From Spirochaetaceae bacterium (GTDB lineage Bacteria; Spirochaetota; Spirochaetia; SZUA-6; Bin103), in NCBI GenBank assembly GCA_028821475.1, contig JAPPGB010000028.1, positions 1 through 54,979 of the forward strand: a stretch of 54,979 nt of DNA, read 5' to 3'. The notes under the pieces are model-generated. The model was given only the letters and a program-made list of their open reading frames with translations. It was not told the DNA's origin and made no database searches. Shown here in pieces: positions 1 through 54,979 of this stretch. The number at the start of each line of letters is the position of its first letter. Position 1 is the first letter of the stretch. The position numbers and the translations under genes are program-made.

Positions 1-3000
1 CGGCGGCGCCGGGTCGGCTGCCACGGCCTCGACAGGCAGCCCGGCGCCATCGGCCTTGCCGCCGCCGGCGGCCTCGCTGGCGGCGGGATCGCTGGCGGCG
101 GCTGCGCTTCCGGACTCCGCTCCGTCACCGAGCGCGGCCGCAAGGTGGCGAGCCAGCGTGGCGATGTCGGGGTAGTCGAACACCAGCGTGTTGGGTGCGG
201 TGTAGGCGTCCGCGCATGCCCGGTTGAGCCGGTTGCGCAGTTCCACCGCCATCAGCGAGTCCATGCCCAGTTCGAAGAAGCCGACTTCCGGCGCCGGAGC
301 CGACGGCAGCCGCAGTACCGCCTGCACCTCGCGCTGCAGAAACGCCACCAGAAGCCCCTCGCGTTCCGCCGCCGGCGCCGCGCGCACGCGGCCGGGCAGG
401 TCGTCAGCCTCGTTCGCGGTGTCGTCGTCGGGATCGGCGGCGGCCGCCAGCAATTCCTCCAGCAACGGCGGCCGCTGCTCGACCGCTTCCGCGAACACCG
501 GCCAGTCCATGGCCATGACCGCCGCCGTGGCGGGGTCGTCGCGCACCAGGCGGTCCAGGGCACGCAGGCCCTGCTGCGGGGTGAACCAGCCGCCGCCGAA
601 CGCCGATCGCTGCCGGGCGATGCGCTCGCGCTGCTCCTCCGCTTCACCGAGTCCCGACCACGCCCCCCAGGCGATCGCCTGGCCGGGCAGGCCGCGCGCG
701 CGCCGGTGCGCGGCGAGCTGGTCCAGGAATGCATTGGCCGCGGCGTGGTTGGCCTGCCCGGCGTTGCCCATGGTGCCGACGATGCTCGAAAACAACAGGA
801 ACAACTCCAACTCGCGCTGCTCGGTGGCGCGGTGCAGATGCCACGCTCCGAGCATCTTCGGCCACAGCACCTGCTCGAACGTCTCCCAGCTCTGGTTGCT
901 TAGCGCCGCGTCCGCCAGTACGCCGACGCTGTGTATCACGCCTCCGAGCGGCGGCAACTCACGGTCGATCCGTGCCAGCATGGCGTCCACCGCCTCGCTG
1001 TCGGTGACATCGGCGATCTCGACCCGTACCGTGACCCCGCGGTCACGGAGTGCCGCGATCGCCTCCTCGGCATCGGGAGCCGGTGCGCGCCGTCCGTTCA
1101 GCACGATCGCCTCGGCGCCGCGGTCGGCGAGCCAGCCCGCCACCGCGCAGCCGATGCCGCCGAGGCCGCCGGTCACCAGGAAGGTTCGGCCTGCCCGCAG
1201 CCGGCCACGCTCCAGCGGCGACGCGGCGAGGACAATCTTGCCAAGGTGGCGCGCGGCGCGCATGAAACCCATCGCCGGCCCCGCCTCGGTCAACGGCCAG
1301 CGGCTGTACACCAGCGGGCGCACCTCGCCCGCCGCCAGCCGCGCCATCACTCGTCGCAGCGCGTCGCCGGGCACCGCCGGGTGGTGCTCCTTGAGCACGT
1401 CCAGCTTCAGGATGGTGTAGGAGACGTCGGGCCGCGCCGCCGCCATCTCCTCCTCGCTCAGGATGTCCACGCGCGCCAGCTCCACGAAGCGGCCGCCGCG
1501 GGCCAGGCAGGAGAGGCTGGCGTCGATGAACCCCTCACCGGTGAGGCTGTTGAGCACCACGTCGACGCCGGCGCCGCCGGTGGCGTCGAGAACCTCGCGC
1601 CCGAACGCGGTGGAGCGGCTGTCGAACACGTACCGCACGCCGAGCGAACGCAAGTAGGCCTGCTTCGGAGCGCTCGCGGTGGCGAACACCTCCGCGCCGA
1701 CGGCCTGCGCCAACTGGATCGCCGCCAGCCCGACGCCGCCGGCGCCGGCATGAATCAGCACCCGCTCGCCGGCCTGCAACCCTGCCTCGTCGTACGATAG
1801 CAGCGCCGACACGAACGCTGTCGGCATGGTCGCCAGCTCGGCAACCGGAAAGCCCGCCGGTGCGTGCGCCACCATCTCGACCCTGGTCACGACCTCCGAG
1901 CCGAACGTACCGAACGCCAGGGCGACCACCAGGTCGCCCGGCTCGATTTCCGTCACCGCGGAGCCCACCTCCAGGACCCGCCCGCAGGCCTCGCCGCCGA
2001 GCAGTCCCGCGTCGACCAGCCCGATCGCCCGGAACACGTCCCAGAAGTTGAGTCCCGCCGCCTCGACCGCCAGGCGCACCTCGCGCGGCTGCAGCGCACA
2101 GCCGGGCAGCGGATCGATGCGCAGGCCCTCCAGCACGCCCGCGGGGTCCGGCTCCAGCAGCCAGCCACCCTGCTCGGGATGCGGCAGCCGCTCGACGGCT
2201 GCCGCGCGCACCAGGCGGGCCGCCTGCCGGCGTCCGGCGCGGTAGGCTACGTGGGTCTCACGATCCGGATAGAGCAGCTCCTCGGCGAGGTCGGCGGGGG
2301 GCGCCTCCGGTTCCGGGTCGAGATCGATCATGCACGGCTGCAGTTGAGCCGCCTCGCGGGCGATCACCTTGCCGACGCCCCACAGCGTGGCGCCGGCCAG
2401 CTCGCCGGCGCGCTCCTTCTCCAGCACCTGGGCGCCGCGCGTGATGAACCACACGCCCTTCGACGGAGTGAGGTCGGCATCGGCCAGCCCCTGTACCAGA
2501 GCCAGGGCGCTAGCCGCCGCGCGCTGAGTGTCCTGTGCCATCTGGGCGGTCGTCGCCCGCACGCCGTGACCGTCCAGCGCCGCGAGATGGACCACCCCGG
2601 CCAGCGGTACGTCGCCCGGCAGTGCTGCCAACAGTTCCCGCCACGCATCGCGCCGCTCCATCTCCACGGCCACCGCGGGCACCCCGCCGCCGTCCGGCGC
2701 ATCGCCGCCGGCGCCCGCGGCAGTCGCCAGCACCACGGTCTGGTTGCGCGCCGCCAGCTCGCTCGCAAGCCGCGCGGCGAACCCGTTGCGGTCGGCGGCC
2801 AGCACCCACGCGCCGGGCTGCTCCGCCACCTCGGCGGGTCCCTGCGCCACGATCACGCCGCGGTCGGGTTGCTCGACGGCATCCGACCGCGGCACGCCCA
2901 GCACCGCGGCGTCGGTGAACCCGCTGTCGCCGAGCGCCCGCCGCCACACCTCCGGGCTGGCCAGGGCGTGGTGCGGACGGTAGTGGTCGGCAAACCGCCA

Positions 3001-5058
3001 CCAGCCGTCCAACTGCCCGAAGGTCAGGTCCAGCCAACCCTGGCCGCGCAGGTTCTCCAGTGCCACCAACTGCCCCGACGGCGCCAGCAGCGCCCGGCAG
3101 TGGGCCAGCGTCTCGTGCAGGTAGCGGGTGGCGTGCAGTACGTTGGAGGCGATCACCAGGTCGTAGCCGTGGGCGTCGAACCCCTGCGCAACCGGATCGT
3201 GCTCGATGTCCAGTACCCGGTACTCGATCGCGGCCTCGCCGCCGCCGAAGCTCGCCTCCGCCTCCGCGAAGAATCCCGCCGATATGTCGGTGTAGGTATA
3301 GTCGTAGCGGCCGGCCGGCAGTTCCGGCAGCACCGCGGCCGTAGCCGAGCCGGTCCCCGCCCCCACCTCGATCACCCGCAGCCGCCGGCCCTCCGGCAGG
3401 CCGCGCAGCAGCGCCGCGATCGCGTCGGCGAGCATCCGGTTGGCGGCGCGCGCCACCGGCGCCTTGCGGTACAGGTCGGCCGCGCTCGGCTCGCCGCTGC
3501 TGAACAGCAGGGTCAACGGATCCGCATTCCCGCGCAGCACGTCCGGCAGGGCGCCGCCGCTGCGCCGGAACAGTCCGATTTCGTTGGCCCCATGCGCGTA
3601 GCGCCCGGCCATCGCGGCGGCGAACTGCTCCGGATCCGGCGGCAGGTCGTCCGGCAGCGGCTCGCCGGAGCCGACCGTGACGACGAAGCGACCGTCCTGC
3701 TCGTCCAGCACGTCCAACACTCCGGCGCGCGCCACCATCTCCAGCATGCGCCGGAACAGGCGCGCATGTTCGGGGCTCACCTGCAGGCGCTGCCGCAAAC
3801 CGTCGGCGTCGACCGATTCACCCGCCGATCGTCGCCAGCCCAGCTTGTCCAGGGCGGCCAGGGCATAGCAGCGCGCCAACCGCTCCAGGTCGGCCAACAG
3901 CGCCGCCCGGCCTTCGGCGCTCACCTGTTCCGCCGCCAGGTACGAGGTGAACGGCCCGGCGGCGATGGCGGACGGCGCGGTGAGAAAGCCGGCGGGCTGC
4001 AACCCGGGCGGCAGGGCGCGGTCGCGCCACACCACCTCGTACAGGAGATCCTGCACGCCTTCCACCGCGGACAGCAATGCCGCTCGCGTCGCCCGCTTCA
4101 CCAGGTAGCCGGTCAACTCGCCGATCAGGGTCCCACCCGGGTCATGGATGCGCACATCGGCCGTCAACACCTCGGGCGGCGCCGCCGGTGCAGTCTCCGT
4201 CGAGGCGCCCGTCGCGTCGATGTCGGCTTCGTTCGGCTCGCCCGCCCGCCCCGCCATGCGCACGTGGCAGATCAGCCGCTCCGGGAGCGTGCCGGCGAGC
4301 CACAGCCGCTGCCAGCCGAACGGCAGGTAGGTGGTGCGTCCGGCGGCGCCCTCCTGGCTGCGCGCGGCCGCCATCACCTGAAAGCAGCCGTCCAGCAGCA
4401 GCGGATGCACGTCCAGGCCGCTGGCTGCGAATGCGGCAGGCAGCACCACCTCGGCCACCGCCTCGCCCGGCCGCGACCACACCGCCTGCAGCGTGCGAAA
4501 CGCCGGCCCGAGTTCGATACCGGCACCCGCCTTGGCGCGGTACAGGGAGGCGACGTCGACCGCTGCCATGTTCGCCCTGAGTGCGTCCAGGTCGACCCGC
4601 CGCCCGCCGTCAGGCGGCCGTCCAGCCGCCGCCGAGGAGAGTTGCGCCTCCGCGTGCAGCGTCCAGCCTTCCTCGTCCACCCCCCTGCTGAGAATCTGCG
4701 CGCGCCGCGGCGCCCCGTCTTCGGGTGGGTCGAGCAACACCTGCACCTTGCGACCGGACACCGCCTCTGACCCGTCGGCCGCGTCCCCTTCCGGGAGCAG
4801 CAGCGGGCTCTGCAACTGCATCTCCGCTACCGTCGCCGCGCCGCCTCCCTCGGCGACCGCGGCCGAAACCGCCATCGCCCCGTACAGCGCTCCCGGTACC
4901 AGCAGCCGCCCAAATACCCGGTGGTCGCTCAGCCACGCCGGTTCGCCGGCCAGCAGTTCGGTGTCGAACGCCACCTCGCCGCGCGCCGACTCGTGCCGCT
5001 CGCCCAGCAACGGGTGGCCGGCGCCGGCACGGCGCCGCCGGGCCGTGGGGATCCAGTG
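1..5058 (-). CDS. Type I polyketide synthase, C-terminal part (DH-cMT-ER-KR-ACP), partial
   Basis: This is the downstream part of the same synthase as the KS-AT piece, one reading frame over, open from about 5058 to the window edge. Residues are numbered as if the frame were continuous from 7898. A dehydratase starts near 950 with the catalytic His in LSDHRVF (4921-4923) and the Asp in LLLDGCFQ (about 1164). A C-methyltransferase follows, with the SAM loop EVGAGTG (about 1510) and SNVLHATR. An enoylreductase has NFWDVF and the NADPH loop AGAGGVG (about 2055). A ketoreductase has TGGLGGIG (about 2246), the Ser in LFSS, but NHAAANAF where a catalytic Tyr is usual. An ACP has the phosphopantetheine Ser in GMDSL (259-261, about 2547). 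Each elongation could therefore be fully reduced and alpha-methylated. After the ACP an Ala/Gly/Pro-rich linker continues off the window, so another domain or module may follow. Confidence 0.9.
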
Positions 5059-7898
5059 CCGCGGCGCTGGAACGGGTAGCCCGGCAGCGAGATCCGGCGC
5101 CGCTCCTCGCCCGCGAACAGCGCATCGAGCCGCACCGGCAGCCCCGCCTCCCAGGCGCCCGCGACCGCCGCCGTGAACGCGCCCTCCACCTCCTCGGGCG
5201 GGGTATCGCGGGACGGCCGGCGCAGGCTGGCCAGCACCGCCGGCGGGCCGCCCGCCGCCGGCGGCCACGCCAGCGAGGCCATCGGCCCGAGCACCGCGTG
5301 CGGACCAATCTCTATCAACGCCTCCGTGCCCAGTTCGGCCAGCGTCTCGACGGCCTGGCGAAACTGCACCTTCTCGCGCGCGTGGCGGCGCCAGTAGGCG
5401 CCGTCGGGGACGCGACCAGGCTCCAGCAGGCGGCCGCTCAGGTTGCTTACCAGGGGAATCGAGGGCGCCGCGAACGCGACCCGCTGCAGCGCCACCTCCA
5501 GGCCATCGAGCGCCGGCTCCACCAGCGCGCTGTGGTAGGCGGGGCTGTTGCGCAGCAGCCGTACCCGCACCTGTCCCGCCTCGAACCGCTCCAGCAGCGC
5601 CGCCACATCGGCCGCCGGCCCGCTTACCACCTGGTTCGAACCGTTGTCGACGGCCACGCACAACCCGGTCCCCGCGGCCGACGCGTTGTGGTCCGCCACT
5701 GCCGCCGCAACCCGATCCGCCGGTGCAAACACCACCGCCATGGCGCCCGCCTCCGGCAGGGCCCCGATCAGCGCGCCGCGCGCGGCGGCGAAACGCAGCC
5801 CATCCTCCAGGCTGAACACGCATGCCGTCTGCGCCGCCGCGATCTCACCGAGACTGTGCCCGACCACCACCTCCGGTACGATGCCCAGACTCCCCCAGAG
5901 GGCGGCGAGCGCACACTCCAGTGCGTAGATCGCCGGTTGCTTCCACGCCGGCTCGTCCAGCCCGCCGGCCGCACCGGGGCGACCGAACATCACGTCCAGC
6001 AGCGTGGCGCCGCGCTCGGCGCGCAGCAGCGCGTCGCACCGATCCAGGACCGCGCGCACCACGGGTTCGCTCGCGTACAGCGTCTCGCCCATGCCGGGCC
6101 ACTGGCTGGCCTGTCCCGTAAACGCGAACGCCACCTTCGGCGGCGCGGCCACCGGCGCGGAAGGCGGCGCGCCCGCCCCCGGGTCGGCCAGCGCGCACAA
6201 CCCCTCGCGCAGCGTGGCGGCATCCCGGAACACGACACCGGCACGGTAGGCGAAGCGGCCGCGCCCCACGCTCGCCGTCCACGCCAGGTCGGACAACGGC
6301 GCATCGGCCGCGCTCCCGCGCGCGGCTACCTCCTCGCCATGGTCGTCGAGCCAGCCCAGGTACGCGCGCGCAAGGTCGCGAAGCGCTGCTTCCGACTTGC
6401 CCGACAGCGGCAACAAGCGCGCCGCGCGTGCCGCGATGCCGTCGCTGACCCCCGGAACCTCCGCGACCGGCTTCGGCATCGCCACGGCAATCGGTCGAGC
6501 CGGCCCGCACGCCCAGTGGCCCTGTTCCACGGCGCCGCGGCCGTTCGCGGCCGCGGCCCCTTCCAGCACCACGTGCGCGTTGGTGCCGGACCACCCGAAG
6601 CCGCTCACCCCGGCGAGCGGCGGATGCCCGGCATGCACCGGCCACGCCGTGGCCTCCGCGGTGACGCGCAGCGGGAGCCGCTCCCAATCCATTTGCGGAC
6701 TCGGGTTGCGGAAGTGCAGGTGCGGCGGGATCACTCCCTGCTGCATCGCCAGCACTACCTTCATCACTCCGGCGACCCCCGCCGCCGACTCCAGGTGGCC
6801 GATGTTGGTCTTCACCGAGCCGATCAGGAGCGGCCGGTCGGGATCGCGGCCGCGGCCGTAGACCGCCCCGGTGGCGTTGGCCTCGATCGGGTCGCCAACC
6901 TCGGTGCCGGTGCCGTGCGCCTCCACGTAGTCCACGTCCGCCGGCTCGATGCCGGCGCGCCGCAGCGCCGCCTCGATCACCCGCTCCTGAGCCGGTCCGC
7001 TCGGCACCGTCAGGCCCGGGCTCGCCCCATCCTGGTTCAGCGCCGTGGCGCGGACCACCGCCCAGATGCGGTCGCCGTCGGCCTCCGCATCGGCCAGCCG
7101 CTTCAGCACCAGGATGCCGCAACCCTCGCCGCGCACGTAGCCGTTGGCCGCCGCGTCGAACGTCTTGCAACGGCCGTCCGGCGACAGCATGCCGGCGTTG
7201 GCGCGCAGCTCCAGCAGCCGCCCCGACAGGATGGTGTGCACGCCGCCGGCCAGCGCAAGATCAGACTCGCCGCCCTGCAGGCCCGACACCGCCTGGTGCA
7301 GCGCGACCAGCGACGATGAGCAGGCGGTGTCCACGGCGATCGCCGGCCCTTCCAGCCCCAGGGCAAAAGCCACCCGCCCGATCGCGGTGTTGTAGGAGGT
7401 GCCGGTGACCGTGTACAGGCTCGCGGCCGGCTCGGAGGTGTCGCTCGCCTCCATGATCAGGCTGCGGTACTCGTTGTTGCTGATGCCGGCGTACACCCCG
7501 GTGCGGCTGCCGGCCAGGCGCTCCGGGTCGATCGCGGCGTCTTCCAGCGCGCGCCAGCTCGTCTCCAGCATCAGCCGCTGCTGCGGATCGAGCATCTGCG
7601 CCTCGACCGGCGAGATGCGGAAGAACGGGGCGTCGAACAGCTCCAGGTCGTCGAGGTAGGCGCCGAACCGGCACGCCGGCCGCCGCTCGGCGGTGTCCGG
7701 GAACAGCCGGCCCACCCGCCCCACCCCGGAACCGGGCTCGCCCTCGCTGACCAGGTCCGCGCCGGCGGCGAGCCGGCGCCAGAACTCGGCCGGGCCGTCG
7801 GCGCCGGGAAACCGGCACGCCATGCCGACGATCGCGACGGGCTCGGCACCACCGGCGCGCACACTTCGACTACGGGGACTTGCATCCGGCTGCATCAT
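4929..7898 (-). CDS. Type I polyketide synthase, N-terminal part (KS-AT)
   Basis: The ketosynthase begins almost at the N-terminus (PVAIVGMACRFPGA from residue 20). Its catalytic triad is intact: Cys193 in DTACSSS, His328 in VEAHGTGT and His368 in NIGHLES. The acyltransferase follows, with Ser682 in GHSLGEIAAA and AYHS (residues 788-790 and onward) at the specificity position. That motif is neither the YASH of methylmalonyl nor the HAFH of malonyl AT domains, and resembles fungal and FAS-type ATs; malonyl-CoA is my guess. The post-AT linker reaches PGYPFQRR (about 940), where the frame breaks: the last roughly 40 residues are out of frame and end at a chance stop. The first domain being a KS with no docking helix suggests an early or iterative synthase. 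It diverges from the sulfatase-fold gene across 71 bp. Confidence 0.93.
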   Translation of the reverse strand: MMQPDASPRSRSVRAGGAEPVAIVGMACRFPGADGPAEFWRRLAAGADLVSEGEPGSGVGRVGRLFPDTAERRPACRFGAYLDDLELFDAPFFRISPVEAQMLDPQQRLMLETSWRALEDAAIDPERLAGSRTGVYAGISNNEYRSLIMEASDTSEPAASLYTVTGTSYNTAIGRVAFALGLEGPAIAVDTACSSSLVALHQAVSGLQGGESDLALAGGVHTILSGRLLELRANAGMLSPDGRCKTFDAAANGYVRGEGCGILVLKRLADAEADGDRIWAVVRATALNQDGASPGLTVPSGPAQERVIEAALRRAGIEPADVDYVEAHGTGTEVGDPIEANATGAVYGRGRDPDRPLLIGSVKTNIGHLESAAGVAGVMKVVLAMQQGVIPPHLHFRNPSPQMDWERLPLRVTAEATAWPVHAGHPPLAGVSGFGWSGTNAHVVLEGAAAANGRGAVEQGHWACGPARPIAVAMPKPVAEVPGVSDGIAARAARLLPLSGKSEAALRDLARAYLGWLDDHGEEVAARGSAADAPLSDLAWTASVGRGRFAYRAGVVFRDAATLREGLCALADPGAGAPPSAPVAAPPKVAFAFTGQASQWPGMGETLYASEPVVRAVLDRCDALLRAERGATLLDVMFGRPGAAGGLDEPAWKQPAIYALECALAALWGSLGIVPEVVVGHSLGEIAAAQTACVFSLEDGLRFAAARGALIGALPEAGAMAVVFAPADRVAAAVADHNASAAGTGLCVAVDNGSNQVVSGPAADVAALLERFEAGQVRVRLLRNSPAYHSALVEPALDGLEVALQRVAFAAPSIPLVSNLSGRLLEPGRVPDGAYWRRHAREKVQFRQAVETLAELGTEALIEIGPHAVLGPMASLAWPPAAGGPPAVLASLRRPSRDTPPEEVEGAFTAAVAGAWEAGLPVRLDALFAGEERRRISLPGYPFQRRGTGSPRPGGAVPAPATRCWASGTSRRAARWRSTPNCWPANRRG
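5056..5066 (-). other. Apparent one-base frameshift in the PKS gene
   Basis: On the coding strand the first frame reads PGYPFQRR and then loses similarity, while the next frame starts at once with HWIPT and continues into a good dehydratase. The expected joint in this family is QRRRHW, so one base of a GC-rich CGCCG(C)CGG run seems to be missing. The downstream frame stays open for about 5 kb with all catalytic motifs, so the lesion is either very recent or a consensus error in a GC run. There is no slippery heptamer that would suggest programmed frameshifting. Confidence 0.85.
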
Positions 7899-7969
7899 GT
7901 CACCCTCCGTTCGTCCATCCTATCAGGAACCCGGTTGCAGAATCGCGCCGTAAGGGTGATGCTCGGCGC

Positions 7970-9349
7970 ATGACCGAACCGCGGCGCCCGCACATCGTGG
8001 TCATCGCCGCCGACACCTTGCGTCCGGCCTACCTCGGCTGCTACGGCAACGGCGCCATGCGCACACCCAACATCGACCGGCTGGCCGCGCAGTCGATCCG
8101 CTTCACGCGCGCCCATCCCGAGGCGCTGCCCACCATCCCGACGCGGCGCACCGTGCACGGCGGACGGCGCGTGTATCCGTTCGCCGACTACCGGCCGGTA
8201 CCGTGGGACAACGTGTACCTCCCCGGCTGGCAGCCACTTGCCCGCGACGAGCCTACCGTGGCCGAGGCGCTCGACGCGGCCGGCTACCACACCGGCTTCG
8301 TCGCCGACGTGCCCCACTACTTCGTGCCAGGCATGAACTTCACCCGCGGCTTCAGCCAGTGGCAGTTCGTGCGCGGCCAGGCCGAGGACCGGCTCGGCGC
8401 CGAGTCCATGGCCGACCCGGCGCTGCTACCGCGCTACCGAAGCCGGATCGCCCGCCGCCACCTGGTCAACGTGCGCCCGCAGGGGCCCGAGGAACAGTGG
8501 CCAACGGCACGCACCTTCCGCTGGGCGCAGCGCTTCCTGGAGCAGAACGCCGGCGGCGGCAAGCCGCTCTACCTGTACGTCGACAGCTTCACTCCGCACG
8601 AGACCTGGGAGGCGCCGCTGCACTACTACGACCTGTACGGCAGCCGCGCCGAGCGCGAGCCGGTCTGGCTCAGCGTGCCCTACGGACCGCTGGCCGACGT
8701 GCCCGAACTGGAGGCCCAGTTGCCGAGCGTGCGGGCCAACTATGCCGGCCTGGTCACCATGGTCGACCACTGGTGCGGGCGGCTGCTGGATACCATCGAC
8801 CGGCTCGGCATCGCGGACCGCACCCTGGTGCTGTTCTTCAGCGACCACGGCACCAACTTCGCCGACAACCCGGAGGGCATCGTGGGCAAGCCGGCCGGCT
8901 GGATGTATCCCGGCACCATGGAGATCCCGCTGCTGCTGCGCCTGCCGGACGGACGCGGCGCCGGCTCCGCGTGCGACCAATTGGCCTCGACCGCGGACAT
9001 TCCGGCCACGGTGGCAGATGCGGCAGGTCTGCGCGGGCTACCCCTGGACGGGCTGAGCCTGCGCGCGGCCGGCGACGGCGCCTACGCCGGCTCCGACTAC
9101 CTCACCTGCCGCTACGGCAACTTCGTGTGGTACCGCGACCGGAGCACCTGGTTCTTCAGCGGCCTCGACTTCACCGGCCCGCGGCTGTTCGACCTCGAGG
9201 CCGACCCCCGCTGCCGGAACAACGTCGCCGAACGGCTGCCCGAGCGTGCCGCGACCGCGCGCGAGCGGATCCTGGCCGATGCCGGCGGGCGGCTGATCCG
9301 CCACGACCCGCCGGCCGCAACCGACGCGATCGGCCGCCGGCTCGCCTGA
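7970..9349 (+). CDS. Sulfatase-family (alkaline phosphatase fold) hydrolase lacking the Cys nucleophile
   Basis: This is a 459-residue protein of the sulfatase/alkaline phosphatase superfamily. The N-terminal metal motif is ADTLRPAYLGCYGN (Asp15) and the second metal site is FFSDHGTNFAD, with a following GKP. At the place of the formylglycine signature C-x-P-x-R it reads TIPTR (Thr55-Arg59), followed by the usual GGRR. The residue normally converted to formylglycine is thus Thr. Arylsulfatase activity by the standard mechanism is not expected; a Thr nucleophile, as in phosphodiesterases of this fold, or loss of catalysis is possible. No signal peptide is seen, so it should be cytoplasmic. I chose the ATG at 7970 because an upstream ATG at 7880 adds only non-homologous residues that overlap the PKS start. 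It is divergent from the PKS and followed by an ACP gene, so it may act on a carrier-bound or lipid product. Confidence 0.85.
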   Translation: MTEPRRPHIVVIAADTLRPAYLGCYGNGAMRTPNIDRLAAQSIRFTRAHPEALPTIPTRRTVHGGRRVYPFADYRPVPWDNVYLPGWQPLARDEPTVAEALDAAGYHTGFVADVPHYFVPGMNFTRGFSQWQFVRGQAEDRLGAESMADPALLPRYRSRIARRHLVNVRPQGPEEQWPTARTFRWAQRFLEQNAGGGKPLYLYVDSFTPHETWEAPLHYYDLYGSRAEREPVWLSVPYGPLADVPELEAQLPSVRANYAGLVTMVDHWCGRLLDTIDRLGIADRTLVLFFSDHGTNFADNPEGIVGKPAGWMYPGTMEIPLLLRLPDGRGAGSACDQLASTADIPATVADAAGLRGLPLDGLSLRAAGDGAYAGSDYLTCRYGNFVWYRDRSTWFFSGLDFTGPRLFDLEADPRCRNNVAERLPERAATARERILADAGGRLIRHDPPAATDAIGRRLA

Positions 9350-9473
9350 ACGGGTGTCTCCTTCGGCTCATCCTCGGCTCCCCTCGGCTCGCGGACCTCT
9401 TGACTCGCCTCGGCCCCACAGGACACAGTATCCTGGTCCTGCAAGGGACACGAACGAGTAAGGAGTTACGACA

Positions 9474-9719
9474 ATGGCCTCAACAGCGGAACGGATCAGG
9501 ACACTGGTCACCGAGAATATCGAAGTGGACGGCAAGCCCATCGATCTCCCCGACGACCTCGACATAAGCCTCACCGAGGCCGGCGTGCCGTCAACCGATG
9601 TCGTCGCGCTTACCAAGGTGATCGGACAAGAATACGGCGTGGAGTTCTCGCCCGACCAATGCGCCGAACTCAACACCCTGAAGAAGGTGGTAGCTTACCT
9701 CGACAGCAAGTCCGGTTAG
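9474..9719 (+). CDS. Free-standing acyl carrier protein-like protein
   Basis: An 81-residue acidic helical protein with the overall pattern of an acyl or peptidyl carrier protein. The motif AGVPSTDVVAL places Ser40 where phosphopantetheine would attach; the usual DSL is replaced by PST. A helix III-like C-terminus (ELNTLKKVVAYLDSK) follows. A good ribosome site (AAGGAG) lies about 9 bases before the ATG. It is 124 bp downstream of the sulfatase-fold gene on the same strand, so the two plausibly form one unit beside the polyketide synthase. I infer a role in supplying a starter or receiving a product; primary fatty acid ACPs have a canonical DSL, so a housekeeping role is less likely. Confidence 0.8.
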   Translation: MASTAERIRTLVTENIEVDGKPIDLPDDLDISLTEAGVPSTDVVALTKVIGQEYGVEFSPDQCAELNTLKKVVAYLDSKSG

Positions 9720-9771
9720 TCAGCCCCCGGTTCCGGAATCGCCCCGTTCGACCTGGTCGGGTGAGCGCGGG

Positions 9772-10008
9772 TTAGAGCCAGACCCCTTCGTCAAGAACAT
9801 CCTGCTCGATCCCGGGCGGAAGCTCTGCGTCGGCGTGAGCCGGAGTGTCCGAACGCGGTTCGACGCCCCCCTCTGCCACTCCCAGTGCGGCGGCCAGGGC
9901 GTCGATCACCGTTTGGTTGAGGCTCGCTCCGCGCTTCCGCGCCCGCCGCCGCAACGCCGCGTCGAGAGTTGCGGGAATGCCGTGGATGGTATACTCGATC
10001 ACGTCCAT
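9772..10008 (-). CDS. Ribbon-helix-helix antitoxin-like protein (FitA/Arc type), no partner seen
   Basis: A 78-residue protein. Its N-terminal half (IHGIPATLDAALRRRA, then GASLNQTVIDALAAAL) has the pattern of FitA/Arc-type ribbon-helix-helix antitoxins, in which a beta strand is followed by two helices. The C-terminal tail is acidic (EQDVLDEGVWL), as in antitoxin segments that bind a PIN toxin. The toxin would be expected just downstream, but only 52 bp separate it from the convergent ACP gene, so the toxin is missing and this looks like an orphan. Confidence 0.65.
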   Translation of the reverse strand: MDVIEYTIHGIPATLDAALRRRARKRGASLNQTVIDALAAALGVAEGGVEPRSDTPAHADAELPPGIEQDVLDEGVWL

Positions 10009-10083
10009 GTCGTGGCGCGCACTATAGGCCCGGTCGGCAGGCGCTGATCAAGCGGCTCGCCCGGTGCCGGGATACTGCGAACG

Positions 10084-11493
10084 TCACTTCGCGGGTCCGG
10101 CAGCGGCCAGCCACTCCGCGGCGATGCGCCGGTGGCGGTGCAGCATCTCTTCAACGCCGGCGACCGTGAGAGTGCCTTCGGCGACCAGCGGTCGGCCCGC
10201 TACGATGGTGTGGCGCGGGGTCACCGGACCACAGCGCAGCAGCGCCTCGACCGGATCGGAAAGGGCGCCGGCAAAGTTGACGCCCGCGGAAGCGGTGCAG
10301 GGCCACGCCACCAGGTCGCCGGCCCGGCCCGGTTCCAGCGCACCGATGTCGTCGCGGCCGAGGCAGGCGGCCCCGCCGAGCGTCGCCATCTCCAGCGCCC
10401 CGCGCGCACTCATCGCCTGCGCCCCGCCGCGCAGCCGTGCCAGCAGCAGGGCCGCGCGCGTCTCCAGCCACAGCGACGCGCTGTCCGCGGACGCCGAGCC
10501 GTCGCACCCGATCCCGACCGGCACGCCGGCGTCGCGCAGTTCGCGCACCGGCGCCAGCCCGGCGCCGAGAATCTGGTTGGAACTCGGGCAGTGCGCGACC
10601 CCGGTCCCCCAGCTCCCCAGTCGTGCGATTTCCGCCGGGTTGGGGTGCACGCAATGCGCGACCCAGGCGCGGCCGGAGCCCCAGCCGACCCGTTCGAAGT
10701 GCTCGACGGGCCGGCAGCCGAACGCCGCCGCGCAGTAGCCGTCCTCGTCCCGATCCTCCGCCAGGTGGGTGTGCAGGCGCACGTCCAGCCGCTCCGCCAG
10801 CTCGGCGGTGCGCCGCATCAGCTCCGGGGTGACCGAGAACGGCGAGCACGGCGCCAGCGCGACGCGCACCATCGCCCCCGGGGCGGGATCGTGGTGCGCA
10901 GCGACCAGCCGCTGCGAGTCGGCCAGGATCTCGTCCTCATCCTGCACCAGTTCGTCGGGCGGCAGGCCGCCGTCCTTCACCGACAGGCTCATCGACCCGC
11001 GCGTGGGGTGGAACCGGAATCCGAGTTCACGCGCGGCTGCGATCTCGGCGCCGATCAGGTCGCCGGCGCCGCGCGGGTGGAGGTATAGGTGGTCGGTGGA
11101 GGTAGTGCAACCGCCGAGCGCCAGCTCGCACAGTCCCACCCACGCCGAAACGTACGCCGCCTCCTCGTCGAGTCGCTTCCACACCGGGTACAGGGCGCGC
11201 AGCCAGTCGAACAGGTTGCCGCTCAGCGCCGGCGCGAACGCGCGCGTCAGGTTCTGGTACAGGTGATGGTGGGTGTTGATCAGGCCCGGCGTGACCAGAC
11301 AGCCCGATGCGTCCACCACCCGGTCCGCTGCCGGCTCTCGCCCCGGCGAACCGAGCGCGCTGATCATGCCGTTGCGGATCGCCACCCAGCCGCCCGGAAT
11401 CTCACGGCGGCAGCCATCCATCGTCACCAGCAGTTCAGCACCGCGCACGCACAAATCGACGCACACGTCGCGTTTCGCCTCACCCATGCGCAC
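10084..11493 (-). CDS. 8-oxoguanine deaminase-like amidohydrolase
   Basis: A 469-residue metal-dependent amidohydrolase of the guanine deaminase/chlorohydrolase group. The metal motif NTHHHLYQNLTRA, then LHTHLAED, AHCVHPN and the catalytic Asp in IGCDGSASADS are all present. The stretches FRFHPTRGSMSLS, LVQDEDEILADSQRL and ALAPCSPFSVTPELM are those I know from 8-oxoguanine deaminases, which hydrolyse 8-oxoguanine to urate and ammonia. Related enzymes act on s-triazines, so the substrate assignment is inference. It is probably cytoplasmic. Met1 and Met3 are both possible starts. It is a single gene: the nearest upstream gene on its strand (Uma2) ends 160 bp away. Confidence 0.85.
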   Translation of the reverse strand: MRMGEAKRDVCVDLCVRGAELLVTMDGCRREIPGGWVAIRNGMISALGSPGREPAADRVVDASGCLVTPGLINTHHHLYQNLTRAFAPALSGNLFDWLRALYPVWKRLDEEAAYVSAWVGLCELALGGCTTSTDHLYLHPRGAGDLIGAEIAAARELGFRFHPTRGSMSLSVKDGGLPPDELVQDEDEILADSQRLVAAHHDPAPGAMVRVALAPCSPFSVTPELMRRTAELAERLDVRLHTHLAEDRDEDGYCAAAFGCRPVEHFERVGWGSGRAWVAHCVHPNPAEIARLGSWGTGVAHCPSSNQILGAGLAPVRELRDAGVPVGIGCDGSASADSASLWLETRAALLLARLRGGAQAMSARGALEMATLGGAACLGRDDIGALEPGRAGDLVAWPCTASAGVNFAGALSDPVEALLRCGPVTPRHTIVAGRPLVAEGTLTVAGVEEMLHRHRRIAAEWLAAAGPAK

Positions 11494-11655
11494 CGGTACG
11501 GTTCCCCTACGCCGAGGCGATTATCAACGCTGCCCGCCCGCCGTCCCGCCGTGCGCCGGCCTGGAGCGAGCCGGGCATCGCGCTACGAGCGGTCCGCAAG
11601 GAAAGGATGGTGCTACGGTGCCAACCCATTTCCCGAGGGACACTGGGACGTCGCC

Positions 11656-12462
11656 CTACCGAGGTGCCGCTCGATTCCCCTCCTGACCAGGCTCGCTGCC
11701 GCGCTGCCGGCGCAACAAGGCCTCCAGCTCGGCCACCCTTGCTTCAGCGGCTTCGCGCGCTGCGACTTCCTGCTCGCGCGCTGCCGCCTCCTCCGCGAGG
11801 CGCTTCTCTGCCGCGTGCCGCGCCTGCCGCTCACGCTCCCGCGCCTGCCGCTCACGCTCCCGCGCCTCGTCTGTTTCCGCAAGGTTCGGCAGATCCATTC
11901 CGGTCTCAATGTCGTGGAACCGCAGCCCGCGCTCGGTCAGCCGCAACTCCAGCCCCAGCACCGCGCTCGCCAGCGCCAGCGTGCCATCCGCCAACTCCCT
12001 CCCGGGCAGCCGCCGATACTCCCCCGCGCTCAACTCCAGGCCCTGCAGCCGCGGCTCCAGGTAGTCGCCCGTCGGGTCGTATTGCCAGTACTCCTGCACG
12101 CCGAGCGACCGGTACAACTCGCGCTTGCGTCCCTGGTCTTCGCGGTACGTCGTGCGCGAGGTAATCTCCAGCACGAAGTCAGGCCCCTTGGGCTCCTCCC
12201 ACAGCCGGTAGATGGAACGGTCGGCGTTGGGCGCGCCCAGCACCACGAACACGTCCGGCGCCACCACCGCCCGCGGATTGCCCTCCTCGTAGTACAGCAG
12301 CAGGTTGCCGGAAACGTACACGTCGCGGCGGCTGCGAAAGTGCTGCCGCAACCGGTCCACGGCGTAGGTCAGCGGGGTGCGCTGAAAATCGCTTTCCGCC
12401 ATCGGCTTGCCGTCGGATGAGGGGTAGTGAACCTTGGCGGGAGCGAGCGGCGGGCTGGCCAT
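11656..12462 (-). CDS. Uma2-family (DUF820) putative endonuclease with C-terminal coiled coil
   Basis: A 268-residue Uma2/DUF820 protein, a PD-(D/E)XK-like fold abundant in some genomes. The conserved segments are VSGNLLLYYEE, VVAPDVFVVLGA and PDFVLEITSRTT (the acidic and E-x-[ST] positions), then YRSLGVQEYWQYDP and a GLELR end. After residue about 195 a highly charged helix of ERERQAR and AAE/EAR repeats runs to about 255 and should form a coiled coil. The cellular role of the family is not established; it is often multicopy and linked with mobile or defence loci. It is divergent from the enolase-superfamily gene. Confidence 0.85.
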   Translation of the reverse strand: MASPPLAPAKVHYPSSDGKPMAESDFQRTPLTYAVDRLRQHFRSRRDVYVSGNLLLYYEEGNPRAVVAPDVFVVLGAPNADRSIYRLWEEPKGPDFVLEITSRTTYREDQGRKRELYRSLGVQEYWQYDPTGDYLEPRLQGLELSAGEYRRLPGRELADGTLALASAVLGLELRLTERGLRFHDIETGMDLPNLAETDEARERERQARERERQARHAAEKRLAEEAAAREQEVAAREAAEARVAELEALLRRQRGSEPGQEGNRAAPR

Positions 12463-12574
12463 GGGCTGTCCTCCATGCCATCACAGCATACCACAGGTCC
12501 GCCACCTCCATGACTCACGCCCTTCCCGTCCCTCGGCGATCTCCCGGAGCTCACTCTGAGCGCCCGCGTGCACC

Positions 12575-13768
12575 GTGCCGCCCGAGTGCGCTACCATTCG
12601 TGGCGTGCAGGTAACGCAGGTCAGGAGCTTTCCGGTCCAGGACGACGAGGGGCGCGGTTACTTCATCGTCAGAGTCGACACCGACGCCGGCATCCACGGG
12701 CTCGGGGAGGCGGGCATCCGCAACTGGGCGGGGGCTATCGCCGAGGCCGTCGATCACCTGAGCGAACTGGTTGTCGGCGCCGACCCCTGGCAAACCGAGC
12801 GCCTCTGGCAACTGATGTTCCGCGGCGGGTTCTTCCCCGCGGACAAGGTGTACGCCTGCGCCATCAGCGCCATCGACATCGCCCTGTGGGACATCAAGGG
12901 CAAGGCGGCCGGCATGCCGGTGTACCGCTTGCTCGGCGGCCCGGTGCGCGACAAGGTGGTGTGCTACCCGCACTCGCAGGGAGCGACCACGCAGGCCCTG
13001 GTGGACAACGCCCGCCGGCAGGTCGACGAAGGCTGGCGGTTCGTGCGCTGGGGCCAGCCGGAGACCTCTGGGGTCCTGGAGGCGCCCGGCAGCGCGGTGC
13101 TCGATCCGCACAAGTCGGTGGCCCTGGCGGTAGAGCAGACCCGCGCGCTGCGCGAAGCCGTTGGCCCGGAGATAGAGCTGTGCCTGGACGCGCACACCCG
13201 GCTCGACCCGCCGCACGTGATCCGCATGTGCAAGTGGCTGGAGGAGTTCCATCCGTTCTTCATCGAGGACCCGATCCGGTCCGAGAACCCGGCGGGCTAC
13301 CGCAACCTGGCCCGCCACGTATCGCTGCCGATCGCGGCCGGCGAGCAGTGGGCTACCAAGTGGCCGTTCCGGGAGGTGATCGAGGAGGAGCTGATCAGCT
13401 ACGCGCGCATCGACCTGTGCATCGTCGGCGGCCTCACCGAGGCGCTCAAGATCACCCACTGGGCGGAGACCCACTACATCGACATCGCCCCGCACAACCC
13501 GCTCGGCCCGGTCAGCGCGGCGGCCTGCGTCGCGCTGTGCATGGCGTCCACCAACGTCGGCGTCCAGGAGATGCCACGCCGCCCCGGATCGTTCGCCCGC
13601 GAGCTGTTCCCTCGGCAGATCGGCTGGCAGGACGGCTTCGCCTTCGCCCCCGACACCCCCGGCCTCGGCGTCGACATGGACCTCGACGCGGCCGCCGGAT
13701 CGCCCCTGACCGCGCGCGGCTGGCCGCCCCGCCTGTCCCGCGAAGACGGCGCCTTCACCAACTGGTAA
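12575..13768 (+). CDS. Mandelate racemase/enolase superfamily dehydratase (galactonate dehydratase-like)
   Basis: An enolase-superfamily acid-sugar dehydratase. The three metal ligands are visible in ELCLDAHTR, FFIEDPIR and IAAGEQWA, and the catalytic C-terminal His is in IAPHNPLGP. DAH at the first metal site and APHNPLG are typical of the D-galactonate/mannonate dehydratase branch, so the likely reaction is dehydration of an aldonic acid to a 2-keto-3-deoxy acid. The usual Lys pair after the second strand reads FVRWGQ here, so the exact substrate is open. The GTG at 12575 gives ten extra residues; a GTG at 12605, starting at VQVTQVRSFPV, matches the family N-terminus better, and neither has a strong ribosome site. 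No other sugar-acid genes adjoin it. Confidence 0.87.
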   Translation: MPPECATIRGVQVTQVRSFPVQDDEGRGYFIVRVDTDAGIHGLGEAGIRNWAGAIAEAVDHLSELVVGADPWQTERLWQLMFRGGFFPADKVYACAISAIDIALWDIKGKAAGMPVYRLLGGPVRDKVVCYPHSQGATTQALVDNARRQVDEGWRFVRWGQPETSGVLEAPGSAVLDPHKSVALAVEQTRALREAVGPEIELCLDAHTRLDPPHVIRMCKWLEEFHPFFIEDPIRSENPAGYRNLARHVSLPIAAGEQWATKWPFREVIEEELISYARIDLCIVGGLTEALKITHWAETHYIDIAPHNPLGPVSAAACVALCMASTNVGVQEMPRRPGSFARELFPRQIGWQDGFAFAPDTPGLGVDMDLDAAAGSPLTARGWPPRLSREDGAFTNW

Positions 13769-13796
13769 GCCGCGCCAGTCGCGAGCTACGCCAACC

Positions 13797-14234
13797 TCAC
13801 AGTCTTGCGCATGCGGACCTCGTGAGCAGGTCGGCGTTGTCCGCCCGCGAGTATACCTTACCGCGCGGTCGGTTGATGAAGCGCTTGTCTTTGAAGTCAT
13901 CGGTCAGGTCGCCGTCTCCCGTGTAGAGAAGCCGAACGCCCGTCGCTCTCGCAAGTGCAAGCACATGTGGGTCGTCCGAGCTGATTATCGGCTCAAGACC
14001 TATTTCGTCGTTGGCGAAGCGTTCCGGTGGAACGAGAATAGCCTTCCCTGCCCGTACGTAGTCAGCAAGCTTGCTTCTCAAACCGCGGCCGACTTCGCGA
14101 GCAAATTTGCCTCCTGTCGAATACACAATGCGGCCGCCGCGCCGATCCAACCAGTCGCGAATCGGTGCCGCATCGTCATGCACAGGATCGGCGAGAAACC
14201 TTCCGAGACGATTGGCATCGATAATCATACACAT
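13797..14234 (-). CDS. PIN-like nuclease domain protein paired with the upstream ATPase
   Basis: A 145-residue protein. It opens with MCMIIDANRLGRFL, the first acidic residue of a PIN-like fold, and has a central SSDDPHVLALARATGVRLLYTGD with the second acidic cluster, then LTDDFKD and NRPRGKVYS. This is the pattern of a family of small PIN-like proteins that I associate with OLD-like or AAA ATPases. It begins 19 bp after the ATPase gene on the same strand and so is co-transcribed. Both genes are visibly less GC-rich than the surroundings. The likely role is an RNase effector in a two-gene defence or toxin unit; this is inferred from fold and neighbour. Confidence 0.7.
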   Translation of the reverse strand: MCMIIDANRLGRFLADPVHDDAAPIRDWLDRRGGRIVYSTGGKFAREVGRGLRSKLADYVRAGKAILVPPERFANDEIGLEPIISSDDPHVLALARATGVRLLYTGDGDLTDDFKDKRFINRPRGKVYSRADNADLLTRSACARL

Positions 14235-14253
14235 TTATCAGGAACTGCGATAC

Positions 14254-15558
14254 TTACTCGAACCCCAACAGCCGATCGGTCTCTCGTACGAAAAAGTCTC
14301 GATATCCTACTGGCGTTCCCGTCAGATTACCATCTCTGTCCATGCCGATATTGTGAATCTTCACAGAATTCCCCACAGGTTCAAAGTAAAGAACGGACAC
14401 GTCAGCCGGTCGTATAGTCTGTTTGCGTACCAGGATGCGAATTCGGTCGATTATGTAGTCGCTGTGAGTCTCGATCAGAAATCGATTTCGATTCTTTCGA
14501 AATGACTCGACAAACAGCTCGGCCAGTCCGGCTTGGGCGCGAGGGTGCAAATGGACCTCCGGTTGCTGCAATAAGAATACACTCCGCCGTTCGCTGCGAA
14601 CGTCCACTAGAATTGGCAAGCTCTGACTCACGCCATAGCCAACATCAACCAAGTTTGCATATGATCCTGATCTGACCTTGACCTGCAACTGAAAGGGATC
14701 ACTCATCTGCTTACCGTGTCTTCTCACTTTGATATCGGAAAACAAACCCGACTCTTGGCCAAAGTCGACCAAGTCGTCATGCAACAGATTCCAGCCACTC
14801 TTGTCGGTTCGATCCAGCCTCATCATCAGCATTGGAATATGCTCGCCGTCCGGCATAGCAGTTTCACGTACTGGATCGTACGTTCGTTTCGGCTTCGATC
14901 GCAACGGAGCGATCGGCACGAGATCGTGCAGAGTAGGAAGCCATGCGCGTCGATCAGATCGCGGTAGCGAGAAGAAACGTGACAAGTAGGCAGCTATCGA
15001 TAGAACCGCATTCGATTTACCGAAGTACTTCGCGAGGTCAGGTTGAAACAGGAAATCCATTATGAAAACCCAATCTCCGATGCCGATGTCTAGCTCCGCT
15101 TCACTCCCAGGAACGCGCAGCACCGAGCCCCCAGACCTGCTACGCCCCACATCAACAAACGACTCTGAATCAAACCGGTAGTGCACTGAGGTAACTGTAG
15201 GTTCGGATCCTTCTTCTGCGAACGTGATACGGAGACGAAAGGGCCGCATACCAGACTTGCGTACGGGCGCCAACCTGAATCCAAGACTAAACTCGTCGAT
15301 ACTCCCGTCGCGACCTCGTCGTGATCGAACGATGTTACGGAATGAACCCATAGAAAACGGTTCCTTATTGAAGTTCGCCGAGTCACCAGGCACCAAAGAC
15401 CGCGACAGCATTTGATGTAGGACACTGTAGCAGCCAAGAAAAGTAGACTTTCCTGTACTGTTTTCGCCGACCAGTAAGGTGATCGGCTTCAGGTTCGCCC
15501 AATGATCGCCGCCGAAACACCGTACATCGCTGAGAAGAAAACTGGTGGGTTGGCTCAT
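14254..15558 (-). CDS. OLD-like AAA family ATPase
   Basis: A 434-residue ABC/SMC-type ATPase. Walker A is GENSTGKST (about residues 31-39), the signature-like segment is GYGVSQSLPILV, Walker B is SVFLLQQPEVHLHPRAQ, and the switch is LIETHSDYIIDRIR. This is the organisation of OLD-family or AAA_21/DUF3696-type ATPases; no TOPRIM domain follows, and the nuclease is supplied by the next gene. The Walker B has QQPE rather than DEPE, a substitution found in this group. The whole gene and about 200 bp upstream are AT-richer, with a codon usage unlike the neighbours, which points to horizontal gain. Probably the sensor or motor of a defence pair. Confidence 0.85.
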   Translation of the reverse strand: MSQPTSFLLSDVRCFGGDHWANLKPITLLVGENSTGKSTFLGCYSVLHQMLSRSLVPGDSANFNKEPFSMGSFRNIVRSRRGRDGSIDEFSLGFRLAPVRKSGMRPFRLRITFAEEGSEPTVTSVHYRFDSESFVDVGRSRSGGSVLRVPGSEAELDIGIGDWVFIMDFLFQPDLAKYFGKSNAVLSIAAYLSRFFSLPRSDRRAWLPTLHDLVPIAPLRSKPKRTYDPVRETAMPDGEHIPMLMMRLDRTDKSGWNLLHDDLVDFGQESGLFSDIKVRRHGKQMSDPFQLQVKVRSGSYANLVDVGYGVSQSLPILVDVRSERRSVFLLQQPEVHLHPRAQAGLAELFVESFRKNRNRFLIETHSDYIIDRIRILVRKQTIRPADVSVLYFEPVGNSVKIHNIGMDRDGNLTGTPVGYRDFFVRETDRLLGFE

Positions 15559-15849
15559 GAATCAAGTCCCATCGGCTCGGGTTGGAACGTTTACACCGAC
15601 TCCAACAAACATGGTTGGCGGCACGGCGGTTCGACAACGCCAGAATCGCCTTACGGTAAGCCCGGATACGCTAGCAGTCAAGTTGCCGCAGGAATCACAG
15701 GAAAACACTGTCTCGGCACCATCTCCCCCATACTCACCGCTCCGAAGCCGTGGTCGCATGAGCGCTTTCTACTCAGTTCAACTCGCCGCCGTTCCTGTCT
15801 CGGGCGGACGGCGCCATTGCCAACCGACCATCAAACGCCCCCGGGCGCG
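15559..15849. other. Intergenic stretch between ilvD and the ATPase
   Basis: About 290 bp between the stop of ilvD and the start of the ATPase gene, both on the minus strand. Besides the weak small frame noted separately, I see no RNA gene, terminator or repeat. Its composition changes from AT-richer (right of the ATPase) to GC-rich near ilvD, so the edge of the acquired segment probably lies here. Confidence 0.5.
15562..15759 (-). CDS. Possible small cysteine-containing protein before the ATPase
   Basis: A 65-codon frame in an otherwise empty stretch whose stop lies three bases before the ATPase ATG. It contains FSCDSCGN followed by RRFWRCR, a loose Cys pattern. There is no recognised family and no strong ribosome site. 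Position and AT-richness are compatible with a third small gene of the ATPase/PIN unit, but it may be chance. Confidence 0.25.
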   Translation of the reverse strand: MRPRLRSGEYGGDGAETVFSCDSCGNLTASVSGLTVRRFWRCRTAVPPTMFVGVGVNVPTRADGT

Positions 15850-17526
15850 TCAGTGGGTGGTGGCGCCGTAGCTGGCGGAGGAGACCAGGCGGGCGTACTT
15901 GGCGAGGGCGCCGCGGGTGTAGGGGATGGGGCGTTCCGGGAGGGCGGCGAGCCGGCGGCGGATCTCGTCGTCGGACAGCTCCACCGCGATTGACTTGTGC
16001 TCCAGGTCGAGGGCGATGATGTCGCCCTCCCGCACCGCGGCGATCGGGCCTTTCGCCTGCGCCTCGGGGGCAATGTGCCCCACCACGATGCCGTGGCTGC
16101 CGCCGGAGAAGCGCCCGTCGGTGATCAGCGCCACGTCCGCGATCAGGCCGGCACCGGCGATGGCGGAGGTCAGGGCCAGCATCTCGCGCATGCCGGGGCC
16201 GCCGCGCGGCCCCTCGTAGCGGATCACCAGCACGTCGCCCTTGTTCACCTGCCCCCTGAGGATCGCCTGCAGGGCGCCCTCCTCGGCGTCGAACACGCGC
16301 GCCGGCCCGCGGTGGCGGCGCACCGTCACACCGGATGACTTCAGCACCGCGCCCTCCGGCGCCAGGTTGCCCTTGATTACCAGGATGCCGCCGCTTTCCT
16401 TGTGCGGTTGCTCCACCGGGTACACCACGTCCTGCCCGTCGAGGTGCACCTCGACGCCGGCCAGGTTCTCGGCGATGGTGCGCCCGGTGACGGTGATGCA
16501 GTCGCCGTGCAGCAGGCCGGCGTCGAGCAGCATGCGCATCACCATCGGCACCCCGCCCACCTGGTCGAGGTCCTTCATCACGTAGCGCCCGGCGGGCTTC
16601 AGGTCGGCCAGGGTCGGCGTGCTCTCCGCGATCGGGTTGAAGTCGTCGATGGTCAGGTCGACCTCCGCCTCGTGGGCGATGGCGAGCAGGTGCAGCACGG
16701 CGTTGGTGGAGCCGCCGAGCGCCATCACGATGCGGATGGCGTTCAGGAACGCTTCCCGGGTCATGATGTCGCGCGGCTTCAGCCCGCGGCGCAGGCAGTC
16801 GATCGCCGCCTCTCCGGCGGCGCGCAGATCCTGATCCTTGCGCGGGTCCACGGCCGGGATCGACGAGTTGCCGGGCAGCGCCATGCCGAGCGCCTCGACC
16901 GCCGACGCCATGGTGTTGGCGGTGTACATGCCGCCGCACGCCCCCTGGCAGGGGATGGCGGCGCGCTCGATGCCGGCGCGCTCCTCCTCGTCTATCTTGC
17001 CGGCGCTGAACGCACCCACCGCCTCGAACGCGGAGATGATGTCCACGTCGCGTCCGCGGTACACGCCCGGCAGGATGGTGCCGCCGTACACGAACACGCT
17101 CGGGATGTTCATGCGCGCCATCGGCATCACGGTGCCGGGGATGGTCTTGTCGCAGCCGCCGATGCCGATGATGGCGTCGAACTGATGGCCGATGGTGACC
17201 AGCTCGATGGTGTCGGCGATGGCGTCGCGGCTCACCAGGGAGGCCTTCATGCCCTCGTGGCCCATCGCCTCGCCGTCGGTCACCACGAACGTGTTGTAGC
17301 GCAGCGGGAAGCCGCCCGCGGCGCGCACGCCGGCCTTGGCCTGCTCGGCGAGGTCGTCCAGGTGCATGTTGCACGGCGTCACCTCGGAGCCGGCGCTGGC
17401 GATGCCCACCAGGGCGCGGTCGAAGTCGGCGTCCTCCATGCCGACGGCGCGCAGCATCGAGCGGTTCGGCATGCGCTCGACACCGGCGGTCATGTTGCGG
17501 CTGCGGCTGTTCAGCGGTGTGCTCAT
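15850..17526 (-). CDS. ilvD: Dihydroxy-acid dehydratase
   Basis: IlvD converts 2,3-dihydroxy-isovalerate and -methylvalerate to the 2-keto acids of the valine and isoleucine pathway, in the cytoplasm. At 558 residues it has full length. The iron-sulfur and metal ligands are in SEVTPCNMHL, GIGGCDKTIPG and CQGACGGMYTANTM, and the C-terminal active-site loop is TDGRFSGGSHG. It is the last gene of the minus-strand group leuC-leuD-retropepsin-ilvD, 24 bp after the small protease-like gene. The annotation is secure. Confidence 0.97.
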   Translation of the reverse strand: MSTPLNSRSRNMTAGVERMPNRSMLRAVGMEDADFDRALVGIASAGSEVTPCNMHLDDLAEQAKAGVRAAGGFPLRYNTFVVTDGEAMGHEGMKASLVSRDAIADTIELVTIGHQFDAIIGIGGCDKTIPGTVMPMARMNIPSVFVYGGTILPGVYRGRDVDIISAFEAVGAFSAGKIDEEERAGIERAAIPCQGACGGMYTANTMASAVEALGMALPGNSSIPAVDPRKDQDLRAAGEAAIDCLRRGLKPRDIMTREAFLNAIRIVMALGGSTNAVLHLLAIAHEAEVDLTIDDFNPIAESTPTLADLKPAGRYVMKDLDQVGGVPMVMRMLLDAGLLHGDCITVTGRTIAENLAGVEVHLDGQDVVYPVEQPHKESGGILVIKGNLAPEGAVLKSSGVTVRRHRGPARVFDAEEGALQAILRGQVNKGDVLVIRYEGPRGGPGMREMLALTSAIAGAGLIADVALITDGRFSGGSHGIVVGHIAPEAQAKGPIAAVREGDIIALDLEHKSIAVELSDDEIRRRLAALPERPIPYTRGALAKYARLVSSASYGATTH

Positions 17527-17550
17527 GTTCTACTCCTGGTGTCCGGGCCG

Positions 17551-17934
17551 TCAGCGCGACGCCGAACGCGTCGATTTAAGCGGCATGGCCGGCAGACGCT
17601 TCAGGGTCTGCGTTATCGGGTCGACCATCAACCCCGTATTCTCCAGCGCGACCACGCCAAGGATCGGCTCGGCATGTTCCGCTCCGAAGATGACGTGCGA
17701 CACCGTCTCGTCACCCAGGAACGAAACCCGCGCGAAGCCATACTGCAACTCGATCGGCTCGCCGCTGGCGAGTTCATACACCCGACGCCCTTCTGGCTCC
17801 ACCCTGGCTCGATGGAGCGCGCCCGCCGGCACCAGACAATGGAGCGATCCGGTATCGACGAGGAAGTCCGCCTCGTAGGGCACACTGGTGCGCCCCACAT
17901 CGACGACCCGAGCGGTTACGTGAGTGATGCCCAT
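17551..17934 (-). CDS. Retropepsin-like aspartic protease domain protein
   Basis: A 127-residue single-domain protein. VDTGSLHCLVP carries the catalytic Asp of clan AA aspartic proteases; the flap-like region and the ILGVVALENTGLMVDP segment correspond to the second half of the half-pepsin fold, with the usual D-P-x-x-x-x-L end (VDPITQTLKRLP). Such stand-alone proteins must dimerise to be active. It lies between leuD and ilvD on the same strand. No functional link to branched-chain amino acid synthesis is known to me; it may simply be a passenger. Confidence 0.75.
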   Translation of the reverse strand: MGITHVTARVVDVGRTSVPYEADFLVDTGSLHCLVPAGALHRARVEPEGRRVYELASGEPIELQYGFARVSFLGDETVSHVIFGAEHAEPILGVVALENTGLMVDPITQTLKRLPAMPLKSTRSASR

Positions 17935-18040
17935 ACCCGAGAACGGTCTACCGGCCCGATATAATTGTCAACTGACGAAGCCGCGAGGACGAGAAGATGT
18001 CCGCCGGCCACTACTCGTCATGCGAGCCCGACCCAGCACC

Positions 18041-18652
18041 TCATCCGGCGAAGGAGGTGAGATAGGGAAGCCGGCCAGTGGTTGCGGCGATCCGCTCGCG
18101 GTTGGCGAGCAGCAGGGTGGTGGAGTCCCAGGTGCCGCGCACCAGGGCGTGGCGCGCGCCCTCCGGCAGGGTGGCCGGAAACTGCAGGTCGCCGGCGGCG
18201 ACCGTCTGCGCCTCCAGGTCGACGGTCACCGCGGTGGACGGATCCTGCTCCACCAGCGCCTGCAGACGCTCGATGTCGGCGGCGGCGGCACGCACCGCGG
18301 GGATGCCCAGCACCGTGCAGTTGCCGGAGAAGATCTCCGCGAACGACTCCCCCACCAAGGCGTGGATGCCGAACCGCTGCAGCGCCTGCGGCGCGTGCTC
18401 GCGCGACGAGCCGCAGCCGAAGTTGCGACCCACCAGCAGGATCGAGCCGCCCGCCCAGCGCTCGTCGTCGAGCGCATGGGTGCGCCCGGCGGCCCGCTCG
18501 GCGGCGCGCTCGTCGATGAACGCGGCCTCCCCGAGGCCGTCGAAGGTAATGCTCTTCAGGTACCGCGCCGGGATAATCCGGTCGGTGTCTATGTCATTTC
18601 CCGGCAGGGGAATGGCGCGGCCCACGGTGACCGCGCGGATGGCATCGCTCAT
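18041..18652 (-). CDS. leuD: 3-isopropylmalate dehydratase small subunit
   Basis: LeuD forms the swivel domain of isopropylmalate isomerase (leucine synthesis) with LeuC. The signature is clear: GNDIDTDRIIPARYL near residue 20 and GRNFGCGSSREHAP near 80, followed by FAEIFSGNC. It has 203 residues, the usual size. The ATG is preceded by AGGAAGGAG, and it starts 16 bp after leuC. It is co-transcribed with leuC. Confidence 0.96.
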   Translation of the reverse strand: MSDAIRAVTVGRAIPLPGNDIDTDRIIPARYLKSITFDGLGEAAFIDERAAERAAGRTHALDDERWAGGSILLVGRNFGCGSSREHAPQALQRFGIHALVGESFAEIFSGNCTVLGIPAVRAAAADIERLQALVEQDPSTAVTVDLEAQTVAAGDLQFPATLPEGARHALVRGTWDSTTLLLANRERIAATTGRLPYLTSFAG

Positions 18653-18668
18653 GGTCGTCTCCTTCCGG

Positions 18669-20075
18669 TCAGTTGAGCAACTGGCGCACGTCGGTGACTG
18701 CGCCGTTGACGGCGGCGGCAGCGACCATGGCCGGGCTCATCAGCAGGGTGCGGCCAGTGGCGGAACCCTGGCGCCCGATGAAGTTGCGGTTCGACGAAGA
18801 CGCGCTGACCTGGTCGCCGACCAGCTTGTCGGAGTTCATCGCCAGGCACATGGAACAGCCGGCGCCGCGCCACTCGAAGCCGGCGTCGGTGAAGATCTCC
18901 GGCAGGCCCTCGGCGGCGGCCTGCTGCGCGATCTGCTTGGAGCCGGGCACCACCAGCGCCTTCACGCGCTTGTCCACCCTGTGGCCGCGCACCACGCGCG
19001 CGGCCTCGCGCAGGTCGGTCATCCGGCTGTTGGTGCAGGAACCGATGAACGCCACGTCGATGGGGGTGCCGGCGATCGGGTCGTTCTCGCTCAGCCCCAT
19101 GTGCCGGTAGGCGGCCGCGGCGGTGTCGCGCTCGTCGGCGGCCACGCCGGTCAGGCGCGGCAGGCGGTCGGAGACGCCCACCGACTGGCCCGGGTTGATG
19201 CCCCAGGTGACCACCGGCTCGATCTCCTCGGCACGCAGCACCGCCTCGTCGTCGAAGCTGGCGTCCGGTCCGCTGGCGATCGAGCGCCAGTACTCCTCCG
19301 CCCTGGCGAACGCCGCGCCGCTCGGTGCGTAAGGGCGCCCGCGCACGTAGTCGGCGGTGGTCCGGTCGGGGTTGACGTAGCCGACCCGGGCGCCGCCCTC
19401 AATGCTCATGTTGCAGATCGACATGCGCTCGTCCATCGACAGCGCTTCGATGGCGGTGCCGGCGAACTCGTAGGCGTGGCCGATTCCGCCCTTCACGCCG
19501 AGCGTGGCGATGATGGACAGGATGATGTCCTTGGCGTACACGCCGGGACCGAGCGTGCCGTCCACCCGGATGCGGCGCACCTTGGGCTTGGTCTGCGCCA
19601 GCGTCTGGGTGGCGAGCACGTCGCGCACCTGCGTGGTGCCGATGCCGAACGCGATGGTGCCGAAGGCGCCGTGGGTGGAGGTGTGCGAGTCGCCGCACGC
19701 GATGGTCATGCCCGGCTGGGTGAGCCCCAGCTCCGGGCCGATGACGTGCACGATGCCCTGGTAGTCGGAGTCCAGCCCGAAGAAGGCGATGCCGTGGCGC
19801 GCGGCATTGCGCTCCAGCACCTCGTACATCTCCTCGGCCATCGGGTCGCTCAACGGGCGCACCTGGCGGTCGGTCGGCACGATGTGGTCCACCGTGGCGA
19901 AGGTACGCTCCCGGTGCAGCACCGGCAGACCACGCTCCTCCAGCATCTGGAACGCCTGCGGCGAGGTCACCTCGTGGATCAGGTGCAGGCCGATAAACAA
20001 CTGGGTCTCGCCGGTTTCCAGGGTGCCGACGGTATGCAGATCCCAGATCTTGTCGAACAACGTAGCTTGCGACAT
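18669..20075 (-). CDS. leuC: 3-isopropylmalate dehydratase large subunit
   Basis: LeuC is the aconitase-type [4Fe-4S] subunit that isomerises 2- to 3-isopropylmalate. The start [14 protein letters not shown] at 20075 fits the family and gives 468 residues; the frame is open further upstream but without similarity. The cluster Cys are seen in FIGSCTNSR and [11 protein letters not shown], substrate segments are [13 protein letters not shown] and [13 protein letters not shown]. It precedes leuD by 16 bp. Confidence 0.97.
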
Positions 20076-20394
20076 GGGTGGCCCCAGGGTAGCGCAATCA
20101 GCCGGTACGCGACAACGCGGGCATACCGGCGCCAACCGGCGCCGGCCGTCGCCCGCACCGGCCGTGCCGCTCAGACAGTCGGGTGTCCACTCACGCGACC
20201 GCCGCGCCGGCGTCGTTGGTGTCGTGAGCGGCGCCAACAACGGGGGTGACCAAGCCGATCGCACGGCGCGCGGCCGTGGTCTGCGACGTGCTGCGGAGAG
20301 CAGCCCGTGGCGCAACGGCGGCAGTATTCGAACGGCGGCGCATTCCCGGCTGCCCCAGCGCGTTCGGTACGGCACCGGGTCTCACCCCGGACTG
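20076..20394. other. Intergenic stretch upstream of leuC
   Basis: About 320 bp between the aldolase gene end and the leuC start. No gene with codon-like composition is visible; overlapping frames here look like extensions of neighbours. A leader peptide or T-box ahead of leuC would be expected in some phyla, but I could not recognise one. Confidence 0.4.
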
Positions 20395-21189
20395 CTACGG
20401 CGTGTTGCCGTCCAGCCCGATGGCGGCGAAGTCCGCGGCTGCGCCGGCGCGCATGTGGCCGGCGTCGCCGCCGCAGTTCAGGAACTGGAATCCCTGCGCG
20501 ATGCGGCGCGCCACCTCGGCGCCGGTGTTGCACCACGCGCCGCACGGCATGCCGGCGGCGCGGCAGGTCTCCAGCACCTGTTGCACGACCTTCTCGTGCT
20601 CCGCACCCATCTCGCTGAGGCCGAGCGACAGCATCAGGTCGGAGGTGCCGATGTAGCAAGCGTCAATTCCCGGCACCGCCACGATCTCTGCCAGGTTCTC
20701 CACCGCCTCGGCGGTCTCGATCTGCACCGCCACCACCAGGTTGTCCTGCACCCACTGCCGGTAGTCACTTCCGGTGTAGGCGGCCAGGCGGCTGCCGCCG
20801 AAGCTGCGCTGTCCCCCCGGCGCGTACACGGTGTTGCTCACGGCGAACTCGGCGTCCTGTTTGGTGCTCACCATCGGCACCAGCAGCCCCATCGCGCCCG
20901 CGTCGAGGGCGCGTTGAATCCAGATGGTGTCGTTCCAGGGCACGCGGGCGAACGGCGCGCAGCCGCCCAGTTGCGCGGCGCGGAAACAGTTCACCATGGC
21001 GTCGAAGCCGACCGGACTGTGCTCCGCGTCGACCAGCAGCCAGTCCCAACCCACCTGCGCCTGCAGCTCCGCCGAGACCGGCGTCCCGAGGCTGATCCAG
21101 GTCCCCACGCTCGGCTCGCCGCGGCGCAGCTTGTCGAGCACGACGTTGCGCTCGATGATCGTCTTGCCAATTCCTTGCATGGTAGGCAC
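20395..21189 (-). CDS. HpcH/HpaI-family aldolase
   Basis: A 264-residue class II pyruvate-type aldolase, related to 4-hydroxy-2-oxoheptanedioate and 2-keto-3-deoxyglucarate aldolases. Family segments are GTWISLGTP, LLVDAEHSPVGF (catalytic His), FARVPWND, the metal Glu in VQIETAEAVENL and the metal Asp in IGTSDLMLSLG. The natural substrate cannot be read from sequence. The nearby enolase-superfamily dehydratase makes 2-keto-3-deoxy acids, which such an aldolase could cleave, but the two are 7 kb apart. It is the first gene on the minus strand before leuC. Confidence 0.87.
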   Translation of the reverse strand: MPTMQGIGKTIIERNVVLDKLRRGEPSVGTWISLGTPVSAELQAQVGWDWLLVDAEHSPVGFDAMVNCFRAAQLGGCAPFARVPWNDTIWIQRALDAGAMGLLVPMVSTKQDAEFAVSNTVYAPGGQRSFGGSRLAAYTGSDYRQWVQDNLVVAVQIETAEAVENLAEIVAVPGIDACYIGTSDLMLSLGLSEMGAEHEKVVQQVLETCRAAGMPCGAWCNTGAEVARRIAQGFQFLNCGGDAGHMRAGAAADFAAIGLDGNTP

Positions 21190-21699
21190 TGAACCAGATC
21201 AGCGCGCTCTCGGCAAGCCAGTCGGAGGCCAGTCGGACGATCAACGGCGTGGTTCGACGGCCGGCCGGCGGGCGGTACCGTACATCGACGCCGCCGTCCT
21301 CCACGTTTCGGAGTGACCGTGCCGCCTCGCCTCGGCCGCGGCGCGATCGTCCGCGCCAGGCAGCGAGGTCAGACGCAACGGAACCGCGGTGGTATCTTGC
21401 GAATCGGCGCCGATTGGCCGCATCATGGCGCGCGATGGCGCGTGGACCCTCTCTCGAGTTGAGCGGCGAACAGGTGCGGCACTTCCTCGAACGCGGTGAC
21501 GTGGGTTTGGAGCAGGTGCTGTCCCGGGAACTCGCCGAGCTTGCCGCGCTACGCGCGCTCGCCGCGGAACGGCTGGACTTCCGCCCCACGGCACCGCGGG
21601 AGCGCGTGGCCCCGGAGCGGGCGGCGCGCCAGGCGAGGATGCCGGCGGAACAGGAGTGGCGGGGCGGTGTAGGCTGACCGCGCCCGGACCATTACCGTC
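21190..21699. other. Divergent intergenic region
   Basis: About 510 bp between the divergent aldolase and MEMO1-family genes. It should carry both promoters, but I see no convincing -35/-10 pair. Its right half holds the weak small frame annotated separately. Confidence 0.4.
21435..21677 (+). CDS. Possible small helical protein of unknown function
   Basis: An 80-codon frame from the ATG at 21435, ending 22 bp before the MEMO1-family gene. Its middle (LSGEQVRHFLERGDVGLEQVL, then SRELAELAALRAL) looks like two amphipathic helices; the tail is Arg-rich. No family is recognised and no good ribosome site is seen. It could be a real upstream partner of the MEMO1 gene or a chance frame in GC-rich DNA. 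Confidence 0.3.
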   Translation: MARGPSLELSGEQVRHFLERGDVGLEQVLSRELAELAALRALAAERLDFRPTAPRERVAPERAARQARMPAEQEWRGGVG

Positions 21700-23166
21700 A
21701 TGCGTTACGCCATCCGCCCCGCCGCCTCCGCCCTGCCGAGCTTACGCCACGTCGACGTGATTCCGGTCGACCAGAACGGGGTGCGCTCGTTCTACGTGCG
21801 CGACCCCCTGGAGTTCGCAACCGAGCCGCTGGTGCTCGGTGGAGCGGGACTGTTCATCCTGTCGCGGCTCGATGGCCGGCACTCTTTCGACCAGGTACTC
21901 GCCGCGCTGCGGCGGGAGTTCCCGCGCACCCGGATCCGTGCCGGACAGGTACGAGATCTGCTCAACAAGCTGAGTGAACGCTGCTACCTGGACGACGAGG
22001 TAGCCGCCGCGCGCATCGGCCGGGTGTGCGAAGAGTTCGCCCGCGCGCGCGTGCGGCAACCCTGGCATGCCGGCAGCGCCTACCCGGACGACGAGCGCGA
22101 GCTGGCGGCGATGCTCGACCGCTTCTTCGCCGCGGCGGCGGCCGGAACCGAAGCCGAGCCGTCCGCTGACGCCGGAGCAGCGGACCGAGCCGGCGTCTCA
22201 GCGGCAACCGGTAGCGGCCCGTCGGCCGCCGCGCTCGCCAGGAGGGAGGGCGGCGGCGGGGACGGGCGGCTCACCGTGAACAACCGAGCAACGCGCGTTA
22301 CGCCCTCCTCGCACGTGCAGCCGCGCGGCGAGCTGGCCGCCATCATGTGTCCGCACATCGACCTGCGCGCCGGCGGCGAGATCTACGCGCCGGCGTTCAC
22401 CGCCCTCGCCGCGGAGGCCCGCGCGCCCCGCCCCGTCGAGTTGTACGTCATCCTCGGCGTGGCCCACAACGGCGGCACCCAGCCCGGCGCCAGCTTCGCC
22501 ATCGCCAGCGACAAGGACTACGCCACCCCGTTCGGCGAGGCGTCCACCGACCGCCGCTTGGTCGGCGACTGGTCGCGCCGCGCCGGCCGCGACGTTACGG
22601 ACCAGCAATGGGTGCACCGCACCGAGCACTCGGTGGAGTTTCCGCTGCTGTTCCTGCAGTACATCCAGGCGCAGGCGGACCTGCCGCCATACGAGTTGGT
22701 GCCGGTACTGCTCGGCGGCGTCGATCACTACCTGCAGGAGGGTCGCGACCCGCTGCAGGCGCCGGAGGTGCAGCGCGAGATGGCAGCGTTGCGGGCGGCG
22801 GTGGCCGCGAGCGGCAAGCGCGCGTGCTACCTGCTGAGCGTCGACCTGGCCCACATCGGCCCCAAGTTCGGCGATCCGGAGCGCGTCGACGACGCCGGCG
22901 CGGCCGCCTGCGAGCAGAAGGACCGCCACCTGCTGAGCTTCGCCGAGCGGTTCGACGCGCCCGGCCTCACCCGCACCCTGCACGCCGACGGCAACTGCCG
23001 CAACGTGGACGCCGTGTCCGGCCTGTTCTCCCTCTACCCGCTGCTGGCCGGCGCCGAATGCCGCGGCTCGCTGCTCAGCTACGGCCAGAACCGGCAGCCC
23101 GACACCGGGTCGCTGGTCAGCTACGCCAGCATGGCCTTCTATCGCACTCCCGGAGCACCAAAGTGA
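21700..23166 (+). CDS. MEMO1-family (AmmeMemoRadiSam system protein B-like) protein
   Basis: A 488-residue protein in two parts. Residues 1-115 form a winged-helix-like segment (VIPVDQNGVRSFYVRDP, LFILSRLDGRHSF), the N-terminal domain seen in many bacterial MEMO proteins. After an Ala/Gly-rich linker (about 145-200) comes the MEMO domain, related to class III extradiol dioxygenases: MCPHIDLRAGGEIYAPAF, ILGVAHNGG, RTEHSVEFPLLFLQY and SVDLAHIGPKFG carry the conserved His/Asp/Glu. The AMMECR1 and radical SAM partners that name the system are not next to it. Its stop overlaps the GTG of the phytanoyl-CoA dioxygenase gene by four bases, so the two are translationally coupled. Confidence 0.88.
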   Translation: MRYAIRPAASALPSLRHVDVIPVDQNGVRSFYVRDPLEFATEPLVLGGAGLFILSRLDGRHSFDQVLAALRREFPRTRIRAGQVRDLLNKLSERCYLDDEVAAARIGRVCEEFARARVRQPWHAGSAYPDDERELAAMLDRFFAAAAAGTEAEPSADAGAADRAGVSAATGSGPSAAALARREGGGGDGRLTVNNRATRVTPSSHVQPRGELAAIMCPHIDLRAGGEIYAPAFTALAAEARAPRPVELYVILGVAHNGGTQPGASFAIASDKDYATPFGEASTDRRLVGDWSRRAGRDVTDQQWVHRTEHSVEFPLLFLQYIQAQADLPPYELVPVLLGGVDHYLQEGRDPLQAPEVQREMAALRAAVAASGKRACYLLSVDLAHIGPKFGDPERVDDAGAAACEQKDRHLLSFAERFDAPGLTRTLHADGNCRNVDAVSGLFSLYPLLAGAECRGSLLSYGQNRQPDTGSLVSYASMAFYRTPGAPK

Positions 23167-23993
23167 ACGAGATGGAACGCTACGAGTTCGACCGCCAGGG
23201 ATACGTGGTGATCGAGAACATGCTCACGGCGAACCAGGTGACCAGCCTGGCGGCCGCGGTCGACGCGCTCGAGGAGCACGCCGTGGCCCGGCTCGACGCA
23301 CCGCCGCGCAAGGTCAGCCCGTGGGGCCGCGAGTATCACCGCAACTCCGACCTCGGGTACCACGTGCAGGGCGCCCGCGAGGAAGGGAAGACCGTCATCA
23401 TCGAGGACTTCTGGAACGCCGACCCGGCCTTCGACCTGCTGATCGGCCATGCGCCCACCATGGACTACGTCAAAGCCGTGATCCAGGGACGGCCCACCAT
23501 CAACAACTCCGAGATCCGCATCCGCTACCGCGGCAACCAGAGCAGCAACCACGGCGGCACGCGCGCCGGCCACGGCAAGTACCGCTACCAGGTAGACCGG
23601 CACGGCATCGACTGCATGATGGTGCGCATGGTCTACTTCCTGCACGACGTGAGCAACGAGCAGGGGGCGTTCTGCGTCGTCCCCGGCACCCACAAGAGCA
23701 ACTTCGACTGCCCCTACGACAACGACCCCGACCGCGAGCCGGGCGTGGTCGGCCTCGAAGTGAAGGCGGGCGACGCCATCTTCTTCACCGAGGCGTTGCG
23801 CCACGGCGGCCTCACCAACCGCTCCGCGCAGGTGCGCAAGACCCTGCACGTGGGCTACGGCCCGCACTTCATGATGTCGCAAAACATCGCCACCATGGAC
23901 GAACCGCCCTACCTCACCGCCGCCACCCGCGCCCGCCTGACGCCGGCCCAACTCGACCTGTTCCGCCCCTACCCCGCCGCCGGAGCCCCGTGA
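23163..23993 (+). CDS. Phytanoyl-CoA dioxygenase (PhyH) family protein
   Basis: A 276-residue member of the Fe(II)/2-oxoglutarate oxygenase family. Clear family segments are GYVVIENMLTANQV near the N-terminus, NEQGAFCVVPGTHKSNF in the core and FTEALRHGGLTNRS with the distal metal His and 2-oxoglutarate Arg. The usual HxD motif is not obvious; SNHGGTRAGHG occupies that place, as in a subgroup I know from uncultivated bacteria. The natural substrate is unknown. The GTG at 23163 is chosen because GGAG lies six bases upstream and it makes an ATGA-type overlap (GTGA) with the MEMO1 gene; an ATG at 23172 is the alternative. Confidence 0.88.
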   Translation: MNEMERYEFDRQGYVVIENMLTANQVTSLAAAVDALEEHAVARLDAPPRKVSPWGREYHRNSDLGYHVQGAREEGKTVIIEDFWNADPAFDLLIGHAPTMDYVKAVIQGRPTINNSEIRIRYRGNQSSNHGGTRAGHGKYRYQVDRHGIDCMMVRMVYFLHDVSNEQGAFCVVPGTHKSNFDCPYDNDPDREPGVVGLEVKAGDAIFFTEALRHGGLTNRSAQVRKTLHVGYGPHFMMSQNIATMDEPPYLTAATRARLTPAQLDLFRPYPAAGAP

Positions 23994-24072
23994 CCGCGGC
24001 GGGGCCTGGCCGACGCCCGAACAGCGGCGAATCGCCGGCCGGCAATGCGCGACGACAGCGGCGGGCCGCGGT

Positions 24073-25179
24073 TCAGCGGGCCAGCCAGGCGGCGAAGCGC
24101 TCGGTCATCTCGTCGCCGCGGTCGCTCCACCAGCGCCAGTCGTGGTGCAGGGCGCGGGTCAGGTTGGCCGGCGTGGTCGGCATGTGCGGCGCCATCTCCA
24201 CGCCGGTCTCGACGTGGGTGCCGATCAGCGGCGTGCCGGAGCGGCGCACCGGCCCGTAGGAGATGTACTTGCTTACCGCCGCCATCGATTCGGGCCTGCC
24301 GGCGAAGGCGATGAACTCGCGCGCCGCCTCCAGGTTGGGGGCGCCGGCCACGATCACGAGCTGGCTGTTGTCCAGGATCTGGCCGTCCCACACGATCTCG
24401 AACGGCTGGTTCTCGCGCACCTGGGCGTTGAAGATGCGCCCGTTGTAGGCGGTGCTCATCACCACCTCGCCGTCGGCGAGCATCTGCGGCGGCTGCGCGC
24501 CCGCCTCCCACCACACGATGTGGTCCTTGATCGTGTCCAGCTTGCGGAACGCGCGCGCCACTCCCTCCGGGGTTTCGAGCGTGGCATACACCTCGTCGAT
24601 CGGCACGCCGTCGGCGAGCAGTGCGATCTCCAGGTTGTCGCTCGGCACCCGCCGCATGCCGCGCCGGCCCGGGAACCGCGCCAGGTCGAAGAAGTCGTCG
24701 ATCGTGGCCGGCTTGTCGCCCGCGAAGTGGCGCGGATGGTAGGCGTAGATGGAGGAGAAGAAGATCGTGCCCATCCCGCAGTCAGTGAGCGTGCCGGTCA
24801 CGAAGTCATCCTCCACGGAACTGCCGTCCGCGCCGGGCGGCAGGTCGCCCGGATCGATGAACTCCAGCAACCCCTCGTCGCAGCCGAGCACCGCGTCGGC
24901 CACGTTCAGGTCCACCACGTCCCAGTGCACGTTGCCGGTCTCCACCTGCGCGCGGATCTGCGCCAGGCCGCCATTGTAGTCCTCGAGCCGCACCTCGATC
25001 CCGGTTTCGGCGGTGAACGGCTCGTGGTACGCCTGCTGGCAGGCCCGCGCGTACGACCCACCGAACGAAACAACGGTCAGCGCCTGATCGGCCGCAAGCG
25101 GCAGGCTCAAGGCAAGCCCCGCAAATAGAGCCACACCACCGGGAATCCAGCGGGCAACGCGCATCCGGATCGGTCTCAT
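24073..25179 (-). CDS. Periplasmic spermidine/putrescine-type ABC substrate-binding protein
   Basis: A 368-residue secreted protein. The signal peptide ends around LSLPLAADQA, followed by LTVVSFGGSYARACQQAY, typical of PotD/PotF-like binding proteins. Further segments are WDVVDLNVADAVLGCDEG, GTIFFSSIYAY and IVWWEAGAQPPQMLADGEV. The ATG at 25179 starts the signal peptide; the open frame upstream has no similarity and lies over the neighbouring ATPase fragment. No permease or ATPase of this transporter adjoins it, so it is an orphan binding protein. Ligand specificity is inferred at family level only. Confidence 0.87.
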   Translation of the reverse strand: MRPIRMRVARWIPGGVALFAGLALSLPLAADQALTVVSFGGSYARACQQAYHEPFTAETGIEVRLEDYNGGLAQIRAQVETGNVHWDVVDLNVADAVLGCDEGLLEFIDPGDLPPGADGSSVEDDFVTGTLTDCGMGTIFFSSIYAYHPRHFAGDKPATIDDFFDLARFPGRRGMRRVPSDNLEIALLADGVPIDEVYATLETPEGVARAFRKLDTIKDHIVWWEAGAQPPQMLADGEVVMSTAYNGRIFNAQVRENQPFEIVWDGQILDNSQLVIVAGAPNLEAAREFIAFAGRPESMAAVSKYISYGPVRRSGTPLIGTHVETGVEMAPHMPTTPANLTRALHHDWRWWSDRGDEMTERFAAWLAR

Positions 25180-25210
25180 ACGCCCATCATCCCGCTGCCG
25201 CACCCGCTGT

Positions 25211-25699
25211 TCAAGTATCCGTCCGCGCCAACTGCCGCCAGGGGATGATGTCGGCGTCGCTGCGTTGCTGTAGCTGGTCGCCGCCGTACACGATGACGGG
25301 ACGGCCGCCGGCGGCGCCGGCCAGCTCGCGCCAGCGGCGCAGCGGACGCAGCCAGTCGGAGGAGACCGTGGCGCCGGACTTGATCTCCACCGGCGCCAGC
25401 ACCGGCCCCTGCTCCAGCACCAGGTCGACCTCCAGGCCGCCGTGGCTGCGCCAGAAGAACAGGTTGGGCTGCCTGCCGGCGTTCCAGCGACGCTTGAGGG
25501 GATACTGGCCGAGGAAGCGACGCGGATCCTCCTGCGCGAACCCGAGCAGGTCGGGATCCTCCAGGCTGGCGTACGGCTTGGCCGCGAACACCTCCCTCGC
25601 CAGCGTGGTCTTGCCCGACTGGCGCGGACCGACGATCGCCACGACCTTGAACTCGCGCGCCAGGGTCCGGGCCAGTGGTTCTGCCTCTCGGACAACCAT
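25211..25699 (-). pseudogene. AAA_14/DUF4143 ATPase, internally deleted
   Basis: A 162-codon open frame that joins the two ends of a protein normally near 400 residues. The N-terminal part has the P-loop VGPRQSGKTTLAREVF and SLEDPDLLGFAQEDPRRFL. Directly after this, the text jumps to RQPNLFFWRSHGGLEVDLVLEQG and VEIKSGATVSSDWLRPL, which is the C-terminal PD-(D/E)XK-like DUF4143 region. About 220-230 residues in between (Walker B, sensor, winged helix) are missing, with the frame kept. It is most likely a non-functional relic, unless the P-loop plus nuclease-like rump has a new role. Confidence 0.8.
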
Positions 25700-25734
25700 A
25701 GGCCCTACCTTACTTCCGCGCGGAAGTCGTGTAA

Positions 25735-25786
25735 ATCCGGAATTGGAATCCGGATTATCCTGGTTTTCGGTGAGTAGGACTGCTGA
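25735..25786 (+). repeat. Dispersed 52-bp repeat, copy A
   Basis: This copy matches 32656-32707 at 43 of 52 positions without gaps. Shared cores are GGAATCCGGA, TATCCTGG and TAGTAGGACTG (GAGTAGGACTG in this copy). It lies just upstream of the deleted AAA_14 gene. No ORF uses it. Two copies in 7 kb of non-coding DNA suggest a short dispersed element. Confidence 0.75.
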
Positions 25787-25814
25787 CGTTGACCGTCGCG
25801 CGAGCGGGAGGTTG

Positions 25815-26114
25815 CTAGCCGGGGTGGCCCGTCCTCCACTCCCACGGACGGAACTCGGTCTCCGCGAACACGTCCGCCTTGCCGTATGGGCTGTCGGCCA
25901 GGAACGCTTGCGCCGCCTCCAGGGAGGGCGCTTCCAGGATCAGGAGCAGGCCCACGATGGACGCCGAGTCGTCGTCCAGTGTCGGGCCGCCGTTGTGCAC
26001 GACGACGCCGGGATGGTCTGGATGATTGCGCAGATAGTCGATGAAGGTGTCCTGGAGTTCGCTGCCTGCCTGCACGCGCCCCGGCTTGTGAGTGACGTAA
26101 GCCACGATGTACAT
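25815..26114 (-). CDS. YciI family protein
   Basis: A 99-residue ferredoxin-like (dimeric alpha/beta barrel) protein. The opening MYIVAYVTHKPGR, the GPTLDDDSASIVGLLLILEA strand and the AFLADSPYGKADVF segment are those of YciI/YCII proteins. The His-Asp pair of the family is represented by HNGGPTLDD. The function of the family is not firmly known. It stands alone, divergent from the subtilase gene. Confidence 0.85.
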   Translation of the reverse strand: MYIVAYVTHKPGRVQAGSELQDTFIDYLRNHPDHPGVVVHNGGPTLDDDSASIVGLLLILEAPSLEAAQAFLADSPYGKADVFAETEFRPWEWRTGHPG

Positions 26115-26429
26115 CGGTTCCTCCGAATGAATGAGCAGTTTCGACCACGCTACGCCGAAGCCTCGTCCGTGGTCAATATCTGTACATGAAGTTCAGGACT
26201 GCATCGACACCGCTCGGGCGTGTCGCAAGTCCCTGCGCCGCCGGGCGGCAGAGCGGGCGACGGTACGCGGCGCCGGACTGAATCGGCTGGTAGCAGGAGG
26301 CGAATCGAGCGGGAGGTGGGCTCAGACGCCGGTGGCGGCGCCAATGAGTCGCCGTCGATACCGCGCCGCGGGAACGCCGGCGGCGTACCGGCAGATGACG
26401 CAACGGCCGCACTCAAGTACGCTGTCGGC
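26115..26429. other. Divergent intergenic region
   Basis: About 315 bp between the YciI gene and the subtilase gene, GC-rich. The frame of the subtilase is open through it, but without similarity or signal-peptide character. No promoter or RNA is recognised. Confidence 0.4.
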
Positions 26430-27824
26430 ATGGAACGACTGATCGGGTCGACCTGGTGCGCCCTGCGGCACTTCGTGCTGCTTGGAGTCGTGCTGGCCGT
26501 CGCCTCCTGCGCAGCACCGATGGACGGTGCAGAACCCATGGACGGTCTCGTACCGGGTGCCCCCGCGCGACCGACGCTGACGCCGGGCCACCAACAGCTC
26601 ACGGTTTCCTGGACCGCGCCGGCGTCGCCGGTCGAAGTCGTCGCCTACCAGGTGCGGTGGAAGCCCTCCGCGCAAGGCTGGGCGAACGCCGAGGTGCTGC
26701 GCACGGTGTCGGGACCCTACATCATCACCATCAAGGGGCTGACCAACGGCACCCGGTACGACGTGCAGGTTCTGGCGAGCAGCGCCCGCGACGACGGCCC
26801 GTGGTCGCCGTCCGCAACCGCCGCTCCCGCCGCGTGCGTCGGCAAGCCCGCTCCCACGCGGACCGAGTGGAGCTATCCCGAATCCGTAGCAGATGACTTC
26901 ACCGACGACGAACGGGACGCACTCGAGGAGCTGCACGCGGCGGGCTGGAACGGCGACGGCGTCCAGATCCTCATATTGGACCAATTCGACGAAGACCGGC
27001 CGTCGCCGGAAGTCTCCGACCGGTCGCACGGCACCGGCGTCGCCCACATAGCGCGCCACTACGCGCCCAACGCCACCTTCGTCTATGCCGTGGATGGCGG
27101 CGACTCGCGGCCCGCCCCGCTCGACCCCTATACGTTCTTTGTCCAGAACAGATCTGTCAGCACGGCCCTCCCGCCCGATGTGCCCGATCGACTTCCCATT
27201 GAACAGTCCGGCAGCACGAGCGATCTCTCGACCGAGGGAAGGATTGTCCAGCTCATCGTCCTGGGGGGCGGCAATGCCGCCGGGGCGCTGGCGGGCGGCG
27301 CGCCGGCGAACGCGACACCTGCGATCAAGCAGAGCGGCCTGGTGGCGGGGTACGCCGGCTACCGTCCGGACAACGCGGGTGACGACTTTCGTCCGATCGG
27401 ATTCATGCACGCCAAGAGCGGCTTGCTGGTCGTCGGAGCCGTCGATCATCGCCCCGCCGATCCTTCGGCCGACGGAGGCTGGATTCTGTCCCACGATTCG
27501 GACGGACACTCGGTGCGCGCAGGCGCGGCCCGTAATGCCTTCCTCGTCGCTCCGGACGACAACCGGGCGTCGGAGTTTGCCGGGACCTCGTTTGCGGCAC
27601 CTCGGGTGACCGGCGCGGCCGCGGTGTTGCGCCAGATGTGCCCCACCCTCACACCGGAACAGATCGGTTACGTGCTGCTGAAGTCGGCCCGCGACCTCGG
27701 CGAGCCGGGTATCGACGCGGTGTACGGCTACGGTCTGCTGGACCTGGAGAACGCCCTGACGAAGGCGAAGGAACTCATCGCCGGTTTCGACGACTTCGTC
27801 TCCACGATTCCCGCAGATTCGTAG
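26430..27824 (+). CDS. Lipoprotein subtilase (S8) with FN3-like domain
   Basis: A 464-residue exported protein. The N-terminus ends in the lipobox VASC (Cys27), so it should be lipid-anchored. Residues about 45-135 have an FN3 pattern (LTVSWTAPAS, YQVRWKPS, LTNGTRYDVQV). The peptidase S8 domain follows: Asp184 in ILILDQFDED, His200 in RSHGTGVAH, the oxyanion region LGGGN and Ser387 in FAGTSFAAPRVTG. The ATG at 26430 is chosen because it begins the signal peptide. There is no prodomain between FN3 and protease. It is a single gene, followed by a hairpin and the convergent NCS2 gene. Confidence 0.88.
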   Translation: MERLIGSTWCALRHFVLLGVVLAVASCAAPMDGAEPMDGLVPGAPARPTLTPGHQQLTVSWTAPASPVEVVAYQVRWKPSAQGWANAEVLRTVSGPYIITIKGLTNGTRYDVQVLASSARDDGPWSPSATAAPAACVGKPAPTRTEWSYPESVADDFTDDERDALEELHAAGWNGDGVQILILDQFDEDRPSPEVSDRSHGTGVAHIARHYAPNATFVYAVDGGDSRPAPLDPYTFFVQNRSVSTALPPDVPDRLPIEQSGSTSDLSTEGRIVQLIVLGGGNAAGALAGGAPANATPAIKQSGLVAGYAGYRPDNAGDDFRPIGFMHAKSGLLVVGAVDHRPADPSADGGWILSHDSDGHSVRAGAARNAFLVAPDDNRASEFAGTSFAAPRVTGAAAVLRQMCPTLTPEQIGYVLLKSARDLGEPGIDAVYGYGLLDLENALTKAKELIAGFDDFVSTIPADS

Positions 27825-27835
27825 CGGCGTCCCCC

Positions 27836-27874
27836 ATGCCGGTGCCCGCCTTCGAGCAACGGGCGTTCCGGCAT
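27836..27874. terminator. Stem-loop between convergent genes
   Basis: An inverted repeat with outer arms ATGCCGG/CCGGCAT, inner arms GCCCG/CGGGC and an 11-base loop, interrupted by a small bulge. It starts 11 bp after the subtilase stop and lies 33 bp from the stop of the convergent NCS2 gene. There is no T-run, so it may be a processing or Rho-associated hairpin rather than a classical intrinsic terminator. Confidence 0.55.
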
Positions 27875-27907
27875 TGACGAGGGCGTGCACGACGGCGCGA
27901 ACGGCCC

Positions 27908-29674
27908 CTACTTCCCTTGGGCCATCCGCGCCGCCGGCCGCTCCACGCGGACGGTCACGATGTCGGTGCCGTGGTATTGCTGGTGGTGGACCGAGGAGGC
28001 GAGGTGACGGAGCAGCCGCAGCGAGACCTCCCGTTCGATCATGGCTCCCGCGGCGGCCTCGCCGAGCAGCGCAATCCGGTCCTGGAGGTTCTCCTTGCCG
28101 GTCGAGGCCACGAACTCCAGCACCGCGCCGCCGTCCTCACCGCGGGCGGTGAGGAGCAGACGCCGCCGTGCCGTGTCCGCACCCGACTCGCGCTGCTGCT
28201 CGAGCGTCAGCAGCGTCTCTTCGCACACGGCATCGAGGCGGTCCACCATCGCCGCGTCCCAGCCTCTGCGCGACGCGAATGCAGCGATGAATCGCCGGAC
28301 CTCGTGCAGGACGGAGGGGTCGAGGTCCACCTCCAGCCGGCGGCGGCGCGGCTTGGTCAACTCCACGAACATGGTCATGACAACCGCCGCGATGCCTCCG
28401 GTCAACATCCCGTTGCGCAACAGGGAGCCGGCAAGATCCGAAACGTGCCCCGGAAATATCGCCTCGCTCTGAAAGCCCACGCCGATCCAGAACGAGACCC
28501 CGGCGATCAAGCCCTTGCGATGGTCGACGCCGTCCTGAATGATCACCCTCATGCCGACGATGAAGATGGTCGCCATGGTGACGGTGACGAACGCCGCGAT
28601 GACCGGCCCCGGTATCGCCAGGATCACGGCAAGCGCCTTGGGAACGAACGCGAGCACGATCAGCGCCGCGCCGAGCGCGAGGCCGACGCGGCGCGAGCTG
28701 ATTCCGGTGATCTCGACCATTGACGCGCCATGGGGCCGGAAGCCGAGCGGCATCGTGCCCGCGAGGCCGGACAGCAGGTTGCCCACTCCGTCGGCAGCCA
28801 CGGCGCCCTGCACCGCCCGGAAGTCCACCGCCCGCCTCCCGGCCCACGACACGCGCTGGATCGCGACGGCGCCGCTGATGGTCTGAATCGTGCACACCAG
28901 GGCGATGAACACGAAGGCGGGGAGCAGGGCCCAGAATTGGGGCCCGAAGTGCAGGTCCATCGCCGGCCATGGGGGCCTCGGAATACCGATCCACGAAGCG
29001 CGGACGATGCGCTGCGCGTCGTAGAGACCGAACACGCCCGCGACCACCGATCCGGCGATCATCCCGATGACCGGCGCCCACAGGCGCACCCGTCCCTTCG
29101 CCGTCAGGGTGAGGCCGGCGATCACGACCAGGGTCGTTATCGCGCTCAGCGGGGCGGCCGGCGGCGGCGTGAAGCTCGGCACGTTCTTCAGTTGGTCGAA
29201 CATCACCGGCATGACCGTGACCGGCGTGAGCATCAGGACCGTCCCCGTGACGGTTGGCGTGAGGACGCGCCGGAACAGCGACAGGCGCGCGGAGAACACG
29301 AACTGCACCAGGGAGACCACCACGACCATGGTGGCGAGCAACGCCGGACCGCCGGCGGCGAGGGCGGCAATGCTGACCGCGATGGCGGCCCCGGAGGTGC
29401 CGATCGCGAGGATGTAGCCGGCGCCGAACCAGCCGATCCGCCGTGCCTGGAGCATCGTGGTCGCCCCGCTGATCGCCACCGAGGCAAAAACGGCCCACAG
29501 CAGGACCTCCTCGGACTGACCGGCCGCCCGGAACACCACCGTCGGAATCATCACCGCACCGGGCAGCACCAGGCAGGCGATCTGCAGCGCGAGGCCCGCG
29601 CTGAGGGCAACCGGGATCCTGGCGTCGGGATGGCGGCGGCCCCCGGAACTCTGGTCGGATTCGTCGAGTCTCAT
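27908..29674 (-). CDS. NCS2 (xanthine/uracil permease-like) transporter fused to a GHKL ATPase-like domain
   Basis: A 588-residue protein in two parts. Residues about 20-430 form a polytopic NCS2-type nucleobase carrier with many hydrophobic helices; GPQFWALLPAFVFIAL, then AVAADGVGNLLSGLAGTMP and the SRRVGLALGA segment are characteristic of this family. After PRRRRLEVDLDPSVLHEV, residues about 445-588 look like an RsbW-type HATPase: RRFIAAFASRRGWD and DRLDAVCEETLLTL, ending with LRLLRHLASSVHHQQYHGTDIVTVRVE. The N-box Asn is not evident (CEETLL), so nucleotide binding is uncertain. It starts 28 bp after the TRAP large permease and may belong to that operon. Confidence 0.85.
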   Translation of the reverse strand: MRLDESDQSSGGRRHPDARIPVALSAGLALQIACLVLPGAVMIPTVVFRAAGQSEEVLLWAVFASVAISGATTMLQARRIGWFGAGYILAIGTSGAAIAVSIAALAAGGPALLATMVVVVSLVQFVFSARLSLFRRVLTPTVTGTVLMLTPVTVMPVMFDQLKNVPSFTPPPAAPLSAITTLVVIAGLTLTAKGRVRLWAPVIGMIAGSVVAGVFGLYDAQRIVRASWIGIPRPPWPAMDLHFGPQFWALLPAFVFIALVCTIQTISGAVAIQRVSWAGRRAVDFRAVQGAVAADGVGNLLSGLAGTMPLGFRPHGASMVEITGISSRRVGLALGAALIVLAFVPKALAVILAIPGPVIAAFVTVTMATIFIVGMRVIIQDGVDHRKGLIAGVSFWIGVGFQSEAIFPGHVSDLAGSLLRNGMLTGGIAAVVMTMFVELTKPRRRRLEVDLDPSVLHEVRRFIAAFASRRGWDAAMVDRLDAVCEETLLTLEQQRESGADTARRRLLLTARGEDGGAVLEFVASTGKENLQDRIALLGEAAAGAMIEREVSLRLLRHLASSVHHQQYHGTDIVTVRVERPAARMAQGK

Positions 29675-29702
29675 GTTCTGACGCTTACAACGCCACTGGC
29701 TG

Positions 29703-31019
29703 CTACTCCAGCCTCGGCAGCCAGAGGCACGTCGCGGGCACGGCCAGGAGCATGGCGACGCGGGCGAAATCGACCAACAGGAACGGGAAGATGCCCCGGA
29801 ACGACTCTCCGAGCGAGACGCCGTCGGCCAGCGAGTTGATCACGTAGACGTTGAGGCCGATCGGCGGCGTGATCAGCCCGATCTCGACGACGATCAGCGT
29901 CAGGATCCCGAACCAGATTGCGATCTCCGGCTCCGTAAGGCCGAACTCGAGGCCGGTTACCAGGGGAAAGAAAACCGGTACGGTCAACAGGATCATGGCC
30001 AGGCTGTCCATCACGCAGCCGAGCAGCAGGTAGATCAGCAAAATGCCGATCATGATCGCCATCGGCGCCAGCCCCGCTGACGCGAGCGCGGCGGACAGCC
30101 CGACCGGGAGCTGGGACAACGCGAGAAAGCCGTTGTACACTTCGGCGCCGATCAGGATCAGGAAAATCGCGGCGGAGGTCTGCGCGGTCTCCAGGATGCT
30201 CGACGCGAAGCCCTTCCAACTCAACCGCCCAAGCGCGAGCGCCAACAGCGCGGTGGCCGCCGCCCCGATCGCGGCAGCCTCCGTCGGGGTGAAGACTCCA
30301 ATATAGATCCCGCCGATGACCACGAGGAAGATCGCCGCCACCGGCCATCCCGCGGCCAGGCTGCGCACGCGAGCGCGGTACGGAAGCGCCGGCGCGGGCG
30401 GACCCGACTCGGGCCTGAGCCGGACCTGGACCGCGATCGCGACCGCGTAGCCGAGGGTTGCGATGACTCCCGGGAGCAGCGCGGCCAGGAACAGCTTGCC
30501 GACCGACTGCTCGGTGATGACCGCGTAGATCACCAGGATGATGGACGGTGGTATCAGGATGCCGAGCGTTCCTCCCGCCGCCAGGGTGCCGGTGGCCAGT
30601 GCTCCCGAGTAGCCGTGGCGTCTCATCTCGGGCAGCGCCACCGACGCCATCGTCGCCCCTGTCGCGATCGAGGATCCGCAGATGGAGCCGAACGCCGCAC
30701 ACCCCAGAACGGTGGAGACGGCAAGTCCGCCGCGGCGGTGACCGACCCAGGCGCGCGCGGAATCGAACAGCGAGCGGCTGAGCCCGGCACGCGTCGCCAA
30801 CTGGCCCATCAGCAGGAACAGCGGCAGCACCGACAGGGTGTAGCTCGATACCCGGCCGAACGGTGCCGTGTTCAGCAGATTGAGGAACGCCGGCCATCCC
30901 GCCAGCGAGGCGAAGCCGAAGCCGCCGACGATGAACATCGCCACCGCGACCGGCATCCTGAGTGCGATCAGCACCACGCAGACCGCGAACAGGAGCCCGG
31001 CGAACCCGATGCTCGTCAT
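29703..31019 (-). CDS. TRAP transporter large permease (DctM-like)
   Basis: A 438-residue, about 12-helix membrane protein of the TRAP large subunit family. Diagnostic segments are LPLFLLMGQLATRAGLSRSLF, FGSICGSSIATGATM, GTLAAGGTLGILIPPSI and GLITPPIGLNVYV. The start MTSIGF at 31019 overlaps the small permease stop by four bases (ATGA); an upstream in-frame ATG at 31109 lies inside the small permease gene and adds no similarity. It couples Na+ (or H+) entry to uptake of the ligand delivered by DctP. Confidence 0.94.
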   Translation of the reverse strand: MTSIGFAGLLFAVCVVLIALRMPVAVAMFIVGGFGFASLAGWPAFLNLLNTAPFGRVSSYTLSVLPLFLLMGQLATRAGLSRSLFDSARAWVGHRRGGLAVSTVLGCAAFGSICGSSIATGATMASVALPEMRRHGYSGALATGTLAAGGTLGILIPPSIILVIYAVITEQSVGKLFLAALLPGVIATLGYAVAIAVQVRLRPESGPPAPALPYRARVRSLAAGWPVAAIFLVVIGGIYIGVFTPTEAAAIGAAATALLALALGRLSWKGFASSILETAQTSAAIFLILIGAEVYNGFLALSQLPVGLSAALASAGLAPMAIMIGILLIYLLLGCVMDSLAMILLTVPVFFPLVTGLEFGLTEPEIAIWFGILTLIVVEIGLITPPIGLNVYVINSLADGVSLGESFRGIFPFLLVDFARVAMLLAVPATCLWLPRLE

Positions 31020-31573
31020 CGCCGCAGGGCGCGAACGTGACGGCAGACTACCAGGACGCAGATCGCGGTCAGCAATCCGGCTCCGAGCAGCGCCGGGAAG
31101 TAGGCCCAATGCAGCGGAATGCCCAGGAACAGCGTCGTCTCGCCATCCTGCAGCTTATGCATGCCGCCGACGAACAGGCGCCACGTGATCAGGCCGGCAA
31201 CCAGCGTGAAGGCGATATTGTGCACCGTTGCCAGCGCCGTCTTGTGCCGCTCGCGCAACCTGCCGGTGAAGAACTCCACGACGATGTGGCCGCTCCTGGC
31301 GTGGCAGTACGGCAGGAAGGCGAACACGGCGATGCCGCAGGCGAGCTCGGTGAGCTCGTAGTCGCCGGGGATCGGGGCGCCCAGGAGATAGCGCCCGAGG
31401 ACGCTGATCACGGTCATCAACACGACTCCGATCAACAGCACGCCCCCGCCAATCGCAACCAACCGGGCCAGCCGCTCCAGGTGGGCTCCAATGTGATCGC
31501 CCGGCAGGCTCTCCCGGCCGCGCGCCGCAGCGGCCGCGTCTTGGTGCTCTCCCGGGCTACCGGTGGAGGTCAT
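31016..31573 (-). CDS. TRAP transporter small permease (DctQ-like)
   Basis: A 185-residue protein with four membrane helices and the DctQ pattern: VISVLGRYLLGAPIPGDYELTE, then HIVVEFF after a charged loop. The start MTSTGSPGEH at 31573 overlaps the end of the binding-protein gene by 17 bp. The N-terminal 35 residues are hydrophilic and poorly conserved, so the true start could be slightly downstream. Confidence 0.9.
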   Translation of the reverse strand: MTSTGSPGEHQDAAAAARGRESLPGDHIGAHLERLARLVAIGGGVLLIGVVLMTVISVLGRYLLGAPIPGDYELTELACGIAVFAFLPYCHARSGHIVVEFFTGRLRERHKTALATVHNIAFTLVAGLITWRLFVGGMHKLQDGETTLFLGIPLHWAYFPALLGAGLLTAICVLVVCRHVRALRR

Positions 31574-32609
31574 CGCCGTACTCGGCGACCAGGCGTCTGG
31601 CATCGGCGAGCATCGCCTCCCCGTCGTGGCCCATGGCGCTGACCTGCTCGACCCAGCCATCGGTCACCGGCTGCAGGACGGTCCGCCAACGCTCGCGCTC
31701 CGCTTCCGGCAGCGGAATAATCGAGTGGCCGCGCTCCAGCGCGATGGCACGGCCCGGCTGCTCATCGTCCTGCCACAGCCGCCCCAGCCGCCGGGCCAGC
31801 GCTATTCCGGTCGTCTCGTCGATGATCGTGCGGATTTCCGCCGGCAGTCCATCGTAGCGCGCCTTGTTCATGGTCATCAGGAACAGGGCGCAGGAGAACG
31901 CAACCTCCGTATGGTGCTGCGTCACTTCGTGCAGCCGGAAGGGCCGCATGATGGTCCAGGGGATCAATGCGCCTTCCACCACGCCCCGCGAGAGCGCCTC
32001 GTAGACCCTCGGCACGGGCATGCCGATCGGCACGGCGCCAAGAGCTTCCAGCATCTCGGCGCTGATCCGCGACGGGGCACGTATCTTCAGCGCTTGCAGG
32101 TCTTCCAGCGCGCGCACCTCGCGGCCGGCGGTGTGAATGTGGCTGGGCGCCGTCGTATGAAACACCAGGGGATGCGTATCGTCGTACTCATCCCGCAGCC
32201 ACTTCCCGTAAAACTCGTGCAACGCTTGACTGGTCGCTTCCGCGTCACCGCACACGAAGGGCAGCTCGAACACCTCGGTCAGCGGGAATCTCCCCGCCGA
32301 GTAACCGGGCAGAGTCCAGACGATATCGACCACGCCGTCGCGCGCCTGCCCGTAGAGATCCGCCGGCCTGCCGCCGAGCTGCATCGCCGGGAACACCTGC
32401 ACCTCGACCCGACCCTCGGATCTCGCCTCGACCTCCTCCGCCCACGGTTCCAGAAACAGTTGCACGGCGATCGACCTGGGCGAGTTGAACGTGTGCAGCC
32501 GAAGCGTGATCTGCTCCGCGCCCGCGCTGCCTGCGAGCGCGCACAACAGTGCCGCAACGAGCGCGGGAAGCGGCCCATTGACGACGGCTCGACGATCAAT
32601 CCGGCGCAT
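31557..32609 (-). CDS. TRAP transporter periplasmic solute-binding protein (DctP-like)
   Basis: A 350-residue secreted DctP-family protein, first gene of the TRAP operon. The signal peptide ends at LAGSAGAEQ. Family segments are LRLHTFNSPRSIAVQ, GRVEVQVFPAMQLGG, LKIRAPSRISAEMLEALGAVP (with the carboxylate-binding Arg), then YEALSRGVVEGALIPW. A monocarboxylate or dicarboxylate ligand is expected; the exact substrate cannot be read. The gene overlaps DctQ and is preceded by an 80 bp gap that holds repeat copy B. Confidence 0.93.
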   Translation of the reverse strand: MRRIDRRAVVNGPLPALVAALLCALAGSAGAEQITLRLHTFNSPRSIAVQLFLEPWAEEVEARSEGRVEVQVFPAMQLGGRPADLYGQARDGVVDIVWTLPGYSAGRFPLTEVFELPFVCGDAEATSQALHEFYGKWLRDEYDDTHPLVFHTTAPSHIHTAGREVRALEDLQALKIRAPSRISAEMLEALGAVPIGMPVPRVYEALSRGVVEGALIPWTIMRPFRLHEVTQHHTEVAFSCALFLMTMNKARYDGLPAEIRTIIDETTGIALARRLGRLWQDDEQPGRAIALERGHSIIPLPEAERERWRTVLQPVTDGWVEQVSAMGHDGEAMLADARRLVAEYGDDLHR

Positions 32610-32655
32610 TGCCCGAGTGTACCGGACCTACCGGACAGAGTGTCAAATGTGGATA

Positions 32656-32707
32656 ACCCGGAACGGGAATCCGGACTATCCTGGTCTGCGCTTAGTAGGA
32701 CTGTTGA
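32656..32707 (+). repeat. Dispersed 52-bp repeat, copy B
   Basis: Second copy of the element at 25735-25786, with nine substitutions and no gaps. It covers the last codons and stop (32692-32694) of the CysO-MoeZ-type gene, so this copy contributes the QQSY end of that protein. The overlap suggests the element inserted at, or was recruited as, a gene end. Confidence 0.75.
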
Positions 32708-34167
32708 TCGGGGTCGATTTCGTCGACCCAGGCGTTGATGCCGCCCTCCAGGTTGACCACGTCGCGGAACCCGGCCTCCTGCATCTGGGCGACCGCGTTG
32801 GCGCTGCGCCCGCCCATCTTGCAGTGCACGACGTAGCTGGCCGCGGGATCGAGCTCGTCGAGGCGGTCGGGCAACTCGCCGAGCGGGATCAGCTCCGCGC
32901 CGTCGATCTGGTTGATGTCCGCCTCCCACGGCTCACGCACGTCGATGAGCTGGAAGCTGTCGCCGCGCTCCCGTCGCGCCTGCAGTTCGAATACGTCGAT
33001 CTCGCGGATGCCGCCGTCGCCGTCGCCATTGTCCGCCGCGCCGTGCGCCGCGGCGGCCTGCCCGCCGGCGCTGCCCTCGAACGCCGGCATGCCGCAGAAC
33101 TGCTCGTAGTCGATCAACTCGGTCACGGTCGGGTTGTCTCCGCACACCACGCAGGCGGGGTTGCGGCGCAGCTTGAGCTGGCGGAAGGTCAGCTTCAGGG
33201 CGTCGTAGATCACCAGCCGCCCGGCGGCCACGTCGCCGATGCCGAGCAGCACCTTGATCACCTCGTTGGCCTGCAGCGCGCCCACCACGCCGGGCAGCAC
33301 GCCGAGCACGCCGCCCTCGGCGCAGCTCGGCACCAGTCCGGGCGGCGGCGGCTCGCTGTACAGGCAGCGGTAGCAGGGGCCGTCCTGGTAGTTGAACACC
33401 GAGATCTGCCCTTCGAAGCGGAAAATCGAGCCGTACACGTTGGGCTTGCCGGTCAGCACGCAGGCGTCGTTGACCAGGTAGCGGGTGGGGAAGTTGTCGG
33501 TGCCGTCCGCCACCACGTCGTAGTTCCGGAACAGCTCCAGGGCGTTGGCCGAGGTGAGCGGCTCCTCGATCGGCTCGACGGTGATGGCGGGATTGAGGTC
33601 GCGCAGCCGGTCGGTTGCCCGCTGCAGCTTGGACTGACCCACCTGGGAGGTACCGTACAGGATCTGGCGCTGCAGGTTGGTCTCGTCGATCTTGTCGAAC
33701 TCGACGATGCCGATGCGCCCGATGCCGGCGGCGGCCAGGTAGAGCGCGAGCGGCGAGCCGAGGCCGCCGGCGCCGATCAGCAGGGCGGAACTGGCCTTCA
33801 GCCGTTCCTGCCCCGCGACGCCCACGTCCGGGATCAGGATGTGGCGGCTGTAGCGCGCCAGCTCGGCGGGGCTCAGGGCGGCGGGACCGCTGCCGCCGGC
33901 GATCGACGGCACGATGGAGACGGTGTCGCCGCTCTTCACGGCGGTGTTCTCGCCGTCCTGGTAGCGGATGTCTTCCTCGTTCACGTACACGTTGACGAAG
34001 TTGCGCAGCGCGCCGTCGGCCCCGAACAGGTGCTTGCCCAGGTCGCCGTGGCCGGCCGCCAGTTGCCGCAGCACCTCGCCGACGGCGCCTTCACCGTCGA
34101 CGGTAACCGTGTCCTGGTTGTCCAGAAAGGGCCGCAACGGAGTGGGAATGTGAATGGTAATCGCCAT
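32692..34167 (-). CDS. CysO/MoaD-like ubiquitin fold fused to MoeB-type E1 and rhodanese (CysO-MoeZ fusion)
   Basis: A 491-residue three-domain protein. Residues 1-92 are a beta-grasp sulfur carrier ending VSIVPSIAGG, close to the C-terminus of mycobacterial CysO, but here Gly91-Gly92 are followed by SGP and the next domain. Residues about 98-350 are an E1-type adenylating domain: ARYSRHILIPDVG, nucleotide loop GAGGLGSPLALYLAAAG, FEGQISVFNY, and zinc Cys pairs CYRC and CVVC. Residues about 385-491 are a rhodanese with the sulfur-accepting Cys in VVHCKMGGRS. In the family the E1 adenylates the carrier's C-terminal Gly and the rhodanese thiolates it. An internal GG cannot be activated unless the carrier is cut free. 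The start at 34167 gives the canonical beta-grasp N-terminus. Confidence 0.92.
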   Translation of the reverse strand: MAITIHIPTPLRPFLDNQDTVTVDGEGAVGEVLRQLAAGHGDLGKHLFGADGALRNFVNVYVNEEDIRYQDGENTAVKSGDTVSIVPSIAGGSGPAALSPAELARYSRHILIPDVGVAGQERLKASSALLIGAGGLGSPLALYLAAAGIGRIGIVEFDKIDETNLQRQILYGTSQVGQSKLQRATDRLRDLNPAITVEPIEEPLTSANALELFRNYDVVADGTDNFPTRYLVNDACVLTGKPNVYGSIFRFEGQISVFNYQDGPCYRCLYSEPPPPGLVPSCAEGGVLGVLPGVVGALQANEVIKVLLGIGDVAAGRLVIYDALKLTFRQLKLRRNPACVVCGDNPTVTELIDYEQFCGMPAFEGSAGGQAAAAHGAADNGDGDGGIREIDVFELQARRERGDSFQLIDVREPWEADINQIDGAELIPLGELPDRLDELDPAASYVVHCKMGGRSANAVAQMQEAGFRDVVNLEGGINAWVDEIDPDQQSY

Positions 34168-34264
34168 GTCGCTACGATAATAACTCCGAACCGAACCGGC
34201 GCCAAACGTCCGGCTACGCGCCCTCCGTGTAGCGGACCGTGTGTCCAATTGGTAACGGAACAGT

Positions 34265-34297
34265 ATAATCAGGCCGCTGTGAAGGATAATCAGGCCA
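34265..34297 (+). repeat. Tandem 11-bp repeat around the YbdK-like start
   Basis: ATAATCAGGCC occurs twice (34265-34275 and 34287-34297), flanking the GTG at 34279. The first copy includes TATAAT, which could be a -10 element, but no matching -35 is placed correctly. The repeat makes the true start uncertain. Confidence 0.5.
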
Positions 34298-35481
34298 CCG
34301 CCAAGACAGACAGAGTGAAGAACGACAAAGTGAAGAACGACAAGTTCGAGGTTACCTTCGGCCTGGAGGAGGAGTTCTTCCTGGTCGATCCCGACTCACG
34401 AGACCTTATCGCCGATCCCGACCCGGCGCTGTTCGACGCCTGCGAGCGGGACAGCGGGCCGCACAAGGTGGTGCACGAGCTGCTGCGCACCCAGATCGAG
34501 ACCAACACCCGCGTGTGCACGTCGGTGGCCGACCTGCGCGCGGCGCAGATCGAGACCCGTTCGCTGGTGATCGGCACGGCCGCCCGGTTCGGCGCGGCGG
34601 TGATCGCTTCCTCGACCCATCCGTTCGCCCACTGGCAGGCGCAGGCGATCACCCCCAAGGAGCGCTACGACCGCTTCGCGGCAACCTTTCAGGACGTGGT
34701 GCGCCGCTACCTGGTCGGCGGCATGCACATCCACGCCGGCTTCGGCGATGCCGAGTCGCGCATCCGGGTGATGACCGCGCTGCGCCGCTACCTGCCGATC
34801 ATGCACGCGCTGTCCACCTCGTCGCCGTTCAACGGCGGCCGCGAGACCGGGTTCAAGTCCTACCGCCTCACCGTGATCGCCTCGATGCCGCGCACCAACC
34901 TGCCGCCGCCGTTCCGGTCTCGCGCCGAGTACGACCGCCTGGTGGCCGACTACCAGTCGATGGACTTCATCGGCGACGGTACCGAGCTGTGGTGGGACAT
35001 CCGGCCGGCGGTCCGCTTTCCCACCATCGAGGTGCGCATCTGCGACATCTGCCCGCGCATGGAAGACACGCTGACTATCGCCTCCCTGTACGCCTGCCTG
35101 ATACGGCGGCTGTTGCGGCAGGACGCCGAGGAAGGGCTGCCGCCGGAGCCGCCGACCGAACTGATCGCCGAGAACCGCTGGCACGCGTCGCGCTACGGGG
35201 TCCTCGCGTTCCTCGGCGACCTGCGCGCCGGCAAGCGGGTCGACATCCTGGAGGGTGTGGAGGAACTGATCGAAGACCTCGCCGAGGACGCCGCCGCGCT
35301 CGACTGCGAACGGGAATTGCAGCGGGTCACGGAGATCATCCGCCTCGGCACCGGCGCGGACCGGCAGATCGACCTGTACCGTCTGCGCCGCCTGGAGGGC
35401 GACACCATTCCCGAGGCGTTGCGCGCCGTCGTGGACATGGTCATCGCCGAAACCCGCGACGGAATCGCCGACCCGCCGTAG
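34279..35481 (+). CDS. YbdK-like carboxylate-amine ligase (glutamate-cysteine ligase 2 family)
   Basis: A 400-residue cytoplasmic enzyme of the GCS2 family, which makes gamma-glutamyl-type amide bonds with ATP. Conserved parts are FEVTFGLEEEFFLVD at the start of the fold, LLRTQIETNTRVC, VGGMHIHAGFGD, STSSPFNGGRETGFKSYR, ELWWDIRPAVRFPTIEVRICD and AENRWHASRYG. Start codons at 34279, 34315 and 34330 (all GTG) are possible: the first 17 or so residues are Lys/Asp-rich and contain a VKNDK duplication, so the last may be the true one. YbdK itself has only weak glutamate-cysteine ligase activity, so the substrate is open. It is divergent from the CysO-MoeZ fusion. Confidence 0.9.
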   Translation: MKDNQATAKTDRVKNDKVKNDKFEVTFGLEEEFFLVDPDSRDLIADPDPALFDACERDSGPHKVVHELLRTQIETNTRVCTSVADLRAAQIETRSLVIGTAARFGAAVIASSTHPFAHWQAQAITPKERYDRFAATFQDVVRRYLVGGMHIHAGFGDAESRIRVMTALRRYLPIMHALSTSSPFNGGRETGFKSYRLTVIASMPRTNLPPPFRSRAEYDRLVADYQSMDFIGDGTELWWDIRPAVRFPTIEVRICDICPRMEDTLTIASLYACLIRRLLRQDAEEGLPPEPPTELIAENRWHASRYGVLAFLGDLRAGKRVDILEGVEELIEDLAEDAAALDCERELQRVTEIIRLGTGADRQIDLYRLRRLEGDTIPEALRAVVDMVIAETRDGIADPP

Positions 35482-35494
35482 CCGTCCTACCGCC

Positions 35495-36493
35495 CTATGC
35501 GGGGAGCGAGAGGAGGTTGGCGCTGTGGGTGTTCATCTCCTTCCAGGCCCGGCGCAGGGACTGTGGGGCCTCCCAGTGCTCGCGGGTGGCCTCGTGGAAC
35601 TTCTTCAGGCGGTAGCAGGGGACCGCGGGAAAGGTGTGGTGCTCGGTGTGCCACTCCATGTGCCAGTACAGGAACGACGTGAACGGGTCGACCTTCACCG
35701 ACCGGCAGCTCTTGCGGAAGTCGTCCGCCTCTGGTTCGCGGCCCACGTGCATGGTGGCGTGCACCAGGGTGTGGTACCAGCGCGCCCCGTAGAAGCGCGG
35801 CAGACTCACTACCACGATCAGGAACCACTCGCCGACGGCGATCGCGAATACGGCGAACGCCACGTGGAACAGGAACTGCGTGACGAGCCGGCGGTACGCC
35901 TCGCGGCGCTCGCGCTCGGTGGCCTGCTCATAGACGTAGCGCTGCCACACGCTGCGGCGCGGGTTGCTCAGGTAGGGCCGGAAGATGGAGTAGACCTGGT
36001 CGTACAGCGCGGTCACCAGGGCGCTGATGTCCACCACCTGGAGTGCCTGCTGCAGCACCTCCTCGGTGGTCTTCACCTTCGGATGCACGCGTTCGCCCTC
36101 GCTGCGGCGGTGCAGGGTGTAGCGGTGGTGGTACTTGTGGCTCATCCGGTAGGTGGCGAGGTTGCTGTGCCAATGCACCAGCCCGAAGATGCGTCCGAAC
36201 AGGTTGTTCAGCCAGCGCGACCGGAACAGGGTGCGATGCGACAGTTCGTGGGTCTGCGGGTTGAATGCGAACAAGCCGCCGTGCAGGTACAGCGCCAGCG
36301 CCATCAGCACCCACTGGCCGGTGTTATAGAACCACCAGCACAAGGCGCCGGAGGCGGCCAGAATCCCCAGCACTCCAAGCGAGTGCCACAGGCCCTGCAG
36401 GTCGCTACGCCGCATGAACCGCGCCAGCAACTCCCGGTCGATCCGCGGCCGCTTCCACGCCACCCGGATCGGAGTGTAGGGATACGAACTCAT
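35495..36493 (-). CDS. Membrane fatty-acid desaturase family protein
   Basis: A 332-residue integral membrane di-iron enzyme. The three histidine boxes are present: HELSHR (about residue 82), HKYHHRY (about 119) and HTEHHTFP near the end, with further His in VHATMH. Hydrophobic helices flank the boxes. It would desaturate or hydroxylate acyl chains at the cytoplasmic membrane; position and substrate cannot be read. It is preceded by the metal ABC permease gene with a 70 bp gap and may be read from the same promoter. Confidence 0.88.
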   Translation of the reverse strand: MSSYPYTPIRVAWKRPRIDRELLARFMRRSDLQGLWHSLGVLGILAASGALCWWFYNTGQWVLMALALYLHGGLFAFNPQTHELSHRTLFRSRWLNNLFGRIFGLVHWHSNLATYRMSHKYHHRYTLHRRSEGERVHPKVKTTEEVLQQALQVVDISALVTALYDQVYSIFRPYLSNPRRSVWQRYVYEQATERERREAYRRLVTQFLFHVAFAVFAIAVGEWFLIVVVSLPRFYGARWYHTLVHATMHVGREPEADDFRKSCRSVKVDPFTSFLYWHMEWHTEHHTFPAVPCYRLKKFHEATREHWEAPQSLRRAWKEMNTHSANLLSLPA

Positions 36494-36563
36494 GTCACCC
36501 CAACATTATATGCATCGGCGACCGGCGCGTCGCCGGGGCGGAGGCCGGTGTCCCGAACCAGGC

Positions 36564-37433
36564 CTATCCCACCGCGCCGGTGGTCGAGGGTTTGCCCCGC
36601 GGCGTCCTGGCCAGCAGCTTGGCCACGGCCGCCACCACCAGGAAGATGGCCACGCACACCAGGGCGACGGCGGCGCCCGACGCGACGCTGAAATAATAGG
36701 ACAGGTACAGACCGACCACTCCCGAGACGATTCCGATAGCCGCCGCTACGAGCACGGTGTGGTGGAAGCGACGCGTGATCTGCAACGCCGCGGCGGCGGG
36801 GGCGACGATCAGGGTCACCACCAGGGCTATGCCGATGGTCTGCAGCGCCACCACGATCGCGAGCGCGATGAGGAGATACTGCAGATAGGTCAGCAGCGTG
36901 GTCCTGAGCCTCAGCGAGGCGGCGAACACGGGGTCGAAGGTGACCACCACCAGCTCCTTGTAGAACAGCAGAACGACCACTGCAACGATCGCCGAAACCG
37001 CGCCGATACGCACCAGGTCGGCACCGGTTACGCTGAGCAGGTTGCCGAACAGGAAGTGCAGCAGATCGACGGCGAAGTTGCGCACGGTGGAGATGATGGC
37101 GATGCCAAGCGCGAACATGCCGGCGTACACGACGCCGACCGCGGCATCCTCGCCGACCCGGGAGCGGTGCACCAGGGTGGCCATCCCCAGCGAGGCGAGG
37201 ATGGCGGTGCCCGCGGCCCACCAGAACAGGCGGTCGCGGTCCGCGCCGCTCAGCAGGTAGCCGACGGCGATGCCGGGCACCAGGGAGTGGGCCAAGGCGG
37301 TGCCGATGTAGGACATGCCGCGCAGCACGGCGAAGGTGCCGACCAGGGCACACACCGACGCCACCATCGTAACTGCCAGCAGCGCCCGGCCGACGAACGG
37401 GTACGCGAGCGGAGCGAGGAGCAACTCGATCAC
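36564..37433 (-). CDS. Metal ABC transporter permease (ZnuB/MntB family)
   Basis: A 289-residue ABC-3 family permease with 8-9 membrane helices. Typical segments are LVGTFAVLRGMSYIGTALAHSLVPGIAVGYL, GEDAAVGVVYAGMFALG, HFLFGNLLSVT and AIVVALQTIGIALVVTLIVAPAAAAL. Its ATG overlaps the ATPase stop by four bases. Zn(II) is the likeliest ion, given the His/Asp/Glu-rich binding protein nearby; Mn(II) or Fe(II) cannot be ruled out. Confidence 0.93.
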   Translation of the reverse strand: MIELLLAPLAYPFVGRALLAVTMVASVCALVGTFAVLRGMSYIGTALAHSLVPGIAVGYLLSGADRDRLFWWAAGTAILASLGMATLVHRSRVGEDAAVGVVYAGMFALGIAIISTVRNFAVDLLHFLFGNLLSVTGADLVRIGAVSAIVAVVVLLFYKELVVVTFDPVFAASLRLRTTLLTYLQYLLIALAIVVALQTIGIALVVTLIVAPAAAALQITRRFHHTVLVAAAIGIVSGVVGLYLSYYFSVASGAAVALVCVAIFLVVAAVAKLLARTPRGKPSTTGAVG

Positions 37434-38197
37434 GGTGCGTGAATACTCTGTCGCCCGGCGGCGCTGTCCACGGCATTGCCGCCACGGGCGCCGATCGGCC
37501 GCACGTAATTGCCGTACGCGGCCGCCAGGTGCTCGGCCGCCAGCACGTCCCGGGGCGTGCCGGCCGCGATCAGGCGCCGATTCAACAGCATCACGCGCCC
37601 CAGGTGTTCAGCCACCCCCAGGTCGTGAGTGGCGACCATGACCGCCATCGACTCCCCGACCGCGTCCAGGGTCTCGGTAAGTTGGTGGCTGGCCTCGGCG
37701 TCGAGGCCGGCGTACGGCTCGTCGAGCAGCATGATCTCGGCCTCCTGCGCCAGCGCGCGGGCGATGAACATGCGCCGCCTCTGGCCGCCGGAGAGTTCAC
37801 CGATCTGCCGCCGGCGCAACCCGGTGATGGCGACCCGCTCCATGGCCTCGGCTACGATGGCGCGGTCCCTGCGCCCCGGGTAGCGGAAGTAGCGTACCCG
37901 GGCGACGCGCCCCATCGCCACCACGTCCTCGACGGTGGCGGGGAAGCGTGCGTTCGTGTTGGCCTGCTGCTCGATGTAGGCGATGCACACGTGGCGGTCG
38001 GATCTGCTGCCCGACACCTGCACCGTCCCACCGGTCGGCCTCAGAATCCCGGCAATGACCTTGAACAGGGTGCTCTTGCCGGCACCGTTGGGACCCACCA
38101 CCGCGATCCGCTCGCCGGCGGCCAAGTGCATCGAGACGCCTTCGAGAGCACAACGTCCGGCGTAGTAGGCCCATACGTCATGGAGATCGAGCACCAT
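37430..38197 (-). CDS. Metal ABC transporter ATP-binding protein (ZnuC family)
   Basis: A 255-residue ATPase: Walker A GPNGAGKST, Q-loop YIEQQANTNARFP, signature LSGGQRRRMFIARAL, Walker B IMLLDEPYAGLD and switch His in VATHDLGV. The C-terminal end is Gly/Ala-rich. The ATG at 38197 matches the family start (MVLDLHDVWAYYAG); an in-frame start at 38302 adds an unrelated basic stretch. The matching promoter lies at 38368-38396 under a Fur/Zur-like palindrome, which leaves a leader of about 160 bases. Confidence 0.93.
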   Translation of the reverse strand: MVLDLHDVWAYYAGRCALEGVSMHLAAGERIAVVGPNGAGKSTLFKVIAGILRPTGGTVQVSGSRSDRHVCIAYIEQQANTNARFPATVEDVVAMGRVARVRYFRYPGRRDRAIVAEAMERVAITGLRRRQIGELSGGQRRRMFIARALAQEAEIMLLDEPYAGLDAEASHQLTETLDAVGESMAVMVATHDLGVAEHLGRVMLLNRRLIAAGTPRDVLAAEHLAAAYGNYVRPIGARGGNAVDSAAGRQSIHAP

Positions 38198-38360
38198 GGC
38201 ACCGGCGTCGTGTGCCGGCTCGAGTCGGCGGCTGCGTCCGGCGCCGCCCCCTCGACGTGGACCGGGGTCGATCCCCGGCGACTTCGCCCTAGGCGACGGC
38301 ACGGCACACCGGCGGAGCGGAATCGGCCAGGATGTGTTGTTGTCTCGCGTACATACTATG

Positions 38361-38384
38361 ACAAATCATTATCATTAGTTTGCC
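38361..38384. promoter_or_regulatory. Fur/Zur-like operator over the ZnuCB promoter
   Basis: An AT-rich imperfect palindrome, ACAAATCATTATCATTAGTT followed by TGCC, in GC-rich surroundings. It resembles the repeated ATAAT/CATTA hexamers of Fur-family boxes and covers the -10 of the minus-strand promoter, the usual place for metal-dependent repression. Which family member binds cannot be told. Confidence 0.65.
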
Positions 38385-38396
38385 TCGGAATGTCAA
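38368..38396 (-). promoter_or_regulatory. Promoter for the metal ABC operon
   Basis: On the minus strand, TTGACA (38391-38396) and GATAAT (38368-38373) are separated by exactly 17 bases. This is the best sigma-70-type match I saw in the window. It reads toward the ATPase and permease genes and probably the desaturase. Confidence 0.7.
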
Positions 38397-38457
38397 TCGA
38401 AAACAACCGCAAGATCCGCCTGAAAGCTCATCGTTTGACATCACAAAAACAGTAATG

Positions 38458-38482
38458 GTTTGGCAATATCATTAGCAAATTG
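38458..38482. promoter_or_regulatory. Second Fur/Zur-like palindrome, upstream of the permease-SPFH promoter
   Basis: TTTGGCAATATCATTAGCAA followed by ATTG is an imperfect palindrome with TTTG.C and GC.AAA ends, similar in style to the site at 38361. It lies 27 bp before the -35 of the plus-strand promoter, so it may activate or be a second half of a shared regulation. Confidence 0.5.
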
Positions 38483-38508
38483 TCATCCGATTTTTGTTGA
38501 CAGACATG

Positions 38509-38537
38509 TTGACCGACCTGGTTTACGACGCCATAAT
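38509..38537 (+). promoter_or_regulatory. Promoter for the permease-SPFH cluster
   Basis: TTGACC (38509-38514) and CATAAT (38532-38537) are spaced by 17 bases on the plus strand, about 48 bp before the likely TTG start. Another TTGACA just upstream (38497-38502) is spaced 19 bases from TTTACG and is less good. Confidence 0.6.
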
Positions 38538-38585
38538 AAAATCCGTTCGCGATACGCGTCTGAGGGTAGGGAAACGTCCGGGTTT

Positions 38586-40904
38586 TTGAGCGTATTTGCC
38601 GGGTTCTTCGGCTTTCTCTGGTCGTCGTTCCTGTTGCTGGCACCGATGCTGCTGCTGGGACTGTTCCTGGCCGGCGTGATCCACGTCATGATCTCGCGGC
38701 AGGCGATCCTGCGCTGGCTGCGCCACGACAGCCTGAAATCGGTAAGTACCAGCGCGGCGGTCGGCGTGCCGATCCCGCTGTGCAGTTGCTCGGTGGTGCC
38801 GGTGGTCGCCGAGATGCACCGCAAGGGGGCGTCGCGTTCGTCCTGCATGTCGTTCCTGATCACCGCTCCGGAGACCGGCGCCGACTCGATTCTGATCACC
38901 AACGCGTTCTTCGGGTTCCTGGCCGCCGTCGCTCGTCCGGTCATCAGCTTCATCACCGCCGTGGTGGCCGGCATCTTCTGCATCGGCATGATCCGCGACC
39001 GTCCGGCGCCGCACGATCACGATCACGATCACGATCACGAGCATGACCACGACCACGATGCCCATGATCATCACGGCCACGGTCATGGCGGCCACGACCA
39101 CGCGGTGCACGAGCCACTGCTGCCCGGCAGCGACGACTGCTACGTACGACCGTCGCAACTGAGGGCAGCCCTGGTCGGCTGGGCGCGCAGAACGGTGCAG
39201 AGCGTCAGCGAGAGTATCGGACGGCGCGAGACCGTTACCTGGGTCAAGCCCGATTTCTACCGTTCGGCTGCGTCCGCCGAGCAACCTCGTACGAGCCCCA
39301 GGAAACCGGCTGCGAGTGCCGAGGAACTGGACTTCAAGAACGTCATCAAGCACGTGTTCCGCTACGGGTTCGTCGAGATAGCCGACGACATCCTGTTCTC
39401 GCTGCTGGTCGGCGTAGCGCTCGGCGGGGTGCTCTACCTGGTGATCCCCGGCGACCTGATGGCCAACGAGTACGCGCGCTGGCTGTCCTATCCGATCATG
39501 GTGCTGGTGGGCGTCCCGCTCTACATCTGCGCCTCGGCGAGCACCCCCATCGCCGCCGCGCTGGTCGCCCGCGGCGTCAGTCCGGGGGCGGCGCTGATCT
39601 TTCTCATGACCGGACCGGCTACCAACACCGGCACCATCGCGATCATCGCCAACCAGTTCGGCGCCCGCTTCGCGTCGGTGTACGTGACCGTGGTCATCGT
39701 CGTCACGCTGGCAATCGGCATCCTGGTCGACACCCTGCTGCTCACCGCCGGGGTGACCCTGTCGGTGAATCTCGGCGCCGCCCAGGCCCCGGCGATCTAC
39801 TTCATCGAGTGGGTCGGCGCCTTCCTCCTCATCGCCCTGATCGTCTGGCGCTTCAAGGCCGGCGCCCTGAAGAGCGGTTACCAGGATCTGCTGTCCAACC
39901 TGCGGACGTTCTCGCCGCCCTGGAAACGCGCCTGGCGCCGCCTGACCCGCGGGCGGCCGCTGGCGGGGGTGATCTCTCCCACCGCGCCGCTGGGGATGGC
40001 GCTGTGGATCGCGCTGATCGTGGCGTTTGCCGCCACCGGGCTTACGGCGGTGCCGCCCGAGTCGGTGGGCTACGGCCGGCTGTTCGGAGCGGTCGTGTGG
40101 CGCGACCTGCCCCCGGGTCTGCACTACCTGGCGCCGCGCCCGCTGGTCAGCGTCGACCACTGGCCGGTCCGGGAGGTGAAGTCGGTCACCAATGCGGTGC
40201 CGTTCGAGTACCTGTCGGGCGAGATCAACCTGCTGGCGCTGTCCGTGAACGTGCAGTACCTGGTGCGGGATCCCTATGTCTATCACTACCGGACCGAAGA
40301 TCCCGAACGGGTGATCGTCGACAGCGTGCGGGATGAGGTACGCGCGTTCGTCGCCGCCGGCGACCTGAATCAACTGCTCAACGTACGGCGGGAAGAGTTG
40401 GAAGCGGAGATTCGCGCGCTGTTCTCGGGCTCCGCGGGTGAGCCGGCGCCGGTGCTGCAGGCGGTCGACCTGATCAAGGTGAACCTCGTCGCCATACAGC
40501 CGATCGGGGAGACGATGAGCGCGTTCCGGGAGATCTCCAGCTCCCAGGAAGACCGCGAACGCTACATCGTGGACGCGCAGCGGTTCATGGTGAGCCTGAT
40601 TCCGCAGGCGCACGGCAACGCCATCTACGAGGTCGAGCAGGCGGCCGGCGAGGCGTTCCGGAACGTGACCGCGTCGGCCGCGGAGGCCGCGGCGATCCGC
40701 GCGGTGTCACGCGCGGTGCAGGGAGCGCCCGACGTGCTTCAGAACATGCTGTGGCGCGAGAAGCTGGAGACGGCGCTGGCCGGCGACAACCACAAGATCA
40801 TCGTCCCGAGTCAAGACAGCCTGGACAAGGTAGCGCTGTGGAAGAGATCGGCGGCGTTGGTCCCCGGGCCCGTCGATGGGGGGAGTACGCGGACTCATGA
40901 ATAG
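38586..40904 (+). CDS. Permease with His-rich loop (SO_0444/DUF318 type) fused to an HflK-like SPFH domain
   Basis: A protein of about 772 residues from the TTG at 38586. Residues 1-140 hold the first membrane helices of a COG0701-type permease, with PIPLCSCSVVPV (Cys66, Cys68), EMHRKGAS and APETGADSI. Residues 143-176 are a loop of HD, HDH and HGH repeats, a likely metal-binding patch. Residues about 240-400 are the second permease half, with CASASTPIAAALVARGVSPGA and MTGPATNTGTI. A further helix leads into an SPFH (band 7) domain from about 485: ESVGYGRLFGAV, DLPPGLHYLAPRPL, LLALSVNVQYLVRDPYVYHYR, as in HflK. The permease half resembles SO_0444-type Cu/Zn efflux carriers. An in-frame TTG at 38460 lies upstream of the promoter and is rejected. 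The SPFH end overlaps the next SPFH gene by eight bases. Confidence 0.85.
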   Translation: MSVFAGFFGFLWSSFLLLAPMLLLGLFLAGVIHVMISRQAILRWLRHDSLKSVSTSAAVGVPIPLCSCSVVPVVAEMHRKGASRSSCMSFLITAPETGADSILITNAFFGFLAAVARPVISFITAVVAGIFCIGMIRDRPAPHDHDHDHDHEHDHDHDAHDHHGHGHGGHDHAVHEPLLPGSDDCYVRPSQLRAALVGWARRTVQSVSESIGRRETVTWVKPDFYRSAASAEQPRTSPRKPAASAEELDFKNVIKHVFRYGFVEIADDILFSLLVGVALGGVLYLVIPGDLMANEYARWLSYPIMVLVGVPLYICASASTPIAAALVARGVSPGAALIFLMTGPATNTGTIAIIANQFGARFASVYVTVVIVVTLAIGILVDTLLLTAGVTLSVNLGAAQAPAIYFIEWVGAFLLIALIVWRFKAGALKSGYQDLLSNLRTFSPPWKRAWRRLTRGRPLAGVISPTAPLGMALWIALIVAFAATGLTAVPPESVGYGRLFGAVVWRDLPPGLHYLAPRPLVSVDHWPVREVKSVTNAVPFEYLSGEINLLALSVNVQYLVRDPYVYHYRTEDPERVIVDSVRDEVRAFVAAGDLNQLLNVRREELEAEIRALFSGSAGEPAPVLQAVDLIKVNLVAIQPIGETMSAFREISSSQEDRERYIVDAQRFMVSLIPQAHGNAIYEVEQAAGEAFRNVTASAAEAAAIRAVSRAVQGAPDVLQNMLWREKLETALAGDNHKIIVPSQDSLDKVALWKRSAALVPGPVDGGSTRTHE

Positions 40905-41805
40905 GACTCGCAACCCGAGAAACAGAATCGTGGCAGCGGTCGTGGTGCTGGTGGTACTGGTGATCGCAGCCGACAGCTTCTACGTCATCGACGAGGCGCA
41001 ACAGGGCGTGCTGACCCACTTCGGCAAGATCAGGCTTCCCATCCGGCAGCCCGGCCTGCACCTCAAGTTCCCGCGCCCCATAGCGAAGATCTACAAGGTC
41101 GACCGGCGCATCCACACGCTCGACGGCATCGTGCAGGAGCTGATTACGGAGGACCAGAAGAACGTCCTGGTACACGGCTACCTGCTGTGGCGGGTCGCCG
41201 ACCCGGTCAAGTACGTCGAGGCGATTCGCACCGAGGCCAACGCGATCGACCGCCTGCGAGACCTGTACCTGTCCAGCAGCGGCATCGTGATCAGCAACAA
41301 GGCGCGCGACGCGTTCGTCAGTCTGGGGCTGCATCGCGAAGACCGGCACGTGGCGGCCGAGGAGATACTCGGGCGGATCAAACCCACCGCCGCCGCCGAA
41401 TACGGCATCGACATCCTCAGGGCCGGCATCGTCGAGTACACGTTGCCACCCGAGAACCGGCCCAGCGTCATCCAGCGCATGATCTCCGAGCGCGCGCGCA
41501 TCGCGGCCCGCTACCGCAGCGAGGGTGAAGAGATGGCGCTGCGCATCGAAGCGCTGGCGATCAACGAGCACGAGCGGCTCATGGCCAACGCCCATGCCGA
41601 GGCGACGGAGATTCTCGGCCAGGCGGAAGCGCAGGCTTTGGAGCTGCTCGGAGCGGCGTACCGGGAGGACCCCGACTTCTACAAGTTCGTCCGCGCACTC
41701 GACAGCTACGATGCGATCATCGACGACCGCACCACCCTCCTGCTGCCGGCCGACAACGAGCTGTTCAGGTACCTGGACGCCAACCGGATCCCGGCGCCGG
41801 AGTAG
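40897..41805 (+). CDS. HflC-like SPFH (band 7) protein
   Basis: A 302-residue protein with one N-terminal membrane helix (VAAVVVLVVLVIAADSFYV), then the SPFH domain: EAQQGVLTHFGKI, QPGLHLKFPRPIAKI, LDGIVQELITEDQKNVLVHGYLLWRVADPVKYVEA, as in HflC. A Glu/Ala-rich helix follows (about 190-260: MALRIEALAINEHERLMANA). It should assemble with the HflK-like partner as an outward-facing ring on the membrane. The neighbourhood has no FtsH, so it may scaffold the permease rather than a protease. The ATG at 40897 overlaps the previous gene. Confidence 0.88.
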   Translation: MNRTRNPRNRIVAAVVVLVVLVIAADSFYVIDEAQQGVLTHFGKIRLPIRQPGLHLKFPRPIAKIYKVDRRIHTLDGIVQELITEDQKNVLVHGYLLWRVADPVKYVEAIRTEANAIDRLRDLYLSSSGIVISNKARDAFVSLGLHREDRHVAAEEILGRIKPTAAAEYGIDILRAGIVEYTLPPENRPSVIQRMISERARIAARYRSEGEEMALRIEALAINEHERLMANAHAEATEILGQAEAQALELLGAAYREDPDFYKFVRALDSYDAIIDDRTTLLLPADNELFRYLDANRIPAPE

Positions 41806-41813
41806 CGCAGCGA

Positions 41814-43223
41814 ATGAGTGACGGGACCTCGCTACCGCCGAGCACGCGCATTATCTACGCCGTGTTCGATTACGCCGGGCAGCACAAGACCCGGATCCTG
41901 GCGGCGGCCGTCGCGGTGGCGGTCGCGGCGCTGCTGGTCAGCGGCGTTTACGTCGTCAAGAAGGAAGAACGCGGCGTTCGGGTGCGCTTCGGGAAGGTGA
42001 TCACCGCGGTGGTCGAGCCCGGTCTGCACTATCGGATTCCCCTCGTCGAACGCGCACACGTCCGCAAGGTGATGCGCATCGAGCGCCAGCGCATCGCCAG
42101 CCAGGGAGGCGATGCCGGCACCACGGCGTTCACCATCCTGTCCGGCGATACCAACCTGCTGGAGATCGACCTGGTCGTGCAGTACCGCATCGACAACCTG
42201 CGGGACTACCTGTACGCGTCGTCCGATCCTCACCGACTGCTCGCCCTGGTAACGCGCGAACAACTGGTCGACATCGTCGGCAGGAACTTCGTCGACCTGA
42301 TATTCACCCAGAACCGCGACTACATCGAGCGCCATCTGACCGAGCACACGATCGAGCAGCTCGCAGAGCACGGCATCGGCCTGGAGATTGTCTCGCTCAG
42401 CATCGTCGACGTGCGCCCGATCGCCGAAACCCTCCCCGCGTTCCGGGACGTCAACGACGCCATCGCCGAGCGCATGCAGGCGGTGAGCGATGCCAACCGG
42501 CGGCGGGAACAGCTCCTCGCCCACACCCGCGGTCAGGCCGAAGCGCTGCTGCTGAACGCAAAGGCGAAGGCGACGGAACGTGTCGTGCAGGCAGGTGCCA
42601 GCTCCACCGTATTCGCCGCGCTGCTCGGCGAGTACCGCGAACAGCCGGAACAGGTGGCGATCACCCGCTACTGGCAGCGCATGCGGACGATCTTCGCCGA
42701 AGCGCACCTGGCGGCGGTCAATCCCGATGCCGACTCCACCATCGACATCAACATGCTCGACGGCATTGCGACCTACCCGCCGGCCGCGCTGCCCGCGGAC
42801 GCGATGGCGGCTGCCGGTCGCGGCGAGATGGCCGACCGGCCGTTGCTGCCCACGCTGCAACCACCCGGAATGCACACGATCGAGACCGTGGAGGCGGACA
42901 AGCCACTGCTCGAAGGGCAGTTCCACGAGCCGCTCACGGAACGTGACCACGGCGCCGCGCACCCGCGTTCGCTGCTGTTCGACACCCCGTCGATCTTCAC
43001 TCACCGGCACGCCGTAACGCGTGCCCTCCGCGGCCTGCGGCCGCGAGCGGAGGCGCCGAGCGCCCGCCGACCGGCGGATGAAACGGGTGCAGCAGACCCG
43101 TATGCGCACCAGGTACCAGCCGACCCGGAACCGACCGGCCAGACCCTGGTTGACCAGACCTCGGCCGAACAAGCTTCGGTGTCGCCGTCGACGGACAAGG
43201 GTGACCATGGCGCCGATGACTGA
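41814..43223 (+). CDS. HflK-like SPFH (band 7) protein with disordered tail
   Basis: A 469-residue protein. One membrane helix (about 28-48), then the SPFH domain: KKEERGVRVRFGKVI, VEPGLHYRIPLVERAHVRKV, ILSGDTNLLEIDLVVQYRIDNLRDYL, with the HflK-type helix ADANRRREQLL replaced by SDANRRREQLLAHTRGQAEALLLNAKAKATERVV. After about residue 330 the chain is Pro/Ala/acidic and likely disordered, ending near EQASVSPSTDKGDHGADD. It starts nine bases after the HflC-like gene and overlaps the following binding-protein gene by 17 bp. So three SPFH domains are encoded in a row. Confidence 0.88.
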   Translation: MSDGTSLPPSTRIIYAVFDYAGQHKTRILAAAVAVAVAALLVSGVYVVKKEERGVRVRFGKVITAVVEPGLHYRIPLVERAHVRKVMRIERQRIASQGGDAGTTAFTILSGDTNLLEIDLVVQYRIDNLRDYLYASSDPHRLLALVTREQLVDIVGRNFVDLIFTQNRDYIERHLTEHTIEQLAEHGIGLEIVSLSIVDVRPIAETLPAFRDVNDAIAERMQAVSDANRRREQLLAHTRGQAEALLLNAKAKATERVVQAGASSTVFAALLGEYREQPEQVAITRYWQRMRTIFAEAHLAAVNPDADSTIDINMLDGIATYPPAALPADAMAAAGRGEMADRPLLPTLQPPGMHTIETVEADKPLLEGQFHEPLTERDHGAAHPRSLLFDTPSIFTHRHAVTRALRGLRPRAEAPSARRPADETGAADPYAHQVPADPEPTGQTLVDQTSAEQASVSPSTDKGDHGADD

Positions 43224-44373
43224 GTGTCCGGGCCGCAGGCAGGGCTCGTTCCTGACCGTCTGTCTCGTTCTTCTGACAGCGTGTCTGCCGGCGGCGGCCG
43301 CCCCGGGGGTCACCGACAGCGCGATCGTGTTCGGCCAGAGCGCGAGTCTGTCGGGTCCGAACCGCCATCTCGGGATTCACTACCAGGCGGGCATCGAGGC
43401 CGCCTTCGGCGAGCGCAACCGGCGCGGCGGGGTTGCCGGCAGGATGCTGGAGCTCAGTTCGCTGGACGATCATTACGAGCCGGAGCAGGCGGCCGCCAAT
43501 GCCCGCTTGTTCGCCGACCGGAACGACGTATTCGCCGTAGTCGGCGGGGTGGGCACGCCGACCGCCCAGCGCATGGTGCCGATCCTGCGGGCGGCGGGCA
43601 TTCCGTTCGTCGGCCCCTTCACCGGGGCCGACTTCCTGCGCGACCCCGCGCGCTCTCCCAACGTGGTCAACCTGCGCGCCGGGTATCTCGACGAAACGCG
43701 GGTGCTGGTTGACTACATGCTCAATGCCCTGGGGAAGCGCCGCTTCGGGATCATCTACCAGGACGACGCCTTCGGCCGCTCGGTCCTCAGGAACTTCCAC
43801 TTGGTGCTGGAGAGTTACGACCTTCCGATCCTGGCTCGATCCACCTTTTCGCGCAACACGCACGCGGTCCATGCCAGCCTGTTCACCCTGGCCAAGGCGG
43901 ATCTGGACGCCATCCTGGTCGTGGGGAGCTATCCCGTCAATTCGCTCATTGTCAATCTGGCCGATGCCCTGGGCCACGAGTACGTGATCGCCAACCTGTC
44001 GTTCGTGGGCTCGCAAGCACTCCGGGACGGGATAGAACACCCGAGCGAACGAATCCTGGTGACGGAAGTGATGCCGGACCCGCAGGACCTTACCCGGTCG
44101 CTGGTGCGACGCTTCCGGGCCGCCATGGTGGCGCAGCACGCCGCCGACGAGGTGGACCACCTGACCGACGCCGTATCGCTCGAGGGATACGTCCTGGGCC
44201 GGTTCGTGATCCACGTGCTGGAGCGGATGGGCGGCGAACTGACCCGCGAGCGTTTTCTGGACACTGCGCTGTCGCCCGATCCGGTGGCGATCGAGGACTG
44301 GACCATTCGATTCGAGCCCGGTACCAATGTCGGCTCCGACTACGTCAGATTGACCCATTTGGGACAGCCATGA
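43207..44373 (+). CDS. Periplasmic type I binding protein (branched-chain amino acid ABC type)
   Basis: A 388-residue secreted Peripla_BP_6 (LivJ-like) protein. The signal peptide (FLTVCLVLLTACLPAAAAPG) contains LLTAC, so it might be lipidated. The family start is DSAIVFGQSASLSGPNRHLGIHYQAGIEAAF, then RGGVAGRMLEL, LDDHYEPEQAAANARLF, VGGVGTPTAQRMVPIL and FGIIYQDDAFGRSV. No LivFGMH genes adjoin, so it is not a standard transporter partner and may act as a sensor for the SPFH/permease assembly. The ATG at 43207 follows AAGGG and overlaps the SPFH gene. Confidence 0.87.
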   Translation: MAPMTECPGRRQGSFLTVCLVLLTACLPAAAAPGVTDSAIVFGQSASLSGPNRHLGIHYQAGIEAAFGERNRRGGVAGRMLELSSLDDHYEPEQAAANARLFADRNDVFAVVGGVGTPTAQRMVPILRAAGIPFVGPFTGADFLRDPARSPNVVNLRAGYLDETRVLVDYMLNALGKRRFGIIYQDDAFGRSVLRNFHLVLESYDLPILARSTFSRNTHAVHASLFTLAKADLDAILVVGSYPVNSLIVNLADALGHEYVIANLSFVGSQALRDGIEHPSERILVTEVMPDPQDLTRSLVRRFRAAMVAQHAADEVDHLTDAVSLEGYVLGRFVIHVLERMGGELTRERFLDTALSPDPVAIEDWTIRFEPGTNVGSDYVRLTHLGQP

Positions 44374-44404
44374 CAGCCATGACTGCCATGAAGGAGAGTA
44401 GCCG

Positions 44405-44893
44405 TTGAAAAAGCTGGACGAATTCTCCGCCGAGGAGACCGGCGAGGAGTGGCTGCGCGAACTCTACAAGGTCATAACCATGCGGCGCACTTCGATGTTC
44501 CGGCTGATTACCGAGTCGGTTCGGCTGCTGCTGTTCGGCAATGGCGGAGGAGTGGCGCTGATCATCGGCTTCATGAGCGCCTTCGGCGGCACTGACACCG
44601 CCTCGTTCCACTGGCTCGCGCTGGGCACGCTGGTCCTGTTCGCATGCGGAACCCTGGTCGCCGCGCTGACCATGCTGCTGGTAACCGCGGTCACGGTACA
44701 GGAAGCGCACGGCGCGGAAAAGGGACTGAAACGGTTCGTCGACGGCGACACGGACCGCACGCAGACGCTGTTCACCATCGAGCCGCACACCTTTCGGCTC
44801 GCCGACTACGCCACGCTGTGCGGCATCGTCAGCACGGGAGCGTTCCTGCTCGGCGGCCTCGGCAGCATCGTTCTGCTGATCCTGTTCTTCTAG
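44405..44893 (+). CDS. Small membrane protein of unknown family
   Basis: A 162-residue protein with three or four hydrophobic segments (LLLFGNGGGVALIIGFMSAF, then WLALGTLVLFACGTLVAALTMLLV, and a C-terminal GIVSTGAFLLGGLGSIVLLIL), with a charged N-terminus and a cytoplasmic-looking loop of acidic and basic residues between. The start is a TTG at 44405 with AAGGAG nine bases before it. I do not recognise the family. It follows the binding protein by 31 bp and is the last gene of the SPFH cluster. Confidence 0.75.
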   Translation: MKKLDEFSAEETGEEWLRELYKVITMRRTSMFRLITESVRLLLFGNGGGVALIIGFMSAFGGTDTASFHWLALGTLVLFACGTLVAALTMLLVTAVTVQEAHGAEKGLKRFVDGDTDRTQTLFTIEPHTFRLADYATLCGIVSTGAFLLGGLGSIVLLILFF

Positions 44894-44920
44894 CGCAACC
44901 GCCGCCCGCGAGAACCCCTG

Positions 44921-45874
44921 CTAGAACAACTGGGTCACGCTGAAGGCGACGGCGACGCTGGCGGCGAGGCCTATCGTCGCCTTGAAGGCGTCCTTGATTA
45001 CCAGCATGGTGGTGTCGCGGTGCGAACGCAGCATGGTGTCGAACCCGACCGCGAACTCACGTCCGGCGAGCAGACCCAGAAACACCCACGTCGTGCTCAT
45101 CGGCACGTTGCTGAGCTCCTTGAAGACGAACAGGATCACGCCGAAGATAAAGTCGATTACCGTCGCCGAGCGAATGTCTGCGGTGTTGATCTTGGTGGTG
45201 ACGATGCGCTGGATTTTGCCGCCACGGAGATAGAACATCCAGGCGTGCAACGCCAGCATGACGGCGACAACCACGATCAACAGTTCGATACCGATCTCGC
45301 GCGGCAGGTATACGGCAATGTTGGCTATGTCCTGAACCAGCCACTGACTCCACAGGAACGCCGTCGACAGCCACTGGAGCGCGACCCAGTACGACGCCGG
45401 CTTGCGCTTGGAGGTTTCGATGAAGCGGCGTTCGGCGATGCGCATCACCAGGCGATAGACCAGGTAGCCTACCGTCAACGCCACCGCGTAGCCCAGCAGC
45501 GACTTGGTCAGCATGCTGCCCAGCCCGCCCGGGTTGAACGCGGTCAGGATCAGGAACGTGGTGCTGACCGGAATGCCGAATCGGGTCAGCCCGAGAAGCA
45601 CGGCGGGCGGAATCAGCATCCACCAACTGAACGTCTCCAGCTCCGGAATCTTCGCCAGTCTTCCGTACGAGATGTCTCCGTCCTGGGTGAAATATCCGAA
45701 CAGAAATACGGCTACCAGCACACCGCCGGCGAACAGCCAGAGCAGCCACCAGGGGCGGTGCGCGTTCGACACCAGAAACGTGCCGAGCGTCTGAATCGCA
45801 TCGTTGGCAACCACCGCGTAACCGGCCATCAGAAATCCGACTATCATGTAGATCTCTGTGGCGGAAAATGGCAT
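44921..45874 (-). CDS. PiT-like (inorganic phosphate transporter-related) membrane protein
   Basis: A 317-residue integral membrane protein. Two PiT-type half-repeats can be seen: YAVVANDAIQTLGTFLV and, later, LSNVPMSTTWVFLGLLAGREF, matching the GANDxxN and PxSTTH signatures in degenerate form. IPVSTTFLILTAF is another PiT-like segment. The missing N in ANDAIQ suggests that phosphate may not be the substrate; related proteins carry sulfate. The ATG at 45874 follows GAGGAG; the upstream frame is not conserved. It is convergent with the SPFH cluster and divergent from the GPP34 gene. Confidence 0.8.
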   Translation of the reverse strand: MPFSATEIYMIVGFLMAGYAVVANDAIQTLGTFLVSNAHRPWWLLWLFAGGVLVAVFLFGYFTQDGDISYGRLAKIPELETFSWWMLIPPAVLLGLTRFGIPVSTTFLILTAFNPGGLGSMLTKSLLGYAVALTVGYLVYRLVMRIAERRFIETSKRKPASYWVALQWLSTAFLWSQWLVQDIANIAVYLPREIGIELLIVVVAVMLALHAWMFYLRGGKIQRIVTTKINTADIRSATVIDFIFGVILFVFKELSNVPMSTTWVFLGLLAGREFAVGFDTMLRSHRDTTMLVIKDAFKATIGLAASVAVAFSVTQLF

Positions 45875-45917
45875 CTCGTACTCCTCGAAGTCCGCGCATG
45901 GTAACATGTGGACACCC

Positions 45918-46574
45918 ATGTTGACTATTGTCGAAGAGATACTTCTGCTGGTACTGGACGAGAAAACCGGCAAGTTTCAGGACCGGTTGCCGGTGCACTC
46001 GCTGCGCCACGCGGCAAGCGGAGCGGTGCTCATGGAACTGGCGCTGAATGACCGCATCGACACCGATGTCCACCAGCTCTTCGTGGTGGATCCGAAACCG
46101 CTCGGGGAGCCGGTGCTGGACCGCAGCCTGGCACGGATCGTCGCGGACGGCGGGAACCGGCCGACCAGCCATTGGGTGGGCGCATTCGCGGAAGAGTACG
46201 ACTCCTTGCAGCGGCAACTGCTCGACCGCCTGGTCGAGCGCGGCATCCTGGCTCGGCACGAAGAGCGGCTGCTGTGGGTGTTCGGTTCGCGCCGTTATCC
46301 GGTGGTGGAAGGGAGCCCGCTACGCGACGTCAAGCGGCGCATCATGGACGTACTGTTGACCGACACGATTCCCGATCCGCGCGACGTGGTGATCATCTGC
46401 CTGGCCGACGCCTGCGCCCTGTGGCACAGCCTGATCCACCCGCGCGAGCTGGCCGGGATGGAGCCGCGGATCGCGCAAGTGGTCAAGCTGGACCTGATCG
46501 GCCAGTCGGTCGCACGTACCATTCGCGAACTGCAGGACGCCACCCGCGGCCTCGAAGCCAAGTGGTTCAAGTAA
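45918..46574 (+). CDS. GPP34 (Golgi phosphoprotein 3) family protein
   Basis: A 218-residue cytoplasmic, peripheral membrane-type protein. The opening LTIVEEILLLVLDEKTGKF, then RHAASGAVLMELALNDRID and the helix-rich rest match the GPP34 fold, which in eukaryotes binds phosphatidylinositol-4-phosphate and recruits Golgi glycosyltransferases; bacterial members are of unknown role. Starts at 45906 and 45918 are both possible. It is divergent from the PiT-like gene across 43 bp. Confidence 0.8.
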   Translation: MLTIVEEILLLVLDEKTGKFQDRLPVHSLRHAASGAVLMELALNDRIDTDVHQLFVVDPKPLGEPVLDRSLARIVADGGNRPTSHWVGAFAEEYDSLQRQLLDRLVERGILARHEERLLWVFGSRRYPVVEGSPLRDVKRRIMDVLLTDTIPDPRDVVIICLADACALWHSLIHPRELAGMEPRIAQVVKLDLIGQSVARTIRELQDATRGLEAKWFK

Positions 46575-46623
46575 CTCGCAGCGCTCCGGTGGCGCCGGGG
46601 CGTCCCACGCAGTCACGGCACGA

Positions 46624-47682
46624 TCAAGGTGCCAGTGCGGCCACGATACGCTCGACGTTGGTACGCATGAAGTCCTGATACGTTGCGGCGGGACCACCGG
46701 GTTCGCTCAGCGAACCGGTATAGATGGCCACCAGCTCGATGCCCAGGTCATCGGCCACTGTTTGCGCGGTCTGCGGACTCACCGTAGTGCCGATGAAGAT
46801 CGCCGGAATGCCATGTTCGGCGATCGTCTCCCGCAGTTGCGCCAAGTGGCGGGCGGACGGCTCGGATGCCGTGCTTACGCCGGGAACGACAGTCTCCAAC
46901 AGCTCGAAGCCGTAACGATCGGCAAAGTAACTCAGCACGTCATGGTCGGTCACCAGGACACGAAGCGGTGCGGGGACGGCGCTTACCCGGCTCCTGATCC
47001 ATGCATCCAGTTCTTGCAGCTCGTCGCTCAGCGTGGCTGCGCGGGCGGCGTACTCCGCGGCGTGCTCAGGGTCCACCTCGGCGAGCGCCTCCGCGATCTC
47101 GACCGTCCACCCGGCGACCAGCGTCGGGTCCATCCACACGTGGGCATCGAATTCTCCATGATGGTCCTCTTCCTCGCCGTGGTGGTCTTCTTCCTCGCCG
47201 TCCTCACCGTGGTCGTCGGCCTCGCCGTCTTCCTCGTCCTCCTCGTCATGGTGGTCTTCTTCGTCACCATCACCGGGCTCCTCATCGTGTTCCTCCTCCT
47301 CGACATCGTCCATCCTCCGAAGCGGCAGGTGCGCGGAAACCTCCACCATGCGGCGCGGCTCGGCGGTCTCCAGCAGGCTGCCGAGAAAGTCGGCTTCGAG
47401 CCCGGCGCCGTTGGCAAACAGCACGTCGGCATCGGCAACGTGGCGCAGGTCACGGGGGGTCGGCTGAAACACGTGAGGATCGACGCCCGGAGCCAGCATT
47501 ACGTAGAGCGAGATCCGGTCACCCCCGATACCGGCGACGATGTCGCCAACGATGGTGGTAGTCGCCACCACCAATACGGCGTCGCCGGACGGCTGTTCCT
47601 GTGCCGGGGAGGCGAACAGATACGGCGTCGCGAGTGCGAGCGCGACGACCAGGGTCGCATTCTGAATCAGTCTGATGTGCAT
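46624..47682 (-). CDS. ZnuA-like metal-binding periplasmic protein
   Basis: A 352-residue secreted cluster A-I binding protein. Signal peptide ends about LFASPAQEQ. Metal His are in GVDPHVFQPTPRDL, FDAHVWMDP and VLVTDHDVLSYFADRYGF, with the last Asp/Glu near IYTGSL. Between them (about 125-177) sits a long loop of D, E and H (EEDHHDEEDEED and similar), the hallmark of zinc-specific ZnuA proteins, where it acts as a zinc sink. It most likely serves the ZnuBC pair at 36.6-38.2 kb, although the SPFH cluster lies between. The ATG at 47682 has alternatives at 47688 and 47691. Confidence 0.9.
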   Translation of the reverse strand: MHIRLIQNATLVVALALATPYLFASPAQEQPSGDAVLVVATTTIVGDIVAGIGGDRISLYVMLAPGVDPHVFQPTPRDLRHVADADVLFANGAGLEADFLGSLLETAEPRRMVEVSAHLPLRRMDDVEEEEHDEEPGDGDEEDHHDEEDEEDGEADDHGEDGEEEDHHGEEEDHHGEFDAHVWMDPTLVAGWTVEIAEALAEVDPEHAAEYAARAATLSDELQELDAWIRSRVSAVPAPLRVLVTDHDVLSYFADRYGFELLETVVPGVSTASEPSARHLAQLRETIAEHGIPAIFIGTTVSPQTAQTVADDLGIELVAIYTGSLSEPGGPAATYQDFMRTNVERIVAALAP

Positions 47683-47837
47683 GGCCATCATCCTACTATA
47701 ACGACAGCTCATTACCAATTAGGAGTGGGGTCCGGTTCGAGGCCGTTCGGTTCATGCCTCGCCCCGCGCGGCGTCACCCGGATCGGAGTGCAGGATACGC
47801 ACTCGTCTCACGCGCCAATGCACCGACGTGCGTTTCA

Positions 47838-48656
47838 CTATGGCAGCTTCTCGAACAGGAAGGTGCCTACCGCGGGGGCGCCGTCGGTAAAGTCGGTGTC
47901 CCTGGACTCACTGCTCAGGCGGGAGATCGGCTGCGGTGGATCGGAGTCGGCGTTCCCGCTCATGAACCTGGCCCCATCGTCGGTGCCGGCGTCGTAGAGG
48001 CGGAGCATCACTTTCTCACGCTCTTTCCAGGTGCCGTCCTCGGCCACCAGCGACAGGGCGGAGACGCCGACGAACCAGTCGGGGCTCGGCGCCAGCATGC
48101 TCACCAGCGTCACGTACGGGTGCGACGAGACGATGTCGAATTCCATTCTGACGCTCGACGGAGGAGTGGACAGTCCGCCGCCGGAAAGCTTCCCATGTGC
48201 GGTCCCGGCTGCGATCAAATCATCGATTTCTGCGAGAAGTTTCATCTTGCCGCCGGTCTCTGCCATCGACTCGATGCCGTCCGAGGCGAGTTCACCGAGT
48301 TGCCAGATGCGGGTGTCGGCGTCGTGCGTGGCCCCGATCAGCCCGGAGAAATGCGGGCCGTCGGGGAAGTTGGTCGGATGCGTCACCGCGCTCCAGGTGG
48401 CGGCAAACGTAACCCGATACCGCGCTTCGCTCTCGGCCGGCTGGGGCGACTCCGTCTCTGGCGTCTCCGGTGACTCCGTCTCCGGTGACTCCGTCTCGGG
48501 AGATTCCGTCTCCGGAGATTCGGTCTCAGGCGATTCCATCGGCGGTGATTCCATCGGCGGAGGTTTTGGCGCGCCTCCCATGGAGCAGGTTGCGCTGAGC
48601 AGAACGGCGGCCGTTACCACCAACGGAACAAGAAGCCGATGCATGCGCGACAACAT
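47838..48656 (-). CDS. Spondin-domain lipoprotein with SPETE repeats
   Basis: A 272-residue exported protein. The signal ends in the lipobox LSATC, so it is lipid-anchored. A low-complexity stalk follows with SPETE units and MESP variants (about residues 33-70). From about 78 on it has a spondin N-like domain: YRVTFAATWSAVTHPTNFP, HFSGLIGATHD, PYVTLVSMLAPSPDWFVGVSAL, and KVMLRLYDAGTDDG. Such domains occur in secreted adhesive proteins and are of unclear function in bacteria. The ATG at 48656 is chosen; a TTG at 48680 and an ATG at 48644 are alternatives. It starts 25 bp after the JAMM gene. Confidence 0.85.
   Translation of the reverse strand: MLSRMHRLLVPLVVTAAVLLSATCSMGGAPKPPPMESPPMESPETESPETESPETESPETESPETPETESPQPAESEARYRVTFAATWSAVTHPTNFPDGPHFSGLIGATHDADTRIWQLGELASDGIESMAETGGKMKLLAEIDDLIAAGTAHGKLSGGGLSTPPSSVRMEFDIVSSHPYVTLVSMLAPSPDWFVGVSALSLVAEDGTWKEREKVMLRLYDAGTDDGARFMSGNADSDPPQPISRLSSESRDTDFTDGAPAVGTFLFEKLP
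48446..48560 (-). repeat. Tandem coding repeat for SPETE units
   Basis: An array of 15-base units (GACTCCGTCTCCGGT on the plus strand, with variants) encodes about five SPETE peptides, then drifts into PMESP units at the signal-peptide end. Unit number is likely to vary between strains. Confidence 0.8.
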
Positions 48657-48680
48657 AGCCGTGCCGATCCGGCGGCGCAA

Positions 48681-49139
48681 TCAGGGGCGTACGGCCAGTT
48701 CGTCGGTCAGGAAGCCGGAGCGGTCGGGGTCGAGCAGGAACGCGCCTGCGCCGGCGGCAGCGGGCTCGGCGTCTCCTGTGTCCGGCGCCACGCGCCGCCG
48801 GATCGACATGATGACGTAGACGAAGTTGGGCTGCGCCCAGGCGAGGTCAGTGGCGCTCGGCTCGGCCGGGTGCTCGGGATGCGAGTGGTAGAAGCCGAGC
48901 AGCGTCTTGCCGGCGCCGTCGGCGGCGCGCTCGGCGGCGAGGTAGGCGAGCGGCGACACCAGGTAGCGGCGCTTGCGGTTCTCGCCGGAACGGTTGTCGA
49001 TCGGAAACAGGCGCTCCACGGTGCGCCCATTCCCGCCCGCGGTCACGGCCCCGATCAGCGCACCGACGCACTCTTCCGGATAGGCATCGCGGCCGTGCCG
49101 CTCAATCTCATCGAACAGGATCTTCGGTAGCGTCGTCAT
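48681..49139 (-). CDS. JAMM/Mov34 metallopeptidase (Mec-like)
   Basis: A 152-residue stand-alone JAB/JAMM protease. The zinc and catalytic residues fit ExnHxHx10D: Glu22 or 23 (PEECVGAL), His85 and His87 in GFYHSHPEHP and Asp98. In mycobacteria, Mec removes the terminal Cys from the CysO-cysteine adduct. Its ATG overlaps, ATGA-style, with the stop of the unshifted CysM frame, so the two were a coupled pair. It could also cut CysO away from the CysO-MoeZ fusion, which ends its ubiquitin-like part in GG. Confidence 0.9.
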   Translation of the reverse strand: MTTLPKILFDEIERHGRDAYPEECVGALIGAVTAGGNGRTVERLFPIDNRSGENRKRRYLVSPLAYLAAERAADGAGKTLLGFYHSHPEHPAEPSATDLAWAQPNFVYVIMSIRRRVAPDTGDAEPAAAGAGAFLLDPDRSGFLTDELAVRP

Positions 49140-49205
49140 CGTCCTCTTCCACCGGCGTTTCCGGCCGCCGCTGCCGCGGATCGGAACGGGTCCTCGATCA
49201 CGTAG

Positions 49206-50222
49206 TCATCGTTCTCGACTGGCGGCAGCGCGGTCCGCGGGCCGGAATGGGTCTTCGGAAACATACTCCTCGTTCTCGACTGGCGGCAGTGCGGTCCGCG
49301 GCCGGAATGGGTCTTCGGAAACATACTCCTCGTTCTCCCAGTACGGATCATCCAGGTACTTCAGCGAGTTGTCCGGGAACAGGGTAACCACGGTGGCGCC
49401 GGGGTTGCCGCGCGCCACCTCCAGGGCTGCCCACAGGTTGGCGGCCGCGCTTGGGCTGAGCGCGTAGCCCAGGTAGCGCCCGGCCGCGATCGCGAACCGG
49501 TAGGCAGTCTCGGTGTCCGCCTCCAGCACCTCGTCGGCCACGGCCGTGTCGTAGATGCCGGGCACGCGGGCGGTCGGCATGTGCTTCCAGCCTTCCAGGC
49601 CGTGGATCGGGTTGTCCGGCTGCACGGCGATGCAGCGCACGCCGCGCTCGCGCAGGAACCGGGCGGTGCCGATGAAGGTGCCGCTGGTGCCCAGGCCGGC
49701 CACGAAGTGGGTCGCCTGACCGCCCGACTGCCGCCAGATCTCGGGCCCGGTGCCGGCGTAGTGGGCGCGCCAGTTGTGCTCGTTGTTGTACTGGTCGGGA
49801 TAGAAGTAACGGTCGGGGTGCGCGGCGGCCAGCTCCGCCGCCTTCTTCTGCGCGCCGTCGGTGCCTTCCAGGTTGGAGGTGAACAGTGAGCGCGCGCCGT
49901 AGTTGGCGATGATGCGCTTGCGCTCCGGGGTGACGTTGGCCGGCATCACCAGCTCCACCGGCAGCCCGAGCGCGCTGCCGAACATGGCCAGCGCGATGCC
50001 GGTGTTGCCGCTGGTCGCCTCCAGGATGGTGCGCCCGGCCAGCGCGCCGCCGGCCAGCGCGGCCTCCACCATCCCCTTCGCCGCGCGGTCCTTCACCGAG
50101 CCGCTCGGGTTGTAGTATTCCAGCTTGGCCAGGATGCGCGCCGCCGACGCGGTCTGGGAGATCTCCACCAGCGGCGTGTTCCCCACCAGGCGCGCGACAC
50201 GCTCGAAGGCGTCGACTCGCAT
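49206..50222 (-). CDS. cysM: CysM-like cysteine synthase with C-terminal repeats and apparent frameshift
   Basis: A 338-residue PLP enzyme. Lys44 in NPSGSVKDR binds PLP, EATSGNTGIALAM is the substrate loop, and GLGTSGTFIGTARFL the phosphate loop. GNTPLVEI at the start is standard. It is of the OASS-B (CysM) type rather than CysK, consistent with use of O-phosphoserine or O-acetylserine with a carrier thiocarboxylate. The tail contains ENEEYVSEDPFRP units and then turns to an out-of-frame ADRAAASRER. Ignoring one extra G (49239-49241), the frame runs on through VENDDYVIEDPFR to 49136. It lies nine bp after the E1 gene and is likely co-transcribed. Confidence 0.88.
   Translation of the reverse strand: MRVDAFERVARLVGNTPLVEISQTASAARILAKLEYYNPSGSVKDRAAKGMVEAALAGGALAGRTILEATSGNTGIALAMFGSALGLPVELVMPANVTPERKRIIANYGARSLFTSNLEGTDGAQKKAAELAAAHPDRYFYPDQYNNEHNWRAHYAGTGPEIWRQSGGQATHFVAGLGTSGTFIGTARFLRERGVRCIAVQPDNPIHGLEGWKHMPTARVPGIYDTAVADEVLEADTETAYRFAIAAGRYLGYALSPSAAANLWAALEVARGNPGATVVTLFPDNSLKYLDDPYWENEEYVSEDPFRPRTALPPVENEEYVSEDPFRPADRAAASRER
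49210..49330 (-). repeat. Tandem 60-bp repeat in the cysM tail
   Basis: Two near-identical units (49210-49270, 61 bases; 49271-49330, 60 bases) encode an EYVSEDPFRPRTALPPVENE-type 20-residue repeat. The first listed unit has a GGG where the other has GG, which shifts the frame. A partial third unit continues on the left (ENDDYVIEDPF). Confidence 0.88.
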
Positions 50223-50231
50223 GCGCCCGCT

Positions 50232-52697
<2,466 letters not shown>

Positions 52698-52744
52698 GTT
52701 CGGTTACTCCCTCGCGGCGTGCGGTCTACTCGCCGCAACCCGCG

Positions 52745-54124
52745 TTACCATTGCACTTCCCACAACACGTCGCGCAACGCCTCCGACACCGTCGGATGGG
52801 GAAACACGATCTCGCGCAGCTCCTCGACGCGCAACTCCGCTTCGATCATGGTGGCTGCGCCGAAGATAATCTCCGAGGCGGGCGTGCCGATCATGTGCAC
52901 GCCGAGCAGCACGCGGCTGTCGCCGTCGACCACCACCTTGACCAGCCCGCGCGGCGTGGCGGCATGCGCGGCGGAGCCGGGCGCCAGGTGCTCGGCAAGA
53001 AAACGCCCGTTGGCAGCCAGCGGCAGGCGCGCTACCCGCACGTTGCGGCCGGAGGCGCGCGCGGCTTCCTCGGACAGGCCCACGCCGGCGATCTCGGGCA
53101 AGGTATACACTACCCACGGCACCGCGTGGTAGCGCATTCGGTTGCTGCCGGGCTGCGGCGACGCGATGGCATCCACCGCCACCTCGCCCATGCGCGAGGC
53201 GGCGTGCGCGAGCAGGGAGCGCCCGGTCACGTCGCCCACCGCGTACAGGCCGGACACGTTGGTGCGCTGGTACTCGTCAACCGTCAGTCCGCGGCGGTTG
53301 AACACCGCCCCGGCCGCCTCCAGCCCCAGGCCGTCGGTATTGGGCGTCCGTCCGGTCGCCAGCAGCACCAGGTCCGCCGCCTCTTCCCGCTCCCCTCCGG
53401 TGGTGGCGACGGCGACTCCGGAGGCGGTGATCGCCGACACCCGCGCCCCGAGGTGCCACGCCACGCCGGGCAGTGCGCTCTTGAGCTGGCGCACGATGTC
53501 GCCGTCCACCCCGGCCAGGATGTCGTCGAGCATCTCCACCACCACCACCTCACTGCCGACGGCGTGGTAGTAGCAGGCGAACTCCATGCCGATGTAGCCG
53601 CCGCCGACGATCACCACGCGGGCCGGAAGCTGCTGCAACTGCAGCGCGCCCGTGCTGTCCACCACGTGCGGCAGGCCGGCGCCCGGAATCGGCGGGCGAG
53701 CCGCGTGCGAGCCGGTGGCCACGATCACGTTGCGGGCGGCCAGCTCGCGGCCGTCCACGGTCAGCCGGCCGCGCCCGGTCAGCATCCCGGTGCCGCGCTC
53801 CACGGTGACGCCGTGCCGTTCCATCTGGCTCGCCACGCCGCCGCGCAACCGCTCGGTGACCGCGCTCTTCCAGGCCATGGCCGCGCCGAGGTCATAGCGC
53901 GCCTCGCTCACGGTCACGCCGTAGGCGGCGCTGCCGCGCGCCTGCTGCAACAGCTTGGCGGAGTGAATCAGCGTCTTGGTGGGGATGCAGCCGCTGTTCA
54001 GGCACACCCCGCCGAGGTGCTCGCGCTCCACCAGCACGGTCGTCAGGCCGCGCGCGGCGGCGCGCTCCGCTGCCACGTACCCGCCCGGCCCGCCGCCCAC
54101 CACGGCAACATCGAAATCGCTCAT
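52745..54124 (-). CDS. lpdA: Dihydrolipoamide dehydrogenase (E3)
   Basis: A 459-residue FAD enzyme. FAD loop VVGGGPGGYVAAERAA, redox Cys pair in GGVCLNSGCIPTKTLI, NAD loop VVIVGGGYIGMEFA, YAVGDVTGR and the C-terminal HPTVSEALRDV with the catalytic His. It reoxidises the lipoyl arm of the E2. It starts 10 bp after the E2 gene and ends 47 bp before the E1 gene. Confidence 0.96.
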   Translation of the reverse strand: MSDFDVAVVGGGPGGYVAAERAAARGLTTVLVEREHLGGVCLNSGCIPTKTLIHSAKLLQQARGSAAYGVTVSEARYDLGAAMAWKSAVTERLRGGVASQMERHGVTVERGTGMLTGRGRLTVDGRELAARNVIVATGSHAARPPIPGAGLPHVVDSTGALQLQQLPARVVIVGGGYIGMEFACYYHAVGSEVVVVEMLDDILAGVDGDIVRQLKSALPGVAWHLGARVSAITASGVAVATTGGEREEAADLVLLATGRTPNTDGLGLEAAGAVFNRRGLTVDEYQRTNVSGLYAVGDVTGRSLLAHAASRMGEVAVDAIASPQPGSNRMRYHAVPWVVYTLPEIAGVGLSEEAARASGRNVRVARLPLAANGRFLAEHLAPGSAAHAATPRGLVKVVVDGDSRVLLGVHMIGTPASEIIFGAATMIEAELRVEELREIVFPHPTVSEALRDVLWEVQW

Positions 54125-54134
54125 GCCCGGCTTC

Positions 54135-54979
54135 CTAGAGCGCGGCGAGCAGGTCGATGTCGGCGATCGCCGCGCCGAGCGCCTGCAGGAAACGCGCCGC
54201 CGGCGCGCCGTCCACCACCCGATGGTCGATGGTCAGCGACAGGCCGAGGTGGCGGCGCCAGCGAACCTGCGCCGGATCGGGCGCGCCCGGGGCCGCCGGA
54301 TCGGCGAGCACCGGCTGCAACGCCAGCGCGCCGACGCCCAGGATCGCCACCTGCGGCAGGTTGAGAATCGGCGTGAAGCTGTCCACCCCCAGCGCCCCGA
54401 GATTGGTGACCGTGAAGGTGCCGCCCCGCAGCAGGTCGGGGCTGATCGATCCCGCCTGCGTGGCGGCGGCCAGCTCATGGGCGCGCGCCGCCAGTGCCGC
54501 GATCGACAGCCGGTCGGCGCCGGCGATCACCGGCACCACCAGCCCGCGCTCGGTATCCACGGCGAACGCAAGCTGCACCGCTCGGTGGCGCTCGATGCGG
54601 TCTCCCGCAACCACCGCGTTGAGCTCCGGGTAGCGCGGCAGCGTGCGCGCCACGGCGTACAGGACGAGGTCGTTGATGGTGACGCCGGCCAGGCCCAGGT
54701 GCTCGGGGCTCGCCTTCAGGCGCGCGCGGTAGGCGAGCAGCGCCTCGGCGTCGGCCGTGGCATGCATGGTGAGCTGCGCCGTGTCGCTCAGCGACTGCTG
54801 CATGCGCTCGCTGATCAGCTTGCGCACCCCGGTAATCGGAACCGTCTCGACCGCTTCCGGCCCCCCGCCGGCCTCGGCAGCCGCGGGCGCGGCGGCGACC
54901 GCCGCCATGTCGGCCAGCGTGACCCGTCCGCCGATGCCGGTGCCGGTCGCGGGCACCCGAGCACCGGCGGCTGCTGCCG
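54135..54979 (-). CDS. Dihydrolipoamide acyltransferase (E2), partial at the window edge
   Basis: The frame stays open to the right edge, so the lipoyl domain lies outside. What is seen starts in the end of the peripheral-subunit-binding domain ([17 protein letters not shown]), then an Ala-rich linker and the catalytic acyltransferase domain: [36 protein letters not shown], the active-site His in [18 protein letters not shown] possible internal start is a GTG at 54956, but the domain logic makes it internal. Confidence 0.94.

Follow-up and report, generated by a model that had tools for sequence, protein, structure and literature searches.

SPFH domes occur in all domains of life. HflK and HflC assemble into 24-subunit alternating cages enclosing FtsH, a zinc metalloprotease (PMC12048511), and the stomatin SPFH dome of erythrocytes encloses aquaporin-1 and UT-B (PMC12407830). 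Three SPFH genes and a metal transporter share the operon PA2434-PA2439 (the hmtA operon) of Pseudomonas aeruginosa, in which PA14_33110, PA14_33080 and PA14_33070 correspond to PaFlo7, PaFlo6 and PaFlo5, respectively. Expression of PA2437, PA2438 and PA2439 was raised 14.4-, 10.6- and 9.0-fold in a znuA mutant (PMC4542158), proteins of the operon were more abundant in zinc depletion (PMC11761036), and its patchy distribution has been ascribed to horizontal transfer. Two transporter families are also relevant here. SO_0444 of Shewanella is required for growth under ZnSO4 and CuCl2 stress (PMC3219624), and a Nitratiruptor gene of the same family is induced by Cd and Cu (PMC10092412). CdfX of Cupriavidus metallidurans, a CDF protein without the C-terminal domain, was shown to be a zinc exporter (PMC11580412).

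Organization of the cluster

The window is a stretch of 54,979 nucleotides from the draft genome (183 contigs) of a Spirochaetaceae bacterium. It contains a triad of SPFH genes, here called A, C and K, and the following features have been assigned to the cluster and its neighbors.

36564..37433, minus strand: metal ABC permease (ABC-3; AztB/ZnuB-type; PF00950, E 1.7e-67; NCBIfam)
37430..38302, minus strand: metal ABC ATPase (AztA/ZnuC-type; Pfam, NCBIfam), divergent from the cluster
38364..38378, unstranded: operator-like box AATCATTATCATTAG, overlapping the -10 hexamer of a minus-strand promoter-like site (38396-38368)
38464-38475: partial 12-nt copy of the box, CAATATCATTAG (repeat search only)
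38509..38537, plus strand: promoter-like TTGACC-17-CATAAT before the fusion gene (consensus scan only)
38586..40904, plus strand: A subunit, 772 aa in one chain (Pfam, NCBIfam, PDB sequence and fold matches, AF2 model)
A, residues about 1-393: SO_0444-type permease with CSC and ICAS motifs
A, residues about 143-172: His-rich loop
A, residues 422-470: K/R-rich linker
A, residues 467-489: transmembrane segment
A, residues 486-640: HflK-like SPFH domain, followed by C-terminal helices
40876..41805, plus strand: C subunit, HflC-like SPFH protein (TIGR01932, 163.9 bits, above the cut-off of 134.4)
41814..43223, plus strand: K subunit, SPFH protein of HflK type ending in a long C-terminal tail (TIGR01933, 147.8 bits, short of the 159.4 cut-off)
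43207..44373, plus strand: type I periplasmic binding protein (Peripla_BP_6; Pfam, E 7e-42)
44405..44893, plus strand: small membrane protein, which matched no family
46624..47718, minus strand: ZnuA/AztC-type metal-binding protein with a His/acidic loop (PF01297, E 1.2e-81), a neighbor and not part of the core

The A gene starts at a TTG codon (38586) and is a single open frame without an internal stop, which extends upstream to 38460; counted from that position, ArsP_1 (residues 48-423, E 9.6e-46) and Band_7 (residues 550-697, E 1.4e-6) are found by Pfam in the same frame. The permease part belongs to the SO_0444 Cu/Zn efflux family (NF033936, COG0701; 327.7 bits, cut-off 300) and retains the Cys motifs of this family, whose members are usually solo. 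The C-terminal part is a partial HflK in NCBIfam, the score of A with TIGR01933 (100 bits) lies under the curated cut-off of 159.4, and the best PDB matches of A are HflK and HflC. The COG0701-type permease with the PLCSCS Cys pair and the His-rich loop, and its presence in one chain with an HflK-like SPFH domain, were read correctly in the initial annotation, as was the succession of genes behind it, HflC-like, HflK-like, binding protein and small membrane protein. The C gene overlaps the fusion by 29 nt and K starts 8 nt past the end of C; for the binding protein, a start at 43207 or at 43216 overlaps the K stop in either case. Neither of the last two genes was seen beside the other triads examined, and they are accessory, outside the conserved core.

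Compared with PA2434-PA2439, the window has likewise three SPFH genes and a metal transporter in one zinc-linked operon with the A-C-K order, a kinship judged by gene order and annotation, but the transporter of P. aeruginosa is a separate P1B ATPase (HmtA, a reported importer), whereas the genes flanking the window cluster include metal ABC genes and no P-type ATPase. The statement that no described system has this layout therefore fails for the gene set, which is published as PA2434-PA2439 or PaFlo5-7; as to the fusion, searchable papers on that operon do not mention one of transporter and SPFH. A literature search for any published fusion of this kind, with most subscription journals outside its scope, found none.

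Other triads and their phylogeny

Seven triads in total were compared. A second SO_0444-SPFH fusion, 31% identical to that of the window and in the same A-C-K order, was found in a genome of another spirochaete family (G026); its permease reaches 326 bits with NF033936 (cut-off 300) and keeps the Cys motifs, the His-rich loop is missing, and no metal ABC gene was found beside this triad. In an Aquibium plasmid (L099) and an IMG/VR contig (L252), the triad is headed by a CDF-SPFH fusion with the HxxxD motifs kept in TM2 and TM5, and both loci have the order RR-HK-[CDF-SPFH]-HflC-HflK-PpiC-P1B ATPase. Like CdfX, these CDF heads are membrane domains without the cytoplasmic dimerization domain; CdfX differs in having no SPFH fusion and in being under ZntR. 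In three further plasmids, the head is an unrecognized multi-TM-SPFH protein with no likeness to CDF detectable by hhalign, and the P1B ATPase gene directly follows K; one of these triads adjoins a metal ABC transporter.

Searches for additional fusions gave few results. A query with the fusion against genome contigs returned distant solo permeases only, and none of the 28 Pseudomonadota genomes having over-cut-off SO_0444 members carried an SO_0444-SPFH fusion; the other over-cut-off members in Spirochaetia and Pseudomonadota are open frames of 348-552 aa. When P0001, which carries the CDF half, was searched against 398 Pseudomonadota, mostly housekeeping HflK was returned, and its CDF half revealed no more fusions there. 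No triads were present in the examined stretches of genomes with two or more K matches, and a scan of viral contigs with P0001, A1, A4, A6 and A7 yielded just L252 and a phage pair.

The source genome has its own housekeeping hflK and hflC (C154; HflK 298.9 bits with TIGR01933, cut-off 159.4), and G026 likewise has an hflKC pair distinct from its triad. The triad C proteins of the window, G026, L099 and L252 form one clade (support 98/92), although adding the three other plasmid triads lowers the support to 76/42. Sequence identity of the window C to its counterparts in G026 and L252 is 37% and 36%, respectively, against 27% to HflC of its own genome. The A and K proteins of the triads fall outside the housekeeping HflK clade (93/95, and 92/93 when all seven loci are included); within triads the A/K tree is weakly supported, and A subunits have at least two origins. 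Judged by sequence, the triad is a paralogous set separate from housekeeping hflKC in both the source genome and G026.

A possible dome with its own metal transporter

Our preferred reading, to which we give a probability of roughly 0.45, is that the cluster encodes an HflK/C-like dome with its own metal transporter, working alongside zinc-type ABC uptake to maintain zinc homeostasis. A, C and K would form a hetero-oligomeric dome, presumably by co-assembly as a ring, on the periplasmic face of the inner membrane and separate from that of housekeeping HflKC. A resembles E. coli HflK/HflC in the SPFH fold, the single transmembrane segment preceding it and the C-terminal helices; the window differs from the HflK/HflC-FtsH system in its third SPFH subunit with an N-terminal transporter, its separate clade and the lack of a nearby ftsH. 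The transporter on this K-type subunit would replace the short tail that HflK has in the cytoplasm, and its copies would thereby be held in or under the dome. Hydropathy, charge and the structure model suggest that the His-rich loop and the linker are cytoplasmic and the SPFH domain periplasmic. Zn(II), possibly also Cu, would be carried between the cytoplasm and the dome-enclosed space or membrane patch; from the transporter families, we guess that export from cytoplasm to periplasm is somewhat the more likely direction. An SPFH dome around a membrane transporter is seen in the stomatin complexes, which are non-covalent, belong to a different SPFH subfamily and do not concern metal.

Since the plan recurs with the unrelated CDF family at the head, a metal-linked SPFH set tied to a transporter, as was initially proposed, is retained. 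We tentatively regard such triads, with about the same confidence as in the dome, as a distinct metal-handling class, in which varied membrane modules (SO_0444, CDF and multi-TM) were joined to a K-type head at least twice to give a plasmid-mobile periplasmic zinc chamber for zinc homeostasis. If this is true, the likely cargo is covalently attached to the SPFH dome by use of different transporter modules, one SPFH class would obtain a direct and testable answer on its cargo, namely a metal transporter, and a reason would be offered for the zinc response of the three P. aeruginosa SPFH genes. The window cluster would then hint at a means, so far little known, by which metal transport is coupled to a membrane compartment.

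Regulation and alternative explanations

The triad cluster and the zinc-type ABC uptake operon are divergent and share an intergenic region. With up to two mismatches, the box AATCATTATCATTAG has two sites in 5.73 Mb against 0.24 expected, both of them at zinc-type ABC operons and nowhere else; it was absent when sought at the ZnuA-like gene (46624-47718). A Zur-like regulator may control the triad. The candidate operator touches the divergent ABC promoter, a point against the dome proposal. As a guess, a function under zinc limitation would fit this regulation. An exporter controlled by zinc limitation is a paradox, and this speaks against the dome proposal.

A less likely alternative is a plain metal-resistance pump, the initial view, in which the SO_0444 half exports excess Zn or Cu and the SPFH partners merely cluster or stabilize it in a membrane microdomain. 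The stress phenotype in Shewanella and the induction in Nitratiruptor favor it, as do the P1B ATPases of Zn/Cd type and the ArsR/SmtB regulator in the CDF-type loci and the ArsR-like regulators adjoining solo SO_0444 genes in four Spirochaetia. The window fusion, however, lacks an ArsR-like neighbor and faces away from an uptake operon that shares the operator-like box, and the P. aeruginosa triad answers zinc depletion; a role in zinc homeostasis is preferred to plain efflux.

It is unlikely that the triad is an alternative FtsH adaptor, that is, a second HflKC-like cage that draws in FtsH during metal stress, the transporter serving as a tether or a client. Its homology to HflK/HflC and the enclosure of the zinc metalloprotease by HflK/C cages would suit such a role, and the reported absence of FtsH applies to the window and not to the genome, which encodes it elsewhere (C106, 236 bits). 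A housekeeping hflKC pair is already present, however, and the triad proteins lie outside its clade. No ftsH stands beside any triad seen here, a weak argument as ftsH of E. coli is likewise not beside hflKC.

Still less probable is a folding or quality-control platform, in which the SPFH set and a PpiC chaperone aid the assembly or turnover of metal transporters, the separate P1B ATPase among them. This fits two loci in which a gene for a PpiC-type isomerase lies between K and the P1B ATPase, and three others in which the ATPase gene follows K directly, but neither PpiC nor a P1B ATPase adjoins the triad in the window or G026, and the fusion of the transporter itself is left unexplained. Despite the draft state of the genome, the worry that two genes were joined in assembly or annotation can be dismissed, as a diverged fusion in the same gene order exists in the independent G026 assembly and the window gene is one open frame.

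Several further points weigh against the preferred dome reading, among them the sample of seven triads, the weak A/K tree with its repeated origins of A, the drop in support for one triad-C clade, the kinship with P. aeruginosa judged by order and annotation, and the lack of a metal ABC gene beside the G026 triad. The box regulator could be Mn-responsive or another Fur-family member; the binding protein on C106 scores 242 bits as AztC versus 236 as MntC. The SPFH domain of the window A subunit is highly diverged and forms a long branch.

A transporter-SPFH fusion at the head of a gene cluster

The fusion gene heads a cluster in the window (contig C28 of a 5.73-Mb draft genome), in which the following features are arranged.

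38586-40904 (+): fusion A, one open frame of 772 residues
40876-41805: HflC-like C, overlapping the fusion by 29 nt
41814-43223: HflK-like K, 8 nt after C
Overlapping the stop of K: type I binding protein
Downstream of the binding protein: small membrane protein

The initial annotation of a permease and an HflK-like SPFH domain in one chain, overlapping an HflC-like gene, is confirmed. The domain order is an ArsP_1/COG0701 permease, a K/R-rich linker, one TM helix and the SPFH domain, and the permease half scores 327.7 bits to NF033936 (SO_0444 family Cu/Zn efflux transporter; curated cut-off, 300 bits). Neither the binding protein nor the small membrane protein was seen beside the other triads (A-C-K gene sets) examined, and both are treated as local accessories. 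Further along the window, a GPP34 (Golgi phosphoprotein 3) family protein (45858-46571, +) adjoins a membrane-transporter-like ORF without Pfam match (44921-45973), and a cysteine-synthase-like ORF (49206-50222, -) has near-repeats at its C-terminus (NEEYVSEDPFR...ENEEYVSEDPFR), to which repeats in a neighbouring short ORF (49136-49351) are related.

In an AF2 model of the fusion (14 rows; mean pLDDT 67.6), the SPFH part (486-640) is good and matches HflK/HflC in structure comparison, the permease is fair, and neither the His loop nor the tail is defined. By sequence, the permease gave no match to a solved structure. In fold comparison, the best alignments of its model (residues 1-393) are to NaDC3, Pho90 and INDY, which are transporters built of two pseudo-symmetric halves and have re-entrant hairpins (Z 15.2 over 288 residues at 5.3 A against 8uve). 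For a helical membrane model of middling confidence, this likeness to NaDC/INDY/Pho90-type transporters is suggestive. Judging from crossings counted in the model and the positive-inside rule, the His loop and linker would be cytoplasmic and the SPFH domain periplasmic, as in HflK.

Over-cut-off SO_0444 proteins are present in 23 of 347 genomes of the class to which the window genome belongs and are fused to SPFH in two of these 23, and 0 of 28 Pseudomonadota genomes having such proteins carry the fusion. The second fusion, in genome G026 of another family of this class, has 742 aa and 31% identity to that of the window, and its gene precedes HflC and HflK genes that overlap and keep the order of the window. 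The fusion is thus rare but recurrent, and this diverged copy rules out an assembly join of two genes, a possibility raised initially. G052:C41:5801-6898 gives a COG0701-like match within an open frame of 794 aa, in which one in-frame TGA was read through; this is either another fusion or a recoded or split gene. Another extension is apparent in L169 1462-2868 (G913:C74), where an SO_0444-type permease looks to end in a heavy-metal-associated (GMTCHYC) domain.

Relation to housekeeping HflKC and to other triads

A separate hflK/hflC pair of the window genome lies on contig C154 (298.9 and 306.2 bits to TIGR01933/01932), and FtsH is encoded on contig C106, so that the absence of FtsH noted initially holds for the window and not for the genome. 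In trees, the C proteins of four triads group in a single clade (support 98/92) and their A and K proteins lie outside the housekeeping HflK clade (93/95). The window C is 37 and 36% identical to C of G026 and of L252 (an IMG/VR contig), respectively, and 27% to HflC of its own genome. On these sequence comparisons, the window triad is separate from housekeeping HflKC; because its proteins have long branches, the branching order within triads is not firm. An adjacent HflK-like and HflC-like pair was also observed on a large phage-like contig (L253/L260, 7031-8927; IMG/VR UViG_3300038361_000164, 210 kb).

Of the hflK-hflC-hflK genes on an Aquibium oceanicum plasmid, the leading "HflK" joins a CDF transporter domain (PF01545, E 4.5e-25) to SPFH, and the CDF-SPFH head of L252 is 38% identical to it. 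HxxxD motifs in TM2 and TM5, in this family the zinc-type site, are kept in both heads, and the CDF C-terminal domain is missing from both. CdfX of Cupriavidus, a CDF protein likewise without this domain, is able to export zinc (PMC11580412). Both loci have the order response regulator, histidine kinase, CDF-SPFH, HflC, HflK, PpiC-type isomerase and Zn/Cd-type P1B ATPase, and an ArsR/SmtB gene is present in L252. A Nitratireductor rhodophyticola plasmid (L257, 7024-12152) carries a natural deletion variant of the Aquibium-type metal island, without the histidine kinase and SPFH triad between the response regulator and PpiC/P1B ATPase.

On three plasmids, of Burkholderia, Paraburkholderia and Klebsiella, A-C-K is followed by a P1B ATPase, and A (568-631 aa) has an N-terminal multi-TM part (5-6 TM) that matches no Pfam family and has no CDF likeness detectable by hhalign. 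This domain is located in the hmtA-type loci as follows.

L262, 5898-6800: multi-TM N-terminal domain of A
L263, 6014-6850: multi-TM N-terminal domain of A
L264, 6085-6800: multi-TM N-terminal domain of A

A and K are sisters in these triads (98/92), and the extra K-type subunit therefore arose at least twice. Once the three are added, a single clade of all triad C proteins has only 76/42 support.

Regulation and possible role

In the region that separates the fusion from the divergent ABC genes (a minus-strand zinc-type metal uptake operon), AATCATTATCATTAG at 38364-38378 overlaps the -10 hexamer of the promoter-like site on the ABC side, and a partial 12-nt copy lies upstream of the plus-strand promoter-like site on the fusion side. 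At up to two mismatches, the whole genome has one other site (0.24 expected from composition; reversed control, 0), on C106, where it precedes by 11 bp a second ZnuA/AztC-type gene with its ATPase gene next. We take this box as a predicted Zur-like operator, which might also control the fusion; Mn control is possible, since the binding proteins score about alike to Mn families. Unlike the fusion, solo SO_0444 genes of four Spirochaetia adjoin ArsR-like regulators.

HflK and HflC form alternating cages of 24 subunits (PMC12048511), and the SPFH dome of stomatin surrounds aquaporin-1 and UT-B (PMC12407830). The simplest reading would be a dome of C, K and A whose A subunit carries a metal transporter of its own into the membrane that the dome encloses; there the dome might gate transport, hand metal off to periplasmic partners or protect the transporter. 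Concerning the metal efflux proposed initially, the protein families point to export into the periplasm but the regulation to a function under zinc limitation; transport might run in either direction.

The three plasmid triads have the same plan as P. aeruginosa PA2434-PA2439, for which the portions read of three reports (PMC4542158, PMC11761036, PMC13086221) do not mention a transporter-SPFH fusion. According to these reports, HmtA is a P1B ATPase described as an importer, PA2434-PA2439 has a weak putative Zur site, and PA2437, PA2438 and PA2439, of HflC/HflK families, are 14.4, 10.6 and 9.0-fold up in a znuA mutant, respectively (PMC4542158). Zinc depletion raised the abundance of their proteins, an increase that the authors call significant for PA2438 and PA2439 (PMC11761036). 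The same genes, as PaFlo7/6/5, are patchily distributed and probably acquired horizontally, and their deletion slightly reduced biofilm and caused attenuation in Galleria (PMC13086221).

Follow-up and report, generated by a model that had tools for sequence, protein, structure and literature searches.

The stretch of DNA analyzed here (54,979 nt from a Spirochaetaceae bacterium; hereafter the window) encodes a CysM-type cysteine synthase and a JAMM metallopeptidase side by side and, about 14 kb away, a single chain in which a CysO-like sulfur carrier is followed by an E1 activating enzyme and a rhodanese domain. E1 enzymes (MoeB/ThiF) adenylate a free C-terminal glycine, and hence the fused carrier cannot work uncut. 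The locus thus raises the questions of what would free the carrier and whether the distant gene belongs with the pair. The reading we favor, at a probability of roughly 0.7, is a thiocarboxylate route to cysteine of the CysO-CysM-Mec type in which the carrier is made as an N-terminal domain of the enzyme that activates it and the JAMM peptidase has two jobs, freeing the carrier and releasing its product.

Table 1 Features of the cysteine synthase, peptidase, and carrier fusion genes in the window
Feature	Position	Strand	Details or basis
CysO-like carrier, E1 (ThiF/MoeB), and rhodanese in a single chain	32692..34167	-	491 aa from ATG 34167
Rhodanese domain, active-site loop CKMGGRS	32722..32988	-	domain search
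ThiF/MoeB adenylation domain, two CXXC motifs	33148..33852	-	domain search
GG/S joint (residues 91-93)	33889..33897	-	predicted JAMM cut after Gly92, inferred from MoaX Gly82-Ser83
CysO-like ThiS domain, residues 1-92, ends IVPSIAGG	33892..34167	-	domain search, alignment
Genes now between JAMM and fusion: desaturase, small gene, and 47838-48680 gene shared with G001; about 11 kb (36490-47838)	34290..48680		
JAMM (Prok-JAB, M67) metallopeptidase	48681..49139	-	152 aa; E23, H85, H87, S95, D98
ATGA, stop of shifted CysM frame on JAMM start codon	49136..49139	-	frame reading
Tail-repeat array, about 60/61-nt copies encoding ENEEYVSEDPFRP-like units	49174..49337	-	CysM end; extra C in copy 2
CysM-type (PALP) cysteine synthase	49206..50222	-	338 aa; PLP lysine K44; Lys213 in HGLEGWKHM
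2-oxoacid dehydrogenase E1 (50232-52697), E3 (52745-54124), E2 catalytic domain (54135-54956)	50232..54956	-	directly upstream of CysM

The gene pair and the carrier fusion

The first-pass annotation of this DNA had named a CysM and a JAMM gene, and both were borne out: open reading frames with intact catalytic residues lie at exactly those coordinates. In a profile search of the window, the synthase matched the PALP domain (E = 7.1e-60) and the peptidase matched Prok-JAB (E = 1.2e-20). The JAMM motif (E, HxH, S, D) is intact and its residues, given in Table 1, are invariant. Among NCBIfam models cysM is nearest to the synthase and the desampylase model matches the peptidase, both with scores under cut-off. 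The best PDB match of the peptidase is 2kcq, a protein named Mov34/MPN/PAD-1 family that we take to be from Salinibacter ruber. Two further Prok-JAB matches, both weaker, were found in the window genome, and either protein could in principle do one of the two jobs assigned here to the JAMM.

The open frame of the fusion runs through 32692-34248 from a TTG at 34248 and encodes the ThiS, ThiF, and rhodanese domains as a single chain; ATG 34167 is probably the natural start, giving a protein that begins MAITIHIPTPLRPF. The best solved relative of the ThiS domain is Mycobacterium tuberculosis CysO (3dwg_C), a full-length match (E = 3.5e-16). The NCBIfam SAMP1 model also matches this domain, with a score under cut-off. 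Residues 91-92 are GG and are followed in the same open frame by SGPAALSP and the E1 domain, such that no free C-terminal GG is encoded. An AlphaFold model of the fusion, built from a six-row alignment, had a mean pLDDT of 60.6, with values below 50 for the joint (residues 87-95) and for much of the E1 domain. No plasmid sequence record covered 80% of the fusion, and a full-text literature search returned no named CysO-MoeZ or ThiS-ThiF-rhodanese fusion, although one may still exist in print.

The activating part had been labeled MoeZ-type, a label that had to be dropped. The fused E1 carries both CXXC motifs (C265-x2-C268 and C339-x2-C342) and resembles MoeBR rather than MoeZR, E1-rhodaneses of the latter kind being mostly without the two motifs (PMC3227635). 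The NCBIfam MoeB subfamily model scored above its cut-off for this part of the chain and was alone in doing so, as no equivalog model reached cut-off. The fused E1 is the sole E1 match in the window genome at E<=1e-10, and it may also activate other carriers, for example the two of the same genome (C73 and C112) that end in a bare GG.

These properties could also be read to mean that the freed carrier chiefly donates sulfur to molybdopterin or tRNA, or modifies proteins, with the JAMM acting in deconjugation, as the haloarchaeal desampylase does. The desampylase and SAMP1 matches (both under cut-off), the CXXC motifs as in MoeB and MoeBR, and the failure to find a second E1 of its kind in the genome all fit such a role. 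However, CysO is the best solved relative of the carrier, the operon includes CysM in several lineages, and the two bare-GG carriers are separately available for such tasks, and we consider this role unlikely.

The CysM tail, the acceptor, and other cysteine synthesis

As sequenced, CysM stops 66 nt short of the JAMM ATG and the genes do not overlap. The first-pass annotation had them overlapping at ATGA in the unshifted frame. Its arithmetic was correct, in that the next stop in the frame one base off the open CysM frame would overlap the JAMM ATG as ATGA, but the real genes lie 66 nt apart and those of the sister genomes overlap by 32 nt. Sister CysM proteins have a single tail copy and end NDDYVTEDPFR or similar. 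In the window, the tail-repeat copies fall in different frames, a single extra C in the second repeat putting the next copy out of frame, and another degenerate copy (EEDDDDATEDPVR, then a stop), which covers the JAMM start in the third frame, resembles the native tail of the sister proteins. Expansion of the tail repeats probably pushed CysM and JAMM apart, and the repeat array, rather than the loss of a 4-nt overlap, best explains the arrangement. The frameshift was also considered as a lesion that breaks CysM. This was rejected: the shift is located in the tail past the end of the sister proteins, and thus the enzyme is not expected to suffer.

The alignment places Lys213 of the window CysM at the position of Arg220 of M. 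tuberculosis CysM (numbering verified on 3dwi), which we take to be the O-phosphoserine residue. The check for O-phosphoserine residues that the first-pass annotation had called for thus gave a divided result, a basic residue being kept, as Lys and not as Arg. All 20 of the 20 CysM proteins of the carrier/JAMM-linked class examined have Lys at this position, and in seven of seven CysK paralogues the residue is absent through deletion. Judged from the sequences, this is a distinct class of CysM in which Lys213 would keep a positive charge where O-phosphoserine would bind. Among the sequences examined, the signature HG[IL]EGxK[HY] separates carrier-linked synthases from CysK. Note that a basic residue at this position is insufficient to fix the acceptor, since E. 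coli CysM likewise has Arg there (in an ungapped reading of the alignment) and O-phosphoserine is not a substrate of Campylobacter CysM (PMC9855970). A SerC homologue, the O-phosphoserine source, is present in the window genome and in its relative G001, and the model that matched those two found none in the sister genomes G002 and G003.

The window genome also encodes a CysK above the NCBIfam cut-off and a CysE-like hexapeptide protein under it, and hence the carrier route is probably additional rather than the sole one. The first-pass annotation had held that a complete CysE/CysK route, with the carrier set absent from sister genomes, would speak against its proposal. The first half of this was found insofar as CysK and the CysE-like gene are present, but each of the four family genomes has the set. 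Neither of the two outcomes named beforehand as speaking against the proposal was thus seen. This organism can probably also make cysteine from sulfide, which would accommodate a JAMM that only uncaps the carrier, as QbsD-type JAMM proteins are known to do (PMC6006322). Cysteine would then be released by another enzyme, or CysM would act on free sulfide like any cysteine synthase B and the thiocarboxylate would serve elsewhere, and the closest solved relatives of the window synthase (among the matches listed) are indeed E. coli-type CysM proteins. We nevertheless regard uncapping as the sole job as a minority possibility, though the strongest of the alternatives, because the 32-nt overlap in the sister genomes couples CysM tightly to the JAMM and because the class-wide Lys motif, seen in JAMM-linked CysM only, points to a CysM that acts with the carrier.

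Linkage and capping across genomes

Chance open frames were excluded by the dN/dS values obtained against the closest genome, which were 0.17 for the CysM core, 0.14 for the JAMM, 0.075 for ThiS, 0.10 for ThiF, and 0.07 for rhodanese (pairwise values against G002 and G003 were near saturation and were left out). In the sister genomes G002 and G003, the CysM, JAMM, and fusion genes are contiguous with no intervening gene. In G001 (Spirochaetaceae bin103, L015), the JAMM and the fusion are separated by three genes (3 kb), and the window, where the distance is about 14 kb, has those genes plus about 11 kb more (36490-47838) that is unmatched in the sister loci. The three genes, including the same fusion, also form a contiguous operon beyond the phylum, in L016 (Verrucomicrobia) and L017 (Gemmatimonadetes). 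From these gene orders the 14-kb gap looks secondary. The proposal that the CysM-JAMM pair belongs with the distant fusion is therefore upheld by contiguous operons in sister genomes and in two other phyla. The co-occurrence expected by the first-pass annotation was likewise found, the fusion (71-100% identity) and the JAMM being present in four of the four family genomes, a sample that spans two genera. Within the order the fusion occurs in 4 of 26 genomes, all of them of this family. A 2-oxoacid dehydrogenase gene directly upstream of CysM is also kept in the sisters (the E1 component in G002 and the E2 component in G003). The gene at 47838-48680, which adjoins the JAMM and separates it from the fusion in the G000/G001 pair alone, encodes a putative secreted protein with ESPETESPETE repeats.

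On a wider scale, all 36 Spirochaetota genomes that have this JAMM family (E<=1e-8) fall among the 45 that have the E1 (E<=1e-75), from a total of 393 genomes (hypergeometric 7e-43, a value that ignores kinship of the genomes). The link between fusion and CysM does not hold in every lineage: in family f8 (L129 and L130 of genomes G345 and G373), the fused carrier-E1 and JAMM genes adjoin encapsulin and cysteine desulfurase genes, and no CysM of the HGxEGxKHM class was found in those two genomes, where only CysK-type synthases were detected. The f8 fusion may serve another sulfur transfer.

A JAMM-carrier-E1 operon followed by genes for a family 2A encapsulin shell and a cysteine desulfurase cargo was seen in three spirochaete genomes of two families and on an Aliarcobacter plasmid (L129:4999-7741, L134:589-3394, L136:1056-3453, and L144:8017-10453). 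Sulfur for the rhodanese domain may come from the encapsulated desulfurase. A search of the window's family for encapsulin gave no match, nor did the control for the same search. A published encapsulin survey mentions rhodaneses and serine acetyltransferases, with ThiF and JAB absent from its text (PMC8346489).

The joint itself is conserved. GG occurs at the same place in eight of eight fused proteins and is followed by linkers that differ in length and sequence. Free carriers encoded beside such E1 or JAMM genes also have residues beyond GG, between 1 and 15 of them, in nine of nine cases, a set of modest size that was collected by similarity to the window's proteins. Five are from another spirochaete family, in whose genomes CysM, JAMM, carrier, and E1 are separate genes, and these carriers end GGIQG, GGTSRG, GGAFFDRFMGGGGKWEK, GGRRG, and GGSPARTAIRIKAP. 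Others beside CysM, JAMM, or E1 end GGKS (L035), GGR (L066), and GGI (the Aliarcobacter plasmid), and the free carrier of G242, which is next to an E1 gene in an incomplete genome where no CysM was found, ends GGIYEYSFS. The two other carriers of the window genome have a bare GG end. Capping is not universal in CysO systems, since M. tuberculosis CysO ends at GG, the last of the 93 residues of 3dwg_C aligning with query residue 92, the second Gly.

In G336, the carrier TAG and the E1 ATG share a frame and are 6 nt apart, and hence a one-codon change would create a fusion. In an E1-rhodanese tree the fused proteins do not form one clade, and at least three changes (gains or losses) are forced by well-supported branches, several of the deep forks being weak. 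We lean, by a narrow balance of probability, toward a general rule that the carrier of this CysO branch is always made capped, the cap being either a few residues or the E1 that activates the carrier, that one JAMM both switches the carrier on and releases the product, and that fusion to E1 delivers carrier and activator in equal numbers.

It could be argued that the fusion is never cut and that its N-terminal domain is regulatory or serves in docking, as in the Campylobacter-type Ub-like domain on ThiF. Such fused domains are known, alongside a separate ThiS, from the account in PMC1779556. The domain studied here is CysO-like and retains GG in eight of eight proteins, however, the operon loci yielded no separate carrier, and an uncut chain would have no free C-terminus to adenylate, all of which makes an uncut fusion very improbable.

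Proposed route and comparison with known systems

From the presence and linkage of the genes, their intact motifs, and the buried GG, we infer a route of four steps. The JAMM would first cut after the GG of the CysO-like domain to give a free carrier and a MoeB-rhodanese enzyme. That enzyme would then adenylate the exposed glycine, its rhodanese domain supplying sulfur to form the thiocarboxylate. CysM would join the thiocarboxylate to an activated serine, probably O-phosphoserine. Following an acyl shift, the same JAMM would take cysteine off the carrier C-terminus.

Two jobs are assigned to one JAMM because the operon-encoded enzyme is the obvious candidate for uncapping and because the related Mec of M. 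tuberculosis releases cysteine from CysO (PMC3227635). Precedents for the first job are in print: MoaX is cleaved at Gly82-Ser83 (PMC4326299), DRJAMM cuts Deinococcus MoaD-MoaE (PMC8832034), and QbsD uncaps QbsE-type carriers (PMC6006322). The residues at the GG/S joint of the window are identical to those at which MoaX is cut. Together with the invariant GG at the joint and the uniform capping of unfused carriers, these precedents lend support to the two-job idea, already put forward in the first-pass annotation, and one JAMM would thus do both jobs on an E1-capped CysO. The system offers a clear and inexpensive way to ask whether maturation of a ubiquitin-like carrier and liberation of its product are the work of one bacterial JAMM, both being deubiquitinase jobs in eukaryotes.

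The closest parallel is the M. tuberculosis CysO-CysM-Mec system with MoeZR, which shares the CysO-like carrier, the CysM-type synthase, the JAMM, the E1-rhodanese, and operon linkage of synthase and JAMM. In the window, however, fusion to E1 leaves the encoded carrier without a free GG, the E1 is MoeBR-like in having both CXXC motifs, Lys replaces Arg220 in CysM, and the JAMM would have to do an additional job at an earlier step. Operon type 4c of Iyer, Burroughs and Aravind (2006), as set out in the text and Table 1 of PMC1779556, comprises ThiS/MoaD, E1-rhodanese, JAB, and cysteine synthase, and includes Srub, presumably Salinibacter ruber. The same four activities are contiguous in G002, G003, L016, and L017 and are 14 kb apart in the window. 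The carrier is a separate protein in that text and table, and a three-domain fusion is not among the descriptions given there. The Campylobacter-type Ub-like-ThiF proteins of that account have a domain distinct from ThiS together with a separate ThiS, whereas the window domain is CysO-like and has GG.

Residues past GG and a dedicated, linked JAMM are shared with QbsE/QbsD and PtmS2/PtmS1 (eight fused and nine short-capped carriers here). Caps in those systems are short, and natural products receive the sulfur, whereas here the cap can be as large as a whole enzyme and the operon includes CysM. A carrier that is fused ahead of a partner enzyme and cut after GG is likewise found in MoaX (M. tuberculosis) and MoaD-MoaE (Deinococcus radiodurans). 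Their partner is MoaE and their pathway molybdopterin synthesis, whereas here the partner is the activating E1 and the proposed pathway cysteine synthesis. The operon type (4c, 2006), uncapping by a JAMM (QbsD), and the cleavage of fused carriers by a JAMM (MoaD-MoaE) were thus known already. What appears to be new here is the E1-fused carrier, by which fusion to an activating enzyme joins the ways in which sulfur carriers are already known to be capped, and the proposed cap rule.
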